From: Mycobacterium saskatchewanense | GTDB taxonomy: Bacteria > Actinomycetota > Actinomycetes > Mycobacteriales > Mycobacteriaceae | Reading direction: 5' to 3' | Assembly: GCF_010729105.1 (NCBI RefSeq) | Contig: NZ_AP022573.1 | Span: 3,472,001-3,536,000 of the forward strand | Length of the DNA stretch: 64,000 nt | Shown: positions 1 to 64,000 of the stretch, piece after piece | Layout: each line of letters begins with the position of its first letter | How positions within the stretch are numbered: the stretch's first letter is position 1 | Position numbers and translations under genes: made by a program | The notes under the pieces: model-generated | What the model saw: only the letters and a program-made list of their open reading frames with translations | Databases searched by the model: none | What the model was told of the DNA's origin: nothing

Positions 1-1
1 C

Positions 2-679
2 CCGCTGCCGGTGCGTCGCCTCTGGGGCGTGGGCGCGGTGACCGCGGACAAGTTGCACGCCCATGGGATCGAGACGGTGGCCGCGGTCGCGGAGCTGGGC
101 GAGGCGACCCTGGCATCGCTCGTGGGCGCGGCGATGGGCCGCCAGCTGTTCGCGTTGTCGCGCAACATCGACCGCCGGCGCGTGACCACCGGTGTGCGCC
201 GGCGGTCGATCGGCGCTCAGCGGGCGCTGGGGCGCACCGGCAATACCATGTCGGCGACCGAGATCGACACAGTTGTGATCAACCTGGTCGATCGGATCGC
301 CGGACGAATGCGCGCCGCCGGCCGCACGGGGCGCACGGTGGTGCTACGCCTGCGCTTCGACGACTTCAGCCGGGCGACCCGGTCGCACACCCTGCCGTGG
401 GCGACCTCGTCGACCGGGCCCATCCTGGCCGTCGCCCGCCGGCTCGTCGCCTCGTCCGCGCCGCTGATCGCCGAGCGCGGGTTGACCCTGGTCGGGTTTT
501 CGGTATCGGGGATCGACCGCACCGGCGCGCAGCAGCTGATGCTGCCATTGCACGGCGAATCTCAAGAGGTAGACGCCGCGGTCGACCGCGTCCGTCAACG
601 CTTCGGTAAATCCGCGCTCACGCGCGGAGTGTTGGTGGGCCGCGATTTGGGTATAGAGATGCCGACACTGCCCGACTGA
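2..679 (+). CDS. dinB: DNA polymerase IV (Y family), C-terminal part; 5' end outside window
   Basis: The reading frame is open at the left edge, so only the last ~225 residues are present. It opens with a helix-hairpin-helix of the thumb region (LWGVGAVTADKLHAHGI), then enters the little-finger domain with its linker (RRRSIGAQRALGRTGNT) and the strand VVLRLRFDDFSRATRSHTLP. This order is typical of translesion DinB polymerases. The catalytic palm, with its acidic metal ligands, would lie upstream and cannot be checked. A chromosomal DinB not far from gltBD also exists in M. smegmatis, so this may be a DinB3-type polymerase; that is inference. The frame ends TLPD-stop with no downstream partner in the same direction. 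Confidence 0.85.
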   Translation, partial: PLPVRRLWGVGAVTADKLHAHGIETVAAVAELGEATLASLVGAAMGRQLFALSRNIDRRRVTTGVRRRSIGAQRALGRTGNTMSATEIDTVVINLVDRIAGRMRAAGRTGRTVVLRLRFDDFSRATRSHTLPWATSSTGPILAVARRLVASSAPLIAERGLTLVGFSVSGIDRTGAQQLMLPLHGESQEVDAAVDRVRQRFGKSALTRGVLVGRDLGIEMPTLPD

Positions 680-873
680 GGGGCCTCTCGTCGTCAAATC
701 AAATCCATTGCCGTTCATACCTTTTCGAGGTTATGAGCTTCATTTGAGATGGTCCGCGACCCGGGCGAGCGGGCCGGCCCGCTCATAAGCTGACACGAAC
801 GCCCGGCCCGGAAAGGGAGTAATTGAACACGTTGGCGCCGCCGGACAAAGCCCGGAACAGCGGCCCGCCCCGC

Positions 874-1245
874 GAAGGCCTTCTCCTCGGTTACGGTGCC
901 GTGCTCGCGTTTCCGCGGGCCTCGTCAACGCGGTGGCTCTCCTGATTCTGGCGTTGCCGTCGGCGACCTGACGGCGATCACCACCCAGCTGGACATGAAC
1001 ACGGCCAACCCCTGGCGCTACGAGGGGCACGTGCTGGCCGCAATCCTGTTGGGCTTCCTGGCGGGAGCGACGATGGCAGGGGCGGTCTGGCACCGACCGA
1101 TACCCTCGCGGTGCCCCGGCAGGCGGTCGTGCTGTTCACCGAGGCGGCGCTCCTCGTCCTCGCCGCCGCCGGCGCCAACGTGGCACACGGCCGCGTACGC
1201 AGCGATGGGCAGGCGTCGGAAACGGCGGAGACGGTGCGCGTCTGA
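874..1245 (+). pseudogene. Broken DUF1275 (YoaK-like) membrane protein gene
   Basis: Three consecutive pieces in different frames read like one membrane protein of the DUF1275 family: EGLLLGYGAVLAF from 874, AGLVNAVALLILALP from ~918, then from ~968 a segment including TTQLDMNTANPWRYEGH and AAILLGFLAGATMAG. A last piece in a further frame (QAVVLFTEAALLVLAAAG) ends at the stop at 1243-1245. Intact relatives are around 230 residues; only about half of that is present. The shifts mean no functional product. It is a remnant between the polymerase gene and the PHP gene. The family call rests on recognition of the hydrophobic pattern only. Confidence 0.55.
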
Positions 1246-1249
1246 GACC

Positions 1250-2257
1250 TCAGTTGCGCCTGGTCCACTCCAGCAGCTTGTCGGCCGGCCACGTGTTGAC
1301 GACGCGGTCGACGGGGACGCCGGCGTCGACCGCGCGTTGGGCGCCGTAGCCGAGGAAGTCGAGTTGGCCGGGCGCGTGGGCGTCGGTGTCGATGCTGAAC
1401 AAGCAGCCGATCTCCAGCGCCACGTTCAGCAGCCGCGACGGCGGGTCGCGCCGCTCGGGACGGGAGTTGATCTCCACCGCAGTGCCGTGGTCGCGGCAGG
1501 CGGTGAACACCGCCTCGGCGTCGAACTGGGACTCGGGCCGGATGCCGCGGTTTCCCGAGACCAGCCGGCCGGTGCAATGGCCGAGCACGTCGGCGTGCGG
1601 ATTGGACACGGCGCGCACCATGCGCCGGGTCATCGCCGCGGCATCCATCGACAGCTTCGAATGCACGCTCGCCACGACCACGTCGAGGCGCTCCAGCAGT
1701 TCGGGCTCCTGGTCCAGACCACCGTCTTCGAGGATGTCGACCTCGATCCCGGTGAGGATCCGCATCGGCGCGAACCGGTCGCGCAGCCGGTCGATCACGT
1801 CGAGTTGCGCGCGCAACCGCTCCGGCGACAGGCCGTTGGCGATCGTCAGCCGTGGTGAGTGGTCGGTGAGCGCGCAGTACTCGTGGCCCAGCGCGGCCGC
1901 GGTGGCCATCATCTCGTCGATGGGCGCCGATCCGTCCGACCAGTTCGAGTGCAGGTGCAGGTCACCCCGCAGCGCGGCGCGGATCTCCCCGCCGCCCAGA
2001 TCCTCGGCCGAGGATCTCAGCTCGACCAGCAGGTCGGGCTCGCGACCGGACCACGCCTGGTCGATGACCTTCGCGGTTTTCGGCCCGATGCCGGGCAGCG
2101 ACTGCCAGCTGTTGGCCTGCCCGTGCCGCTCGCGCTCGGCGTCGTCCAGGCCCTCGATGATGTCGGCGGCATTGCGGTAGGCCATCACGCGTCGCGGGTC
2201 GTGCCGGCTGCGGTCCTTGTAGTAGGCGATCTGCCGAAGCGCTGCTACCGGGTCCAT
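1250..2257 (-). CDS. PHP-domain phosphoesterase with N-terminal helix-hairpin-helix (Rv3856c-like)
   Basis: 335 residues from the ATG at 2257. Residues ~52-66 (LPGIGPKTAKVIDQA) are a helix-hairpin-helix DNA-binding motif. The PHP metal site follows in the usual order: GDLHLHSNWSDG (99-110), ALTDHSPR, GIEVDI, VASVHSK, GHCTGR, EINSRPERRDPP and DTDAHAPGQ. This is the layout of the C-terminal half of family X DNA polymerases (PolX), here without the polymerase domain. A metal-dependent phosphoesterase or nuclease acting on DNA ends is plausible; the substrate is unknown. It lies downstream of a small membrane protein gene on the same strand, as Rv3857c-Rv3856c do in M. tuberculosis. Confidence 0.85.
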   Translation of the reverse strand: MDPVAALRQIAYYKDRSRHDPRRVMAYRNAADIIEGLDDAERERHGQANSWQSLPGIGPKTAKVIDQAWSGREPDLLVELRSSAEDLGGGEIRAALRGDLHLHSNWSDGSAPIDEMMATAAALGHEYCALTDHSPRLTIANGLSPERLRAQLDVIDRLRDRFAPMRILTGIEVDILEDGGLDQEPELLERLDVVVASVHSKLSMDAAAMTRRMVRAVSNPHADVLGHCTGRLVSGNRGIRPESQFDAEAVFTACRDHGTAVEINSRPERRDPPSRLLNVALEIGCLFSIDTDAHAPGQLDFLGYGAQRAVDAGVPVDRVVNTWPADKLLEWTRRN

Positions 2258-2280
2258 GGCTCCAGTCTGCCCGCCATGGC

Positions 2281-2517
2281 TCACACCAGCTGGCCGGCGA
2301 CGAAGCCGGCGAGCAGCACCCCGAAGCCGCCGAGCTCGCCGGTGATGAGCGCCGCCCGATGCGCGATGTCGACGTACGGATGCGCACGATGGTTGACGGA
2401 GGCCATGATCTGCCGGTACTTCCACACGCCGAGAACGAGCGCGAGGAGGAAGATCAGCCCGGCCGCCAGCAGGATGATCCTGGTGTCGAGCCCGAGCGCT
2501 TGTCGCGCGGGAGTCAT
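2281..2517 (-). CDS. Small membrane protein (Rv3857c-like)
   Basis: 78 residues from the ATG at 2517 (MTPARQALGLDTRI). One strong transmembrane segment (IILLAAGLIFLLALVLGVW) is followed by a soluble stretch and a second hydrophobic segment near the C terminus (GFGVLLAGFVAGQLV). A longer in-frame start at 2586 would overlap the divergent oxidoreductase gene, so the shorter one is preferred. It is 23 bp upstream of the PHP gene and probably co-transcribed with it. No function can be assigned. Confidence 0.7.
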   Translation of the reverse strand: MTPARQALGLDTRIILLAAGLIFLLALVLGVWKYRQIMASVNHRAHPYVDIAHRAALITGELGGFGVLLAGFVAGQLV

Positions 2518-2569
2518 CGGCCCTTCGTCGTTTAGTTGCGCTTCATAAAGATCGGCTACGGTCGAATTC

Positions 2570-3427
2570 ATGCGATTCGCGTTCAAGACATCACCTCAGA
2601 ACACCACATGGGTCCAGATGCTGTCCGTCTGGCAGGCCGCCGACGACATCGAGGTCTACGAGTCCGGCTGGACCTTCGACCACTTCTACCCGATCTTTTC
2701 CGACAGCAGCGGGCCCTGCCTCGAGGGCTGGACGACGCTGACCGCGCTGGCGCAGGCCACCAAGCGGCTGCGGCTCGGCACGCTGGTCACCGGGATCCAC
2801 TACCGCCACCCGGCGGTGCTCGCCAACATGGCGGCCGCGCTCGACATCATCTCCAACGGACGGCTCGAACTGGGGATCGGCGCCGGTTGGAACGAGGAGG
2901 AATCGGGCGCGTACGGCATCGAGCTGGGCAGCATCAGAGAACGGTTCGACCGGTTCGAGGAGGCCTGCGAGGTGCTCACCAGCCTGCTGAGCCAGGACAC
3001 CACCGACTTCGACGGCAAGTACTACCAGCTCAAGGGTGCCCGCAACGAGCCGAAGGGCGTGCAGCGGCCGCATCCTCCGATCTGCATCGGCGGCAGCGGG
3101 GAGAAGCGCACGCTGCCGATCACGGCGCGCTACGCCCAGCACTGGAATTTCGCCGGAGGAACGCCGGACGTGTTCGCCCGCAAGCGCGACGTGCTGGCCG
3201 CGGAGTGCGCGAATATCGGGCGCGACCCGAAGGAGATCACCCTCTCCGCGCACCTGCGCCTGGACGCCGAGCGCAACTACGGGCAGATCCTCGAGGAAGC
3301 GGCGGCCCTGTCTGCCGAAGGCCTGGACCTGGGGATCGTGTACATCAACCCGCCGCACGACCCGGCCGTGCTGGAACCGCTGGCACAAGCGATCCGGGAC
3401 TCCGGGCTGTGGACGGGCGGCAACTGA
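2570..3427 (+). CDS. LLM-class flavin/F420-dependent oxidoreductase
   Basis: 285 residues. The luciferase-like TIM-barrel signature is clear: WTFDHFYPI near residue 35, AQATKRLRLGTLVTGIHYRHPAVLAN (in pieces), LDIISNGRLELGIGAGWNEEE around 88-108, and the later phosphate-binding region PPICIGGSGEKRTL. Proteins of this type in mycobacteria usually bind F420 or FMN and act as reductases or monooxygenases on small molecules. The natural substrate cannot be inferred. The gene is divergent from the membrane protein gene, with 52 bp between starts, and convergent with the PPE gene. Confidence 0.85.
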   Translation: MRFAFKTSPQNTTWVQMLSVWQAADDIEVYESGWTFDHFYPIFSDSSGPCLEGWTTLTALAQATKRLRLGTLVTGIHYRHPAVLANMAAALDIISNGRLELGIGAGWNEEESGAYGIELGSIRERFDRFEEACEVLTSLLSQDTTDFDGKYYQLKGARNEPKGVQRPHPPICIGGSGEKRTLPITARYAQHWNFAGGTPDVFARKRDVLAAECANIGRDPKEITLSAHLRLDAERNYGQILEEAAALSAEGLDLGIVYINPPHDPAVLEPLAQAIRDSGLWTGGN

Positions 3428-3493
3428 GGCGGGGCGCGCCGCCGAACTGAACCGCGCCGCCTCCGCGCTCCAGGCGGGATCGGTACCGAATCG

Positions 3494-4885
3494 CTATTTC
3501 TGTGCCGCTTCCTCCATCAGGACGACGGCGGTGCGTTTCAGCACATCTCGCTGCCTGGCCACGTCGGCGATTGCGTTGCGTAGCTCAGCGAGCTGTTCCC
3601 GCGTGCTGATCGCCTGGTCGCCGCCCGGGGCGCTCGGTGTTTCCCCCCCGCCCGGGGTGTGCTCGCGGGTGGCGGGCTCTAGTGCCCACGGTGGTAGTGC
3701 CTTGGTGCGTGAATTCGTCTGGGCGCGGGCCTGCCCCGAGGACGGCGCGTTGATCAGCCCTCCCACCGGGCCCACCGGGGGCATGCCTCCGTAAGGGCCT
3801 GCCGGTCCGGCTGTCGCCGCCGACGGTAAACCGTCGGCGCTTGGCGATGCCGCGGCGACAAGCCGGACGCCCGGCGCCGTCACCCACGACGAGGGGACCG
3901 ATAACTTGCCGACCGCCGACGCACCGCCCAAGCCGGCGGCCACCCCGCCGCCCGAGCCCACCGGGGCCCCCGCACCCACCAACGTCGACCCGAGGCCACC
4001 GTCGAGCGCCGTGGATGACCCGGCCAATCCAGCCACCGGCGGATGCAAAGCCAACGGGAAGAACGGGCTCGTGAGGAACGTCAAACTGCCGCCCAAGAAA
4101 CCACCGCTGCCCAGGTCGAGTCCGTTGCCCCCGATGGTCGCCAGAAAGTTGTTGAGGGCAGTGCCCGTAGGGCTGGTCAAAGCGTCCTCCAGCCATGTGA
4201 TCGGGTTGAGAGACGGTGTGCCGAATCCGGCGGCGAGTGTTTGCAGTGTGCTGGGCAGGGTTGAGATGAGTTGGGACAGAACCGATTGCGCGCCGCCGGC
4301 ACCGGCCACCGAGGCAGCTGCCCGAGAGGCCACCGCCGATGGCCCGCCCGTCGCGGCCACATTGGTCGCCGCCGGCGGCGAGTCGAACGGCGTCAACCTC
4401 GCCGCCACCGCACAGGCCCCCGCATACCCATACATCGCCGCCGCGTCCTGGGCCCACATCTCGGCATACTGCGCCTCGGTCGACGCGATCGCCGCAGTGT
4501 TCTGCCCCAAAATATTGGTCGCCACCAACGACGCCAACAACGCCCGGTTCACCTCCACCTGCACCGGCGGCACCGTCGCGGCAAACGCCGCCTCATAGGC
4601 CGCCACCACCGACCCCAACTGCCCGGCGGCCTGCTCAGCCTGCGCCGCGGTCACACTCATCCACGACACATACGGAGACACCGAGGCGACCATCAAACTC
4701 GACGACCGCCCCACCCACGGCCCACCCGACAACTCAGACACCACCGACCGAGACCACGTAGCCGCCGAATTCAACTCAGCCGCCACCGCATCCCACGCCG
4801 CCGCCGCCGTCACCAACGGCCCGGCCCCCGCACCCACATACATCCGCCCGGAATTGACCTCCGGCGGCAACACCGCAAAATCCAC
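3494..4885 (-). CDS. PPE family protein, SVP subgroup
   Basis: 463 residues from a GTG at 4885, preceded by GAGGAGG at good spacing; the start VDFAVLPPEVNSGRMY is the canonical PPE N terminus. The PPE domain runs to ~180, with WVGRSSS at 57-63 (WxG-like turn) and AEMWAQDAAAMYGYAG at ~141-156. The SVP motif (SVPSSW) is at 329-334. The tail is odd: residues ~428-463 (STREQLAELRNAIADVARQ onward) look like a charged heptad helix, unlike the usual Gly/Pro-rich ending. PPE proteins pair with PE proteins and leave through ESX systems; the PE partner is just upstream. Which ESX system exports this pair is unknown. Confidence 0.88.
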   Translation of the reverse strand: MDFAVLPPEVNSGRMYVGAGAGPLVTAAAAWDAVAAELNSAATWSRSVVSELSGGPWVGRSSSLMVASVSPYVSWMSVTAAQAEQAAGQLGSVVAAYEAAFAATVPPVQVEVNRALLASLVATNILGQNTAAIASTEAQYAEMWAQDAAAMYGYAGACAVAARLTPFDSPPAATNVAATGGPSAVASRAAASVAGAGGAQSVLSQLISTLPSTLQTLAAGFGTPSLNPITWLEDALTSPTGTALNNFLATIGGNGLDLGSGGFLGGSLTFLTSPFFPLALHPPVAGLAGSSTALDGGLGSTLVGAGAPVGSGGGVAAGLGGASAVGKLSVPSSWVTAPGVRLVAAASPSADGLPSAATAGPAGPYGGMPPVGPVGGLINAPSSGQARAQTNSRTKALPPWALEPATREHTPGGGETPSAPGGDQAISTREQLAELRNAIADVARQRDVLKRTAVVLMEEAAQK

Positions 4886-5126
4886 GGTCAACGCCTCCTC
4901 ATAAACCGTATTTTCAACTACGTCTGAAATCCTCAGCCGTGCAGGCAGTGTCAAGAAGCTGTGGGCCGAACTGGCAAACCTTTTCGATGGCGGTCGCATG
5001 ACTCCATTCGTGCCGCCGGCAGTCGGGGACCGAACCGCTACAACATGTTTACGGACTGAGCTGGAATGCGGCCGGCGCGCCGGCGGTACCGCCGATCGAA
5101 ACACATTCGGCGGTACTCCTTTCCCG

Positions 5127-5423
5127 CTAGCCGGTCGCGAATGCGTTGGCCGCTTCCGTCGCCGCATAAGCATCCGCGCTTGTCCGCAGTGCGTTGACGA
5201 CCAGATCGTGCATCGCCGCGGCCTGGCTGCTGACAGCCTGATACAGGTGCGCATGCGCGACGAATTGTGCAGCGACCAGGGCGGACACCTCGTCGCCCGC
5301 GGCAGGCAGGATCCCGGTTGTAGGGGCTGAGGCAGCCGCGTTTTGGGAACTGATCGCCGAGCCGATGGTGCCCAGATTGGCGGCGGCAATCGATAGGGCC
5401 TCGGGTTGGGTCGTCACAAACAC
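5127..5423 (-). CDS. PE family protein
   Basis: 98 residues, a bare PE domain. It begins MFVTTQPEALSIAAANLGTI from a GTG at 5423 with GGAG nine bases upstream, the standard opening of PE proteins. It forms a two-helix hairpin with AAGDEVSALVAAQF and ends after YAATEAANAFATG. The C-terminal YxxxE (YAATE) fits the general ESX secretion signal. The start lies only 3 bp after the stop of the preceding CoA-transferase-like gene, with its ribosome-binding site inside that gene. It therefore appears joined to the carboxylase operon. The PPE partner starts 241 bp downstream. Confidence 0.9.
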   Translation of the reverse strand: MFVTTQPEALSIAAANLGTIGSAISSQNAAASAPTTGILPAAGDEVSALVAAQFVAHAHLYQAVSSQAAAMHDLVVNALRTSADAYAATEAANAFATG

Positions 5424-5426
5424 TTT

Positions 5427-6086
5427 TCAACTCCATTCTGTGAGGTGGACTGGTCCTGACTGCGGCGGCGCACCGCGAATCACCGGCGACGTCGCCAATT
5501 GATCAACCAAGAGCAGAGCCTCTGTACACCGCCGGCCCTCGGGTGCGTCGACCCCCGGCGCCAATTCGGCCGGACGCACGCCGTTCCCGGCGATGATTCG
5601 GTTCACAACAGCCGCGCCGGTGAGCGGCAAGGTGTTCTCCGCACGAATTTTCAGGCCGCCGTCGCATGCGCAATGCTCCATCAACACAATGATTTTGCGA
5701 GCGCCCGGTACCGAGTCCATCGCGCCGCCCATGCCCTTCACCAGCGCTCCCCGAACCACCGGGTTGCTCGAATCTCGGCATGCATTGACCTGTATGCCGT
5801 CGAGAACCCCGACGTCCAACTTACCCGAGCGAATCATCGCGATGCTGGCCGTCGAGTCGAAGAAGTTGGCGCCCGGCACAACGATGACGGCCTCCTTGCA
5901 AGCATTGATCAAGCGCAAACCCTCTTCTCCCTCAGGGGAATAAGCTCCATGGTCAAGGGGTCTATTGTCCGGTTGAAGGACGATGTGTGCGTCGTCGGGC
6001 ACTAGCATCGGCAACCCGATGCCGGCGTTGAGACGGTCAACGTCCTGCAGTTTGGTTGTGGCGCATGCGCCAGGTGTGTCGTCCAT
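5427..6086 (-). CDS. Degenerate 3-oxoacid CoA-transferase subunit B-like protein
   Basis: 219 residues from the ATG at 6086. Long stretches match subunit B of succinyl-CoA:3-ketoacid CoA-transferase: NAGIGLPMLV, EGEEGLRLINACKEAV, PGANFFDSTASIAMIRSGK, VKGMGGAMDSV and VLMEHCACDGG. Key parts are damaged. The SENG motif that carries the catalytic glutamate reads PDNR, the residues after GLPMLV are shortened, and the LAVFDV-type strand near the C terminus is missing. No subunit A is nearby. An intact enzyme would activate acetoacetate to acetoacetyl-CoA, the expected step after acetone carboxylation. I judge it inactive or decaying. It starts 8 bp after the unknown gene upstream. Confidence 0.6.
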   Translation of the reverse strand: MDDTPGACATTKLQDVDRLNAGIGLPMLVPDDAHIVLQPDNRPLDHGAYSPEGEEGLRLINACKEAVIVVPGANFFDSTASIAMIRSGKLDVGVLDGIQVNACRDSSNPVVRGALVKGMGGAMDSVPGARKIIVLMEHCACDGGLKIRAENTLPLTGAAVVNRIIAGNGVRPAELAPGVDAPEGRRCTEALLLVDQLATSPVIRGAPPQSGPVHLTEWS

Positions 6087-6094
6087 GCGAACCG

Positions 6095-6883
6095 CTAGCG
6101 CAGTTTTTCGAGCTGTTCGAGTACCTGTTCGGGCGATGCCGCGGCGGAAATGGTGGTGAGCAGGATCTCCCCCTCCGGTATCTCGGCGCCCCCGGTCCAA
6201 AACTCATCGGAGACAAGCCCGATGGGTGGGTCGCCCGGCGCACCCTCGAGTTCGGTATCCGTCCACAGCGCCAACGACCAGTCGAAGTGCCTGGCAACGT
6301 TCATGATCGAGGTATAGGACTGCAGATTCTCTGACATTCCCGACGCCCCGTCACGACTGTCGAGCAGAGCCAGGGCCACAGGCAGGGCACCCAGCTGGCC
6401 GAGCCACTCCGCGATATACATCGCAGCCCGGTCGGCGCCGTCGGCATCCACGCCATCGAGTGGGTTGCCGGCGACGTGATGAGCCCATGACAGCCAAGCC
6501 GCCGGGGAGGGCACATGCAGCACCAGTTGGCGCCGCGATGTGTTCGCCAGCGTTCCGAGAACCTCGCGGCTGGCCGCCAGCAGTGCATCATCGGCCAGCA
6601 GGGTGCGCAACGGGTAGCCCGTGCGAGCATGGCTTCGCATGGCTTCCACCAGCCCCGGGCGCGCGTCGATGTGTGCACTCTGGAACCGACGCATGTCGAC
6701 CCAGACCGCGTCCGGGTCAAGCAGCCCGCGAACCTGCGCGAAGTGACCTGCCGCCAGGGTGGTATCGGTCCACGGAATCGGTGCGCCTTGTCGGATCACC
6801 GCGGTCGAGTAGTCGACGTCGTTGATCAACAGGGGCCGGGTCCGCCCACTCGGGGGCAGAGCTACCAACGATTTTGCACTCAA
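6095..6883 (-). CDS. Unknown protein in the carboxylase operon
   Basis: 262 residues from a TTG at 6883 with GAGAGG eight bases upstream. No signal peptide or membrane segment. It is acidic and alternates hydrophobic strands and helices (QLVLHVPSPAAWLSWAHHVA, GALPVALALLDSRDG, HFDWSLALWTDTELEG, GEILLTTISAAASPEQVLEQ), which suggests an alpha/beta barrel fold. The motif VPSPAAWL and the Trp-rich strand-end segments faintly resemble UROD/MetE-like barrels, but this is only an impression. It lies 39 bp after the HyuB gene and 8 bp before the CoA-transferase-like gene. A role in handling the carboxylase substrate or product is plausible but unproven. Confidence 0.7.
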   Translation of the reverse strand: MSAKSLVALPPSGRTRPLLINDVDYSTAVIRQGAPIPWTDTTLAAGHFAQVRGLLDPDAVWVDMRRFQSAHIDARPGLVEAMRSHARTGYPLRTLLADDALLAASREVLGTLANTSRRQLVLHVPSPAAWLSWAHHVAGNPLDGVDADGADRAAMYIAEWLGQLGALPVALALLDSRDGASGMSENLQSYTSIMNVARHFDWSLALWTDTELEGAPGDPPIGLVSDEFWTGGAEIPEGEILLTTISAAASPEQVLEQLEKLR

Positions 6884-6922
6884 CGGTCTACCTCTCCAGC
6901 AGTCGGCGCCAACGGGGAGCGA

Positions 6923-9235
6923 TTACGTCAGGCGCCTGACGTTTACGCCGCACCGCTCCTCGAATTCGGCGATGCGGGCCTCGAGTTTGGCAATCTTGAC
7001 CTCCCGACGGTCGGGCACCATCACGATCGGCAGTTCCTGCAGCGGTGCGGTGACACGTTCGGGACCGTCGATCGTGTAGACGGTGGCGACGACGTCCGGG
7101 GTTTCCGGGGTCCACGCGCCCCATGACCCGTAGTAGGCGAGATCCTTTGGTGGCTCCGGCTTGACGAAGTCGGCGCAGAATTCAGCGAACGGCTTGCCGC
7201 GCTGCAGGCGTGTCTTGCGCACCTGTGCCCTCGCCTTTTCGGTGCCCGAGGCGTCCAGCCGGAACGTTGCCGGGTCATAGCGGACCCCGAACACATCCTC
7301 GGCGACCCGCTGACTGATCCGACCGAGTTCGACGTCGCGGATCACGGACTCGGGCAGGCGCTCCAGCGGATCTCCGTAGCCGCCGCCGGCACCCTGGCTG
7401 ATCATGTACAGCTCACCGTCTTTGGCGAGGTCGAACTGCAGACCCATGTGATAGGTGGAGTAACGACCATCCGGGAACGGCCGCTCGTTCATCACCTTCT
7501 CCATCGACAGGTCGAATTTCTTATTGTCCTGCCGGAAATGCTCATACACGTTGGTGCCTTTGACCATGGCCAGTGGGTAGGTACCGCAGCCGTAGCCGCC
7601 GTACATCCCGTAGATCGACGAGAACTTCGCGCCCGAGGTCACCGTCATGAACCCCCACTGCGGAGTGCCCTCGGCGGCCACGATCATCTCGTATCCCATC
7701 CCGCCGTTGAACTTTCCGAAACCCATGTTGTCGCGAACCAGGCGCTTTGCGACGAGCTGCATGAAGGGCACCTCCTCTTCCATCACCTCCTGCTCGGCGG
7801 TGTCCGCCATGGCACAGAACAGCGGCGACACGGCGTCCTCACCATCGCGGAATGGCTTTGCGCCACCGGGCATCCCGTTGAGATCCGCGCACAGGTTCCC
7901 GACCATGTCGCCGTGCTGAGTGATACCGCCCCACAGGAACGTGTTGATCTGGTTGAACCAGTTTGCGACCACATTGCTGTACTTGTGCGGACAGGAGAAC
8001 GACATCCTGCTGTAGAGGGCCTGCATGGCCGAGAATCCGCGGAAGGAGGCTTGCAGCGACTGGCCCATCGGTGCGTCGTAGGAAGCATCGGCCCAGGTGC
8101 CCTCATCGGAGATGATCTCGATACAGCTCATCGCGGCGGTGCAGCGCGGCAGGTCCGGCCACCAGAATGCCAGAATTGCTTGCATCATCATCGATTTCAC
8201 CGAGCAGAGGGGGGAGTTGATCGCGCGATTGAGGATCTCCGGCCCGGTCCCGCGCAGATCGACGGTCATCGTGTTGCCCTTGACGGTGACCTTGCACGCG
8301 AACTTGATCAGGATGTTCTCTTTGAGAGTGCTATCCATGAATTGGTCGAACCGATAGGTGCCATCCGGCAATTCGCTGATCCGTCGCCGCACCTCAGCAT
8401 CGACGTCCTCCACCGTGATACGTAGCGCGGCCACGAACGTGTCGGTGCCGACCTCGTCGATGACCTTGTCGATACGCTCCATGATCTTGCGTACCGCGGT
8501 GATCTTCACCTTCAGATCGGCCAGCTGCAGCTTCGGATCGCGCACCGAGTGCTGCAGGAAGGTCAGCAAATCGCGGCGCAGCTCACCACGCTCGACGATC
8601 TTGAACGGGCTCATCCGCAGCCCGTCGTCGAAAGCCGTTTCCGAGCCCGAAGGCATGCCGCCCGGTTCGCAGGCGCCGTTTTCGCCTTCGTGAATGGTGG
8701 CAGCCACCCAGGCGATGATTTCGCCGTCACGGATGATCGGCATGATCATCGACTGATCGGTGTTGTGCACGTTGCCGAATCGGGCGTCGTTGTGGATGAA
8801 ACCGTCGCCTTCATGAATGCCGACCGTCGGCTCGTCCTTCCAGTACTTCATGATGTAGCGAATCGGGTGGTGCAGGATCGCACTGAAGGCGATGACCCCG
8901 TGGCACGACAGATACGAGACATCGCCGGCACCGGTGTAGATCGCCGTCGTGAGGTCGCCCCACTTCGCGCCGGGAGCAGCGCCCTGGGCCTCGCACATCT
9001 CGTAGCCCTCGTCCAGCGCGCCGGCGATGCGTTTGCGGATGCGCTCCACCTGCAGTCGGTCCACACCGGCGGCGATCGCCAGGTCTTCGTGCAGAGATCG
9101 TGCGGAGATGCTGTGGCTGCGCATGATCTCTCGGTCGGGCCCGAGGAAAAGTGTGGTTTCGTCCATGAACTGGTCCACCCACTGCTGCTCTTCGGCAGTC
9201 AGGTGGCCGGCTGGACGATCGTTAACTGTGGTCAT
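6923..9235 (-). CDS. HyuB-type (alpha) subunit of an acetone-carboxylase-like enzyme
   Basis: 770 residues, close to the length of AcxB of acetone carboxylase. Typical hydantoinase B/oxoprolinase features are visible: an early domain with THTDQ-like context replaced by HNDARFGNVHNTDQSMIMP, RISELPDGTYRFDQFMDS, DLRGTGPEILNRAINSPL, and a Gly-rich C-terminal part (ISQGAGGGYGDPLERLPE). Start ATG with AAGGAC upstream. The alpha subunit of acetone carboxylase carries the metal site and performs carboxylation with phosphorylated substrate made by the HyuA subunit. It follows the HyuA gene by 38 bp. The exact substrate (acetone, another ketone, hydantoin) cannot be fixed from sequence; the neighbouring gamma-like gene favours a ketone carboxylase. 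Confidence 0.85.
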   Translation of the reverse strand: MTTVNDRPAGHLTAEEQQWVDQFMDETTLFLGPDREIMRSHSISARSLHEDLAIAAGVDRLQVERIRKRIAGALDEGYEMCEAQGAAPGAKWGDLTTAIYTGAGDVSYLSCHGVIAFSAILHHPIRYIMKYWKDEPTVGIHEGDGFIHNDARFGNVHNTDQSMIMPIIRDGEIIAWVAATIHEGENGACEPGGMPSGSETAFDDGLRMSPFKIVERGELRRDLLTFLQHSVRDPKLQLADLKVKITAVRKIMERIDKVIDEVGTDTFVAALRITVEDVDAEVRRRISELPDGTYRFDQFMDSTLKENILIKFACKVTVKGNTMTVDLRGTGPEILNRAINSPLCSVKSMMMQAILAFWWPDLPRCTAAMSCIEIISDEGTWADASYDAPMGQSLQASFRGFSAMQALYSRMSFSCPHKYSNVVANWFNQINTFLWGGITQHGDMVGNLCADLNGMPGGAKPFRDGEDAVSPLFCAMADTAEQEVMEEEVPFMQLVAKRLVRDNMGFGKFNGGMGYEMIVAAEGTPQWGFMTVTSGAKFSSIYGMYGGYGCGTYPLAMVKGTNVYEHFRQDNKKFDLSMEKVMNERPFPDGRYSTYHMGLQFDLAKDGELYMISQGAGGGYGDPLERLPESVIRDVELGRISQRVAEDVFGVRYDPATFRLDASGTEKARAQVRKTRLQRGKPFAEFCADFVKPEPPKDLAYYGSWGAWTPETPDVVATVYTIDGPERVTAPLQELPIVMVPDRREVKIAKLEARIAEFEERCGVNVRRLT

Positions 9236-9273
9236 GTGGTCCGTCCTTGATCTTGGCGAAACGTTTGGTGGTG

Positions 9274-11403
9274 TCAGTCCTGCAGGAACCAGACGGCGCC
9301 CTGCACCGTCGGCTCCAGCCGCCAGCCGGGTTCGACGAGGAAGGTGGTGTTCTCGGTGGTGACGATGGCCGGTCCGGCGATGACGCGGTCGGCACCGAGC
9401 GCATCTTGGTCGTAGACCGCGGTATCGATCGGGTCGGCGTGTCCGATGAAGTGCGCCTGCCGGGTCCCGGCCGGTGTTGGCGCGGACCGTGCTCCCCCAT
9501 ATTCCAACGCCTCGAAGTTCACCACATCACCATCCACAAATGACGCGACCCGTACGGTATTGCACCGGATCCCGGCCTCCGGGGCGGCGGAGGACGCTCC
9601 GAACCGATGGCTATATACGTCACCGAAGGTCCTGATGATCTGCAGCACGTCGCCGACGTTGTTGATGCGATGAATGTCCTGCAGCGCCACGGCCTGGGTC
9701 AGCAGCTGATTTCCGTAGCGCATGTCCAGTTCGAGACGATACTTGACCACCTCACCGGAGAACCCCTGTCGGATTAGATCTTCACGGCCACGCGCCTCCA
9801 ATTCCGCGACAACGCCGTTGAATTCGTCGTAGCCGTCGTACAGCTTTCGCGTTGTCGCGTTGTACATCGTCACGTGCACACCACGCTCGTGGAAGTGCAA
9901 CTGCTTCATGTTGCCGGCGCCACATGCCGCGAAAACGGACGAGAAAGGCGGCGCCAAAACACGTTTGATGCCGGCATGGCGTGCGATGCCGCAAGCGTGC
10001 AGCGGCCCATTCCCGCCGTAGGCAAGCATCGTGAAGTCTTCGGGCAGGTATCCGCGGACCCGCAGCTCCTTGCCGATGCCGATCGCCATCTGCTCATCGA
10101 CGCCGTCCTTGATGACCCGCGCGACCTCGATCGGATCCATATCGAGGTAGTCACACAGATTTTCCTCGATAGCGAACAGTGACCGCTTAACGTTCAGCTT
10201 GATGTACCCGTTGGCGTAGTTGTCCGGATCCAGGTAACCCAGAAGCAGGTCGGCGTCGGTGACAGTGGGGTGCAGCCCGCCGCGGTCATAGCAGGCCGGT
10301 CCCGGGTTCGAGCCCGCCGACTTCGGCCCGATCTTGATCGAGTTGTGGATGCGGTCGTAGCTGGCGATCGAGCCGCCGCCGGCGCCCAGCGTGTCGAGGT
10401 GCACCATCGGCACCGACACCAGCCACCGATCGATGGTGGGCAGGAAGTCGTAGTGCTTCACGCCGCCCTCGGGCACCAGGCCGATGTCGAACGAGGTCCC
10501 GCCCATATCGGTTGCGATAACATGACCGATCCCGGTCTCGTTCGAAAGATGCTCAGCCGCACCGACACCGGCGATCGGGCCCGAGTGGATCGTCTGCAGC
10601 GCGTCGGTGGAATTCATCTGCGCCATGCCGCCGGAGTTGTGGATCACCAACATCGGCCTGTCGTAGCCGAAGTCGCGCAGATTACTCGACAGCTGCGCCA
10701 GGGCGTGAAACATGATCTCGTGCAGGTAGGCGTCGATGATTGTCGAGGTGGCGCGGACATACTCCCCCTTCCGGCCGGAGACCTGGTGGCCCAGCAGCAC
10801 CGGGATGGCACCAAGTTCGTGCGGGGGGAACTCGTCGAGAATGATCTCTTGAATCGCGAGCTCATGCTCGGGGTTCTCGGTGGAGTTCACCAGCGATACC
10901 ACGATCGCCTCGGCGCCCGCATCGACGAGTTCGCGCACCACCGCGCGCACGTCATCGGGATCCAGCTGCGCCACGACCTTTCCCGCCGAGTTGACGCGTT
11001 CCTTGACCGAACGGATCATCGCCCGAGATACCAAAGGTTCGGGACGCTCGGCGGCGGGCAGGTTCTGCTGCATCGCGTAGTCCAGGCCCTCGCCGTAGCC
11101 GCGGCCGCGGGACAACGGGATGGTGTCCTCGAAACCGTGGGTGACAATGGCGGCCACTTTTGGCCCATTGCGTTCGATGAGTGCGTTGGTGCCCAGGGTG
11201 GTCGCATAGCGCACCGAATCCACCTCGGACAGCACCGTGGATCGGTCCAATCCGGCGCGCTTGCAGGCCAGGTCGAGCGCATCGTTGAATCCGATCGCCA
11301 GATTGTGGTGAGTTGTGAGCGCTTTGGCGTCTACGTAGACGTCGTCCCAGACAAAGAAGCAGTCGGTGAATGTGCCGCCGATGTCAACCGAAATTCGTTT
11401 CAT
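9274..11403 (-). CDS. HyuA-type (beta) subunit of an acetone-carboxylase-like enzyme
   Basis: 709 residues, matching AcxA-type beta subunits (~715). The two ASKHA-fold ATP-binding signatures are intact: DIGGTFTD at 7-14 and DMGGTSFDIGL at 299-309, with LDTLGAGGGSIA and GPKSAGSNPGPACYDRGG following. In this family the subunit binds ATP and phosphorylates the substrate and/or bicarbonate. The gene lies 27 bp downstream of the gamma-like gene and 38 bp upstream of the HyuB gene, so assembly into one complex is likely. The ATG at 11403 is preceded by CGGAGAA. Confidence 0.87.
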   Translation of the reverse strand: MKRISVDIGGTFTDCFFVWDDVYVDAKALTTHHNLAIGFNDALDLACKRAGLDRSTVLSEVDSVRYATTLGTNALIERNGPKVAAIVTHGFEDTIPLSRGRGYGEGLDYAMQQNLPAAERPEPLVSRAMIRSVKERVNSAGKVVAQLDPDDVRAVVRELVDAGAEAIVVSLVNSTENPEHELAIQEIILDEFPPHELGAIPVLLGHQVSGRKGEYVRATSTIIDAYLHEIMFHALAQLSSNLRDFGYDRPMLVIHNSGGMAQMNSTDALQTIHSGPIAGVGAAEHLSNETGIGHVIATDMGGTSFDIGLVPEGGVKHYDFLPTIDRWLVSVPMVHLDTLGAGGGSIASYDRIHNSIKIGPKSAGSNPGPACYDRGGLHPTVTDADLLLGYLDPDNYANGYIKLNVKRSLFAIEENLCDYLDMDPIEVARVIKDGVDEQMAIGIGKELRVRGYLPEDFTMLAYGGNGPLHACGIARHAGIKRVLAPPFSSVFAACGAGNMKQLHFHERGVHVTMYNATTRKLYDGYDEFNGVVAELEARGREDLIRQGFSGEVVKYRLELDMRYGNQLLTQAVALQDIHRINNVGDVLQIIRTFGDVYSHRFGASSAAPEAGIRCNTVRVASFVDGDVVNFEALEYGGARSAPTPAGTRQAHFIGHADPIDTAVYDQDALGADRVIAGPAIVTTENTTFLVEPGWRLEPTVQGAVWFLQD

Positions 11404-11430
11404 GCTTTGAGTTCTCCGGGTGAGTTGGGG

Positions 11431-11859
11431 TCAGCGAATGTGGCCGGTGGCTCTGAGCGCAGCGGTATACTTCTGCGCGTCTTCACCGGGCCCGTAGTTG
11501 TGGACGGCTTCGGCGTCCAGGCCACGCTCCTCCCATTGCTTGCGCAGCGCGGCGACGTCGATGACCATGTCAATGGCGGGCGGGTGTCCTGGCGGCAGGT
11601 ACTCGCACTCGATCTGAGTGCCGCAGCCGGGGCAGTAGTACTCGAGGATCCGGCAGTAGGTCGGATCGGGACTGAACGTGTACTCGTACCGCTCAGGATC
11701 GAGGATCGGCTGGTGAATTTCGCGTGGATCGCGATCGTAGACCAGGGTTCCTGACTTGTAGTTCTCATGCGCCGAGCCCATGTCTTGGGCGCACACTCGA
11801 CACACCCACCGTTCGGTGTCGAGATCGATGACGAGGTATTCGGTCATAGGGACTCGCAT
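11431..11859 (-). CDS. Acetone carboxylase gamma subunit-like zinc protein
   Basis: 142 residues from the ATG at 11859, chosen over an internal Met because AAGGAGGA lies just upstream. Two CxxC pairs form a zinc-ribbon-like site: C20-C23 (CRVC) and C76-C79 (CPGC), with further Cys at 69 and 85. The block EYYCPGCGTQIECEYLPPG resembles the C-terminal block of AcxC, the small structural subunit of acetone carboxylase. It is the best hint that the two large Hyu proteins form a carboxylase rather than a hydantoinase. It is shorter than AcxC (~168), lacking part of the N-terminal region. Confidence 0.75.
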   Translation of the reverse strand: MRVPMTEYLVIDLDTERWVCRVCAQDMGSAHENYKSGTLVYDRDPREIHQPILDPERYEYTFSPDPTYCRILEYYCPGCGTQIECEYLPPGHPPAIDMVIDVAALRKQWEERGLDAEAVHNYGPGEDAQKYTAALRATGHIR

Positions 11860-11899
11860 CGGAGTCCTCCTTCCGCAGAAGAGGGTTGGGCAATTCGAG

Positions 11900-13813
11900 T
11901 CACAGGTCGTCGGTCAGCATCAGGTCACCGGAGCGGGTGACCAGGAATCCCCAACCCGGCAGTACCCGAGCGGTGAAGAAGGGCCCCTCGATGATCGCGG
12001 GTCCCGTACCTGCGTGGCCGGGGGTGAGCTCGTCAAGCACATGCACCGGAACGTCGTCGATGCGATCCGCGGTGGCGCGGATCTGGCGCCGGCCGATAGC
12101 CGGCGCGCTGCGCGGGTCAGCCTTCGTGCTCTCCGGCAGCTCTGGATGTGGGAGCGCCGCAGACACATTCAACTGGAGAGATACGACACAGCCCGGGTAG
12201 TCGATCTCGTCGCCGCGCTGGTACGACAGGTGCGACACCATTGCGTCCTCGACGCCTTCCAGCAGCAGCCGCCAGGTAATTTCGCAGTCGGCCAACAGAT
12301 AGCCTTCCTGGAACATGTCACGGTCGGCACGCACCAGTAGAGCGTCGTGCACGGCGCTGGCCGAGTCGGCATTCGGCTCGGGGACGATCACTTCGTAGGT
12401 CTTGCCGATGTCAGAGAACGAGATCCCAAACGCCGAGAAGACGGCCGCGGTGCGCGGGATCAGCACCTGCTTGATGCCGGCCAGCCTTGCCGCGCCGGTG
12501 GCACTCATCGGCCCGGCCCCGCCGAACGCCAGCAACGTTGTCCCCTCTTTGGCGGAGCCCGCCAGCGCGACCGAAAGGGCGTCAAAGTAGGCGTGTTCCA
12601 TGCGGATCAGCGCCTCTTCGAGCGAGATCCCGAGGGGATCTGCGATCGTTTCGCCGATCACCGACCTGGACCGGCTTGCGTCGAGGGTGAAGGTGCCGTC
12701 CAGGTAGGTGTCGGCGTCAAGCACGCCCAGCAACAGGTTGACATCCGTGATCGTGGCCTGCTTCCCGCCGAACCCGAAGCATGCCGGACCCGGTGCGGCA
12801 CCGACCGACTGCGGCCCCACCGTGATCTCCCCGTCGACAAGCCGGATCACCGATGAACCACCCACCCCTGCCGAGGTGACGTCGCTCATCGGATACGAGA
12901 TGCGTACCCCTTCGATGCGGCCGCGGTCAGCCACCGCGACGGTGTCGTTTTCGACGACACCGACGTCGGTGGTGGTTCCTCCCACGTCCATCATCAGGGC
13001 GTGCTGCAACCCATAGACTCTGGCGAGCGCCGCCGTGCCCTCCAAGCCTCCGCGCGGCCCCGACGAATACGTCTTGAGCGCAACAGATTTCGCTACCCGC
13101 GAGGACGCGCCGTCGTTGCGGTAGACGAGCAACGGGTTGACCACCCGGTAGCCCTGCAGCCGGCGCTCGGCACTGTACAAAAACCGCTCCATCGTCGGGT
13201 GCAGGAATGAATTGACCACGCACGACCACGCACGCCGTGCGTGGTCGCGGTCTCCGGCCAGTTCCCAGCTGTAGATCAGCGGAACCGAGCCCAGCAGATG
13301 GCGGGGAAATTTGCGCAACAACACGTGCCGGAGCCGCTGCTCCTCTTGCGGGCTCGCGCCGGCGACGACAACCCGGGCGGCTCCCAGCGTGGTGAGCCGG
13401 TTGACCTTCTGCACGGCGTCGAACTCGAAAGCCTCGAGCTCGGCATCCGGGTCGAAGGTCAGGTGACGGTCGGCGATCAGGTCGGCGAACAGCTTTCCCC
13501 CGGCTGGTGTCTGTTGCATGGCAGTGGCCAGGCCCGTCATCGACGTCAGGATGCCGATCATCGGACCGCGCCGTTCTACCAACGCGTTGGTGCCCTGGGT
13601 GGTGGAGTAACGGACGTGCTCGGTCTCGTGCAGCAGCCGGGTGATGTCGGCGTCGCCGTAGAGGGCTTCAGATGCCTTCTCGATTCCGGTGAACAGGCAT
13701 TCCGACAGGTCATGGGGGGTTGTCAGCGTCTTGGTGAAGCTGAAGCCGTTGCCATCCCACACGCAGATATCGGTCAGGGTGCCGCCATTGTCGATGTTGA
13801 TGAGGGTTCCCAT
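11900..13813 (-). CDS. Second HyuA-type ATP-binding subunit
   Basis: 637 residues; first gene of the operon. It is distinctly diverged from the other HyuA in this cluster. The first signature reads DNGGTLTD (8-15) with Asn replacing the usual Ile/Val, and the second MDVGGTTTDVG (275-285) is intact. GAGGSS-type segments are present (SAGVGGSSVIRLVDGE), as are GAAPGPACFGFGGK and LAFGGAGPMSATGAAR. Canonical acetone carboxylase has a single HyuA; acetophenone carboxylase uses two ATPase subunits. An added ATPase may prime a different ketone or act separately. The ATG at 13813 follows ACGGAG. The gene is divergent from the acoR-like activator. Confidence 0.82.
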   Translation of the reverse strand: MGTLINIDNGGTLTDICVWDGNGFSFTKTLTTPHDLSECLFTGIEKASEALYGDADITRLLHETEHVRYSTTQGTNALVERRGPMIGILTSMTGLATAMQQTPAGGKLFADLIADRHLTFDPDAELEAFEFDAVQKVNRLTTLGAARVVVAGASPQEEQRLRHVLLRKFPRHLLGSVPLIYSWELAGDRDHARRAWSCVVNSFLHPTMERFLYSAERRLQGYRVVNPLLVYRNDGASSRVAKSVALKTYSSGPRGGLEGTAALARVYGLQHALMMDVGGTTTDVGVVENDTVAVADRGRIEGVRISYPMSDVTSAGVGGSSVIRLVDGEITVGPQSVGAAPGPACFGFGGKQATITDVNLLLGVLDADTYLDGTFTLDASRSRSVIGETIADPLGISLEEALIRMEHAYFDALSVALAGSAKEGTTLLAFGGAGPMSATGAARLAGIKQVLIPRTAAVFSAFGISFSDIGKTYEVIVPEPNADSASAVHDALLVRADRDMFQEGYLLADCEITWRLLLEGVEDAMVSHLSYQRGDEIDYPGCVVSLQLNVSAALPHPELPESTKADPRSAPAIGRRQIRATADRIDDVPVHVLDELTPGHAGTGPAIIEGPFFTARVLPGWGFLVTRSGDLMLTDDL

Positions 13814-13820
13814 GCCGCTC

Positions 13821-13841
13821 CGTTTCGCGTTTCACGTTTCA
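13821..13841 (-). repeat. Three 7-bp tandem repeats just upstream of the second hyuA-like gene
   Basis: On the minus strand the leader of the operon reads TGAAACG-TGAAACG-CGAAACG, ending eight bases before the ATG. The repeats sit in the ribosome-binding region. They could be chance, a binding site, or a slippage-prone leader. Confidence 0.5.
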
Positions 13842-13912
13842 GATTCGTTAGCGCCTGTGTTGTGCACCACATCGCTGGGCAAGAACATTGCCGCGGTCTC
13901 ACGCCTGAGGGC

Positions 13913-13929
13913 TGTCCCAAAATGGGACA
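13913..13929. promoter_or_regulatory. Palindrome TGTCCC-N5-GGGACA, candidate activator operator
   Basis: A perfect 6-bp inverted repeat (TGTCCCAAAATGGGACA) lies between the divergent carboxylase operon (start 108 bp left) and the acoR-like gene (start 90 bp right). Its symmetry and place fit a dimeric Fis-type helix-turn-helix regulator such as the adjacent AcoR-like protein. Assignment to that protein is inference. Confidence 0.55.
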
Positions 13930-13974
13930 CTGGCCGATACCCTGGATGTGACCCCGCTCTCCTTAAACTGGGCG

Positions 13975-13998
13975 TGACGTAGTGATGACGACACGTCA
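13975..13998. promoter_or_regulatory. Inverted repeat TGACGT-N12-ACGTCA upstream of the acoR-like gene
   Basis: Six-base perfect arms separated by 12 bases, ending 20 bp before the acoR-like start codon. It could be an autoregulatory operator or a leader hairpin. No known binding protein can be named. Confidence 0.35.
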
Positions 13999-14018
13999 TC
14001 CAGCACCAGGAGTCCGCG

Positions 14019-15869
14019 ATGCCCGATAACCCCGGCCGGATGCTGCGGGTCGCTGCTGCCCGTGCGGACTTTCTTGAATACGGCAGTGCGGGGGCCGCGG
14101 GCGTGTCAGACATGGTAGTGGCCTCGTGGGAACGCAGTCAGGCCGCCGGCGTGGACGTGTCCAGCCCCAACAGTGTGTTCACCGACGACCTCGATACCGG
14201 ATCGCTCCTGGTGCGTTGCGCACGTCCAGTGCTGGAGCAGCTCGAGACCGATACCGCCGACATGCCGCTGGTCATCGCCTTGACCGACCGCAAGGCGCGG
14301 GTCGTGCGACGGATCGACAGCTCCGCCGCGGTGGCACGTCTGCTCGACCGGGTTGACCTGGCACCCGGCTTCGACTACTCCGAGTCGACGATGGGCACCA
14401 ACGGTATCGGCACGGTGTTCGAGGCGGGCCAACCGATCAGTGTGGTGGGTCCCGAACACTTCAGCGAGAACCTGCACCTGTTCGCCTGTACCGGAGCCCC
14501 GGTGATCGACCCGATTACCGGGCGCGTCGAGGGTGTACTCGACATTTCGACGCTGTCGGACGCGTGGAGTCCCCTGATGCACACCCTGGCCAATAGCGCG
14601 GCGAAAGACATCGGGCGCAATCTCCTGCTCGACCGGGGCCAGTCGCAACGTGCCATCTTCGAGACCTACCTGAGGGTCACCGCGCGCTCGCCCCGCGAAG
14701 CCGTCTTTGCATTCGGAGACTCCGTGTTCGTGGCAAATCCCGCTGCCCAGCAGCTGTTCGACCCCAACGAACAACGCACACTGCGCGAGCACGCAACATT
14801 CCTGATGGCCCGCAACGACCGGGCCAGCGACACCTTGGCTTTGCCAGGAGGGCAGCGGCTGGTCCACATCCGCGGAATCCGTATCATCGCCGGCTCTGAG
14901 GTGGCGGGCATGGTGGTGGTCGCGGAGCTGGTCACCGCGCACCAACCCAGCTCGCCGCGTGATTTCAGCGAGCAGCAACTGCCACCTATTGCGATGGCGG
15001 CACCGCAGACCTCGCAGATCGTCGACCAGCTGTCTCGGTCGCGCGACTCCCTCGCGGGGGGCACCGCGCCGGCCTGGATGCGAGCGGTCGGCGAGCTGCG
15101 CGATGCGCTCGGTCAAGCCAAGCCGGCCCTGGTGCTCGGCGAGCCGGGCGTCGGCAAGTTCACGCTGGTGGCCGAGCTGTTCCACGCCGTCTACCCGGAG
15201 GCGCGCAGCATCTCGCTCGATGCGGTGCAACTCAATGGCGGGGGGCCGCCGTCGGGCATCACGTCGCTGGCGGGGTGCCCGCGGGAACCCACGCTGCACA
15301 TCATTCGACACATCGACCAGGCAGGTGCCGACAGTGTGCGGTGCCTGGAGGCTTACTTCTCGGCGGTGGAATCGCTGGACGGGCCCGTGTGGATCGTGGC
15401 AACGGGTTCGGATTCGTCGGCGGCGGCCGAGCTGCCGGTGCGAGAACTGCTGCACCACTTCGAGATCGCGATCACGGTGCCGCCACTGCGTTGCCGCACT
15501 GACGATTTGCCCGCCATCACCACGGCGTTACTGCGTGGCATCGCCCCTGACCGCAAGGTGCGCATGAGCCCCGACGCCCAACGTCTCATTTCGCGATATT
15601 CGTGGCCGCGCAACATCACGCAATTGCGCGAAGCACTGGTGCATGCGTTGCATCGCCGCCCGGTCGGCGAGATCCAGGCTTCCGATCTGCCCGGGCACTG
15701 TCAGACCGCACCCCGGCATACGTTGACCCCGTTGGAGACGGCCGAACGTGACGCGATCGTGGCCGCCTTACAGGAAGCCAACGGCAACAGGATGGCCGCC
15801 GCCACGCACCTGGGGATGTCGCGCTCGAGCCTTTACCGCAAGCTCAAGACCTATGGCATCACCGTCTGA
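14019..15869 (+). CDS. AcoR-type transcriptional activator (GAF, AAA+, Fis-type HTH) without the sigma-54 contact loop
   Basis: 616 residues from an ATG with CAGGAG upstream. The N-terminal GAF-like sensor (~65-210) includes the family motif GTNGIGTVFEAGQP at ~126-139. A degenerate AAA+ domain (~350-555) keeps Walker A GEPGVGKF (374-381), but its Walker B is weak (LHIIRHID) and no GAFTGA loop, needed to touch sigma-54, is present. A Fis-type HTH ends the protein (AAATHLGMSRSSLYRKLK, 593-610). Mycobacteria lack sigma-54, so it must activate another sigma factor's promoter, as proposed for actinobacterial homologues of acetone/propane gene regulators. It is divergent from the carboxylase operon and is its likely ligand-responsive activator. 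Confidence 0.88.
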   Translation: MPDNPGRMLRVAAARADFLEYGSAGAAGVSDMVVASWERSQAAGVDVSSPNSVFTDDLDTGSLLVRCARPVLEQLETDTADMPLVIALTDRKARVVRRIDSSAAVARLLDRVDLAPGFDYSESTMGTNGIGTVFEAGQPISVVGPEHFSENLHLFACTGAPVIDPITGRVEGVLDISTLSDAWSPLMHTLANSAAKDIGRNLLLDRGQSQRAIFETYLRVTARSPREAVFAFGDSVFVANPAAQQLFDPNEQRTLREHATFLMARNDRASDTLALPGGQRLVHIRGIRIIAGSEVAGMVVVAELVTAHQPSSPRDFSEQQLPPIAMAAPQTSQIVDQLSRSRDSLAGGTAPAWMRAVGELRDALGQAKPALVLGEPGVGKFTLVAELFHAVYPEARSISLDAVQLNGGGPPSGITSLAGCPREPTLHIIRHIDQAGADSVRCLEAYFSAVESLDGPVWIVATGSDSSAAAELPVRELLHHFEIAITVPPLRCRTDDLPAITTALLRGIAPDRKVRMSPDAQRLISRYSWPRNITQLREALVHALHRRPVGEIQASDLPGHCQTAPRHTLTPLETAERDAIVAALQEANGNRMAAATHLGMSRSSLYRKLKTYGITV

Positions 15870-16285
15870 TCCGGGGGCTCTCAAGGGGCAGAGCGCGATG
15901 GTCGTCCGGCCGCCCCAACACTGAGGCACCTGACATGCGGACAACGCTGTTTTCCACACCGAGCAAAATGCACCGTCCAGGCGTCGACGCGGGCGCCGGT
16001 GACTACACCCCGAAGAGCAAGAGCTCTTCGGCGGTTACCAAGCGTTCGTGCTTGGCGGGAAACTCGCGACTCTTCACCGGATGACGGAGCCACGACCAGG
16101 CCATTCGCCCCACCCGCGATCGATGTAATGGATTCATATGCACGGTGACCACTCCTGCGACGGTCCGTTCGGCCGGGGCCTCTGTGGCGTGAAGCCCACA
16201 GCGGTCAATTAGACACCCGCCCCCTGGCAAACTATGGCAGACGCGCCGAAGGAATCGCGCCGTGTTTCTGGTGTGACTGATGTGA
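15870..16285. other. Convergent intergenic stretch between the acoR-like gene and gltD
   Basis: 416 bp between two genes that end toward each other. No convincing large gene. A perfect 8-bp hairpin (CGAAGAGC-AAGA-GCTCTTCG, 16011-16030) is present but has no T-run. A possible small minus-strand reading frame is listed separately. Confidence 0.6.
16003..16143 (-). CDS. Possible small basic protein, low support
   Basis: 46 residues from a GTG at 16143 with AGGAG eight bases upstream (an ATG two codons later is an alternative). The sequence is basic with ordered-looking composition (LHRSRVGRMAWSWLRHP, then a Glu/Leu-rich end EELLLFGV). It has no recognised family. It could be a real small protein or a remnant of a longer gene. 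It overlaps the 16011-16030 hairpin. Confidence 0.25.
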   Translation of the reverse strand: MHMNPLHRSRVGRMAWSWLRHPVKSREFPAKHERLVTAEELLLFGV

Positions 16286-17752
16286 CTACTGAAGCGGCAC
16301 CGCGGTCGGCTTGACCGGCGCGGGCAGTGCGGTGGCGCCCATCAGGTAGCGGTCCACCGCGGCGGCCGCGGCGCGACCCTCAGCTATCGCCCAGACGATC
16401 AGGGACTGGCCCCGGCCCATGTCCCCGGCAACGAAGACGCCCGGCACGGACGTGTCGAAATCGCTGCCGCGGGACACGTTTCCGCGCTCGGTCAACTTGA
16501 CGTCGAGTTCGGTCAGCAGGCCTTCCTTCTCGGGGCCCACGAATCCCATGGCCAGCAGCACCAGGTCGGCCTCGATCTCGAAGTCGGAACCCTCGACCTT
16601 GACGAACTTGCCGTCCTCCATCGTCACCTCGTGCGCCTTCAGCGCGGTGACGTGCCCATCCTTGCCGACAAACTCCTCGGTGTTCACCGAGAAGATCCGC
16701 TCGCCGCCCTCTTCATGCGCGGAGGACACGCGGTACATCAGTGGATAGGTCGGCCACGGCGTGGACGGCGCGCGGGATTCCGGTGGCCGCGGCATGATCT
16801 CGAACTGATGCACGGCGATCGCGCCCTGCCGGTGCGCGGTACCCAGGCAGTCCGCCCCGGTGTCGCCACCGCCGATGATGACGACCTTCTTACCCTTGGC
16901 GGTAATCGGCGGCTCGCCGTCCTCCCCGAGCACGTCATCACCCTCCTGCACCCGGTTACCCCAGGGCAGGTATTCCATCGCCTGATGGATGCCGTCCAGC
17001 TCCCGGCCGGGAACGGGCAGGTCCCGCCATGCGGTCGCACCGCCCGCCAGCACCACCGCGTCGAAGTCGGCGCGCAGCTGCTCGGCGGTGATGTCGACGC
17101 CGACGTTGACGTTCACGCGGAACTCGGTGCCCTCGGCACGCATCTGCTCCAGACGCCGGTCGAGGACCCGCTTTTCCATCTTGAATTCCGGGATGCCGTA
17201 GCGCAGCAGCCCACCGATGCGATCCGCCCGCTCGAAGACGGTGACGGCGTGGCCGGCACGGGTCAGCTGCTGTGCGGCGGCCAGACCGGCCGGGCCCGAG
17301 CCCACCACGGCGACCTTCTTCCCGGTCAGCACGTCCGGGGGTAGTGGCACCACGAAGCCTTCGTCGAAGGCGTGGTCGATGATCTCCAGCTCGATCTGCT
17401 TGATCGTCACCGGATCCTGGTTGATGCCCAGCACGCACGCCGGCTCGCACGGCGCGGGACACAGCCGCCCGGTGAAGTCCGGGAAGTTGTTGGTGGCGTG
17501 CAGTCGCTCGATCGCGTCGTTCCACCGGCCCCTGCGCACCAGGTCGTTCCACTCCGGGATCAGGTTGCCTAACGGGCACCCGTTGTGGCAGAAGGGAATA
17601 CCACAGTCCATGCAGCGGGTCGCCTGCTCGCGCAAGGTCTCGTCGTCGAACTCCTCGTAGACCTCGTGCCAGTCGCGCAGGCGCAGCGGGACGGGTCGGC
17701 GCTTGGGCAGTTCCCGGTGCGTGTACTTCAGGAAGCCGGTCGGGTCAGCCAT
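16286..17752 (-). CDS. gltD: Glutamate synthase, NADPH-dependent small (beta) subunit
   Basis: 488 residues from the ATG at 17752. N-terminal cysteine clusters for Fe-S centres are intact ([14 protein letters not shown] and [14 protein letters not shown]). The FAD-binding fingerprint [20 protein letters not shown] follows near residue 150, and the NADPH fold [17 protein letters not shown] near 285. The C-terminal [19 protein letters not shown] closes the FAD site. It delivers electrons from NADPH to GltB for making two glutamates from glutamine and 2-oxoglutarate. It overlaps the 3' end of gltB by 8 bp, which implies translational coupling. Confidence 0.97.
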
Positions 17753-20700
17753 GCGCGGCCGCCATGATGGCCTTGTCGACGTCCACGCCGTCGCGCTCCG
17801 CCTCGGCGATCGCCTGGAGCACCCGCTTGTAGTCACGTGGCATGACCTTGGCGAAGTGCCGCCGCTGCCCGTGCCAGTCGGCCAGGATCCGCTGTCCCAC
17901 CGCGGAATCGGTGGCGTCGACGTGCGCCTGGATCATGCCGCACAGCGATTCTGCGTCGTCTTCATCGAGGGTCTCGAGTTCTACCATTTCGGTGTTGAGG
18001 TTCTTCGGAAATTCGCCGTCGGGGTCGTACACGTAGGCGACCCCGCCCGACATGCCCGCCGCGAAGTTGCGGCCGGTATGTCCGAGGATGACGACCTTGC
18101 CGCCGGTCATGTATTCACAGCCGTGGTCACCCACGCCCTCGACCACCGCGTGGGCGCCCGAGTTGCGCACCGCGAACCGCTCGCCGACCACGCCGCGCAG
18201 GTAAAGCTCACCGCTGGTGGCACCGAACAGGATCACGTTGCCGCCGATGATGTTGTCCTCGGCGACATAGCCGTCCGGGGCGTTGTCCGAGGGCCGCACC
18301 ACGATCCGGCCACCGGACAGGCCCTTGCCGACGTAGTCGTTGGCGTCGCCGTAGACCCGCAGGGTGATGCCCTTCGGTACGAAGGCGCCGAAGCTGTTAC
18401 CGGCCGACCCCTCGAACGTGATGTCGATGGTTCCGTCCGGGAGGCCTTGGCCGCCGTACGCTTTCGTCAGCTCGTGCCCCAGCATGGTGCCCACCGTGCG
18501 GTTGACGTTGCTGATCGTGGTCGAGAACCGCACCGGCTTACCGGAATCCAGCGCCTCGCGACTCATCACGATCAGCTGCTGATCGAGAGCCTTGTCCAGG
18601 CCGTGGTCCTGGCGCGAACTGCAGTACAGATCCTGGTTCATGAACGCCGACTCGGGCTCGTGCAGCACCGGGGTCAGGTCCAGCTTGTGCGCCTTCCAAT
18701 GCGCCCGCGCCAGCGTGGTGTCGAGCGCCCGGACCTGGCCGACGGCCTCGTTGAGGGTGCGGAAGCCCAACTGCGCCATGTATTCTCGAACCTCTTCGGC
18801 GATGAACATGAAGAAGTTCTCGATGAATTCCGGCTTGCCGGTGAACCGCTCCCGCAGCAGCGGGTTCTGCGTGGCCACCCCGACGGGGCAGGTGTCCAGG
18901 TGGCACACCCGCATCATGATGCAGCCGGCCACCACCAGCGGTGCGGTGGCGAAGCCGAACTCCTCGGCGCCCAGCAGCGCGGCGATCATCACGTCGCGGC
19001 CCGTCTTGAGCTGGCCATCCACCTGGACCACGATCCGATCGCGTAACCCGTTGAGCAGCAACGTCTGCTGCGTCTCGGCCAGACCCAGCTCCCACGGAGC
19101 CCCGGCATGCTTCTGGGAGGTCAGCGGGGTGGCGCCGGTGCCGCCGTCGTGGCCCGAGATCAACACCACGTCGGCGTGCGCCTTGGAGACCCCCGCCGCG
19201 ACCGTGCCGACTCCGTTCTCCGAGACCAGCTTCACGTGCACCCGCGCGGCCGGGTTGGCATTCTTCAGGTCATGGATCAGCTGCGCCAGGTCCTCGATCG
19301 AGTAGATGTCGTGGTGCGGCGGCGGCGAGATGAGACCGACACCCGGCGTCGAGTGCCGCACAGTGGCGACCCACGGGTACACCTTGTGGCCCGGAAGTTG
19401 GCCACCCTCACCGGGCTTGGCGCCCTGCGCCATCTTGATCTGGATGTCGGTGCAGTTCGTGAGGTAGTGCGAGGTCACTCCGAACCGGGCCGAGGCCACC
19501 TGCTTGATCGCGCTGCGGCGCCAGTCCCCGTTGGGATCGCGCTCGAAACGCTTGACGTCCTCGCCGCCCTCACCGCTATTGGATCGGGCGCCCAACCGGT
19601 TCATCGCGATCGCGAGCGTCTCGTGCGCCTCGGCGGAGATCGAGCCGTAGCTCATCGCCCCGGTGGAGAAGCGTTTGACGATCTCGCTCGCGGGCTCGAC
19701 CTCCTCGATCGGGACGGGCGGGCGCACACCGCCACGGAACTTGAGCAGGCCGCGCAGCGAAGCCATTTGCTCGCTCTGGTCGTCGACCATGCGGGTGTAG
19801 TCCTTGAAGATCTTGTACTGACCGGTGCGCGTGGCGTGCTGAAGCTTGAACACCGTCTCGGGGTTGAACAGGTGGTACTCGCCCTCGCGGCGCCACTGGT
19901 AATCCCCGCCCACCTCAAGCTCGCGGTGCGCGCGCTCGTCGCGGCGATCCAGGTAGGCCAGCCGATGGCGGGCGGCGACGTCGGTGGCGATGTCCTCGAG
20001 CGTGATGCCGCCGATCGGGCAGCTCAGCCCTGTGAAGTACTCGTCGAGCACGTCGTCTGAGATGCCGACCGCCTGGAACAGCTGGGCGCCGGTGTAGGAG
20101 GCCAGCGTAGAGATGCCCATCTTCGACATCACCTTCAACACGCCCTTGCCCGCGGCCTTGACGTAGTTGTTCAGGGCCGTGTTGCGGTCCAGGCCGTCGA
20201 AGAAGCCGCGGTCCAGCATGTCCTCGATCGACTCGAACACGAGGTAGGGGTTGATCGCTGCGGCTCCGAAGCCGACCAGCGCCGCCATGTGGTGCACCTC
20301 GCGGGCATCGCCGGTCTCGACGACCAGGCCCACCTGGGTGCGCGTGCGGTCACGCACCAGGTGGTGGTGCACTCCGGCCACGGCGAGCAACGACGGGATG
20401 GGAGCCATCTGTTCGTTGGACTCGCGGTCGGACAGGATGATGACCCGCGCACCCTCGGCGATCGCGGCCGACGCCTGCGCGCGCACGTCCTCCAGCGCGG
20501 CGGCCAATCCGGCACCGCCCTCGGCGACCGGATACAGGCAGCGAATCACCTTGGAGCGCATGCCATGTGCGCGCCCATTGACCTTGTCGTCCGGATTCAG
20601 GTTGACCAGCTTCGCGAGCTCGTGGTTACGCAGGATCGGCTGCTGCAGAAGGATCTGACGGCAGGAAGCCTCGTTCGGGTTGAGCAGGTCGCATTCCCCG

Positions 20701-22322
20701 CCGGTGGTGCCCTGCAGGCTGGTCACCACCTCCTCCCGGATGGCGTCCAGGGGCGGGTTGGTCACCTGGGCGAACAGCTGCTGGAAGTAGTCGTAGAGCA
20801 TCCGCGGGCGCTGCGAGAGCACCGCGACCGGGGTGTCGGTGCCCATCGAGCCGATCGGTTCGGCGCCGGTGCGCACCATCGGCGCCACCAACAGGTTGAG
20901 TTCCTCATAGGTGTAGCCGAATGCCAACTGCCGCTTGACGACTCGCTCGTGCGGCATCCGCACGTAGTCGCCCTGGGGCAACTTGTCCAGCGGGACAAGG
21001 CCCTTGTCGAGCCACTCCTGGTAGGGATGCTCGGCGGCCAGCTCGGCTTTGATCTCCTCGTCGGCGACGATGCGGCCCTGCTCGGTGTCCACCAGGAACA
21101 TCCGGCCCGGCTGCAGCCGCATCCGGCGGACCACCTTGGTCGGGTCGAGGTCGAGCACACCGGCCTCGGAGGCCATCACCACCAGGCCATCCTCGGTGAC
21201 CCAGATCCGTGAGGGCCGCAGGCCATTCCGGTCGAGCACGGCGCCGACGATGGTGCCGTCGGTGAACGTGATCGACGCCGGTCCGTCCCAGGGCTCCATC
21301 AACGAAGCGTGGTATTCGTAGAACGCCCGTCGAGCCGGGTCCATCGCCTCGTTGCGCTCCCACGCCTCGGGGATCATCATGAGCACCGCGTGCGCCAGGC
21401 TGCGCCCACCCAGGTGCAGCAGTTCGAGAGCCTCGTCGAAGCGCGCGGTGTCCGAGGCTCCAGGCGTACAGATCGGGAACAACTTCTCCACGTCGGCACC
21501 GAAGACGTCGGTCTTGATCAACGCCTCGCGGGCCCGCATCCAGTTCTCGTTGCCGGTGACGGTGTTGATCTCCCCGTTGTGGGCCACCCTGCGGAAGGGG
21601 TGGGCCAGCGGCCAGGAAGGAAAGGTGTTGGTGGAGAACCGCGAATGCACGATACCCAGTGCGCTCGTCATCCGATCGTCTTGCAGGTCAAGGTAGAACG
21701 CCTTGAGCTGCGGGGTCGTCAGCATGCCCTTGTAGACCAGCGTCCGCCCGGAAAGGCTTGGGAAATAGACGGTTTCGCGGCCCGGGCCGTCCTGGCCCGG
21801 GCCCTTGGTCCCGAGTTCATGCTCGGCACGCTTGCGGATCACATAGCAGCGGCGCTCCAGCGTCATGCCGGAAGCACCCGCCAGGAAGACCTGCCGGAAC
21901 GTTGGCATCACATCCCGGGACAGCGCGCCCAGCGACGAGTCATCGATGGGCACGTTGCGCCAGCCGAGCACCTGCAGGCCCTCGGATTCGACGATCTTCT
22001 CGACCGACGCGCAGGCGGCCGCGGCATCCTTGGCCGACTGCGGCAGGAACGCGATCCCGGTGGCGTAGTCACCCGGGGCGGGCAGCTCGAAATCCACGAC
22101 CTCGCGAAGGAACGCGTCCGGGACCTGGATCAGGATGCCGGCGCCGTCACCGCTGCGCGGCTCGGCGCCCTGGGCGCCCCGGTGTTCCAGGTTGAGCAGC
22201 GCGGTGATCGCCTTGTCGACGATGTCGCGGCTGCGGCGGCCGTGCATGTCGACGACCATGGCCACACCACACGCGTCGTGCTCGAACGCGGGGTTGTACA
22301 ACCCGGCGCGCTTGGGCGTCAT
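17745..22322 (-). CDS. gltB: Glutamate synthase large (alpha) subunit
   Basis: 1525 residues. A short propeptide precedes the glutaminase nucleophile, Cys18 ([11 protein letters not shown]). The amidotransferase domain contains [17 protein letters not shown] and [14 protein letters not shown]. The FMN-binding synthase domain includes [19 protein letters not shown] and [19 protein letters not shown], and the 3Fe-4S cluster site is [15 protein letters not shown]. The C-terminal GXGXG beta-helix domain is present ([23 protein letters not shown]). Complete and in frame. It forms the GOGAT complex with GltD in the cytosol for ammonia assimilation. Confidence 0.97.
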
Positions 22323-22962
22323 TTGCCACCTGACCCTTCACCAGAAGTTCTCGGCTGCCGTTATGAGCGGCTCCGGCGGGGCCGCACCCTGAGGTTGCGG
22401 GCTAAGGCCCCTTCGGTCTTGTCTGTAGGCTGTCCCCCAGGCGGAGAAGATCCGGTTCGAGCTTGGTCCGTGCAGCGCTGAACGGTGGCCTGGAATCTGT
22501 CTCGACAAGTCGTAAAACGATATGACACTACCCGCCTGACATGCCAACTTCCTCAAGTCTAGCTGCCAGTTGGCACCGCCGTAAATTCGTGGCGCCCCGG
22601 CCGCCGCAACGCCGTCGACCTGCTGTTCAGCCGCTGATAACCTGTTCGCCAACGGTGCAGCACCCCCGGCCCGGACGCCCCGCCGCCGCCCACGCGAGTT
22701 TGCTGCAGCTGCGGCGGGAGGTGACACTCACGTTTCCGGGCCGCCCCATCACGTGCTCAGCGGGTGTCGCGCCGGCGGCGCTTTTGGCAGCCAGAAGTTT
22801 GCGCGGCGGCGGCGGAGGCCCTGCGGCGGCGTGTACTCGATACTGGACCGATACTGGTCCGCATCAGGCGTCGGCGGTTGGACCGTGGGGCTCGTCACGT
22901 GGCGGGTCTTTGCGGTCGGGCCACCGCACGCGACGACCAATCGCCCGGCAGCCGAGGAGCCC
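22323..22962. other. Divergent 640-bp intergenic region gltB / MinD-like gene
   Basis: This should hold the promoters of gltBD (leftward) and of the MinD-like gene (rightward). No RNA gene or protein was recognised. A symmetric element lies at 22845-22860 and is listed separately. I could not identify a convincing nitrogen-regulator (GlnR) box by eye. Confidence 0.5.
22845..22860. promoter_or_regulatory. Inverted repeat GGACC-N6-GGTCC upstream of the MinD-like gene
   Basis: The 16-bp element sits 102 bp before the ATG at 22963 and overlaps a direct repeat (GATACTGG twice, 12 bp apart). It could be an operator. No regulator is assigned. Confidence 0.3.
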
Positions 22963-24183
22963 ATGAACGAGCGCGACGACTTCCTGCGGAACCGCGTACA
23001 GCCCGCCCCACCGGCACCGCCAGCGCCGCGCCCCACCGCCCCGCCCCGGGGTGCTTACGGGCCTCCCCCGTCCGCGGCCGCCCCACCTGCGGCCGCCCCA
23101 CCGCGGCCCCTGCCGCCGCCCCGACCCGCGGCACCGCCCGCCCAGGCCCGCCACCCCGCGGCGCCGCCTCCGGGGCCCCCTGCACCGCACGCCCCTCCGC
23201 CGCGGGCCGCAGCACCTCCGCCCCCGCCCGCAGACGGCCCGGTCGCGCCGGTCCCCGCGTCCGCCGCGGAACCGGCGGACCGCGGTTGGCGCCGCCTAGT
23301 GCGGGTCCTCACCTTTGGGCTCGTCAAGCTGGGCCCCTCGCCGGCACAACGGCAAGAAGCCCAGTACGAGGCGGCCATCCGCACGCCCCTGCGCGGCAAC
23401 TACAAAGTCGGCGTGCTGGGCAAGGGCGGCGTGGGCAAGACGTCGGTGGCCGCCAGCGTCGGCTCGCTGTTCGCGGAGCTGCGCAGGCAAGACCACGTGG
23501 TGGCCATCGATGCCGACACCGCCTTCGGCCGGTTGAGCAGCAGAATCGATCCCGCGTCCACCGCCTCGTTCTTCGAGCTGACCGCGGACAAGAACTTGAG
23601 GTCGTTCGGTGACGTGGTCGGGCGCCTGGGCCGCAATTCCGCCGGTCTCTACGTGCTCGGCGGTGAACCGCCGTCGGGACCACGCCGGGTGCTCGATTCC
23701 GCGATCTACCGCGAGGCCGCGCTACGGCTGGACCGCCATTTCACGATCTCGGTCATCGACTGCGGCTCGACGATGGACGCGCCGGTCACCCAGGAGGCCC
23801 TGCGCGACCTGGACGCGCTGATCGTGGTGTCCTCGCCCTGGGCCGACGGTGCGTCGGCCGCAGCGAGGACGATGGAGTGGCTAGCCGATCAGGCGCTGTC
23901 CACGCTGCTGCAGAACACCATCGTCGTCCTCAACGACTCCGATGGGCACGCCGACAAGCGCACCCGGGCGTTGCTGGCCCGCGAATTCGTCGACCATGGC
24001 CAGCCGGTGGTCGAAGTGCCGTTCGATCCGCATCTGCGGCCCGGCGGCGTGATCGACGTGAAGCAGGAGATGGCCCGGGCCACGCGACACCGGTTTCTCC
24101 AGGTGACGGCCACCGTCGCGGGATATTTCGCGGCGCGACCGGAGCGCACCCGCGACCGGCCCACCCCCGACAACTCGGACTGA
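22963..24183 (+). CDS. MinD/ParA-like ATPase with Pro-rich N terminus (Rv3860-like, EspI paralogue)
   Basis: 406 residues from the ATG at 22963 (GAGGAG just upstream). Residues ~10-105 are Pro/Ala-rich and disordered. A deviant Walker A (KGGVGKTS, 154-161), an AIDADTAFGRL switch and a later IDCGSTMDAPVTQEAL strand define a SIMIBI-class ATPase. The layout matches EspI in this same window: Pro-rich head, short basic linker, then a MinD fold. In M. tuberculosis the counterpart Rv3860 also flanks ESX-1. A role in ESX-1 energy sensing or localisation is inferred from similarity to EspI only. Confidence 0.87.
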   Translation: MNERDDFLRNRVQPAPPAPPAPRPTAPPRGAYGPPPSAAAPPAAAPPRPLPPPRPAAPPAQARHPAAPPPGPPAPHAPPPRAAAPPPPPADGPVAPVPASAAEPADRGWRRLVRVLTFGLVKLGPSPAQRQEAQYEAAIRTPLRGNYKVGVLGKGGVGKTSVAASVGSLFAELRRQDHVVAIDADTAFGRLSSRIDPASTASFFELTADKNLRSFGDVVGRLGRNSAGLYVLGGEPPSGPRRVLDSAIYREAALRLDRHFTISVIDCGSTMDAPVTQEALRDLDALIVVSSPWADGASAAARTMEWLADQALSTLLQNTIVVLNDSDGHADKRTRALLAREFVDHGQPVVEVPFDPHLRPGGVIDVKQEMARATRHRFLQVTATVAGYFAARPERTRDRPTPDNSD

Positions 24184-24341
24184 TCCGGCGGATTCACGGC
24201 CACGGAATTCCCGCGCGCGCCGCACCAGCTGGCGGCAGGTGTCGCTAGGGCGCCCCACGGTCTCGGCAGTGGCGTCAAACAGGACGGCGAACACGTCGTG
24301 CAATACGAACGCCACCCACTTGGGACGCGAGTACTTGTGAC

Positions 24342-24623
24342 TTAAGCCGACTTCGCGGACTGGCGCACCGGATATCCGTTGCGCTCGGCGAGGGACCGCA
24401 GCTGGCGCAGGGCGAAGGTCCGCGGTCGGCCGCCCTCCGGGATCACGACGCCCGCCCACAGTCCCTCGGCACCCGGCGACTCGACCGCATCGCGGGCGCA
24501 CTGCCAGCGCCTCGGGCACGCCCGGCACAGCGCCTTCGACTCGGCGTCAGGGGTGGTCGTCCACCGGTCGGGGTCCCGCGTGCACACGCCGAGCGGGATG
24601 TTGTGCAGGGCAGGTGCCGTCAT
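24342..24623 (-). CDS. whiB6: WhiB6-type Fe-S transcriptional regulator, copy A
   Basis: 93 residues from the ATG at 24623, chosen for the strong GGAGGAG eight bases upstream. The four cluster cysteines are arranged as PLGVC, then CRACPRRWQC; the WhiB turn GLWAG and basic tail (GGRPRTFALRQLRSLAERNG) follow. The sequence around VCTRDPDRWTTTPD is nearly that of M. tuberculosis WhiB6, an oxygen/NO-responsive activator of ESX-1 genes, and the gene lies in the same place. A second copy sits immediately upstream in the same direction. This copy keeps the PLGVC context of the Mtb protein and is likely the orthologue. Confidence 0.92.
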   Translation of the reverse strand: MTAPALHNIPLGVCTRDPDRWTTTPDAESKALCRACPRRWQCARDAVESPGAEGLWAGVVIPEGGRPRTFALRQLRSLAERNGYPVRQSAKSA

Positions 24624-24643
24624 GAATCTCACTCCTCCGGAAG

Positions 24644-24726
24644 CGTTGCATTTGCGCGGTCCACTCATCCCGAAGCGTAGAGGAGTAACTGTCGCATTGC
24701 AACGGTTTATTGGTTGTCTGCAACGG
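24644..24726. promoter_or_regulatory. Three TGCAACG elements upstream of whiB6 copy A
   Basis: TGCAACGG occurs at 24698-24705 and 24719-24726, exactly 21 bp apart (two helical turns). The same 7-mer occurs inverted at 24644-24650. All lie in the 147-bp gap between the two whiB6 copies, where the promoter of copy A must be. The spacing is what a dimeric regulator binding one DNA face would need. No regulator is identified. Confidence 0.4.
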
Positions 24727-24770
24727 AATGGCGATGCGACGCCTCGGTCGCTCGCCGACGGCAGGCAGAA

Positions 24771-25061
24771 TCACGCCGATCGGGGTGGCACATTCTGGTA
24801 GCGCACCGGGTACCCGTTGCGTTCGGCCAGCGACTTCAGCTGTCGTAATGCGAAGGCCCGGGCTCGTCCGCCTTCCGGAATCAACACGCCCGCCCACAAG
24901 CCTTCCGCGCCCGGCAGCTCGCACGCATCCCGGGCGCACGGCCACCGGCGCGGGCATGCCCGGCATAGCGCCTTTGCGGCGTCATCGGGATCAGTGGTCC
25001 AGCGATCGGGGTCTCGGGTGCAGGCACCTTGCGAAAACCAGTACTCAACCGTGGCTGTCAT
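24771..25061 (-). CDS. WhiB6-type Fe-S transcriptional regulator, copy B (tandem paralogue)
   Basis: 96 residues from the ATG at 25061, with GGAGG ten bases upstream. Same four-Cys pattern (QGAC, then CRACPRRWPC), GLWAGVLIPEGGR and a nearly identical tail (RAFALRQLKSLAERNGYPVR). It differs from copy A at the N terminus (MTATVEYWFSQGAC) and the extreme C terminus (YQNVPPRSA). Both copies look intact, so both may make protein. Having two WhiB6 proteins could split redox sensing or allow different partners. Overall identity is high, suggesting duplication in this lineage. WhiB-family assignment is secure; the division of labour is unknown. Confidence 0.9.
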   Translation of the reverse strand: MTATVEYWFSQGACTRDPDRWTTDPDDAAKALCRACPRRWPCARDACELPGAEGLWAGVLIPEGGRARAFALRQLKSLAERNGYPVRYQNVPPRSA

Positions 25062-25561
25062 TGCCCACGTTCCTCCAGCAAGCATCGCTCTTCCGATGGA
25101 TGCCCCCCGAGGCGCCGCAGAGCGCTGCGGCGCCATAGCCAAGGATGGCACACCCGATGCGCGGCCGCGTCCTATCCGGGCGCTCCCCGGCCGCGGGGCG
25201 CCGCAGAATCTTCCCTGCTTATCGCCCAGATGAACGGGAGCTGGCCGTGCGGTGCCGCGTTCGCAAACGGGCGTCGTTCTTGGGGGCAGCAGGCCATGCG
25301 ATCGCCCGCCCACGGCGCCACCCCGCTCCGCGGGCACGCCCGGGTGTGTCGACAGCAAATTCAAAGGCGGCTCGTGGCCGTTCGTCCGCCGAGCGTCGCC
25401 TTCCGGCTACATCCGTAGCGATCTGGCGGTTGGGGGTGACCGGATTCGCCGTGCGACTCACCAAACGTAGCGATAACCGCTATGGCTCGGTGGATGCGAC
25501 GGTTAGAATCGTCGCGGCGGAAGGCCCGCCCCGCTGCCGTCGACCGAGGAACTCATCGAGG
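25062..25561. other. Divergent 500-bp region whiB6 copy B / double-HTH gene
   Basis: Holds the promoters of whiB6 copy B (leftward) and the double-HTH gene (rightward). No protein or RNA gene was recognised. It contains a very stable GC hairpin at 25111-25134. A possible in-frame upstream extension of the HTH gene exists but lacks recognisable sequence. Confidence 0.5.
25111..25134. repeat. Perfect GC-rich hairpin upstream of whiB6 copy B
   Basis: GGCGCCGCAG and CTGCGGCGCC are perfect 10-base arms around an AGCG loop. The element lies 50 bp upstream of the whiB6 copy B start. If transcribed it would form a very stable 5' leader structure; if not, it may be a DNA-binding palindrome. There is no T-run, so a simple terminator is less likely. 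Confidence 0.5.
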
Positions 25562-26296
25562 ATGCCAAGCGACTCCGATCCGGGGCTGGTTCGCGCGGGA
25601 GCCGCCGCGGCCGCCCGCCGCCGCGAACTCGACATCAGTCAGCGCAGTCTCGCGTCCGACGGGATCATCAACGCCGGGGCGCTGATCGCGTTCGAAAAAG
25701 GCCGCAGCTGGCCTCGCAAGCGGACCCGGGCCAAACTCGAGGAGGTCCTGCGGTGGCCGGCCGGGACCATCGAGCGGGTCCGTCGCGGCGACCCGATTCC
25801 GCCCGGCGCGACCGCGCCGGTCCCGCCCCCCGATGACGTTCCCGAGACCGGCCCGGACGCCGAGGCGCCGGGATCGTTGATCGCCCAGGCGGTCGTGGCG
25901 GCCGTGGACGGCTGCAGCCTGGCCATCGCGGCGTTGCCACCGGTCGACGATCCCGAGTTCACCGCCAGGGCAACGCCCATCCTCATCGACCTACGCCAGC
26001 TGGAGGCGATTGCGGTCCGAGCGACCCGCATCAGTGGGATGACGCCCGACCTCATCCGGGCGCTGAGCACGGTGCGCCGTCAGTACGACGAATTGATGAC
26101 TTTCAGCGCGAACGCCGCGGGCGCCACCCTCGCGCAGCGGCTGTACGCGACGCGGCGGCGCGCGAACCTCTCCACTTCGGAGACGGCGCAGGCGGCCGGA
26201 CTGCCCGAGGAAGTGATCCTGCGCGCGGAATCCGAGGAACCGTTGCCTGCCGATGCGGCGGACGCGATCGAGAAATTGATCAGCCATATCGGCTAA
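25562..26296 (+). CDS. Double helix-turn-helix (XRE-like) protein, Rv3863-like
   Basis: 244 residues from the ATG at 25562. Two XRE-like HTH regions bracket an alanine-rich helical middle: residues ~10-60 (ARRRELDISQRSLASDG, IAFEKGRSWPRKRTR) and ~195-240 (RRRANLSTSETAQAAGLPEE). The C-terminal two-thirds closely resemble Rv3863, the gene at this position in M. tuberculosis, but the N-terminal ~150 residues of Rv3863 are not visible here. A DNA-binding role near whiB6 and espE is a reasonable inference. No target is known. Confidence 0.75.
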   Translation: MPSDSDPGLVRAGAAAAARRRELDISQRSLASDGIINAGALIAFEKGRSWPRKRTRAKLEEVLRWPAGTIERVRRGDPIPPGATAPVPPPDDVPETGPDAEAPGSLIAQAVVAAVDGCSLAIAALPPVDDPEFTARATPILIDLRQLEAIAVRATRISGMTPDLIRALSTVRRQYDELMTFSANAAGATLAQRLYATRRRANLSTSETAQAAGLPEEVILRAESEEPLPADAADAIEKLISHIG

Positions 26297-26650
26297 AAGA
26301 TTTCAACGCTTTTTTGGTCCAAATTCGCGGGTCCCCCATTAGTGATGCGCGCTCCCCCGTCATTCCGGCGCGCTTTCCGGCGCGCGAGCTGACTCCGAAC
26401 CGCGGGCACCGCCGTTGCGCGCGACGCACCGCTCGGCCGCATCGATCGAGTCCCCGGGCCGGCCGACCCGAATCGTTCACCGAACAGCAATCGCACGGCC
26501 ATCTTCACGGCCGCGTTCATGCGTCGCGCCTCCCGAAACCCCTGGCATGCGCGAAAATTCGTGCATCGCGGGCATCGGCGCGCTGTTACGCTCGACCTAC
26601 CGTACCCAGGATCGGTGCACGGACCCGCGACTGCGAAGGGAAGCACGGGC
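26297..26650. other. 354-bp leader region of espE
   Basis: Upstream region of the first ESX-1 operon and presumed target of ESX-1 regulators such as WhiB6. AAGGGA precedes the espE ATG by about 10 bases. No gene, terminator or certain promoter could be recognised by eye. Confidence 0.5.
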
Positions 26651-28018
26651 ATGGCTTGGATCACCGCCGCCGTAACCGGAGTTCAGCGAGGCAAAGACTC
26701 GGTGACCTATGGCCTCAAGGGCGACTGGGCCGGTTCATTGGTGAACGGACTCGCGCTCGGCGGAAAAGTTGCGGAAGCCTTATTCAAGAGGCAGGCAAGC
26801 GAGGCTTTCAAGAAGGCGACAGAGGCCGCCGCTAAAAAAGCGGGCCTGCCGACCCCGACCTACATTATCGACGCGATGATGCTCGCTATCAACCTGGTGG
26901 CATTACTCAATGGATTCGGGGACGAGCGAGCGAGCTGCATCAATGTGGCCAAAGAACAACTGGAAAATGTCCAGCAGTCCTTGGAGGCAGCGCTTCCGGA
27001 CAGTCGAGACTGGAGCGGTGACTCAGCGGACGCCTACGTCAATATGGTCACCAAGTTGCAGAATTTCGTGCAGTCCATGGAAGCCCTGGACAAAGAATTG
27101 CAAGGCTACGTGATAAACCAGGCCGACTCCGTGAAAAAGGCGAATATGTGCATTTCATATTCGACGCTGGCGCTGATCGCTGCCTACATTCCGGCCTTGG
27201 CGCTGTACGCGGTCCCGATCATCGGCGCCGAACTCTCGCTGGCCTTTCAGATCGTTGCAGCGTTCGCGGTGGGAGCGGCGGTCTTCGCCATGGAAATGCT
27301 GACGCTTTCCAATTCGATGAGCGTTTCCAACCAGCTGCAAGTAACGATCACCAAATACGACACGCTGGGCACGAGCATCGTCAATGACATGTCCGGGGAC
27401 TTCGGCAGCATCGAAGGAACACTGAAGGCGATGCAGGGCAAGACGGCCGAGACGACCACCGTCGGCAGCTTCACGGCCATCTCCGATGGCCTGTCGGAGT
27501 TCACCGCGACGCCGACCATCAGCTCGCTGGCCAACGCCGCCGGCGCCGGCGTTCCCCGGACGCAGCGCGAACTCGTGAACGTGCTCAGCGAGTCCGGAAC
27601 CCCCGCCGCGGTGGCGGCGGCGCCGCCGCAGACCCCGGAGGCGCCGCAGACCCCGGAAGCACCGGCGGCACCGGCGGCACCGGCCGCGTCGATCACGGTG
27701 CCCAGCGCCGCCCAGATGGCCCGCATGGCACAGACGTCGGCCGCCTGGGCCCAGGGCCTCTCGCAGCCCATGAACCAGGTCAACCAGTCGGTCAGTCAGA
27801 CGATGCAATCGGTGCAGCAGTTCGCCCAGATGGGACAGGGGGCGGGCCAGCCGCCGGCGGCGCCCGTCGAGGAGGCCGACGCCAAGGAAGAAGACGCGGC
27901 CGCCGACGAAGGCGGAGCGGCCGCGGGCACGGCGCACGGCGAGCGTGCACCCATCACAGTTGCCGATGTTCACGCCGGCGACGAACAGGAGCACGACAGG
28001 ACCGAGCGTGTTCTCTGA
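26651..28018 (+). CDS. espE: ESX-1 secretion-associated protein EspE
   Basis: 455 residues from the ATG at 26651. A helical N-terminal half carries a WxG turn (W121-S-G, in RDWSGDSADAY). Two hydrophobic helices follow (LALIAAYIPALALYAVPIIG; LAFQIVAAFAVGAAVFAMEM), then a Pro/Ala/Glu-rich low-complexity tail. This is the architecture of Rv3864/EspE, a cell-surface ESX-1 substrate that works with EspF. The gene opens the conserved espE-F-G-H-eccA1 operon and is 74 bp upstream of espF. It is longer than the ~402-residue M. tuberculosis protein, mostly in the tail. Confidence 0.93.
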   Translation: MAWITAAVTGVQRGKDSVTYGLKGDWAGSLVNGLALGGKVAEALFKRQASEAFKKATEAAAKKAGLPTPTYIIDAMMLAINLVALLNGFGDERASCINVAKEQLENVQQSLEAALPDSRDWSGDSADAYVNMVTKLQNFVQSMEALDKELQGYVINQADSVKKANMCISYSTLALIAAYIPALALYAVPIIGAELSLAFQIVAAFAVGAAVFAMEMLTLSNSMSVSNQLQVTITKYDTLGTSIVNDMSGDFGSIEGTLKAMQGKTAETTTVGSFTAISDGLSEFTATPTISSLANAAGAGVPRTQRELVNVLSESGTPAAVAAAPPQTPEAPQTPEAPAAPAAPAASITVPSAAQMARMAQTSAAWAQGLSQPMNQVNQSVSQTMQSVQQFAQMGQGAGQPPAAPVEEADAKEEDAAADEGGAAAGTAHGERAPITVADVHAGDEQEHDRTERVL

Positions 28019-28092
28019 TGCCACTCGCTCATCGAAATCCGAGAGTCCCGTGCCCCGCGACAAGCGAAATTCCCCGCCAAGGAGACTGACCA

Positions 28093-28410
28093 ATGCCTAA
28101 AAATCTCGTGGTCGTACCGGAGAATTTGGAAAAATACGCAAAGAAGCAGGACGCGGCATCAAGTAAGGCCAGCGAAGCGGCCGGTGCAACCTCCGGTCTG
28201 GGCACCAATGTATGGCTATATCAGGGCGTTATCAGTGGCGTTTCCAATGGAGCGGTTTCAGACGCCGAGGTCGTACGCAGCGCCGCGTGCGGAAAGATTT
28301 CGGCGGCCGCTCACTCACTCGCCGAAAAACTGCGCGCCGCCAAGCTGGCGTATGAGGGCGTTGACGTCGACTTGGGCGTGAACATCAATAAGCAAGTACT
28401 TGACAAATAA
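28093..28410 (+). CDS. espF: ESX-1 secretion-associated protein EspF
   Basis: 105 residues, close to Rv3865 (~103). All-helical small protein starting MPKNLVVVPENLEKYAKKQD, with the central VWLYQGVISG and a charged end (VDVDLGVNINKQVLDK). A ribosome-binding site (AAGGAG) lies upstream. It is thought to pair with EspE as a co-secreted substrate. The stop is 2 bp before espG1, so the two are translationally linked. Confidence 0.92.
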   Translation: MPKNLVVVPENLEKYAKKQDAASSKASEAAGATSGLGTNVWLYQGVISGVSNGAVSDAEVVRSAACGKISAAAHSLAEKLRAAKLAYEGVDVDLGVNINKQVLDK

Positions 28411-28412
28411 TC

Positions 28413-29264
28413 ATGTCCGGTCCCCTCGCCGCCGGTCACACCGGCCTTGTCGACGACGTTGTCGGTGTGGAGGTGACCATCGACGGCATGCTGGCGATCG
28501 CCGATTCCCTGCACCTGGCCGAATTCCCGACGGTGCTCGGGATCCGGCCGAACATCCCGCAAGAGGACCTGCGCAACCTCGTGTGGGAGCAGGTCCGGCG
28601 TGATCTGACCGCGCAAGGGGTACTGAGCAGTCACGGCGAGCCCCACCCCACGGTGGCGGCGATGGCCGACATCCTCAGCAGACCCGATCGGTGCCTGGAG
28701 GGCAGGTGGTGGCGGCGCGATCTCGGCGGCACGATGGTGCGATTTGCAGTGTGCCGCAAGGAAGAACGGCACGTCGTCGCGGCCCGAGACGGCGACCTGC
28801 TGGTGCTGCAGCTGGTGGCCCCGCAGGTCGGCCTCGCGGGCATGGTGACCACCGTTCTGGGCACCGCCGAGCCGGCCTGCGTCGAACCGCTGACAGGTAT
28901 CGCGGCCGAGCTGGCCGGGTGCACCACCGCTGCACAGTTGGCCGGCTACGGCCTCGCTCCGGCCTCGGCCCGCGCCTACGCCGAGATCATCGGTAACCCC
29001 AGCGGCTGGGTGGAGATCACTGCCGGTCAGCGCCACCCCGGCGGCACGTCCACGCACACCGACGTGGCCGCGGGCGTCCTCGAGTCCGCGCGAGGCAGGC
29101 TGGTGTCGCTGCCCCGGCGCGTCGGCGGCGAACTCTACGGGAGCTTCCTGTCCGGCACCCCGGAAAACCTGCAGCGCGCGCTGGACGGCCTGCTGGAGTT
29201 TCTCCCAGCGGGCACCTGGTTCGACCACGCCGATGCCGCCGGCGCCTCACACCATACGGGCTGA
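28413..29264 (+). CDS. espG1: ESX-1 chaperone EspG1
   Basis: 283 residues, the same length as Rv3866. EspG proteins are cytosolic chaperones that bind PE-PPE heterodimers at the tip of the PPE and hold them soluble for secretion. Family features are visible: VGVEVTIDGMLAIADSL at the start, WWRRDLGGTMVRFAVCR and the C-terminal GGELYGSFLSGTPENLQRAL. In this genome the only obvious PPE in the locus is PPE68, whose usual PE35 partner is missing, so EspG1's client may be unusual. Confidence 0.93.
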   Translation: MSGPLAAGHTGLVDDVVGVEVTIDGMLAIADSLHLAEFPTVLGIRPNIPQEDLRNLVWEQVRRDLTAQGVLSSHGEPHPTVAAMADILSRPDRCLEGRWWRRDLGGTMVRFAVCRKEERHVVAARDGDLLVLQLVAPQVGLAGMVTTVLGTAEPACVEPLTGIAAELAGCTTAAQLAGYGLAPASARAYAEIIGNPSGWVEITAGQRHPGGTSTHTDVAAGVLESARGRLVSLPRRVGGELYGSFLSGTPENLQRALDGLLEFLPAGTWFDHADAAGASHHTG

Positions 29265-29298
29265 CCTCTGCCGCTACACAATTCAGAAAGAAGGACTC

Positions 29299-29913
29299 AT
29301 GCCGCAGTACGACGACCACGACGATCTCGCTGCCCTCGATTTCTCTTCCCACGAGTCGTCCCCCGACGATGACGCCATCGCCGATTCGCAAGCCCTGGAT
29401 TTCTCCGTGGCCGAAGGCGACGACGAGGCGTCAGCCGCCGACGCGTTCGACGACTTCGCGCCCTCCGACGCCGGAAGCACCGACAGCGAGCTGGACGCCA
29501 TCGCCTCGGTCGCCGAGGTGAGCGAGGAGGACGAGAGCGAAGAAGATGGGCTTCAGCTGTTCACGGTGACCAATCCCCTGGATACGGTGTCGGTTTCGGC
29601 TCTCATGGACGGTAGGACCCAGAGGGTGGACCTGTCTGCGAAGGCAACCAGCATGACCGAGTCCGAGCTTGCCGACGAGATACTCGTCCTTGCGGACCTG
29701 GCTCGGCAGCAAGGACTGGCCGGCCAGCACAAGTTCGTGTTGGAGAGCGCGTCACAGGTGGAAGGCGTTGCAGAACTGAGCGAGAGTGGGTTGGACGCCG
29801 GCGACTTCCTCCGTAGCTTCATGGAGCACGACATGCACATGCCGACCCCAGAACAGGCCGACGCGGCTCAGGCAGAGGTGTTCGCCGCCCGATACGCGGC
29901 CGACAATGAATGA
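29299..29913 (+). CDS. espH: ESX-1 secretion-associated protein EspH
   Basis: 204 residues from the ATG at 29299, preceded by GAAGGA. The first ~100 residues are strongly acidic and disordered (DDHDDLAALDF, EEDESEEDG). The C-terminal ~100 are ordered and resemble YbaB-like folds (VSVSALMDGRTQRVDLSAKA; ELADEILVLADLARQQG). This matches Rv3867/EspH. In M. marinum EspH is reported as a chaperone for EspE/EspF export. Sits between espG1 and eccA1 in the conserved order. Confidence 0.9.
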   Translation: MPQYDDHDDLAALDFSSHESSPDDDAIADSQALDFSVAEGDDEASAADAFDDFAPSDAGSTDSELDAIASVAEVSEEDESEEDGLQLFTVTNPLDTVSVSALMDGRTQRVDLSAKATSMTESELADEILVLADLARQQGLAGQHKFVLESASQVEGVAELSESGLDAGDFLRSFMEHDMHMPTPEQADAAQAEVFAARYAADNE

Positions 29914-29964
29914 CGCCGTCCCCGGCGCGATCTCGCGCTTTGCTTCGAGCCTGGAAATACCGAC

Positions 29965-31686
29965 GTGACTGATCACCTTGCCGCCCTGTTCGAAAGCGCG
30001 GTCGGCATGCTGCCCATCTCGCAGCCGCGCGCCCTGGACATCTTCACCGAGATCACGGACTACGACGAATCGGCCTGCGACGCATGGATCGGACGCATCC
30101 GCTGTGGTGACACCGATCGGGTGACACAGTTTCGCGCCTGGTACTCGCGCACGCACTTCGGCCGGCTGGCGGGGTCCGCGCAAGTCTCGATGAACGCCGT
30201 CGGCGCCCGGGTGTCCATCGGCGGGATGTATGGCGACATCACGTATCCGGTCAACTCACCGCTGGCGATCACCATGGGATTCGCCGTGAACGAAGCCGCG
30301 TACGGCAATTACGCGGACGCCATGGAGGCGCTGGAGGACTGTCCGACCACCGGAGCCGAGCACCTGGTGTCCTGGGTCAAGGCGGTGATCTACGGCGAGT
30401 CCCAGCGGTGGACCGAAGTGATCGACGAGATCAGGGGCGCCGCGCGGTGGCCCGACGCGTTCCTGGCCGCCGCGGCTGGCGTCGCCCACGGCGTGGCGGC
30501 GGCCAACCTGGGGCTGTTCACCGAAGCCGAACGCCGACTCACCGAGGCCAACGCCTCGCCGGCGGGCGAAGCGTGCGCTCGGGCCATCGCCTGGTATCTG
30601 GCGATGACGCGTCGCGGCCAGGGGAACGAAGAGGCGGCGGTGGCGCTGCTGGAATGGCTGCAGACCACCCACCCGGAGCCCAAAGTAGCCGCCGCCCTGA
30701 AGGACTCGTCTTATCGGCTGCAGACGACCAGCGCGGAGCAGATCGCCGCCCGCACCGATCCCTGGGATGCGTCCACCGTCGTCGCCGACACCTCCGGGCG
30801 GGAGAAGCTGCTCGCCGAGGCGGAAGCCGAGCTGGAGCGGCAGATCGGGCTCACCCGGGTCAAGGACCAAGTGGAGCGATACCGCGCCGCGACGCAGATG
30901 GCACGGGTGCGCGCCGCCCGCGGCATGAAAGTCGCCCAACCGAGCAAGCACATGATTTTCACCGGGCCGCCCGGGACCGGCAAGACGACGATAGCCAGGG
31001 TGGTTGCCAACATCCTTGCCGGACTGGGCGTTATCAGCGAGCCGAAGCTCATCGAGACGTCGCGCAAGGACTTCGTCGCCGAATACGAGGGGCAATCGGC
31101 GGTCAAGACCACCAAGACCATCGATCGCGCCCTCGGCGGGGTCCTGTTCATCGACGAGGCGTACGCGCTCGTGCAGGAACGCGACGGGCGAACCGACCCC
31201 TTCGGGCAAGAGGCGCTCGACACCCTGCTGGCGCGAATGGAGAACGACCGCGACCGGCTGGTGGTGATCATCGCCGGCTACAGTGCGGACATCGATCGGC
31301 TGCTGGAAACCAACGAAGGCCTGAGGTCCCGGTTCGCCACCCGCATCGAGTTCGAGTCATACTCGCCTGAGGAAATTCTCGAGATCGCGAAAGTGATTGC
31401 CAAGTCCAATGATTCGTCGCTGAGCACGGAGGCGGCCGATATCCTGCTGGAGGCGGCGAAGCTGCTGAGCCAGCGGAATGTGCGCGGCAAACCCGCGCTG
31501 GACATCGCCGGCAACGGTCGCTACGCCCGCCAGCTGGTGGAAGCCGGGGAACAATACCGCGACATCCGGCTGACGCGAGCACCCGACTTCGAGGAACTTG
31601 ATGCCGACCGCCTGAGCGAGATCAACGGCGGCGACATGGCCGACGCGATCGCCGCGGTCCACGGCCGCCTCGACATCACCGAGTGA
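29965..31686 (+). CDS. eccA1: ESX-1 AAA+ ATPase EccA1
   Basis: 573 residues, identical in length to Rv3868. The N-terminal ~270 residues are a TPR-like helical domain. The CbxX/CfqX-type AAA+ domain has Walker A GPPGTGKT (334-341), Walker B LFIDEAY (394-400) and the C-terminal arginine-finger region RFATRIEFESY. EccA1 is a cytosolic ATPase that works with EspG and substrates. GTG start at 29965. Ends 3 bp before eccB1. Confidence 0.96.
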   Translation: MTDHLAALFESAVGMLPISQPRALDIFTEITDYDESACDAWIGRIRCGDTDRVTQFRAWYSRTHFGRLAGSAQVSMNAVGARVSIGGMYGDITYPVNSPLAITMGFAVNEAAYGNYADAMEALEDCPTTGAEHLVSWVKAVIYGESQRWTEVIDEIRGAARWPDAFLAAAAGVAHGVAAANLGLFTEAERRLTEANASPAGEACARAIAWYLAMTRRGQGNEEAAVALLEWLQTTHPEPKVAAALKDSSYRLQTTSAEQIAARTDPWDASTVVADTSGREKLLAEAEAELERQIGLTRVKDQVERYRAATQMARVRAARGMKVAQPSKHMIFTGPPGTGKTTIARVVANILAGLGVISEPKLIETSRKDFVAEYEGQSAVKTTKTIDRALGGVLFIDEAYALVQERDGRTDPFGQEALDTLLARMENDRDRLVVIIAGYSADIDRLLETNEGLRSRFATRIEFESYSPEEILEIAKVIAKSNDSSLSTEAADILLEAAKLLSQRNVRGKPALDIAGNGRYARQLVEAGEQYRDIRLTRAPDFEELDADRLSEINGGDMADAIAAVHGRLDITE

Positions 31687-31689
31687 GCC

Positions 31690-33138
31690 ATGGCAAGTTT
31701 CCGGCTTACCACGAAGGTTCAGGTCAGCGGCTGGCGTTTCCTGCTGCGGCGCCTGGAGCACGCCATCGTGCGCCGCGACACCCGCATGTTCGACGACCCG
31801 ATGCAGTTCTACAGCCGCTCGGTCGCGCTCGGCATCGTCGTCTCGGTACTGATCTCGGTGGGCGCCGTGGCAATGGCCTACTTCAAACCGCAGGGCAAGC
31901 TCGGCAGCGGCAACTTGTTCGTCGACCGCTCGACCGACCAGCTCTATCTGATGGTGTCGGGTCAATTGCATCCCGTCTACAACCTGACCTCGGCACGCCT
32001 AGTGCTGGGCAACCCGGCCGATCCGACGGGTGTGAAACCCGCGGAGCTGAACCGGTTGCCCAGAGGCCAGTCGATCGGCATTCCCGGCGCCCCGTACGCC
32101 ACGCCCGTGTCGGCGGACTCCTCGTCGGTCTGGACGCTCTGCGACACCGTCAGCAACGCCGACAGCGTCAATCCCACCGTGCAGACGGCGATTTTGGCGA
32201 GGCCGCTGCAGATCGAGACCCCCGCCATAGACCCGATCCTCCCCAACGAAGCGCTGCTGGCGTCCTTCCAGGGCAAGGATTGGATCGTCGACGCCCACGG
32301 GCGCCACGCGACGGATCTCAGCGACCGGCCCATGACCTTCGCCGTCGGAATACGCGGAACCGCCAAGCCGAGTCCGCTTTCCACGGCGATGTTCAATGCA
32401 CTACCCGACGCCGGGTCCTGGCAGCTGCCTCCGATCCCCAGCGCGGGGTCACCCAACACGCTCGGGCTTCCCGAACAGTTGGTGATCGGGTCGATACTGC
32501 AGATCCACGGGGACTCGGGTCCGCGCTACTTCGTGGTCCTGCCCGACGGCGTCGCGCCCGTCAATGCCAACACCGCCGCGGCGCTGCGCGCGATCCAGTC
32601 CTACGGCCTCGTCGCGCCCCCAGCGCTGGTGTCCAGCGAGGTCGTCAGGATTCCTGAAGTGGTGTACAACTCGCCGTTGCCCGACCAGCCCGTCAAGATC
32701 GTGTCTCGGCCGCAGGATCCCGCGCTGTGCTGGACGTGGGAACGCAAGACCGGCGAACAAAGTCCGAAGACAACGGTGCTGACCGGTCGGCACCTCCCAC
32801 TGCCGCCGTCAGCGATGAGTCAAGGCATCAAGCAGATCCAGGGAGCCGCAACGGTTTACGTCGATGGCGGAAAGTACGTGCAGCTGCAATCCCCGGATCC
32901 TCGGTATGGGGAATCGCTGTATTACGTCGATCCGCAGGGGGTGCGCTACGGCCTGCCCGACCAGCAGACGGCCACCTCCCTGGGCCTGAGCTCACCGAAG
33001 CCCGCGCCGTGGGAGATCGTTCGCCTCCTGGTCGACGGCCCGGTGCTGTCCAAAGATGCGGCCCTGCTGGAGCACGACACGCTGCCCGCCGACCCGAGCC
33101 CCCGCAAAGTACCCGCCGCCGCCCCCGGAGCGCCCTGA
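31690..33138 (+). CDS. eccB1: ESX-1 membrane core protein EccB1
   Basis: 482 residues (Rv3869 ~480). A cytosolic N-terminal tail containing [18 protein letters not shown] is followed by a single transmembrane helix at ~45-65 ([20 protein letters not shown]). A large periplasmic part with repeat domains ends in a Pro-rich tail. Part of the membrane complex EccB-C-D-E. Its TGA overlaps the ATG of eccCa1. Confidence 0.96.
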
Positions 33139-35384
33139 TGGCGACGAAGAAGTTCACCCCGAGCGTCACACGCGGCCCCCGCCTGACTCCGGGCGAAATC
33201 GCGGTCACCCCGCCCGAGGACCTTGGCGTGGACATCCCCCCGTCCGGCGTGCAGAAGGCCCTGCCGTACGTGATGGGTGCCTGCATGCTCGGCATGATCG
33301 CGATCATGGTGGTCAGCGGGACCAGGCAGCTCTCGCCGTACATGCTGATGATGCCGCTGATGATGATCATGATGTCGATGGGCATGATGGCGGGCGGCGG
33401 AGGGGGCGGCGGCAAGAAGGTCCCTGAGATCAACGCCGACCGTAAGGAATACCTGCGGTATCTGGCCGGACTTCGTCCCCGGGTGACGTCTTCGGCCACC
33501 GCGCAGGTCGCCTTCTTCGGATACCACGCCCCCCACCCCGACGACCTGCTGTCGCTGATCGGCACGCCCCGGCAGTGGTCGCGTCCGGCCAGCGCCGACT
33601 TCTACGCAGCCACCCGCATCGGAATCGGTGACCAGCCGGCCGTGGATCGGCTCATGAAGCCGTCCGCCGGCGGTGAGCTGGCGGGTCCCGGTGCGGCGCC
33701 CCAGCCCTACCTCGAGCCCGTGGCCAACATGTGGGTCGTCAAGTTCCTGCGCACTCACGGGCTCATCCACGATTGCCCGAAACTGCTGCAGCTGCGTACC
33801 TTTCCGACGATCGCCGTGGGCGGCGACCCGGTCGGATCGGCCGGGCTGCTGGCCGCGATGATCTGCCACTTGGCGGTTTTCCACCCGCCCGACCTGCTGC
33901 AGATCCGAGTGCTCACCGAGGACCCTGACGACCCGGAGTGGTCCTGGCTGAAGTGGCTGCCACACGTGGCGCATCCGACCGAAACCGACGGCGCCGGGCC
34001 GGCCCGCATGATCTACTCCCGTCCAGACCAGCTGTCGGATCTGGCCGCCCGCGGTCCGCACACACCCGATTCGCTTCCGGGCGGCCCCTACGTGGTGGTC
34101 GTCGACCTCACCGGCGGCAAGGCGGGATTCCCCCGCGACGGCAGGGCCGGCGTCACGGTGTTGACGCTGGGCAACCATCGCGGCTCGAACTATCGCATCA
34201 GGGTCGCCGACGACGGGACCGCCGATGACCGCCTGCCCGGGCAATCGTTCCGTCAGGTCACGGCAACCACCGACCGGGTGTCCGCCCAGCAGGCCCACCG
34301 CATCGCCCGAAAATTGGCAGGGTGGTCCATCACCGGGACCGTGATCGACAAGAAGGGCGCCGGGACTCAGAAGAAGGTGGCGACCGAATGGCACCAGTTG
34401 GTCGGTGCCCAGAGCGTGGAGGAGGTGACGCCGGCGCGCTGGCGGATGTACGCCGACAAAGACCGTGATCGCCTGAGAATCCCGTTCGGCCATGAACTGA
34501 AGACTGGCAACATCATGTACCTCGACATCAAGGAAGGCGCCGAATTCGGCGGCGGGCCACACGGCATGCTGATCGGAACCACCGGATCCGGTAAGTCCGA
34601 ATTCCTTCGCACCCTTATCCTCTCGCTGGTCGCGATGCACCACCCGGACCAGGTGAACCTGCTGCTGACCGACTTCAAGGGTGGGTCGACGTTCCTCGGG
34701 ATGGAGAAGCTTCCGCACACCGCCGCCGTGATCACCAACATGGCGGAGGAGGCCGAACTGGTCAGCAGGATGGGCGAGGTGTTGACCGGTGAACTCGACC
34801 GACGGCAGACGCTGCTGCGGCAGGCCGGCGTCACGGTCGGCGCCACCGGAGCGCTTTCCGGCGTCGCCGAATACGAGAAGTACCGCGAACGCGGCGCCGA
34901 TCTAGCCCCGTTACCAACGCTTTTCGTTGTCGTTGACGAGTTCGCGGAGCTGCTGCAGAGTCACCCGGATTTCATCGCGCTTTTCGACCGGATCTGCCGT
35001 GTTGGCCGGTCACTGCGCGTGCATCTGCTGCTGGCCACCCAGTCGCTGCAAACGGGCGGGGCCCGCATCGACAAGCTCGAGCCCAACCTTACCTACCGCA
35101 TCGCTCTGCGCACCACCAGCTCGCACGAGTCCAAGTCGGTGATCGGAACGCCGGAGGCGCAATACATCACCAACAAGGAAAGCGGTGTCGGGTTCCTTCG
35201 GGTCGGCATGGAAGACCCGGTCAAGTTCAGCACCCTGTACACCGGTGCTCCCTACATTCCGCCGGCGCGGACCGAAACCAATGGCGACGGTAACGGGGCC
35301 GGCCCGCACAGCGGCGGCCCGAAGCGGATGCGCATCCACCAATTCACGGCGGCTCCGATCGTGGACGAGGTGATGGTGCCATGA
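33138..35384 (+). CDS. eccCa1: ESX-1 FtsK/SpoIIIE ATPase, membrane part EccCa1
   Basis: 748 residues (Rv3870 ~747). Two closely spaced transmembrane helices near residues 40-90, the second Met-rich ([15 protein letters not shown]). Then a domain of unknown function (DUF) and the first FtsK ATPase domain with Walker A GTTGSGKS (480-487) and acidic pair D600-E601 in VVVDEFAEL. This is the motor domain attached to the membrane complex. In ESX-1 EccC is split in two genes; this is the first half, overlapping the second by 4 bp (ATGA). Confidence 0.96.
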
Positions 35385-37135
35385 CAGTCGAACCTAAAGT
35401 GCGAGCGCTGAGCGAGGTGGTGCTGGACCAGCTCAGCACCCCTGAGTCGCGGGCCTACAAGATGTGGTTGCCCCCACTGAAAGACCCGACTCCGGTCAAC
35501 GAACTCGTCGCCCGCGACGAGCGGCAACCGCTGCGATTTGCGCTCGGCATCATGGACGAGCCGCGTCGGCATCTCCAAGGGGTCTGGGGGGTCGACGTGT
35601 CGGGTGCCGGCGGGAACATCGGCATCGGCGGCGCGCCGCAGACGGGCAAGTCCACCCTGCTGCAAACCATGGTGCTCTCGGCGGCGGCCACCCACTCCCC
35701 GAGGCAAGTCCAGTTCTACTGCATCGATCTCGGCGGCGGCGGCCTGATGTATCTCGAAAACCTGCCTCACGTCGGCGGGGTGGCCACCCGATCGGAGCCG
35801 GACCGTGTCATGCGGGTGGTCGCCGAAGTGCAAGCCGTTCTGCGTCAACGGGAAGTCACCTTCAAGGAGCACCGGGTCGGGTCGATCGCGATGTATCGCC
35901 AGCTGCGCGAAGACCCGGCCCAACCCGTCGCGGCCGATCCGTTCGGGGACGTCTTCCTGATCATCGACGGGTGGCCGGCGTTCGTCAGCGAGTTCCCCGA
36001 CCTCGAATCGAAGGTCCAGGACCTGGCCGCTCAGGGCCTCTCGTTTGGTATCCATACCGTCATCACCACGCCGCGCTGGACGGAACTGAAGTCGCGCGTC
36101 CGCGACTATCTCGGGACCAAGATCGAGTTCCGGCTCGGCGACGTCAACGACACCCAGATCGACCGCGCCACAAGGGAGATACCGGCGAACCGGCCCGGGC
36201 GGGCGATGTCGTTCGAGAGGCACCACCTGATGATCGGCGTGCCGCGATTCGACGGCGTGCACAGTGCGGACAACCTCGTCGAGGCGATCACCGCCGCGAC
36301 GAACGACGTCGCGGCCCGGCACACCGATCAGGCGCCGCGGGTCCGCGTCCTGCCGGAACGCATCTACTTACACGAACTCGACCCGCACCCGCCGGGCCCC
36401 GACGCCGACTACCGCGCTCGCTGGACCATTCCGATCGGCGTGCGGGAAACAGACCTGTCGGTGGCGTACACGCAGATGTTCACGACGCCGCACCTGTTGA
36501 TCTTCGGTGCGGCCAAGTCGGGCAAGACGCGCACCGCCCATGCGATCGCGCGAGCGATCTGCGCCCGCAACAGTCCTCGGCAAGTGCGTTTCATGCTCGC
36601 CGATTACCGCTCGGGTCTGCTCGACGCGGTGCCCGACAGTCATCTGCTCGACGCGGGGGCGATCAACCGCAACAGCACGACGCTCGACGAGGCCATCAAA
36701 GCACTTGCTACCAACCTGAAGAAGCGGCTCCCGCCCGCGGACCTGACGACCGCGCAGCTTCGGTCCCGATCGTGGTGGAGCGGATTCGATGTCGTACTTC
36801 TGGTCGACGATTGGCACATGATCGTGGCGGCCGCCGGAGGCATCCCTCCGATGGCGCCGCTGGCGCCCTTGTTGCCGGCCGCCTCTGACATCGGGTTGCA
36901 CATCATCGTGACCTGCCAGATGAGCTCGGCATACAAGGCGACCATGGACAAATTCGTGGGCGCGGCATACGGCGCGGGCTCCCCCACCCTGTTCCTTTCC
37001 GGCGACAAGCAGGATTTCCCGTCGCGGGATATCCAGGTGAAGCCGCGCCCCCCCGGGCAGGCATTTCTCGTGTCGCCGGAGGGCAAAGAAGTCATCCAGG
37101 CGGCCTACATCGATCCGCCAGAAGAAGTGCACTGA
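35381..37135 (+). CDS. eccCb1: ESX-1 FtsK/SpoIIIE ATPase, cytosolic part EccCb1
   Basis: 584 residues (Rv3871 ~591). Two further FtsK-type ATPase domains, with Walker A motifs GAPQTGKS (84-91) and GAAKSGKT (376-383) and acidic Walker B-like strands ([20 protein letters not shown]). The last domain binds the EsxB C-terminal signal and couples substrates to the motor. The reading frame is complete. In most ESX-1 loci a PE35 gene follows; here it does not. Confidence 0.96.
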
Positions 37136-37404
37136 CCACCACGCGGCGGCGATTAGGATTATTTCAGCGTCAGCAAAGCGGCTGGACCTCAAATCGCCTG
37201 CGTTACCGAGTCATGAACTGCGTTGGTAGTAAAGGTGTTTTGGGCCAATGGAATCTTTGTTGCGCGCGCATGTACAGAAGAGGAACGCAAATGCAACAAA
37301 CGGCACTTGCTCCTATGATCGCCGGTCTACCGCCGGAGACTTGGGCATGACTCCCGCCGCCAAACGCTAGCCAAACGCACTCGGACCCAAGGGGACTGGC
37401 AATC
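37136..37404. other. eccCb1-ppe68 gap lacking PE35
   Basis: 269 bp where M. tuberculosis has PE35 (~99 codons). No PE-like reading frame is found on either strand; only a 19-codon frame starting at 37291 is open before ppe68. The sequence contains GATTAGGAT at 37151-37159, a candidate -10 (TAGGAT) for the ppe68-esxB-esxA transcript, and AAGGGGA before the ppe68 ATG. Confidence 0.7.
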
Positions 37405-38628
37405 ATGTTGTGGCACGCGATGCCACCGGAACTCAACACCGCACGCCTGATGGCCGGAGCGGGTCCGGGGCCGATGCTGCAGGCGGCTGCGGGATGGGAA
37501 GCCCTGGGGGCGGCCCTGGAGGCCCAGGCCATCGAATTGTCCGCGGCCCTGGTCGCACTGAAAGCCTCGTGGTCCGGGATGGGCAGCGAGCGCGCGATCG
37601 CCGCCGCCACTCCGATGGTGGCCTGGCTGCAAAGCGCTGCGCAGCAGGCGCGACAGCGCGGGCTGAAGGCCTCGGCGCAGGCCGCGGCGTACACCAAGGC
37701 GCTGGCAATGACGCCTTCTCTGCCGGAGATCGCGACGAACCACATCACCCACGCGGTGTTGACGGCCACCAATTTTCTCGGTATCAATCTGGTCCCAATC
37801 GGTTTCAACGAAATGGACTACTTCGTCCGCATGTGGACGCAGGCCGCGACGGTGATGGACGTCTACGCGGCGGAAACCATGACCAACACGGTTTTTGAGC
37901 CCGTCGAGCCGATGAAGCCGATCGTGCAGCCGGGCATGGGGGGCCAAGCCGTCGCGACCGAGGCGCTGGGCTCGTTCTCCAGCCTGGTGTCCGACGCCGC
38001 CCCCGCTGCGTTGCGAGCGCTTTCGGATGCCGCAGAAGGTCTCGGGGACCTCCCCGTCGCCGACCCCGCGGCCGCGGTGCCGCTCACACCGGCGCTGTCC
38101 GGACAGGAGATCTCGCAATTGGTGGCGCAGATGGGGCAGTTCGGCGCGCCCATGCAGCAGTTGATGCAACCGTTGCAGCAGATAACGTCCCTGGCCAGTC
38201 AGACCGGCGGCATGGGCGGACCGGGCAACGGCCTACCGGGTGACGGCCTGGGGGCCGCTGCCGACAAAGACGGCCCGCAGCTGGGCCTGCTCGGCGCCAG
38301 CCCGCTGTCGACCCACCCGTTGGCGGGGGGATCGGGACCCAGCGTGGGCATGGGGCTCATGCACTCGGAAGCGCTGCCCGGGGCGGGCGGATCGTCGGCC
38401 CGCACGCCGATGATGAGCCAGTTGATCGACAAACCCGTTGCGGCGGCGGCGTCCTCGGGCTCCGGTGCCGGCTCGTCGGCGGTCGGCGGCTCCGCCCCGA
38501 TGGGACTGATGGGCGCCGGCGCACAGTCCGCCGCGGTCTCCAGGCACGGCCTGGCCGCGCCCGCGTTGCTCGCCCCGCACCCCGACGACGGCGATCACGA
38601 CGAGCTGGACGACCAGGACGACTGGTGA
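37405..38628 (+). CDS. ppe68: ESX-1 PPE protein PPE68
   Basis: 407 residues (Rv3873 ~368). Begins [20 protein letters not shown], the PPE motif of this short-form subgroup; [15 protein letters not shown] carries the WxG-like turn. The PPE domain ends near 175, and a Gly/Ala/Met-rich tail ends in an acidic [17 protein letters not shown]68 is a gating substrate or regulator of ESX-1 encoded just before esxB-esxA, as here. A PE partner would normally be encoded directly upstream but is absent, so its folding partner is an open question. Confidence 0.92.
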
Positions 38629-38716
38629 GCACCCGCGACAACCGACTTCCCGGCCGCCTGGGCCGGAAGACTTGCCATTACTTGGCGAGGACGAGACACA
38701 CAGAAAGTGGTCCAGC

Positions 38717-39019
38717 ATGGCAGAGATGAAAACCGATGCCGCAACTCTCAGCGCGGAGGCCGCCAACTTCGACCGGATCTCCGGCGAGCTCCAGCGGGTC
38801 ATCGCGGGCGTTGAGTCGACCGGCGGCGAGCTCGCCGGCCACTGGCGCGGCCAGGCCGGCACGGCGGCACAGCAGGCGCTGACGCGCTTCCACGAGGCGG
38901 GCCAGGCCCAAATCAAAGCGCTCAGCGAGATCTCGCAGAACATCCACGGCGCCGGCATCCAGTACTCCTCGGCCGACGACGAACAGGCCAGTTCGCTGTC
39001 CTCGCAGATGAACTTCTGA
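38717..39019 (+). CDS. esxB: ESX-1 substrate EsxB (CFP-10)
   Basis: 100 residues, the same as Rv3874. The helix-turn-helix hairpin has WRG at 43-45. The C-terminal export signal YSSAD (Y83-D87, YxxxD) is intact and followed by the flexible EccCb1-binding tail ending QMNF (QMGF in M. tuberculosis). ATG at 38717. Forms a 1:1 heterodimer with EsxA, whose gene follows 40 bp downstream. Confidence 0.97.
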
Positions 39020-39059
39020 CCCGACCGACCTCACTCCTACCAACGAACGGACTACCGAC

Positions 39060-39347
39060 ATGTCAGAACAGTCATGGAATTTCGCCGGCATCGAGGGCGG
39101 CGCGAGCGCGATTCAGGGCGCCGTGCAGACCACCCACGGCCTTCTCGACGAGGGCAAGAGTTCACTTGCCAAGCTCGCGGAGGCGTGGGGCGGTAGCGGC
39201 TCGGAGGCCTACCAGCAGGTCCAGCGGAACTGGGACGACACCTCCGCTGAACTGAATGCCGCACTGCAGTCGCTTTCGCAGCGGATCACCGAGGCCAGCC
39301 AGGCCATGGCCCAAACCGAATCCGGCGTCACCGGCATGTTCACGTAA
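39060..39347 (+). CDS. esxA: ESX-1 substrate EsxA (ESAT-6)
   Basis: 95 residues, as in Rv3875. Starts [20 protein letters not shown]; the WxG turn is [10 protein letters not shown] (W43-G45), and the C terminus is GVTGMFT. Main virulence effector of ESX-1, linked to membrane damage of the phagosome. Few differences from the M. tuberculosis protein are visible by eye, mainly in the second helix. A strong hairpin lies right after the stop. Confidence 0.97.
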
Positions 39348-39363
39348 GACGATGCAGAGCGGC

Positions 39364-39421
39364 GAAGCACGAGAACGGGCCTCTTCGACCTCGCGGAAGA
39401 ATTCGGTTCTTCTCGTGCTTC
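39364..39421 (+). terminator. Stem-loop after esxA, possible attenuator or mRNA stabiliser
   Basis: Perfect 12-base arms GAAGCACGAGAA (39364-39375) and TTCTCGTGCTTC (39410-39421) around a 34-base loop that can pair further internally (CTTC/GAAG). It lies between esxA (stop 39347) and espI (start 39448). There is no U-tract, so it may be a mycobacterial-type terminator, an attenuator that limits espI transcription, or a 3' stabiliser of esxBA mRNA. Confidence 0.6.
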
Positions 39422-39447
39422 TTCGCGCGAGCTTGTGAAAGGTTTCC

Positions 39448-40965
39448 ATGGCGGCCGATTATGACCGGCTATTCGAGGTCCCCGAAGGGATAAGTCTTGC
39501 CGACGAGGCAACGGCGCAAGCGGATTTCGACATCGATGCGCCGGCCGAAATGCCGCCCGTGCCGACCGGCCCACCCCGAGCCAACGGCCATGTCCCGCCG
39601 CCGATGCCGGTCGACTGGCACCAGCCACCCACACCCTCGCCGCCGCGACCCCCGGCCCCGATCGACTTGCCCGCGCAGTCGCGCCCGGCCCCGACCGAAC
39701 AGCCGACGGCCCGTCCCCCGATGCCCGCTGACCAAACCCAGCCTCGGCCACCGGAACCGGCGCCCACACAGCACGCGCGTCACGCACGCCGCGAGGACCA
39801 GCCCCCCGCGGACCGCGACCAACCGGGCCGCGGCACGGGTTCGAAACACGGCCAGCGGGCCGGTAGCCAAAACGGCCGCGAAACCGCGAAAACCGGCCCG
39901 CCCAAACCGCCGCTCCCCCAACGGAATGGCCGGCCGGTGCGCGCGCCCGCGCCAGCGGCGGCCGGCAATGGCGCAGCGCGGCGTGTCGCCATCCCCGCAG
40001 CCGCGCCCACCCACCCGGGCGCGACCGCCGCCGCTACCCTCGTCCGCGTCACGGGCACCAGGCCAGTCCAGAAGACCGCCGCCACAGCGCTTTCGCGGCG
40101 CGGCTGGCGACGCTGGGCGCACAGGCTCACGGGCCTCAACCCGGGGTTGTCCCGCGACGAGAAATACGAGTTGGGCCTGACCGACCGGATTCGCCGCAAT
40201 CCGCGGGGCTCGCATGCGATCGGGGTGCTGGGGCTCAAAGGGGGCGTCGGCAAGACCACCATGACCGTTGCGCTGGGGTCGGTGCTGGCACAGATACGGC
40301 GCGACCGAATCCTGGCGCTTGATGCCGACGCGGGCTCGGGGAACCTAGCCGATCGGGTGGGCCGTCAGACCCCCGCAACCATCGCGCACCTGCTGGCGGA
40401 CGACGAGCTGACGCACTGCAACGACATCCGCACGTACACCAGCGCCAATGCGGTCAACCTCGAAGTGCTCGCCACCGAGGACTACAGAACCGCGCGGCGC
40501 GGCCTGAGCGAGGCCGACTGGCAGTCGGCGGCCGACGCCGTGGCGCGGTTCTACAACATCGTGCTGGCCGACTGCGGGGCCGGCTTCTTCGATCCGGCGA
40601 CCCGCGGCGTGCTGTCGACGCTCTCGGGCCTCGTGGTCGTGGCCAGCGCGTCGATCGACGCCGTCCACCAGGCAGAGGTCGCGATCGATTGGTTGCGCAA
40701 CAACGGGTTTCAGGATCTGGCGCGCCGCGGGTGCGTGGTGATCAACCATGTCGTTCCGGGTGAACCCAATGTCGCCATCGCCGACGTGCTGCGCCACTTC
40801 GGACGGTATGTGCCGCCCGGTCGCGTTGTCGTATTGCCCTGGGATAAGCACATCGCCACCGGAACTCAAATCGAGCTCGACCGGCTCAGCCCTGTCTACC
40901 GACGTAGGATTACCGAGCTTGCCGCAGCACTTTCCGACGACTTCGACAGGGGTGAAGGTCGTTGA
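39448..40965 (+). CDS. espI: ESX-1 associated MinD-like ATPase EspI
   Basis: 505 residues (Rv3876 ~666, so shorter, mainly in the low-complexity head). Pro/Ala/Arg-rich disordered N terminus to ~230, a basic region, then a MinD/ParA fold with deviant Walker A KGGVGKTT (264-271), LDADAGSGNLADRV and LADCGAGFFDP. Reported in M. tuberculosis to shut ESX-1 down when ATP is low. ATG preceded by GAAAGG. The stop overlaps the start of eccD1. Confidence 0.93.
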   Translation: MAADYDRLFEVPEGISLADEATAQADFDIDAPAEMPPVPTGPPRANGHVPPPMPVDWHQPPTPSPPRPPAPIDLPAQSRPAPTEQPTARPPMPADQTQPRPPEPAPTQHARHARREDQPPADRDQPGRGTGSKHGQRAGSQNGRETAKTGPPKPPLPQRNGRPVRAPAPAAAGNGAARRVAIPAAAPTHPGATAAATLVRVTGTRPVQKTAATALSRRGWRRWAHRLTGLNPGLSRDEKYELGLTDRIRRNPRGSHAIGVLGLKGGVGKTTMTVALGSVLAQIRRDRILALDADAGSGNLADRVGRQTPATIAHLLADDELTHCNDIRTYTSANAVNLEVLATEDYRTARRGLSEADWQSAADAVARFYNIVLADCGAGFFDPATRGVLSTLSGLVVVASASIDAVHQAEVAIDWLRNNGFQDLARRGCVVINHVVPGEPNVAIADVLRHFGRYVPPGRVVVLPWDKHIATGTQIELDRLSPVYRRRITELAAALSDDFDRGEGR

Positions 40966-42509
40966 GCGCACCCACCGCCAGCGCGGCGGCCGCCCCGGCC
41001 GCCGCGGCGACAACGCCCGCCAAGCCCGCGACCACCCGGGTGACGATCCTGACCGGTCGACGGCTGACCGATGTGGTGCTGCCGTCGGCCGCTCCAATAG
41101 AAAGCTACGTCGACGATGCAGTCGCGGTGCTGGCCGAGGTTCTCGAAGGCACACCTGCCGACGTCTTGGCGGGCTTCGACTTTGCCGCCCAGGGGGCCTG
41201 GACGTTCGCGCGCCCGGGCGCCCCGCCGCTGCATCCCGATCAATCGCTCGATGATGCGGTCGTCGTCGACGGTTCCCTGCTGACACTGGTACCGGTGAGT
41301 CGCACGGAGCGTTACCGGCCGCTCGTCGAGGACGTCATCGATGCGATTGCGGTGCTGGACGAATCGCCCGAGTTCGACCGGTCGGCGCTCAATCGTTTCA
41401 TCGCCGTGGCGCTTCCTTTCGTCGCCGCCGTGGTGACCGCTCTCTCGGTGTTCACGTGGTGGAACACGGGACGACAGCCGTGGTGGCCATCGGCCCTGGG
41501 CGTCAGCGGTCTTGTCATGGTGGTGGGCAGTTGGGCCGCCAAGAGGTTCTACCGCCGGGCGGACTTCGCCGAGAGTCTGTGGGTAGCGGCGTTCCCCCTG
41601 GTTGCCGCCGCCGCCGCGTTGGCGGTTCCGCCGCCGCGCGGGGCGGCGCCGTTGGGGGCGCCCCAGCTTGCCGCCGGCGGCGCGGCCGTCCTGTTCCTGA
41701 TGCTGCTGACGCGGGGCGGCCCGCGTCGTCGCGCCGAACCCGCCTCGTTCACCGCGGTCACGGCGATCGCGGTGACAGCGGGTGCCCTCGGCTACGGCTT
41801 CGGCTGGCAACACTGGGTGCCGGGGGGCGCGATCGTCTTCGGCCTGGTGACCGTGACCAGCGCCGCCAAGCTGACGGTCGCCGTGGCGCGGATCGCCCTG
41901 CCCCCGATCCCCGCCCCCGGCGAAACCGTGGAGCACGAGGAGCTGCTGGATGCCGTTGCGGGCCAAGAGGTCGCCGACGAGGGCATTAAGACGCGGACCT
42001 GGCAGGCCATCATCGCTTCAGTACCCGAGTCCGCGGTGCGGCTCACCGAACGCAGCGAGCTTGCCAAGCAGTTGCTCATCGGCTTCGTGATGTCGGGCGC
42101 GCTGATACTTGCGTCCGGTGTCATTGCGGTGGTGACGCGCGGCCATTTCTTCGTGCACAGCCTGGTGGTGGCCGGTCTGGTCACGGCCGCGTGCGGATTC
42201 AGGTCACGCCTCTACGCGGAGCGTTGGTGCGCATGGGCGCTGCTGGCGGCGGCACTCGCGATTCCGATCGGCGTGACCGTCAGGTTGTGCCTGTGGTATC
42301 CGCGCAGCGCCTGGCTGTTCCTGGCCGTCCTCGTGGCGGCGCTTCTTGTGGCGCTGGCGGTGGTGGGTGCGACGGTCGGGCTTCGTCGCGTCTCGCCGGT
42401 GGCGAAGCGAATGCTGGAATTGCTGGACGGCACCCTGGTCGCCGCAATCCTTCCCATGCTGTTGTGGATCACCGGCGTCTACGACACCGTCCGCAACATC
42501 CAATTCTGA
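40962..42509 (+). CDS. eccD1: ESX-1 membrane protein EccD1
   Basis: 515 residues (Rv3877 ~511) from a TTG that overlaps the espI stop codon. An N-terminal ubiquitin-like domain (VTILTGRRLTDVVLPSAA...LTLVPVS) is followed by a linker and about eleven transmembrane helices (e.g. AVALPFVAAVVTALSVF, LLIGFVMSGALILASGVIAV, LFLAVLVAALLVALAVVG). Forms the membrane vestibule of the secretion complex with EccB, EccC and EccE. Confidence 0.95.
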   Translation: MSAPTASAAAAPAAAATTPAKPATTRVTILTGRRLTDVVLPSAAPIESYVDDAVAVLAEVLEGTPADVLAGFDFAAQGAWTFARPGAPPLHPDQSLDDAVVVDGSLLTLVPVSRTERYRPLVEDVIDAIAVLDESPEFDRSALNRFIAVALPFVAAVVTALSVFTWWNTGRQPWWPSALGVSGLVMVVGSWAAKRFYRRADFAESLWVAAFPLVAAAAALAVPPPRGAAPLGAPQLAAGGAAVLFLMLLTRGGPRRRAEPASFTAVTAIAVTAGALGYGFGWQHWVPGGAIVFGLVTVTSAAKLTVAVARIALPPIPAPGETVEHEELLDAVAGQEVADEGIKTRTWQAIIASVPESAVRLTERSELAKQLLIGFVMSGALILASGVIAVVTRGHFFVHSLVVAGLVTAACGFRSRLYAERWCAWALLAAALAIPIGVTVRLCLWYPRSAWLFLAVLVAALLVALAVVGATVGLRRVSPVAKRMLELLDGTLVAAILPMLLWITGVYDTVRNIQF

Positions 42510-42513
42510 GCCC

Positions 42514-42545
42514 AGGTGTCCGGGAAACTGCCGCGTCCGGCACCT
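42514..42545 (+). terminator. Stem-loop after eccD1
   Basis: AGGTG(T)CCGG at 42514-42523 pairs with CCGGCACCT at 42537-42545, with one bulged base and a 13-base loop. It starts 5 bp after the eccD1 stop. No U-tract follows. It likely separates the espI-eccD1 transcript from espJ, although read-through is possible. Confidence 0.5.
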
Positions 42546-42597
42546 CATGGAGTGGGTTACGTTTAACTGGTGCACAACGTGTTTCGAGGTTCCCGCG

Positions 42598-43323
42598 ATG
42601 ACTGAACCATTGGTCGTCGACCCTTCGCGCCTGGAAATCGCCGGGGCGACGTTGCGGGGCCTGGTTTTTCCGGCCCTGCCGGCGCAGTTTGCTATCACCG
42701 GAACCGACGCCGTGTCAGGCGCGATCAAAGACACGCTGCCGGTGATCGAGGGGCCGGTGATCGAGGGGTTGCCCGCCGTCCGGGGCGCGCTGACGCGGAC
42801 GGGATCGAGCATCACCGCGGCGGCCGGCATGTACGCGGCCACCGATCAGAGGCTGGGCGAGCAACTGGACCGGGTGCAGTTTTTCGCCGCCCCGCGGAAG
42901 GCCGCCGATGGTCGCGGAGCGGCCCGGATGTCGGGTGCTGCGGCCGAGCAGCCGGCCGACGAGACAACGCCGGATCGGCCGGCAGACGGTCAGACGCCCG
43001 GACCGACTGCGCCGCAAGTCAATCCGTCGGCCGCTCAATACGGTCAGACGATGGGCACGCTAGGGACCTTTGCGCAGAGCGTCATGCAAAGCGTGCAGGG
43101 CCCGATGGGAAGCATGCCGGGTGGTGGCTCGCCCGCCGGGCTCGCGTCGCAGGGCACGCCCGGGCAATTGGTCGACGAGAACGAGAAGGCCGACGGCGAC
43201 GACGAACAGCCCCAGGACGCGGTGCCCGAAGGCGCCGCACCGGGTTATCAGGCATCGGGCAATGTTCCCCCGGCACCGCTCGCGGAGCGGCCGACCCCGG
43301 CGTCCACACAGCTCAATCTCTGA
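42598..43323 (+). CDS. espJ: ESX-1 secretion-associated protein EspJ
   Basis: 241 residues from the ATG at 42598 (Rv3878 ~280). The helical N-terminal ~100 (PLVVDPSRLEIAGATLRGLV ... AAAGMYAATDQRLGEQLDRV) is followed by an acidic, Pro/Gln-rich tail ending STQLNL. The pattern fits EspJ, an ESX-1 substrate encoded after eccD1, and the tail is shorter than in M. tuberculosis. The gene is convergent with espK. Confidence 0.88.
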   Translation: MTEPLVVDPSRLEIAGATLRGLVFPALPAQFAITGTDAVSGAIKDTLPVIEGPVIEGLPAVRGALTRTGSSITAAAGMYAATDQRLGEQLDRVQFFAAPRKAADGRGAARMSGAAAEQPADETTPDRPADGQTPGPTAPQVNPSAAQYGQTMGTLGTFAQSVMQSVQGPMGSMPGGGSPAGLASQGTPGQLVDENEKADGDDEQPQDAVPEGAAPGYQASGNVPPAPLAERPTPASTQLNL

Positions 43324-43364
43324 CGCCCAACCGGTTTTCGGCCGCACCTCGAAGGTGGCGCTGT

Positions 43365-45602
43365 TCACGGGCCGTCGGCCAGGCCGGCTTGCAGCAGCGC
43401 GCCGACGTGCTTCCAGTACAACCAGTCGGCCACCGCGGAGCGCTGCTCCGCCAGGTCGACCGCGCCGTGCGCCTCTTTGAGGACGACCTCTTGGACATGC
43501 GTGGCATACGCAAGGAATGCCCGCAGATGCGCGGCCTGGCGGCCGGTGGATTTGCTCGCCAGGGGCTTCATCACGTCGAACCACAACATCGGGCGCTCAT
43601 CGGCCGGCGGACCGGCCTCAACCGGAGTCGCCGGCATCGCGGCGAGAAGTTGCTGCGCGTCGACGGTTCCCCTGGCCAGGGAGTCGGCCAGATCGGCCAC
43701 CGCCTCCGAATCGGTCACCTCGGACGTGGGCCGGGGGCCGGCCGCCGCACGCGGATCGGCAGCTGCCGGCGGGAGCAAGTCGATCAGCCGCAAGTCGGTG
43801 GTTGCTGCCAGCCGTTCCGCCGCGTCCGGGTCCACCACCTGCAGCCGCGGCCGACCCGCCATGTCGCCGTTGGCCGGGATGTCGTCGGGCTTCAGCAGAA
43901 CTTTGGGCGCGCCCGGATCGGAGTTGGCCAGCTGGTGTTCGGTGCCGATCACCGCCCTGAGCGTGGTGTCGTGATGGGTCGCCCAGCCCTGCACGGCCAT
44001 CACGGGGTAGGTGGCCCAGCGCGCGCGTTCGGTCGCCGGGATCGTCTCGTCGGCGCTGGCCATGTGGACCTGCTCCGGCAATTGCACGCCGGCCGGTATG
44101 TAGGCCAGCCCGTAGCTGTTGGCCACCACGATCGCGCCGTCTGCGGTCACCGCGGTCACCCAGAAGAACCCCAGATCTCCACCGCCTCCGCCACCGGGCG
44201 CGTTGAGCGCGGCCGCGACGCGCCGCGCCAGCCGGAGTGGGTCATCCCCCTGCCGGCGCGCCGCGTCAGCGGTGGCGGCCTCTGCGATGGCGTCACGCTC
44301 GGCGCGCGCCGCTGAAACGGGAATCGGTGCCGCGGCAACGACATCCGCTGGCGGTTCGGTCTGGTCGGCCGCCTTCCGCCGGGCGGCGGGCGCGGCCTTT
44401 CCCGCCGCCCGGTTGGCCGCCGCGGGCCGGGTGGATGGCTGTGCGCTCGCAGGCTTCTCGCCGGCCAAGGCGCGTGCTCCCGCGGCGGAACCACCGGAAG
44501 CACCGCCCGATGCACCCGCTGCCATCGGCGCGGCCGGCATGCCCGGGGCTCCGCCGGGAGCGCCGGGCGACGACGTGTCGTCCGAATGCGAACTGGGCGA
44601 CGGTGCCGCCACCGACGCCGGAGCCATACCCTTGCCGACCCCACCCGCACCGGCCGGAACTCCCGACGCCGCGGGACTCAACGGGGCCGCCGGAACAGCC
44701 GGACCGAGCGGGGCCGGGGTGGCCGGGGGAGCCGCGGGAACCGCGGGTCCGCTGGGCGGCTCCCCGGGGGCGCTCGGCGTCCCGGGGCCGGCCCCACCCG
44801 GCCCGCCGGGAATCGGCGCGGGCGAGGGTGATCCCGGCGCCTGACCCGGCGGGAGAGGCATTGCGGGAGAGGGCGGCGGCGGGGCGACACCGGGCGTCGG
44901 GCTGCCGGGGGGTGACAGCGGGGGCGCGCCGGGACGAACGGGCGGTGGTGGTGTTGGTGTCGCCGGCGCTGGTTCGGTGGTGCCGTGCCCCGGGCGTTCC
45001 CCGTTCGCCGGGGGCGGTGCGGCCGGAGACTTCGTGTCCGGAATCGCGACGGGAGGAGGTGTCTTCTGGTCGAGCAGGTCCTCTACGGCATTACCCGGCG
45101 GTCGCCAGGTCTTGCTCGCCAAGATCCGTTCGGCCGCAACGTCGATCACGCCCACATTGGCGCCGTGCGCCGCAAGGACAACTGTGTTGATCGCTGTCGT
45201 CCGCTGGGCGGGTTCGAGGTCGGCATCGTTCTCCAGAACGTCGATCCGCCGCTGCGCGGCCTCCACATTGTCGGTGATGTCCGACTTGGCCTGAACGATC
45301 GACATGGCGATATGCCTCTGCCAGGTGATCACGGTGGCCAGGCCGTTTTGCAGCGTCACCAATTCGCCGATGTTGGTTTCGAGTTCGCCGTTGGCAGCCC
45401 CGGCAGCACTGCCCGACCACGCACCGCCGTCGAACAACTCGGCACGCTCGTGCTTGCATGTCTCCAACACCTCGGTGACCTGGCGCAGAACCTGGAGGTA
45501 TTCCTGGGCCCGATCGTAGAAGGCGTCTTCGTCGATCTCCGGCCACCCGCCCGGCTCGAGCATCTGCTCGGTGTATCCACCCGTCGGCCTGACCATGCCC
45601 AT
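43365..45602 (-). CDS. espK: ESX-1 secretion-associated protein EspK
   Basis: 745 residues (Rv3879c ~729). N-terminal helical domain (~1-150) with a WxG turn (AWSGSAAG, W62-G64). Very long Pro/Gly/Ala-rich linker (~190-450). Ordered C-terminal domain (~480-745) beginning [18 protein letters not shown] and containing [17 protein letters not shown] and [19 protein letters not shown]. EspK interacts with EspB and EccCb1 in M. marinum. In M. tuberculosis espL lies between espK and espB; here only 137 bp separate them and espL is elsewhere. Confidence 0.93.
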
Positions 45603-45739
45603 CGCTACGCCAGCTCCCGGTCGGACGTCATGGTTGATAAGGATAATCGACCCTGAGGCGGCCCAATCGCGGCAAAATCAGCGGTCACGACGCATCTCGG
45701 TGCCGAAAGGGTCAGCGGGCGCGAACTTTTCGCACACCG

Positions 45740-47263
45740 CTACTTGTCGGGACCGGCGGTCTTGCGCGGACGATTGCCGATCACGCCTTCGGTCCACTCC
45801 CGCTCCTCGGTGTAGAGCGCCTCGTCCTCCGACTGCACCCGCTTGCCCTTGCCGGCACCCTCTTGGCCCTTGCCGCCGGGGGCCATCGGCGCCATGCCCC
45901 CCATGCCACCACCCATCGCGCCGCCCGCCCCCGGGAGCCCGCGGCCGGCGCCCGCCGCCGCGGCACCTGGCCCGGCTCCGGCGGGTCGCGAGGCCGCTTC
46001 CGTGTCTGCCGACGGCTGTAGCGGCATCGACGGCACCCCGCCGCCACCCCCGACCGACGCTGGCTTGACCCCCGCCCCCGTCGGCAGCGCGCCGGACCGC
46101 TTCAAGTCCTTCAGCGCCTGGTCCAGCTTCGCGCTGTCCGGCGCCGGCGGAGTCGGCGGCACGCCAGCGTTAGGGACGGTCGGGACGGTCGGTGTAGTGG
46201 CCGAGGGAGTGTCCCCGCCGGGGAAGGGGTTGTTCGGGTCGAACGGGTTGTCGGGGTCGTACGGGTTGTCGGGGTCGTACGGATTGTCGGGATTCGAGGG
46301 GTCGTTCGGCTCGATGGGCTTGGGGGCGTCGATCCGCGTGGCCGGTGGAACCCGCTGCGGGGTGACCGGTCTCAGCGGCAACTGGGCGTTGGAGACGTAA
46401 CGGGCCAGCACTTCCTCCGACTGGGCCTGCAGTCGTTCGTACCATTCGATGGCCTGCTGGACGTACCACTGATACTGGCTATTCGTCGAATACCACTTGT
46501 ACCAGTAATCGCATTGCGACACTTCGTAGGTCGTGGGATGCGCACCCTCCACCGCGTGCTGCTCCTGGTATCCGGTCGTTCCGGTGGCCTTCTTGTGTGC
46601 GTCCACGACCGTGTTGGCCTGGCTGGCAACCTGGCTGCACAGTGCGGCCATCGCATATATCCACGTCCGCTGCTGGTCGAAGTTGGTCTCAACGGCGGTT
46701 CTCGCCTCCCCCTCCCAGCTGGTGAAAGGGCGGAACCGGTAGGTCTCGCGCTGAAACGTCCGCTGGAAAGCGTCCCAGTCCCTTGCGAATGCGCGAAACG
46801 CTGTGCCGTGGTCACCGGCTTCGATGTCCTTCGCCGCCTGCCTGACCTCGTAGTAGGGGTATTGGAACGGCGGCGGCGGAGGGGGTGGCGGCGGAAGGTA
46901 ACCACCGAAGTCTTCGTCCGGGTCGCATAGGGCCGACATCTCGTCATTGCCCACCGACGACGGCGCCCCGCCCGATCCGGACATTTCGCTGTTGATGGCC
47001 CCCGCGGAACCCTCGTCGACCTCCTCATAGGCCTTCGCCGCATTCCGCAGGGACTGCGCCAACGTCTTCCATTCGCGTTCGCAGGCTTTGAGATAGAGCC
47101 GCAGGGAGTCCGCATTGAGCGCGAGCTGGGTGGCGGCATCTTTGACGAACGACAGGAGGCATGGCGCCGGCGGGTTGATCGGTGGGATGACCGGAAGCGG
47201 TTGCTCTATTTCGTCGGCGCGCGCCATAAGTTCCTGGTACTCGACGTTCAGTGTCTGCGTCAT
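45740..47263 (-). CDS. espB: ESX-1 substrate EspB (diverged middle region)
   Basis: 507 residues from the ATG at 47263 (AAGGAGA upstream); Rv3881c is ~460. The PE/PPE-like helical domain keeps AKAYEEVDEGSAGAI, the WEG turn (183-185) and FDQQRTWIYAMAALCSQ. Unusual parts are a Pro run (124-132), an aromatic-rich patch at 252-275 (YWYKWYS, YQWYVQQAIEWYERL) and Asn-Pro-Asp hexapeptide repeats at 324-348. The C-terminal end QSEDEALYTEEREWTEGVIG is strongly conserved with M. tuberculosis. Secreted, oligomer-forming ESX-1 effector cleaved by MycP1 in M. tuberculosis. Confidence 0.9.
   Translation of the reverse strand: MTQTLNVEYQELMARADEIEQPLPVIPPINPPAPCLLSFVKDAATQLALNADSLRLYLKACEREWKTLAQSLRNAAKAYEEVDEGSAGAINSEMSGSGGAPSSVGNDEMSALCDPDEDFGGYLPPPPPPPPPFQYPYYEVRQAAKDIEAGDHGTAFRAFARDWDAFQRTFQRETYRFRPFTSWEGEARTAVETNFDQQRTWIYAMAALCSQVASQANTVVDAHKKATGTTGYQEQHAVEGAHPTTYEVSQCDYWYKWYSTNSQYQWYVQQAIEWYERLQAQSEEVLARYVSNAQLPLRPVTPQRVPPATRIDAPKPIEPNDPSNPDNPYDPDNPYDPDNPFDPNNPFPGGDTPSATTPTVPTVPNAGVPPTPPAPDSAKLDQALKDLKRSGALPTGAGVKPASVGGGGGVPSMPLQPSADTEAASRPAGAGPGAAAAGAGRGLPGAGGAMGGGMGGMAPMAPGGKGQEGAGKGKRVQSEDEALYTEEREWTEGVIGNRPRKTAGPDK
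46220..46294 (-). repeat. 18-bp tandem repeat in espB encoding DNPYDP-type hexapeptides
   Basis: Four near-identical 18-bp units encode NPDNPYD-PDNPYD-PDNPFD-PNNPF (residues 324-348 of EspB). The middle units are almost exact DNA copies, so length variation between strains is likely. The stretch lies in the disordered linker before the C-terminal tail. Confidence 0.8.
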
Positions 47264-47455
47264 ATCGGCCGATCTCCTTGTGCTGAGACCATCAGCGTCA
47301 GTCAGTCGTGCTCTGTGCGAAAGAGTCTCGGAGTGGGCGATTGGCGACGGGGAGGTTGCCCGGGAGCAGCAAGAACGACGCAGGCCACCGACCACCCCTC
47401 TCGTCTTGCCGGTCATCCGGGCGGTGCCGTGGCGCCGCAGCCACTACCAAATGCC

Positions 47456-47464
47456 ATCCTAATC
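47456..47464 (-). promoter_or_regulatory. GATTAGGAT element upstream of espB
   Basis: On the minus strand GATTAGGAT occurs 193 bp before the espB start; the same 9-mer occurs upstream of ppe68. TAGGAT could be a -10 element. No matching -35 was recognised. The surrounding 47264-47557 gap (294 bp) shows no gene and should hold the espB promoter. Confidence 0.25.
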
Positions 47465-47557
47465 CCCCGAACGGCACCGACGCGCAGCAGTTTTCGGCTG
47501 CCTTTCCCCGCCCCGGGCGGGAGTCCGCGGGGCGAACGGTTTGCAAACACCAGGTGG

Positions 47558-48268
47558 TCAATCGTCGGAGCGAAAGAAGACGCCGTCGGCCTGCAACACC
47601 CGGCCGTCGCGGATGTCGAGGAAGAACGGCGCGTACGCGCTCAAGGCGAAGCCGAGGGAGTACGCGAGGTCGAGCGCCTCTTGGATGAGCATGCCGCCGT
47701 CGTACAGCGGGACAAGGGACAGCTCGAGTTGCATCCCCACGCACCGTCTCAGCGTGGCTCCCCCGCCGGCGATCACCTGCTTTTCAAATCCCTGCACGTC
47801 GACCTTGAGGAAAGCCACGTCGCCGGGCCGGAGGATCTCCGGAGTCACCGAATCGAGTTGACGGATCGGCACGTCTTCGGTTCCGACGTAGTTGCCCTGT
47901 GGGTAGGCGTCCTGGTGGGTCCTCAGCATCGGCAATGCCGAACTGCTTATGCCGGCGTTGCCTGCGACGTTCATCGCGATTGTTCCGTCATGTTCGCCCA
48001 CGGCACACCGCCGGCATTCCCAGAGCGCGTCTTCGACCACCGAGCGCTCCAAGAGGGCAAATGGCGCCGACACCGGTTCGAAAGAGACGATACGGCCGTG
48101 GAAGCCGGCCTCACGGAGGCTCGCGGCGTATTGACCCGAGTTGGCACCGACATCCAACACGACATCCACCCGACGGGATTTCAATTCGTTGGCAAGGCGA
48201 CGCTTCCAGTCCGATTCCGTAAAGTAGCGCCGCACTTCGATGTTCGGACCATTCGCGATCCAATACAC
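47558..48268 (-). CDS. FkbM-family methyltransferase
   Basis: 236 residues from a GTG at 48268. SAM-binding motif I is intact (VLDVGANSGQYA, 37-48), followed by VSFEPVSAPFALLE, the FkbM core VPIRQLDSVTPE, FLKVDVQGFEKQVIAG and the C-terminal LYDGGMLIQEAL. FkbM-type enzymes O-methylate sugars or glycolipids and are common in glycan loci. It is the minus-strand gene upstream of espB, divergent from the GT-A-like gene (66 bp between starts). No strong ribosome-binding site was seen, so a start slightly downstream is possible. Confidence 0.87.
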   Translation of the reverse strand: MYWIANGPNIEVRRYFTESDWKRRLANELKSRRVDVVLDVGANSGQYAASLREAGFHGRIVSFEPVSAPFALLERSVVEDALWECRRCAVGEHDGTIAMNVAGNAGISSSALPMLRTHQDAYPQGNYVGTEDVPIRQLDSVTPEILRPGDVAFLKVDVQGFEKQVIAGGGATLRRCVGMQLELSLVPLYDGGMLIQEALDLAYSLGFALSAYAPFFLDIRDGRVLQADGVFFRSDD

Positions 48269-48334
48269 CGCAGAACGCTAACACGTGGCGGTGCGTGTGC
48301 GGGCCGCCGGAAGGTCGTTAAGCTGGCCAGGACC

Positions 48335-49111
48335 ATGCGGCTCGCCATTCATCTTCAGACCCATTCCGACATCAGCGTGCACGGCGCGCATCGATACGTC
48401 GGCGCGCCCAAAAGCGAGATCACGCTGCGTTGTGCGCAGTCACTCGTCACGTCGATCAACCAGGCGGATGGCGACGTCATCTTGCGAGTCTTCGACGATC
48501 ACTCGTCGCCCGAAGTCGTTGCGATGCTCGGCGAGATCCTCGCGGGGTGCAGGCACCCGGTCGAATTCGCCGCCCTCCGCGACCGCGGCTACAACGCGTC
48601 CTGCCTGGCCTCGTTTTCCAGGGCGTGCGACGACGCTCGCGACCTGATTTATTTCGTCGAGGACGACTACCTGCACGCCCCGGCGGCGATACCGGAAATG
48701 CTCGCGACGCACGCCTTGTTCAAGGCGAGGCTCGGCGGCCGGGAAGTGGCCCTCCATCCGTACGATGATCCGAAGAATTATTGGAGCCCAATTTTCAGCC
48801 GAGAACCGTGCCGCGTGCTCTGCGGCGCCGGAAGGCATTGGCGGACGAATACGCACACCACCAACACGTGCTGGGTAGAGCTGGCAACCCTGCGTCGGAA
48901 CTGGGAGCTTTTCGAGCGCCTCGCGCGTTACTCGAGCACGCCCTACGGCGTAGAGCACCACATTTTCGAGGCGACGACCATCAACAGGATTTGGCGGGAG
49001 CAGATTTCGCTGTTCACACCGATTCCGTCGCTGGCGCTGCATCTCCAGTACGAAGAGCACCGCGACCCTTACCTCGACTGGGGGCAATGGTGGGAGTCAG
49101 CGGCGTATTGA
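48335..49111 (+). CDS. Glycosyltransferase-like protein (GT-A type)
   Basis: 258 residues from the ATG at 48335. It opens MRLAIHLQTHSDISVHGAHR and has nucleotide-sugar-binding pieces typical of GT-A enzymes: a strand ending VILRVFDDHSSPE, and YFVEDDYLHAP, where the Glu-Asp-Asp group would bind metal. An acceptor-side half ends with HLQYEEHRDPYLDWGQWW. No membrane helix. The only plus-strand gene of the island. Its stop is 9 bp from the stop of the convergent DUF4254 gene. The sugar and acceptor are unknown. Confidence 0.75.
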   Translation: MRLAIHLQTHSDISVHGAHRYVGAPKSEITLRCAQSLVTSINQADGDVILRVFDDHSSPEVVAMLGEILAGCRHPVEFAALRDRGYNASCLASFSRACDDARDLIYFVEDDYLHAPAAIPEMLATHALFKARLGGREVALHPYDDPKNYWSPIFSREPCRVLCGAGRHWRTNTHTTNTCWVELATLRRNWELFERLARYSSTPYGVEHHIFEATTINRIWREQISLFTPIPSLALHLQYEEHRDPYLDWGQWWESAAY

Positions 49112-49120
49112 TGGCGGGGG

Positions 49121-50161
49121 TCAGGTGTCGCGGGTCTCGAACAGCGCACAGTGACCGCGCTGCCCGACGGCCTTGAATTGCCGATACACCTTGATCCGGA
49201 CACCACCGGCCTCCAGGTCGGTGAGCATGCGCTGGAGTCCCCGGTAGAGGTCGTCGTACTGCTCCCCCAGCACCGCGAGGTGTGCGCCGGGATCCTGCGC
49301 GCGGTTCGTGTGCAGGAGCCGAAGGGTGAGTATCGAGAGCCGATCGACGATGGTGCCGGGTGTCTCGGTATGCAGCGGCGCACCGGCGTTTGAGGTCACG
49401 CGTTCGAGCACCGTGCTGTCGATGTCCTCGACGGCCGCATTGCGTTCGGCGTTGAGGTGGTCGATGCGACGTTTTCTACGAGCCACCTCGCCGTCGGCGA
49501 CGCCGGGGCGGCGAACGGCGTCCTCGTGATGCCACAGCCCGAAGTTCAGCGCGTGCAGGTCCAGAGCCTTCGCCGCGATGCCGTCGCTCGCCGGGGAGGT
49601 GACGGGTTCCTTACAGTGCCATGACAGTGCGGTGTCGTAGAAGTGGCGGATAGCCCACAACAGCTCACCGCCTGCCGATTCTCCAGATACGTCGGCCGCC
49701 ACGCCGTTCCGGAGCGGTCGCCTCGCGGGTCGCCGCCCGCAGTCTGGCTCCAACCGGTCACAAAACTCGGCATACGTGCTGGCCAAATGCTCGAAGTAAT
49801 CGCGCGGGGCCAGGTCGGATCGCGGAGCGAAGACGATATCGATGGCCCGCGGCGAGGAAGAATCGAAGCACCGGTCACCCTCGCGAACCTCGACCTGCAC
49901 GCGCGAACGCCCGACCGCGGCCGAATTCGCGGCGGCCGCAAGGCGTTGCAGCGAGGCAGCAGGCATCACGCGTTCGCTGTCGTCGCTGGGCACGATGCCG
50001 ACGTGCCGCAGCTCTAGCCCCGAAGCGCCGGCGGCCGGATGCCCCTCGCAGCCGCGGTACGTGCGGAACCCGAGCATTTCGAAGCGCCGTGCAACCAGTC
50101 GCACGCCTGGCTCGAGATGCGAGTGGCTGCCGAGGTTGCGCCGGTGGGAGTCGTTGTTCAT
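49121..50161 (-). CDS. DUF4254 protein with an extra N-terminal domain
   Basis: 346 residues from an ATG at 50161 that overlaps the stop of the upstream GT9 gene (ATGA). The C-terminal half (~165-346) is DUF4254: ALDLHALNFGLWHHEDAVRR, KRRIDHLNAERNAAVEDID and TETPGTIVDRLSILTLRLLH. This family is usually encoded beside heptosyltransferase-like (GT9) genes in surface-polysaccharide clusters; its role is unknown. The N-terminal ~150 residues form a separate unassigned domain with FRTYRGCEGHP (32-42) and LRHVGIVPSDD. The fusion is notable. Confidence 0.8.
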   Translation of the reverse strand: MNNDSHRRNLGSHSHLEPGVRLVARRFEMLGFRTYRGCEGHPAAGASGLELRHVGIVPSDDSERVMPAASLQRLAAAANSAAVGRSRVQVEVREGDRCFDSSSPRAIDIVFAPRSDLAPRDYFEHLASTYAEFCDRLEPDCGRRPARRPLRNGVAADVSGESAGGELLWAIRHFYDTALSWHCKEPVTSPASDGIAAKALDLHALNFGLWHHEDAVRRPGVADGEVARRKRRIDHLNAERNAAVEDIDSTVLERVTSNAGAPLHTETPGTIVDRLSILTLRLLHTNRAQDPGAHLAVLGEQYDDLYRGLQRMLTDLEAGGVRIKVYRQFKAVGQRGHCALFETRDT

Positions 50162-51219
50162 ATGGTCGATTCGGCGAGACATTCCACGGCACTCAACACC
50201 TCGTCCACCGTGATATCGGCCATGGCGCTCCTGGCGACATGCTGGTGCGGCGCGAATCTGAAACCCCACGTCGCCGGCGCCGTCGGACCGAACAATCCGA
50301 CGCCGGGCACTCGCGCCAGGTCGGCGGCGTGGAGCATGCAGGAGTCGATCCCCACGAAAAGGTCTGCGCGGGCGACCATTCCCATCGCGAGGTCGAGCGG
50401 CACGCCCAGGTACGGGAACACCCGATCGCGCTCCCGCCCCACGTTCAGCTCCTCCTGTCCCATTCCGACGACCCAGGCCACGTAGTCGTGATGCCGGGCC
50501 AGAAACCTGTCCAACAGGTCGATGAACCTGGTGACCGGCCACCGCTTCTTGATCCAATTCGTATCGGCGTGCACGACGAGAACCTTGGTCCCCGCGGGCA
50601 CGGCGGCGCGGACCGCGCGGGCCTCTCCCTCCGCAGCCGCCGGGACGGGCACGGGCTGGGCGTAGGTCTCGATCCGTGCCGACGGCTCGAACAGTCGCGC
50701 CAGCTTGAAGGTCAGGTCGGCCGCATGGGGCAGATCCCTCGGGACGACGATGTCGTAGGCGTCACCGGTTGGGAAGCCGATGCTCGTCGCGGGCGCCAGG
50801 CGCTGCCGTAGACCGCCGCCGAACACGTTCGACGGCACCTCCCACGGCACGACGTTGATGAACACGTCGATGGGGCCGATCTCCGCCGCCAACGTGTCGT
50901 AATCGAGCCGCCGGTTCGAGGGTGGTCCCAGTGCCGCGCCCCCCGGAGGCGCTCCCGTGACGTCGATGAGGCGCGAACTCACCTCGCGGAAGCATAGGTC
51001 GAAGGCCACCCTGGGGCAGATCAGCGTGAGCGGGGCGGTGAACAGCTCGGCGAGCGCTCGCAGGGTCGGCAGCGCCAGGACCGAATCCCCGATCAGCGTG
51101 GAGAAATACACCGCCGGCCTGTCGGCCTGCAGCAGACTGTGCAACGCGCCGGACTCAACGCATTCCGAATGCCCGTGCCGCAGCACCGTGATCCCGCTCA
51201 GACCCGCGTGACTAGGCAT
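50158..51219 (-). CDS. Glycosyltransferase family 9, copy 1
   Basis: 353 residues. GT9 (ADP-heptose:LPS heptosyltransferase) fold in two Rossmann halves: YFSTLIGDSVLALPTLRALA near the N terminus, VLVVHADTNWIKKRWP in the middle, and the donor-binding block FVGIDSCMLHAADLARVPGV with GLFGPTAPATWGFRF. Mycobacteria make no LPS, so the donor need not be heptose. Overlaps copy 2 upstream by 8 bp and the DUF4254 gene downstream by 4 bp; co-translation is likely. Confidence 0.87.
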   Translation of the reverse strand: MPSHAGLSGITVLRHGHSECVESGALHSLLQADRPAVYFSTLIGDSVLALPTLRALAELFTAPLTLICPRVAFDLCFREVSSRLIDVTGAPPGGAALGPPSNRRLDYDTLAAEIGPIDVFINVVPWEVPSNVFGGGLRQRLAPATSIGFPTGDAYDIVVPRDLPHAADLTFKLARLFEPSARIETYAQPVPVPAAAEGEARAVRAAVPAGTKVLVVHADTNWIKKRWPVTRFIDLLDRFLARHHDYVAWVVGMGQEELNVGRERDRVFPYLGVPLDLAMGMVARADLFVGIDSCMLHAADLARVPGVGLFGPTAPATWGFRFAPHQHVARSAMADITVDEVLSAVECLAESTI

Positions 51220-52207
51220 GCAGTTCGACGAGCTCCTCCATTGCGCTGAGCACCTGTTCCACGCTGATGTCGGCCATGGTGCTCATGTCGACGTGCCGGT
51301 GCGGCGCGAACCTGAAACCCCACGTCGCAGCGCGCGTCGGCCCGAACAGCCCGACGCCGGGAACCCGCGCCAGGTCGGCGGCATGGAGCATGCAGGAGTC
51401 GATCCCCACGAAGAGGTCAGCGTGGGCGACGAGGCTCATGGCGAGGTCGAGCGGTAGCCCCAGGTAGGGGAATACGCGGTCACCCTCGCGGCCGGCGTTG
51501 AGCTCCTCGTGTCCCATCCCGACGACCCACACCACATAGTCGGGATGGCTCGCCAGGAACCTGTCCAGCAAGGCGATGAACCGGGTTGCCGGCCAACGTT
51601 TCTCGGTCCAGTCGGTGTCGGCGTGCACTACGAGCACCTTGGACCCGGGGGTGACGGCCGCGCGGATCGCCCGCGCCTGCTCCCGCACGAGGGCCGGGAT
51701 GGGCACCGGCTGGGCATAGTCTTCGATCCGGACCGACGGATCGAATGCCAGCGGCAGCTTGAACATCAAGTCGGCCCAGTGGCAGTCCATCTGGGCGACC
51801 ACGACGTCGTAGCGGTAGTCGGTCGGGAAGCCGATACTCGTCGTCGGTGCGAGGCGGTGCACGAGGGGGCGGACCACCGTGCTCGACAATGCGCTCCACG
51901 GCAGGGTATCGATGAACACATCGACGGCGCCGATTTCCGTCGCCAGGGTGTCGTAATCGGCGGGCCGATGTGGCCCCGAGCCGGGCCGCGGGTGCGGTCC
52001 CGTCAACGGCAATCCCGTGGTATCGACGAAGCGACCGCTCACCTCGCGGAAACAGAGGTCGAAGGCGACCTTCGAGCAGATCAGCGTGATTGGGGCGGTG
52101 AACATTTCGCCCAGTGCCCGCACCGCGGGCAACGTCAGCACGGCGTCCCCGATGTTGGACACGAAACATACCGCGGGGTGCTGGGCCCGCAGCCGATCGC
52201 TCAGCAC
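51212..52207 (-). CDS. Glycosyltransferase family 9, copy 2
   Basis: 331 residues from a GTG at 52207 that overlaps the sulfotransferase stop. It is a close paralogue of copy 1: SNIGDAVLTLPAVRALGEMF, VLVVHADTDWTEKRWP and FVGIDSCMLHAADLARVPGV are nearly shared, as is the C-terminal MADISVEQVLSAMEELVE. The middle (~65-150) differs more, as expected if the two enzymes use different acceptors. No signal peptide; cytosolic. Together the pair suggests two consecutive or alternative sugar additions. Confidence 0.87.
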   Translation of the reverse strand: MLSDRLRAQHPAVCFVSNIGDAVLTLPAVRALGEMFTAPITLICSKVAFDLCFREVSGRFVDTTGLPLTGPHPRPGSGPHRPADYDTLATEIGAVDVFIDTLPWSALSSTVVRPLVHRLAPTTSIGFPTDYRYDVVVAQMDCHWADLMFKLPLAFDPSVRIEDYAQPVPIPALVREQARAIRAAVTPGSKVLVVHADTDWTEKRWPATRFIALLDRFLASHPDYVVWVVGMGHEELNAGREGDRVFPYLGLPLDLAMSLVAHADLFVGIDSCMLHAADLARVPGVGLFGPTRAATWGFRFAPHRHVDMSTMADISVEQVLSAMEELVELHA

Positions 52208-52998
52208 GATGCGCTGCCGTAGCCGAAGCGCCGGGCGAGAGCATCCACCCGGGCCCACACCGGATCGTCGGCGTCGATCCGGTCCCGGACGCGCGGTGCC
52301 AGGCACAGGGGCGAAAGATTGCCGAGTTTCCACGGCAGGGGCGCACCGTCCCGGAAGAACTGGTGGTCGGCGGCCGTCTCCGGCACCACCGGGTCGACCG
52401 GGCCGGGGCCGGCTGAAAAGCTCAGGCCCCAGCGGCCCAGGGCGGCGTCGAGCGTCGCCTCCGGCCGGGCCACGAACGCCTCGTAGCGCAGGACGGCGAC
52501 GTCGGGCACCACGGCCTCGAGCGGCTCCAGGTGCCGCTCCACCAGCGCCAGCGCTTCGGCCACAGTGTCCTTGATCCAGAAGTCCAGCGGGGTGCGCGCG
52601 AGCGAGCCCCGGTGTGCCAGACAGGAGTTCACGACCTCGCGCGGATCGCGCAGGACGAACAGCACCGCGGCGCCGGGAAAGCTGTGCCGCAGTGCGCCCA
52701 GCTGAGTCGCGTACCTCGGGTTCTTCTCGCCCCAGACGGTGCAGGGACGGGCGAGCTCGCTCATCGTCGCCCGCAGGGCGAGGGCCGGGTCGGCCGTTTC
52801 CACAGCACGGCGATGGTAGGACTCGTAGACCCCGCGCTCGATGAGGAAGGGCTGCAACGTGCTCATCACCCGCCCGCCGGAACGGACCACCTGGATCAGA
52901 TCGATCTCGTCGAACACCTCGATGTCGTGGTGGCGATTGAGATATTGGGTGACGATCGTCATCCCCGATCTCGGCGATCCTGTGACGAAAAGCTGCAC
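52201..52998 (-). CDS. PAPS-dependent sulfotransferase
   Basis: 265 residues from a GTG at 52998. The 5'-phosphosulfate loop is TGSPRSGMT (6-14), the 3'-phosphate-binding segment is RDPREVVNS (117-125), and GEKNPRYATQLGALRHSF lies between. This is the standard layout of bacterial sulfotransferases that transfer sulfate from PAPS to a carbohydrate or lipid. First gene of the overlapping set sulfotransferase-GT9-GT9-DUF4254, starting 53 bp after espL on the same strand. Sulfated surface glycolipids are known in mycobacteria (Stf0/Stf2-type), but the acceptor here is unknown. Confidence 0.88.
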   Translation of the reverse strand: MQLFVTGSPRSGMTIVTQYLNRHHDIEVFDEIDLIQVVRSGGRVMSTLQPFLIERGVYESYHRRAVETADPALALRATMSELARPCTVWGEKNPRYATQLGALRHSFPGAAVLFVLRDPREVVNSCLAHRGSLARTPLDFWIKDTVAEALALVERHLEPLEAVVPDVAVLRYEAFVARPEATLDAALGRWGLSFSAGPGPVDPVVPETAADHQFFRDGAPLPWKLGNLSPLCLAPRVRDRIDADDPVWARVDALARRFGYGSASC

Positions 52999-53051
52999 GG
53001 CCCGACCGTATCCGCCCTGCTGCCGGCAGCGCCGCGCGCCGACGGCCTCGC

Positions 53052-53402
53052 TCAGGCCAGACCAACCGATCGCTGGAGCGATCCGGTGATTTCGGTCAGC
53101 GACGCGAGGAGCTGCGCCTGCTGGGCCTGGATGGCTTCCGTGGCGTCGGCCTGCGCCCTGAGCAACGCCTCGTTGATCCGCTCTTCCACGGTCGCGGCGC
53201 CGAGGCGCAGCAGGCCGTCTTCGATCTGCAGGTCGCTGAGGCACCGGTGCCCGTTGATGGTCACTTCGACGGTCTCGGTTTCGTCTGTCGCCGTGAAGGA
53301 TTCGCTGTTGGTTCGGTTTATCTGGTCCTCGAGGGCCTTGGTGAACCGCTCGAACTCCGCCAACGTCGCAGCCGCTTCCGGGTGCGTTTCCTTGCTGCTC
53401 AT
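53052..53402 (-). CDS. espL: ESX-1 secretion-associated protein EspL (YbaB-like), relocated
   Basis: 116 residues from the ATG at 53402 (AAGGA five bases upstream). It matches Rv3880c/EspL: FTATDETETVEVTINGH, LSDLQIEDGLLRLGAATVEE and a helical C terminus. YbaB-fold protein; in M. tuberculosis and M. marinum EspL supports stability or secretion of ESX-1 substrates including EspE/F or EspB. In those species it lies between espB and espK; here it follows eccE1 (46 bp) and precedes the sulfotransferase. Confidence 0.88.
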   Translation of the reverse strand: MSSKETHPEAAATLAEFERFTKALEDQINRTNSESFTATDETETVEVTINGHRCLSDLQIEDGLLRLGAATVEERINEALLRAQADATEAIQAQQAQLLASLTEITGSLQRSVGLA

Positions 53403-53448
53403 CAAGATCCTTCAGGTCGCGGGAAATAAGCGCCGGGCTGTCTCGAGT

Positions 53449-54921
53449 CTAAGGGGACTCGGCGGGGTGCGCGCGCACGAGATTCCCCGCCACGGCGGCC
53501 GGTGCGGGTCCCCGGGCCTCGGGACGCGGTGCGCCGGCCTTGGGCAGCGCCTGCTCGTAGCGGCTCTCCTCCGGCGGCGTGATCGGCCGGATCGGCAGCC
53601 TGGCATGCCGCGGTGTGCTGATCATGTTGTGCCGCAGCGTCACCCGGTCGACGCCGGGATGGTCCCCGAGATAGGTCGTCGAGCCCGGCCAGGCAACCTT
53701 GGCCTTCGGCCCGGTCTGTGCGCCGATCAGCTCGGCGAATTCCAGGAACTGCGGCCCCAGGGTGACCCTGCCGCCCGCGGCCGCCGCCCGCACCGCGAAT
53801 TGCACGAACGTTCGCGCGCCACCCAGCGTGATGCTCGCGTCGACGTCATCGAAAGGCAGGTAGACCGGGTAGTGGCTCGCCGTCTCGCCCACCAGTACAC
53901 CCGCCGATCCGACCGGCAGCTGCCAGTGGCGGTCGGGGACCACATTCTCGCCGTGCAACGCGGCGCGCTGGCCGCCCGACACTCGGGTGAACCCTCGTCG
54001 TTTGCGCGGCTTGTCCTGCGTGGTCAGCAACACGGTGGACCGCGGCGCCATCCCCGCCGCGACCCGGACCCTGGTGATGGTGTGGTCCGCGGGCGCCGAC
54101 CACCACACGTCCGGCCCACCGGGCGCGGTGTATGCGGTGGTGAAGCCCCTCGGCCCCTTGATCGTTGACCACTTTTCGCGTTCGAAGCCGATTTCGGTGG
54201 CCTGGTCGAAGTCGTCGAAACTGCGCGCGCACACCGCGTCGACGCCATGGCCGGCCAGCTGGTCGGCGATACGCGTCGTCGATGCGACCACATAGCGGGC
54301 CAGGCCGGGCACCCCGGCATCGCGCCGCTGAGCGGACCTCGCGGCGCGCCGGGGGTCCGCGCGCACCACGATCCAGGTCCGGCGGTGCGACGGAGCCGGG
54401 TCGCGCTCGATCACCTGCTCGTACAGGCCCGTCACCGCCGGCGCGGCGACGCTGCCCACGCGATAGCCGGCCGAGACGATGTCGGCCTCGAGGTCCGGGC
54501 AGTTCACCGACAACAGCCGCTCCAGCAGCCGAGTGTCCACCACGTCATCGGTATTCGCCTTCCCGTCCACGATGACCGTCGGCGTGAACGGCCGAGGAAT
54601 GAGTTCGATGACCGCGACCAGAGACTTGCCTTGCCAGCGCACCGCGACGTGATCGCCCGGCTGCACGGTGGCGCCGATCACGGGCTCGGACGGGGCATCC
54701 AGAGGCCGTCGGCGCCGCACGAGCCACGCGCCTGCGGCCGCCATCCACCCGGTCACCCGGCGACCGCGAAAGGTGACCAGTGCGACGATCACACCCAGCG
54801 CCACCAGGACGGGCCCCGCCCACTCGTAACGGGTGCGCCAGAAAAGCAGCATGCAGAGCGGCGCGAGCGCCCCGAGCACCAAGGCGTGCCCGCTGGAAAA
54901 CCGCAGCCGTATTGATCTCAT
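53449..54921 (-). CDS. eccE1: ESX-1 membrane protein EccE1
   Basis: 490 residues (Rv3882c ~462). Two N-terminal transmembrane helices (HALVLGALAPLCMLLFW; GPVLVALGVIVALVTF) are followed by a large cytosolic domain with GDHVAVRWQGKSLVAVIELI, RRTWIVVRADPRRAARSAQR and PDVWWSAPADHTITRVRV. Peripheral subunit of the secretion complex. The extra C-terminal tail (~30 residues after PPEESRYEQALPK) is not in M. tuberculosis. Start 8 bp after mycP1's stop. Confidence 0.95.
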   Translation of the reverse strand: MRSIRLRFSSGHALVLGALAPLCMLLFWRTRYEWAGPVLVALGVIVALVTFRGRRVTGWMAAAGAWLVRRRRPLDAPSEPVIGATVQPGDHVAVRWQGKSLVAVIELIPRPFTPTVIVDGKANTDDVVDTRLLERLLSVNCPDLEADIVSAGYRVGSVAAPAVTGLYEQVIERDPAPSHRRTWIVVRADPRRAARSAQRRDAGVPGLARYVVASTTRIADQLAGHGVDAVCARSFDDFDQATEIGFEREKWSTIKGPRGFTTAYTAPGGPDVWWSAPADHTITRVRVAAGMAPRSTVLLTTQDKPRKRRGFTRVSGGQRAALHGENVVPDRHWQLPVGSAGVLVGETASHYPVYLPFDDVDASITLGGARTFVQFAVRAAAAGGRVTLGPQFLEFAELIGAQTGPKAKVAWPGSTTYLGDHPGVDRVTLRHNMISTPRHARLPIRPITPPEESRYEQALPKAGAPRPEARGPAPAAVAGNLVRAHPAESP

Positions 54922-54929
54922 CGATTCCT

Positions 54930-56276
54930 TCAGCGCCGTCGCAATGCCTGGCCGGTCAAGGCGGCCAGTGCCAGTGCCACCGAGAAGCCCGCGATCCCCA
55001 CGGCCACGGCCTTGATGGGCCCGTGATCGGGGCGCGGTGCCGGCAGGGGTGGTTGAATCCGGTTCACATTCAAGGGGCTGGTCGCCGGGCCGGCCGGAAC
55101 GTCCCAGGTGAGCGCCGCCACCGCGTTGACGATCCCCGCCCCTACTGCGTCGTCGACGCCAGCGCCGGGGTGGCGCGCGGTGGCGGTGATCCTATTGACG
55201 ATCTGGGCCGGCGCGAGAGCGGGGAATCGCTGCCGCAGCAGCGCCGCCAGACCTGAGACGTACGCCGCGGCGAAGGAGGTTCCGGCGATCGGGACCGGGC
55301 CCTCCTTGCCGACCAGCGCGTCGACCGGCTCGCCCTCGGGGCCGAGCGCGACGATGTCTTCGCCCGGCGCGGCAACGCCCACCCACGGTCCGTGCATCGA
55401 GAACTGGCTCGGCGCCCCGTTCTGTCCGACGCCCCCGACGGCGAGGACCAGCGGCGCGTACCACGCCGGTGTGACGACGGTTTGCACCTGCAGCCAACCG
55501 CGCGGGTCGGCGGGCATCGCGGGGTCGGGTGGTGGGTTTTGCGTGCAGTCGCCGCCGGTGTTGCCCGCGGCGGCGATGACCACCGCGCCCTTGACGTTGA
55601 CCGCGTAGTCGAGCGCGGCACCCAGGGCGGACTCGTCGACCTGCTTCCTGACCTTGAAGCAAGCCGCCTCGCTGATGTTGATGACACCGGCGCCCAAGTT
55701 GGCGGCGTGCACCACGGCGCGGGCCAGGCTGCGTACCGACCCTGCCGCCGGGGTGGCGTTGGGGTCGTTCGGATTGGCCTGATTGTCCTTGGGCTCGAAC
55801 GCTTCCGACGTCTGACGCACCGAGATCAGACGTGCGTCCGGAGCGACGCCGACGAATCCGTCCGTGAGCGCGGGCCGGCCGGCGATGATGGAGGCGGTGA
55901 GGGTGCCGTGGGCGTCGCAGTCGGACAGCCCGTCACCGTCCTTCACGACGAAGTCGCCGCCCGGCTCGGCCGGGACCCGTGGTGAGGGATCCACACCCGT
56001 GTCGATGACGGCCACCGTGATACCGAGACCGGTGGCGAATCTGTGCGCCTCGCCGACGCCCAGGTAGACGTTGGCCCAGGGCGGATCGCGGAAGTTGTTC
56101 CCCGGCAGAGCCAACGGCGCTTTGCAGACGCGGCGCTGTTCAAGGGGCTGGTCGGGCCCAGTCACATCGGGAGGCACCGCGGCCGGGTCGATCGTGGGCG
56201 GGGCGATCGCCGAAGCGGGTGGTGCGGCCAGCAATGCCAACGTGAGCGTCACCGCAATCGCGAAGATTCGGTGCAC
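54930..56276 (-). CDS. mycP1: Mycosin-1, ESX-1 subtilisin-like protease
   Basis: 448 residues from a GTG at 56276, chosen over an ATG five codons upstream because GGAG lies nine bases before it and the product then starts HRIFAIAVTLTLALL, like M. tuberculosis MycP1. Signal peptide cut near ASA. Catalytic triad: Asp in VAVIDTGVD, His in DAHGTLTASI, Ser in GTSFAAAYVSG. The N-terminal extension and a C-terminal transmembrane helix (AVAVGIAGFSVALALAAL) anchor it in the periplasm. Cleaves EspB and stabilises the complex. First gene of the mycP1-eccE1-espL-island transcript. Confidence 0.96.
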   Translation of the reverse strand: MHRIFAIAVTLTLALLAAPPASAIAPPTIDPAAVPPDVTGPDQPLEQRRVCKAPLALPGNNFRDPPWANVYLGVGEAHRFATGLGITVAVIDTGVDPSPRVPAEPGGDFVVKDGDGLSDCDAHGTLTASIIAGRPALTDGFVGVAPDARLISVRQTSEAFEPKDNQANPNDPNATPAAGSVRSLARAVVHAANLGAGVINISEAACFKVRKQVDESALGAALDYAVNVKGAVVIAAAGNTGGDCTQNPPPDPAMPADPRGWLQVQTVVTPAWYAPLVLAVGGVGQNGAPSQFSMHGPWVGVAAPGEDIVALGPEGEPVDALVGKEGPVPIAGTSFAAAYVSGLAALLRQRFPALAPAQIVNRITATARHPGAGVDDAVGAGIVNAVAALTWDVPAGPATSPLNVNRIQPPLPAPRPDHGPIKAVAVGIAGFSVALALAALTGQALRRR

Positions 56277-56320
56277 CGCCGGACACTCCATTCATCTAGC
56301 CGCATTCCAGGCCCGGGGGC

Positions 56321-56326
56321 ATCTTA
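56321..56326 (-). promoter_or_regulatory. Possible -10 element (TAAGAT) for mycP1
   Basis: TAAGAT on the minus strand lies 45 bp before the chosen mycP1 GTG, in the 148-bp gap that separates it from the eccA2 remnant. No clear -35 is visible. Confidence 0.25.
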
Positions 56327-56424
56327 AGCTTTTGCAGGCTTGGCCGATGCCGCGATTCCTGGTGCAAGGCTTACGACTTCGTCTATTCACGAAGCAGACA
56401 ACCGCGCGTAACCCTCGACCCTTG

Positions 56425-57726
56425 CTACCAGACGATGGCGGCCATGTCGCGGTTGTCCGAGCAGACACTGCGGACCGCGGTCTGGATGTCGGCCGCCGTG
56501 ATGATCTGCAAGTCCTCGATGGTGACCGGCTGGCCCCCGCGTTTCTTGGCGACCACCCGGGTGTCGCGGAGCCCTTCGGCCCGCTCGATCACGTTGCGGG
56601 CGAACCGGCCGTTCTGCACGGCGTCGATGCCGTGCCACCCTCCGGGAGTGGTGTAGTTACGGATGGTGGTCGCCGCATCGAGGAACGCCTCGCGCGCCGC
56701 GCCGTCGAGCATGCTGGCGCGCGGTGTCGCGTAGCGCTGCCCGATCTCGACGATCTCGGCCGGCGAGTACGACTCGAACCGCAGCTTGCGGTTGAACCGG
56801 CCGGCCAAACCCGGGTTTACGGTGAGGAATTGGTCCACTTGATCCTCATAGCCGGCCCCGATGAAGCAGAAGTCGAACCGGTGCGCCTCCAGCGCCACCA
56901 GGAGCTGGTTGACGGCCTCCATGCCGATCATGTCCGGCGTGCCGTCCTGGTGACGTTCGATCAGCGAATACAACTCGTCCATGAAAATGATTCGGCCGAG
57001 CGAGCTTTCGATGAGCTTGTTCGTCTTGGGGCCGGATTCGCCGATGTAGTGCCCACAGAAGTCCGACCGGCGGACCTCCCGGATCTCCGAGTGCCGCACG
57101 ATTCCCATGCCGGCGTAGATCTTGCCGAGCGCCTCCGCGGTGGTGGTCTTGCCCGTGCCGGGGGGACCCACCAACAGCATGTGGTTCGTCTGCCCCTCCA
57201 CCGGCAGACCGTGCTCGAGCCGCATCATCCGCACTTCGAGCTGGTCCTCGAGCGCGGACACCGCCTGCTTGACCGCCGCCAGGCCGACCTGCCTGGCCAG
57301 CAGCGCACGTCCCTCGGCCAGCAGCTCCGCGCGCCGTTCCGTCGCGTCGTCGTCCTCGAGTTGCTCGCGACTCTTCGCCGTCGAGGCATCCCACCGGTCG
57401 GTGCGGCTCGAGATCGTCTGCTCATCGGTCACGACCAGCTGCAGGTTCGGATCGGCCAGTGCCTCCTTGGCCGCCTCGGTCAGCACCCCGTTGATGGTCG
57501 CCTTCGACAGCCAGACCTGAGCCTTCTCCTCCTCGCGCAGCTGGCGGTGGACCATTCCGCGCACGTAGGCGAGGTCGGCGACGAGCAGCGGAATGTCGGC
57601 CGGGCCGATCGCGGCGGTCAGCACACGCGCGTCGAACCGGCCCGACGACGGGTTCTGCCCGATCACGTCGACGCGGTCCAGCCAGTCCAGCGCCACCCGG
57701 TCCTGCCCGAGATGGGCAGCGGCGCA
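56425..57726 (-). pseudogene. eccA2: N-terminally truncated eccA2 (ESX-2 relic)
   Basis: About 433 codons match the C-terminal two-thirds of EccA2 (Rv3884c ~619). The match starts abruptly at AAAHLGQDRVALDWLDRV and runs to the end (SVCSDNRDMAAIVW). The AAA+ domain is intact: Walker A GPPGTGKTT, Walker B IIFMDELYSL, and RFNRKLRFESYSPAE. About 185 N-terminal residues (TPR region) are gone. The break falls right at the start codon of the divergent hydrolase gene. Internal GTG codons could still start an ATPase fragment, but no promoter or ribosome-binding site of its own was identified. All other ESX-2 genes are absent. Confidence 0.75.
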
Positions 57727-59589
57727 ATGGAACTCCACCACATAAGCGTCGAGCTGCTGATCGCGGAGGCGGGCGGTGACCCGTGGTCCATCGATGCCAG
57801 CCTGCAGACGGGGCGGCCCGGCGTGATCGCCGACCTCGCCCAGGCTTTCTACGCCGGCGGCCGTTGCACCCAAGACGCCAGCGCCGCCTTCGACCAAGCA
57901 CGGCGGCGATTCGAAGCGGCGTGGAACGGCGCGCCGGGTGATCACCCGATCAATGCCTCGGCCGAAGTACACCGAGTGGCAATGGATCTCGGTAGGCAAT
58001 CCGATCAGATACCGAAGATCGGCGTCGACCTGGAGAACGTCGCTGCAGCCCTCGCTATCGCTCAACGCGACAGCACGACATCGATCAACACGTTGGAAGG
58101 CCAGCTGGAGAGCATCGACCAGCAACTGGGACGGGCGCTCAGCATGGAGGACGACCGCACCCTCACCGACGCTGACCACTCGGCGCTCGACGCCCTCATC
58201 TCCGCACTTGAAGGCGGTGCCATAGAAAACACACAATCCGCACTGCATGTGCTGCACAAGATTCGAGCTGAATACGAACGGTCCCTGGACCATTCACTGA
58301 CCACCCTCCGTACTGAGGGCTACAACCCGACAGCCATTCAAGATGCCGAAGGGGCGGTCAGAGGAGACACACTCGGCATCCCATCACCCGACACCGGCCC
58401 TGAGGGTGTCAACCGGTGGTGGAAATCCCTCAACCAAGAACAACAAGACCGGGCGATCGCCGACCACCCACGAGAGCTCGGCAACCTCAACGGCATTCCA
58501 GTCGGCATCCGCGGCCGGGCCAACACCGCCGCTATGAACGCCGACCTTCACCGCGTCGAGGACACCGCCACCAAACAGGGCGTCACCGTCAACGCAGTCG
58601 CGACGAATCCGACCGACTACGGCATCACACCAACGGAACTCACCCGTTACACGAACGCCTGGCGTACGCGACAAGGATTGACAGCAGCCGCCGACGAGCC
58701 GGGCAATCATCCGGACGTCTTCCTGTTGAAGTATCAACCCGACGCGTTCGGCGGGGAGGGCGGCGCGGCCATCGCCCTGGGAAACCCCGATACCGCGGCC
58801 AACACCGCCTTCCTGGTGCCGGGCCTGGGATCCAACGTGCGCGATGGAACGCTGAGCGAGCCGGACGGCCGGCGCCTCTACGCCGAATCCGAACGGGCCG
58901 AATGGAATAAGAAGACCGCGGTCGTCGTGTGGGTCGGCTACGACGCCCCCGACGTCTGGTACGACCCGGGCCTCTGGCACCCGAACATGGCGCGCGCCGG
59001 CGGACAGGCGTTGGCCGCCGACGTCAACGGTCTCAGGACCACGCACGTCGGCGCGCCCACGCACATGACCGTCATCGGCCACTCCTACGGCTCTACCACT
59101 GTCGCCGACGCCGCGGCGGCATACGGGATGCGGGCCGACGACGTGGTCCTCGCCGGCTCCCCCGGCACCGACCTTGCACATTCGGCGGCCGACTTCCACC
59201 TGCCCACCGGTGGGCACGTCTATGTCGGCACCGCCTCGGCGGATCCGGTCACCTGGTCCCCCGCCCGCGTGACCGGTCCCGGTCTCCTCGGCCCGTTCCT
59301 CGGCGGGCTGGGAAGCGACCCCGCCGCCGACGGCTACGGTTCCACCCGCTTCAAGGCCGAAATCCCCGTCGGCTCAATCAATCCCATCGATGACCATCTG
59401 CACTACTTCGACGACGGGTCGGAGGCCTTGTTCAGCATCGCCGACGTCGTGTCCGGCCACGGCGATGGCCTTCGGCACGACGGGATGACCGCGCACCACC
59501 GCGGTGAGTACGGCATGGGCGACTGGGTGGACCCGGAAGCGTTCCGACCCGCCACCACCGGGCACCGCCACCGTGGCCCGCAGGACTAA
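57727..59589 (+). CDS. DUF1023 alpha/beta hydrolase with helical N-terminal domain
   Basis: 620 residues from the ATG at 57727. The N-terminal ~150 residues are helical with DPWSIDASLQTGRP, QARRRFEAAWNG and LGRQSDQIPKIGVDLENVAA, the pattern of the mycobacterial WXG100-like heads on such proteins. The hydrolase domain (~300-560) has nucleophile elbow IGHSYGSTT (Ser453) and later acid/base candidates around PIDDHLHYF. A secreted lipase/esterase or toxin-like enzyme is plausible. The start codon lies exactly at the eccA2 deletion scar, so its native promoter was probably lost or replaced. Confidence 0.8.
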   Translation: MELHHISVELLIAEAGGDPWSIDASLQTGRPGVIADLAQAFYAGGRCTQDASAAFDQARRRFEAAWNGAPGDHPINASAEVHRVAMDLGRQSDQIPKIGVDLENVAAALAIAQRDSTTSINTLEGQLESIDQQLGRALSMEDDRTLTDADHSALDALISALEGGAIENTQSALHVLHKIRAEYERSLDHSLTTLRTEGYNPTAIQDAEGAVRGDTLGIPSPDTGPEGVNRWWKSLNQEQQDRAIADHPRELGNLNGIPVGIRGRANTAAMNADLHRVEDTATKQGVTVNAVATNPTDYGITPTELTRYTNAWRTRQGLTAAADEPGNHPDVFLLKYQPDAFGGEGGAAIALGNPDTAANTAFLVPGLGSNVRDGTLSEPDGRRLYAESERAEWNKKTAVVVWVGYDAPDVWYDPGLWHPNMARAGGQALAADVNGLRTTHVGAPTHMTVIGHSYGSTTVADAAAAYGMRADDVVLAGSPGTDLAHSAADFHLPTGGHVYVGTASADPVTWSPARVTGPGLLGPFLGGLGSDPAADGYGSTRFKAEIPVGSINPIDDHLHYFDDGSEALFSIADVVSGHGDGLRHDGMTAHHRGEYGMGDWVDPEAFRPATTGHRHRGPQD

Positions 59590-59597
59590 TGAATCGG

Positions 59598-60104
59598 CTA
59601 CAGCGCGCTCGCCCCGTCGGCCAGCCCGTCACCGTCAGCGTCGGTCAACTTCACATTCCAGTGCCCATCCCCGTCGGTGTCGACGTACCCGGTCACGCCG
59701 TCCGCACCGGCGCACAGCACCCGGTCGGCCACCCCGTCGGCGTCGCTGTCCACAAGCCGGTCATCGGCATGGCCCTGCCCGTCGAAGTCCACCAGCGGAC
59801 CGCCGGTGTGCTCGACGCCGTCGAGCCCGACCCACCGCACCTGCCCGCTCCGATCGACGGCCACCGCCCAGGTTCCCGTTCCGTCGTCGAGAAAGGACGC
59901 CTCGGGCGTGCCGTCGTTGTCGAGGTCCAGCAAGGCGTGATCGACCACCCCATCGCCGTCGAGATCGGCCATCGCGTCGTCGCGCAGGCCGTCCCCGTCG
60001 AAATCCAGCGCGACCGCGTCGAAGCGCCCGTCCCCGTCCAGGTCGAGATCCGGTTGGCCGTGCCAGATTGCCGCCCCGTCGTCACCCGCCATGCAGTAAT
60101 CCAC
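59598..60104 (-). CDS. Acidic DxDxDG-repeat protein (Rv3906c-like)
   Basis: 168 residues from a GTG at 60104. Multiple DLDGDG-type units (DLDLDGDGRF, LDFDGDGLRDD, DLDGDGVVDH, DTDGDGHWNV, DADGDGLADG), the Ca2+-binding loop pattern seen in thrombospondin type 3 or dockerin-like repeats, around a core GTGTWAVAVDRSGQVRW. No signal peptide is visible. Calcium binding is expected but not shown. It matches a gene at the same position in M. tuberculosis (upstream of pcnA) and is likely an acidic binding protein. Confidence 0.7.
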   Translation of the reverse strand: MDYCMAGDDGAAIWHGQPDLDLDGDGRFDAVALDFDGDGLRDDAMADLDGDGVVDHALLDLDNDGTPEASFLDDGTGTWAVAVDRSGQVRWVGLDGVEHTGGPLVDFDGQGHADDRLVDSDADGVADRVLCAGADGVTGYVDTDGDGHWNVKLTDADGDGLADGASAL

Positions 60105-60123
60105 GACCCATCAGACGCGCCGA

Positions 60124-61575
60124 CTACTCCCCCGGGTTCCCCCGCGACCGCCACCAGGCCAGCAGCTCCTCCGTCGCCTCTTCGTTGGTCAACGGCCCGC
60201 GGTCCAGCCGCAGCTCTTTCAGAAACCGCCAGGCTTCACCGACCTGCGGCCCGGCCGGGATGCCGAGCAGTTCCATGATCTGGTTGCCGTCCAGATCGGG
60301 ACGCACCCGCGCCAGGTCCTCCTGGGCGGCCAGCTCGGCGATCCGCGCCTCCAGCCGGTCGTAGCTGGCCTGCAGCCGCGCGGCCCGGCGCTTGTTGCGG
60401 GTGGTGCAGTCCGCGCGGACCAGCTTGTGCAGCTTGGGCAGCAGCGGCCCGGCATCGGCGACGTAGCGGCGAACCGCCGAGTCGGTCCATTTGCCGTCGC
60501 CGTAGCCGTGAAACCGCAGATGCAGATACACCAGCTGCGACACGTCGTCGACCATCTGCTTCGAATATTTCAGCGCGCGCATCCGTTTTCGCACCATCTT
60601 GGCCCCGACCACCTCGTGGTGGTGGAAGCTCACCCCGCCGTTGGGTTCGTGCCGTCTGGTGGCCGGCTTACCGATGTCGTGCAGCAATGCGGCCCACCGC
60701 AGCACCAGATCGGGCCCCTCGTCTTCCAGCGCGATCGCCTGGCGCAGCACGGTCAGCGAGTGCTGGTAGACGTCCTTGTGCTGGTGGTGTTCGTCGATCG
60801 CCATCTGCATGCCGCCGACCTCCGGCAGCACCACCTCGCCCATCCCGGTCTGCACCATCAGGTCGATGCCGGCCACCGGATCTCCGCCCAACAGCAACTT
60901 GTCCAGCTCCGCAGCCACCCGCTCGGCGCTGATCCGCGCCAGCTGCGGGGCCATCTCTTCAATGGCCTCGAGCACCCGCGGCGCGACGGCGAAGCCCAGC
61001 TGCGACACGAACCGCGCGGCCCGCAGCATCCGCAATGGGTCATCCCCGAAGGACACCCCCGGGGCCGCCGGGGTGTCCAGCACACCCTCGCGCAGCGCCG
61101 CCAAACCGCCCAGCGGGTCCAGGAAATCACCGGGCCCGTCCGGTGTGATGCGCACGGCCATCGCGTTTGCCGTGAAGTCGCGCCGCACCAGGTCGTCCTC
61201 GAGACGCTCACCGAACCTCACCTCGGGGTGGCGCGACACCTGGTCGTAGGCGTCCGCGCGGAACGTCGTGATCTCGAGGCGGTGCCCATCCTTGCCGACG
61301 CCGACCGTGCCGAATTCGATTCCGGTGTCCCACACGGCATCCGCCCATTGCCGGACCAGGTCTTGGACCTGCTCGGGGCGGGCGTCGGTGGTGAAGTCGA
61401 GGTCGGGACTCAGCCTGCCCAGCAGGGCGTCACGCACCGAGCCGCCGACGAGATACAACTGGTGCCCCGCGGCGCCGAAAGCCGATCCGAGCTCGCGCAG
61501 CATGGGGGCGCGCTGGTTCAGGGCGACCGCGGCGGCGGCCAGCAGCTCTACTTCGGCTTCAGGGGCGTCGGGCAC
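60124..61575 (-). CDS. pcnA: CCA tRNA nucleotidyltransferase / poly(A) polymerase family
   Basis: 483 residues. Nucleotidyltransferase head ([18 protein letters not shown] and TTDARPEQV) with the [11 protein letters not shown] motif, then an HD phosphohydrolase domain ([19 protein letters not shown]). The C terminus carries [20 protein letters not shown]. Adds or repairs the 3'-CCA end of tRNAs. Matches Rv3907c in position and length. Divergent from mutT4. Confidence 0.95.
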
Positions 61576-61715
61576 GTTCGATCAGCCTAGTGGGTGGGGT
61601 TCGCGGACGACGGCGGGCGGGAAGTACGGCCGGCGGTATACCTCTATATGGCAGCGACACCGGCGAGCGGCGTGCGTCTCCTGAAGACGGGCCCGTGCCA
61701 GCTACTATCGCTTGG

Positions 61716-62447
61716 GTGTCGGACGGCGAACAAGCTAAACCGCGCCGGCGCCGGGGTCGGCGCCGGGGGCGGGGCGCGGCGGGTGCGTCCGACAATCACG
61801 TAAACGGCCAGCCGAGTGCCGAATCCCCCGCCGCCAAACCCGATCGACCGCGGTCGTCGCGGCGCGAGCCCGAGCGTCTGCGCACCGTGCACGAGACCTC
61901 CGCCGGCGGGCTGGTCATTGACGGCCTCGACAGGCCACGCCACGAGCAGGTGGCCGCCCTGATCGGGCGCATCGATCGCCGCGGGCGGATGCTGTGGTCG
62001 CTGCCCAAGGGCCACATCGAAATGGGCGAGACCGCCGAACAGACCGCCATCAGAGAGGTCGCCGAGGAAACCGGGATCCGCGGCAGCGTGCTCGCCGCGC
62101 TGGGCCGTATCGACTACTGGTTCGTCACCGACGGGCGGCGGGTGCACAAGACGGTGCACCACTACCTGATGCGCTTCTCCGGTGGAGAGCTGTGCGACGA
62201 AGACCTCGAGGTCGCCGAGGTGGCGTGGGTCCCGATGACCGAGTTACCGTCGCGGCTGGCGTACGCCGACGAACGCCGCCTGGCCCAGGTGGCCGACGAG
62301 CTCATCGACAAGCTGCAGAACGATGGCCCCGCCGCGCTCCCGCCGCTGCCCGCTTCCACGCCGCGGCGGCGCCCGCAAACGCACTCGCGGACCCGCCGTT
62401 CCGGCTGGCCCGCGGGCCGGAAGAACGGTCACGGGCCCGGGTCGTGA
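61716..62447 (+). CDS. mutT4: Nudix hydrolase MutT4
   Basis: 243 residues from a GTG at 61716 ([18 protein letters not shown], as in Rv3908). Basic N-terminal tail, then a Nudix domain with intact box [20 protein letters not shown] followed by TGI. C-terminal tail Pro/Arg-rich. Expected to hydrolyse nucleotide or related diphosphates. The stop overlaps the downstream gene start by 4 bp (GTGA). Confidence 0.92.
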
Positions 62448-64000
62448 CCGCGCCGCAACTCTGCTGGGCCGGCTTCGCGCGCCTCGCCGCAGTGGTCTGC
62501 ATCGTCGCCGTTCTTGTGATGCTCACGGCACCCTTCGGCGCCGTCGTCCCGCGCGCGACCGCGGGCGAGCCCGGCGCGACCCCGTTCGTCCGTGTCCGCA
62601 TCGACCAGGTCACCCCTGACGTCGTGACTACCACGAGCCCGCCCCTGGTCACCGTCAGCGGCATGGTGACCAACGTCGGCGACCGGCCCGTTCGCGACGT
62701 GATGGTGCGCCTCGAGCACGCCGGCGCCGTCACCGGCTCAGCCGGCTTGCGCACCTCCCTGGACGGCAGCACCGACCAGTACCAGGCCGCCGCCGACTTC
62801 CTGACCGTGTCCCCCGAGCTCCAGCGCGGCCAGGAAGCGGGCTTCACCCTGACCGCGCCGCTGCGCTCGCTGGCCAAGCCGTCGCTGGACGTCGACAAGC
62901 CCGCAATCTATCCGGTGCTGGTCAACGTGAACGGCACTCCGGATTACGGGGCCCCCGCCCGGCTCGACAACGCGCGGTTCCTGCTGCCGGTGGTCGGTGT
63001 CCCGCCCGACAAGGCCGACGAGTTGGATTCCGCCGTCGCCCCCGACACCTCGAAACCCGTGTGGATCACCATGCTGTGGCCGCTCGCCGACCGCCCCCGG
63101 CTGGCCCCCGGGGTGCCCGGCGGCGCGATCCCGGTCCGGCTCGTCGACGACGACCTTGCCACCTCGCTGGCCACCGGCGGCCGACTGGACACCCTGCTGT
63201 CCGCGGCCGAGGTTGCCACCGGGCACGACGCGGACCCCGACGGCGCCGTCGGCCGCGCGCTGTGCCTCGCCGTCGACCCCGACCTGCTGGTGACGGTGAA
63301 CGCCATGACCGCCGGGTACGTGGTGTCGAACTCGCCCGAGGGGCCCGCCCAGCAACCGGGGACCCCGACACACCCGGGGACGGGCCAGGCCGCGGCGACC
63401 GAATGGTTGAACCGGCTCCGGGCGCTCGCCCACCGGACGTGCGTCGCGCCCCTGCCCTACGCGCAGGCGGACCTGGACGCTCTGCAGCGGGTCAACGACC
63501 CAGGGCTCAGCGCGACCGCCACCAGCAACGTCGGCACCATCGTCGACCGCATCCTCGGGATCACTTCCACTCGCGGCGCCACGCTGCTGCCCGACGGGCC
63601 GTTGACCAACCGCGCGATCAACCTGCTCAGCGCCGACGACAGCACCGTCGCTGTCGCCGCGGCCGAACTGTCCGCCGCCCAGGACTTCAACAGCGACGCC
63701 TCCGAGAGCGTCGACACCGCGCCCCGGCGGCTGTCCCCGCAGGTGGTGGTCGCGCCGTTCGATCCGGCCGTCGGTGCCGCGCTCGCCGGCGTCGGAACCA
63801 ATCCGGTCGTCCCCACCTACCTGGACTCGTCGCTGACCGTCCGGCTCACCCACGATTCGGCGACCGCGCGGCGCCAGGACGCGCTCGGCTCCATGTTCTG
63901 GCATCCGCTGCAGCGCGACGACGCGCCCCGCACCCAACTGCTGGTCCCGCCCGCGACCTGGACGCTGCGGGTCGAGGACGCGCAGGTCATCCTGACCGCG
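62444..64000 (+). CDS. Rv3909-like exported/membrane protein, 3' end outside window
   Basis: Open from a GTG at 62444 to the right edge (~519 codons visible). Begins with a hydrophobic signal/anchor segment ([19 protein letters not shown]), then an extracellular-like beta-rich region ([32 protein letters not shown]) and [15 protein letters not shown]. This matches Rv3909, the gene between mutT4 and the mviN-like gene, a conserved mycobacterial protein of unknown function possibly tied to cell-wall precursor handling. Complete function cannot be judged from the visible part. Confidence 0.85.

What the first reader, a model, noticed from the sequence alone, without database searches (positions are those of the whole stretch)
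47558..52998. Glycan-modification island inserted inside the ESX-1 locus
Six genes (FkbM methyltransferase, GT-A-like transferase, DUF4254 protein, two GT9 transferases, sulfotransferase) sit between espB and espL-eccE1-mycP1. In M. tuberculosis mycP1-eccE1-espB-espL-espK are contiguous. Four of the genes overlap each other and follow espL on the same strand, so they are probably driven by the mycP1 promoter and co-expressed with the secretion machine. GT9/DUF4254 sets are typical of Gram-negative surface polysaccharide loci. Inference: the island builds a sulfated/methylated glycan or decorates an ESX-1 substrate (EspB, EspE) or a surface lipid made under the same conditions.
Basis: partly seen in the sequence, partly recalled or inferred. 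Interest (0 to 1): 0.85.

Follow-up and report, generated by a model that had tools for sequence, protein, structure and literature searches.

The report
Sugar-modifying gene module inside ESX-1
In this mycobacterium, and in about one in twelve mycobacterial species sampled, a compact set of sugar-transferring and sugar-decorating enzymes sits among the genes of the ESX-1 protein-secretion system and appears to have stayed with it through evolution, which suggests that ESX-1 cargo, perhaps EspB, carries a sugar decoration that has not been looked for.

Summary
In detail: FkbM, GT2-like transferase, DUF4254, two GT9 and a sulfotransferase lie between espB and espL-eccE1-mycP1. It is not one genome's oddity. 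DUF4254 is strong in 22 of 248 Mycobacterium genomes: 20 at ESX-1 genes, 2 beside another T7SS gene set. GT9+DUF4254 is in 20 of 20 ESX-1 cases; GT2-like, sulfotransferase, second GT9 and FkbM are accessory (17, 16, 13, 11 of 20). The genes are under purifying selection like ESX-1 parts. The espL here groups with module-side copies of a duplicated espL.

Best clue: genome G202 has an ESX-1 with all ecc genes and no module, and a separate substrate-chaperone cassette (espE-H, PPE68, esxBA, espK, espB, espL) without ecc or mycP matches that carries it. The module follows the cargo, not the channel; of the cargo EspB tracks it best.

I propose cytosolic glycosylation of an ESX-1 substrate, EspB first. 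Not shown: donor, acceptor, transcript. EspB's linker is not Ser/Thr-enriched; a glycolipid acceptor is not excluded.

The parts
52201..52998 (-). sulfotransferase (Sulfotransfer_3), first of the four overlapping module genes
   Evidence: Pfam PF13469 64.7 bits, cut-off 27; present in 16 of 20 ESX-1 module genomes
51212..52207 (-). GT9b, glycosyltransferase family 9, copy distal to DUF4254
   Evidence: PF01075 42.7 bits, cut-off 22; at least one GT9 in 20 of 20 genomes
50158..51219 (-). GT9a, glycosyltransferase family 9, copy next to DUF4254; DUF4254-side copies form one clade (97/94)
   Evidence: PF01075 40.6 bits; GT9 tree; two GT9 in 13 of 20 genomes
49121..50161 (-). DUF4254 protein: DUF4254 domain at residues 201-325 behind an N-terminal extension without Pfam match
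   Evidence: PF14063 117 bits, cut-off 27; model of the C-terminal 187 residues, mean pLDDT 84.9, six helices; extension, no family
48335..49111 (+). GT2-like glycosyltransferase, GT-A fold, invariant EDD and FDDH stretches; on the opposite strand
   Evidence: strong in 17 of 248 genomes, all at the module
47558..48268 (-). FkbM-family methyltransferase
   Evidence: PF05050 80 bits, TIGR01444 96 bits, cut-off 37.7; 11 of 20 genomes
53052..53402 (-). espL, module-side copy (YbaB/EbfC-like; chaperone candidate)
   Evidence: PF02575 38 bits; tree of 45 EspL rows
45740..47263 (-). espB, ESX-1 substrate beside the module; candidate acceptor
   Evidence: NF052471 EspB_fam 624.6 bits, cut-off 450; PF18625, PF21856
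53449..54921 (-). eccE1, ESX-1 component upstream in the same directon
   Evidence: order and 46- and 8-base gaps; conserved neighbour
54930..56291 (-). mycP1, first gene of the presumed mycP1-eccE1-espL-ST-GT9b-GT9a-DUF4254 operon
   Evidence: 133-base gap upstream, 8 bases to eccE1
43365..45602 (-). espK, downstream neighbour of espB; the 137 bases between them leave no room for an espL

Best explanation
A conserved glycan-modification module dedicated to type VII secretion cargo. GT9, with DUF4254 as its constant partner, starts the glycan in the cytosol; the second GT9 and the GT2-like enzyme extend it; the sulfotransferase and FkbM methyltransferase cap it in some species (TauD dioxygenase, DUF6065 or a second sulfotransferase add to it in others). 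The acceptor is an ESX-1 substrate modified before export in the folded state, EspB being the first candidate, with the module-side EspL as a matching chaperone. Shown: gene content, conservation, linkage, absence of hydrophobic segments, selection, and the module staying with substrate genes where the machine genes are absent. Inferred: every enzymatic step, donor, acceptor, co-transcription.
For: (1) All 22 strong DUF4254 carriers among 248 genomes have it at T7SS genes: 20 at ESX-1 genes, 2 (G165 = M. helveticum, G229) just upstream of a PE-PPE-esx-EspG-like set (read by eye); G229's eccE resembles the eccE behind eccA2-like genes (53%) and not eccE1, and in M. helveticum a GT9 lies directly behind eccB-eccC that are 28-33% like ESX-1's. 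(2) GT2-like gene: 17 of 17 strong carriers at the module. (3) The place within the locus differs (behind eccE1, behind the second espL, upstream of mycP1) but the linkage stays. (4) G202: an ESX-1 with all ecc genes and no module gene in the stretch read, and a substrate-chaperone cassette with the module but no match to eccA1, B1, Ca1, Cb1, D1, E1 or mycP1 over 52 kb; DUF4254 and the GT2-like gene have one copy each in that genome. (5) Window EspB matches the cassette EspB over its whole length (52%, 395 bits) but the core ESX-1 EspB of the same genome only at 35%, 162 bits; PPE68 (53/52%) and EsxA (59/66%) show no such preference, EspK, EspL and EsxB some. (6) Of 243 genomes, all 18 with an EspB match of E 1e-118 or better carry the module; best module-negative genome 8.9e-101. 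(7) pN/pS 0.21-0.46, in the range of mycP1 0.23, eccE1 0.34, espB 0.45. (8) No hydrophobic stretch above 1.6 in any of the six window proteins.
Against: Ser/Thr fraction in the EspB linker is not raised beside the module (0.12, versus 0.12 and 0.19 in two module-negative sets). EspB similarity and module presence may both just mark one ESX-1 lineage. The M. helveticum GT9 groups with two minimal ESX-1 forms, so the T7SS associations are not fully independent. In Nocardia-like genomes DUF4254 is multi-copy and no GT9 was matched near it in 26 loci. In Bacteroides the pair sits with galactofuranose and LTA-synthase-family genes, a surface-glycan setting. G234 has the module but a split espB. No glycan or transcript data.
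Confidence: 0.48

Rival explanations
1. The module builds or decorates a surface glycolipid or capsule glycan (sulfated, O-methylated) that ESX-1 activity needs or that is made at the same time; no ESX-1 protein is modified.
For: GT9/DUF4254 pairs elsewhere occur in an apparent surface-glycan setting (Bacteroides DUF4254-GT9-glf-galactofuranosyltransferase-LTA synthase family) or near other genes (Burkholderia GT9-DUF4254-GT9). FkbM and sulfotransferases act on mycobacterial glycolipids (recalled). Capsule integrity is linked to a T7SS substrate in ESX-5 (start of abstract of PMC4900558).
Against: No membrane protein among the six window proteins. The module is with a cassette of ESX-1 substrates and chaperones lacking the machine genes. 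All 22 strong carriers of DUF4254 have it at T7SS genes.
Confidence: 0.27
2. The module modifies a machine or chaperone component (MycP1, EccE1, EspL, EspG) rather than an exported substrate, tuning secretion.
For: Directon with mycP1 and eccE1; in two Mycolicibacterium loci it lies upstream of mycP1; a module-side espL copy makes up 20 of the 45 rows of the EspL tree.
Against: The G202 cassette has the module but no eccE1 or mycP1 match. EspL and EspG copies are in that cassette, so chaperones stay possible.
Confidence: 0.1
3. Positional only: an accessory glycan cluster carried along in a variable part of ESX-1, without functional link.
For: Accessory genes come and go (FkbM 11, sulfotransferase 16, GT2-like 17 of 20); espB evolves fast (mean protein distance 0.37 against 0.18 for mycP1).
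Against: Core pair in 20 of 20, several different places in T7SS loci, presence at a second kind of T7SS locus, retention in the machine-less cassette.
Confidence: 0.12

Closest known systems
Accessory Sec (SecA2/SecY2) glycosylation-export systems for serine-rich repeat adhesins (recalled)
   Same: soluble cytosolic glycosyltransferases encoded with a dedicated secretion route and its cargo
   Different: different secretion system (type VII), different GT families (GT9, GT2), no Ser/Thr enrichment in the EspB linker
Bacterial autotransporter heptosyltransferases such as TibC/AAH (recalled)
   Same: cytosolic heptosyltransferase-like enzyme beside the gene of a surface protein
   Different: no autotransporter noted in the module; DUF4254 partner; heptosyltransferase I equivalog cut-off missed (43 and 47 of 185 bits); donor unknown
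GT9-DUF4254 neighbours in Burkholderia, Bacteroides, Acidobacteria and an unnamed large-genome actinobacterium (G270)
   Same: the two families side by side or one gene apart (annotation; Pfam; by eye in L103 and L105)
   Different: no T7SS genes noticed in those stretches; other additional genes; function not known; a Legionella record has DUF4254 without GT9
ESX-1 locus of M. tuberculosis / M. marinum; partial duplicate ESX-6 of M. marinum (PMC13354803, passages)
   Same: espK, espB, espL, eccE1, mycP1 content; partial duplication of ESX-1 resembles the G202 cassette
   Different: no GT9/DUF4254 module in M. tuberculosis (recalled order; not tested on a named genome); the passages shown name none in ESX-6

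Membership tests
ESX-1 type VII secretion locus | espB, eccE1, mycP1, eccD1, esxBA and other ESX-1 genes in order | tested here: met
   EspB equivalog NF052471 624.6 bits, cut-off 450; EspA/EspE, EspC-type, EspG and EccA1-N families; order (eccB, eccC, eccD and espH named by position and recall)
GT9 (PF01075) | Pfam gathering score | tested here: met
   40.6 and 42.7 bits, cut-off 22
LPS heptosyltransferase I/II/III (NCBIfam equivalogs) | equivalog cut-off | tested here: not met
   best 43.2 and 46.8 bits against 185.3
Heptose-donor GT9 | heptose pathway (GmhA) wherever the module is | tested here: inconclusive
   gmhA model over cut-off in 0 of 248; module genomes G164 and G202 are not among the 178 genomes with a match, G000 has only a 1.1e-28 match
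DUF4254 (PF14063) | Pfam gathering score | tested here: met
   117 bits, cut-off 27
GT2 / GT-A glycosyltransferase | Pfam PF00535 gathering score in the window protein | tested here: not met
   14.6 bits, cut-off 23.3; best member of the alignment 4.4e-7
GT2 / GT-A glycosyltransferase | GT-A fold | tested here: met
Sulfotransferase (PF13469) | Pfam gathering score | tested here: met
   64.7 bits, cut-off 27
FkbM methyltransferase | Pfam and TIGR01444 cut-offs | tested here: met
   80.2 bits, cut-off 22.7; 96 bits, cut-off 37.7
Accessory-Sec-type protein glycosylation system | Ser/Thr-rich acceptor tract in the linked cargo | tested here: not met
   EspB linker Ser/Thr fraction 0.12, not above module-negative sets; other cargo not tested
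Accessory-Sec-type protein glycosylation system | glycosylated cargo shown by mass | not testable with these tools
   needs proteomics
Lipid-linked polysaccharide cluster (Wzx/Wzy or ABC type) | flippase, polymerase or transporter in the cluster | tested here: not met
   no hydrophobic segment in the six window proteins; the extra genes of other loci were not tested for this

The most novel reading that the evidence does not exclude
Type VII secretion has its own dedicated cytosolic protein-glycosylation system: GT9 plus DUF4254 put a glycan on EspB, or another substrate of the espE-espB cassette, before ESX export; GT2, sulfotransferase and FkbM make species-specific sulfated and methylated variants; and DUF4254 is a previously unnoticed partner of GT9 and of T7SS loci.
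Probability: 0.33. Interest if true: 0.9.

Novelty: new variant of a known kind. Interest (0 to 1): 0.72.

Why it matters
ESX-1 cargo is studied mostly in species without this module (recalled). If the cargo is glycosylated in the carriers, substrate recognition, the EspB surface, MycP1 cleavage and antigenicity would have a carbohydrate side not considered so far, and a defined gene pair (GT9-DUF4254) would make it testable by deletion and mass spectrometry. It also gives a first functional setting for DUF4254, a family with one paper mentioning it among the 5.39 million searched.

Tried and rejected

Results against my reading. G139 and G015, the module-negative genomes with the next-best EspB, have the espL-espB-espK order without the module in the short stretches held, and L112 has eccE1-espL side by side without the module, so these orders alone do not mark the module. 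In 26 Nocardia-like loci no GT9 was matched; 7 of the 26 have DUF4254 beside an EspI-like gene, 6 of these with EccC in the stretch, and one more lies beside PPE-like and EspG genes. The grouping of the module-side EspL copies is weakly supported as one branch (70/5; 72% of bootstrap trees), although the window's own 15-row branch is firm (97/91).

Considered and rejected: recent single insertion (many species share it); LPS heptosyltransferases in the strict sense (cut-offs missed); all six genes in one operon (GT2-like gene on the other strand).

Novelty searches in the held library. Searches found no paper; the titles and abstract starts listed by the others show no ESX-linked glycosyltransferase module. 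Of the papers, passages of five were read. Subscription journals are mostly missing from this library.
Full report
What is there. The window holds an ESX-1 locus from espE (26519) to mycP1 (56291), with an eccA-like gene (56425-58293) and pcnA beyond it. Between espB and espL lie six genes: FkbM methyltransferase, GT2-like glycosyltransferase, DUF4254 protein, GT9a, GT9b and sulfotransferase. The four minus-strand genes sulfotransferase-GT9b-GT9a-DUF4254 overlap (7, 8 and 4 bases) and continue the directon mycP1-eccE1-espL with gaps of 8, 46 and 53 bases. The GT2-like gene is on the plus strand, convergent with DUF4254 (9 bases) and divergent from fkbM (66 bases); fkbM to espB is 294 bases.

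How widespread. In 248 Mycobacterium genomes a DUF4254 query matches 23; one (G192) is a weak match to the N-terminal part only. Of the 22 strong ones, 20 (the window included) lie at ESX-1 genes. One of these, G001, has its espB on another contig that ends in fkbM; one, G202, has it in a cassette without machine genes; G243 has two copies of the region. The remaining two, G165 (M. helveticum) and G229, have DUF4254 just upstream of a PE-PPE-esx-EspG-like set read by eye. G229's eccE is 53% identical to the eccE that follows eccA2-like genes in L036 and did not match eccE1, so I call this locus ESX-2-type (the ESX-2 gene order is recalled). M. helveticum also has a GT9 directly behind eccB-eccC that are 28-33% like ESX-1's; in G229 no GT9 was found. 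So 22 of 22 are at T7SS genes. The GT2-like gene is found strongly in 17 of 248, all at the module (one further weak match, G013). EspB-type proteins are in 140 of 248 genomes, so the module marks a minority of them. Named carriers include M. europaeum, M. nebraskense, M. ahvazicum, M. triplex, M. scrofulaceum, M. numidiamassiliense, Mycolicibacterium sphagni and Mycolicibacterium sp. S2-37. In a phylum-wide draw of 346 genomes the DUF4254 alignment matched 4: the window, two Nocardia-like genomes weakly, and G270 strongly.

A graded module. Over the 20 ESX-1 genomes: at least one GT9 20, DUF4254 20, GT2-like 17, sulfotransferase 16, two GT9 13 (one of them, G031, with the second GT9 in two pieces), FkbM 11; all six genes in 11. 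The minimal form is eccE1-GT9-DUF4254-espB (L095) or GT9-DUF4254 upstream of mycP1 (L100, L101). Several loci add, between fkbM and the GT2-like gene, a TauD-type dioxygenase, DUF6065 or a second sulfotransferase. The GT9 copies next to DUF4254 form one clade (97/94). In the same tree the M. helveticum GT9 groups with the GT9 of a minimal ESX-1 form, so the module seems to have moved between T7SS loci.

espL. In four loci of the tree (L044, L085, L088, L089) both an espL away from the module and one between module and eccE1 exist; the tree separates them, and the window's espL belongs with the module-side copies (firm 15-row branch 97/91; all module-side copies as one group in 72% of bootstrap trees). 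EspL stabilises EspE, EspF and EspH in M. tuberculosis and is proposed as a chaperone (passages of PMC6319747).

Selection and descent. pN/pS of window against up to 18 loci: GT2-like 0.21, GT9b 0.30, GT9a 0.32, FkbM 0.33, sulfotransferase 0.44, DUF4254 0.46; mycP1 0.23, eccE1 0.34, espB 0.45, espL 0.56. Protein distances of module genes rise with those of eccE1 and mycP1 (Spearman 0.29 to 0.79; eccE1 against mycP1 0.64). This is what long co-residence would give.

The machine or the cargo. Genome G202 answers this in part. At 7.05-7.07 Mb it has an ESX-1 with part of espH, eccA1, eccB1, eccCa1, eccCb1, PPE68, esxB, esxA, espI, eccD1, espK, espL, espB and eccE1 in the order without the module; the stretch ends in eccE1, so mycP1 was not seen. 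At 6.94-6.96 Mb it has espE, espF, espG, espH, PPE68, esxB, esxA, espK, espB, then GT2-like, DUF4254, GT9, sulfotransferase, espL; over 6.926-6.978 Mb no match to eccA1, B1, Ca1, Cb1, D1, E1 or mycP1 was found. DUF4254 and the GT2-like gene have one copy each in this genome. The module is with the substrates and chaperones. Compared with the window, the cassette EspB is 52% identical over its full length (395 bits) and the core EspB 35% over 3-312 (162 bits); PPE68 53 and 52%, EsxA 59 and 66%, EsxB 66 and 58%; EspK 515 and 271 bits; EspL 105 and 79 bits. Across 243 genomes all 18 with an EspB match of 1e-118 or better have the module; module carrier G234, whose espB is split, falls below that line, and G243 was not in this draw. 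EspB, then EspK and EspL, follow the module best. This is correlation, and shared descent of the lineage can produce it.

Against a protein acceptor. The Ser/Thr fraction in the EspB linker is the same with and without the module in slow-grower-type EspB and lower than in fast-grower type (0.12, 0.12, 0.19). GT9-DUF4254 in Bacteroides finegoldii stands beside glf, a galactofuranosyltransferase and an LTA-synthase-family gene, a surface-glycan setting. I therefore keep a glycolipid or capsule acceptor at 0.27.

Literature. Glycosylation of the ESX-1 protein PPE68 has been reported (as cited in passages of PMC3227618), and EspB and EspE are listed among M. tuberculosis glycoproteins (passages of PMC10719292); so modified ESX-1 cargo is not unheard of, in a species that lacks these genes (recalled). 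No paper in the listings is seen there to describe glycosyltransferases in an ESX locus.

Most likely working. Cytosolic GT9 with DUF4254 glycosylates an ESX-1 substrate, EspB first; the second GT9 and the GT2-like enzyme lengthen the glycan; sulfotransferase and FkbM cap it; the folded, modified substrate leaves through ESX-1. Content, linkage, conservation and cargo association are shown; chemistry, acceptor and co-transcription are inferred.

Noticed in passing
L042 and L207 (G202) against L209: Substrate-and-chaperone ESX-1 cassette without ecc or mycP1 matches, besides an ESX-1 with all ecc genes in the same genome; resembles a stripped ESX-6-like duplicate.
   Followed up: yes
L138, L139, L141, L183-L186, L189: In a Nocardia-like genus DUF4254 has 3-10 matches per genome; one of them recurs beside an EspI-like gene (7 of 26 loci, 6 with EccC in the stretch), another lies beside PPE-like and EspG genes, without GT9.
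   Followed up: partly
L029, L030, L033, L037: Extra genes between fkbM and the GT2-like gene: TauD dioxygenase, DUF6065, second sulfotransferase, one frame without Pfam match (L033); L037 keeps only a fused remnant of TauD and DUF6065.
   Followed up: partly
window 49667-50161; L025, L088, L094: About 165 residues before the DUF4254 domain, shared over most of their length with L025/L088 and in part with M. helveticum; no Pfam match.
   Followed up: partly
window 37135-37405: No PE35-like reading frame was seen by eye between eccCb1 and PPE68.
   Followed up: partly
L026/L094 (M. helveticum): The lone DUF4254 gene upstream of the PE-PPE-esx set has an inner stop codon; may be decaying.
   Followed up: no
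L033 and L034 (G243): Two near-identical copies of the ESX-1 module region about 175 kb apart in one assembly; duplication or assembly artefact.
   Followed up: no
L031/L087, L084, L038: espB is split in M. ahvazicum and seems frameshifted near its end in Mycobacterium sp. 4858; the second GT9 of G031 matches in two pieces.
   Followed up: no
L201 (G139), L202 (G015), L112 (G077): Gene orders usual for module carriers (espL-espB-espK, or eccE1-espL) in module-negative genomes.
   Followed up: partly
window 5000-14000: Lower G+C stretch (0.61-0.66) with what look like hydantoinase/acetone-carboxylase-type genes (by eye, no search).
   Followed up: no
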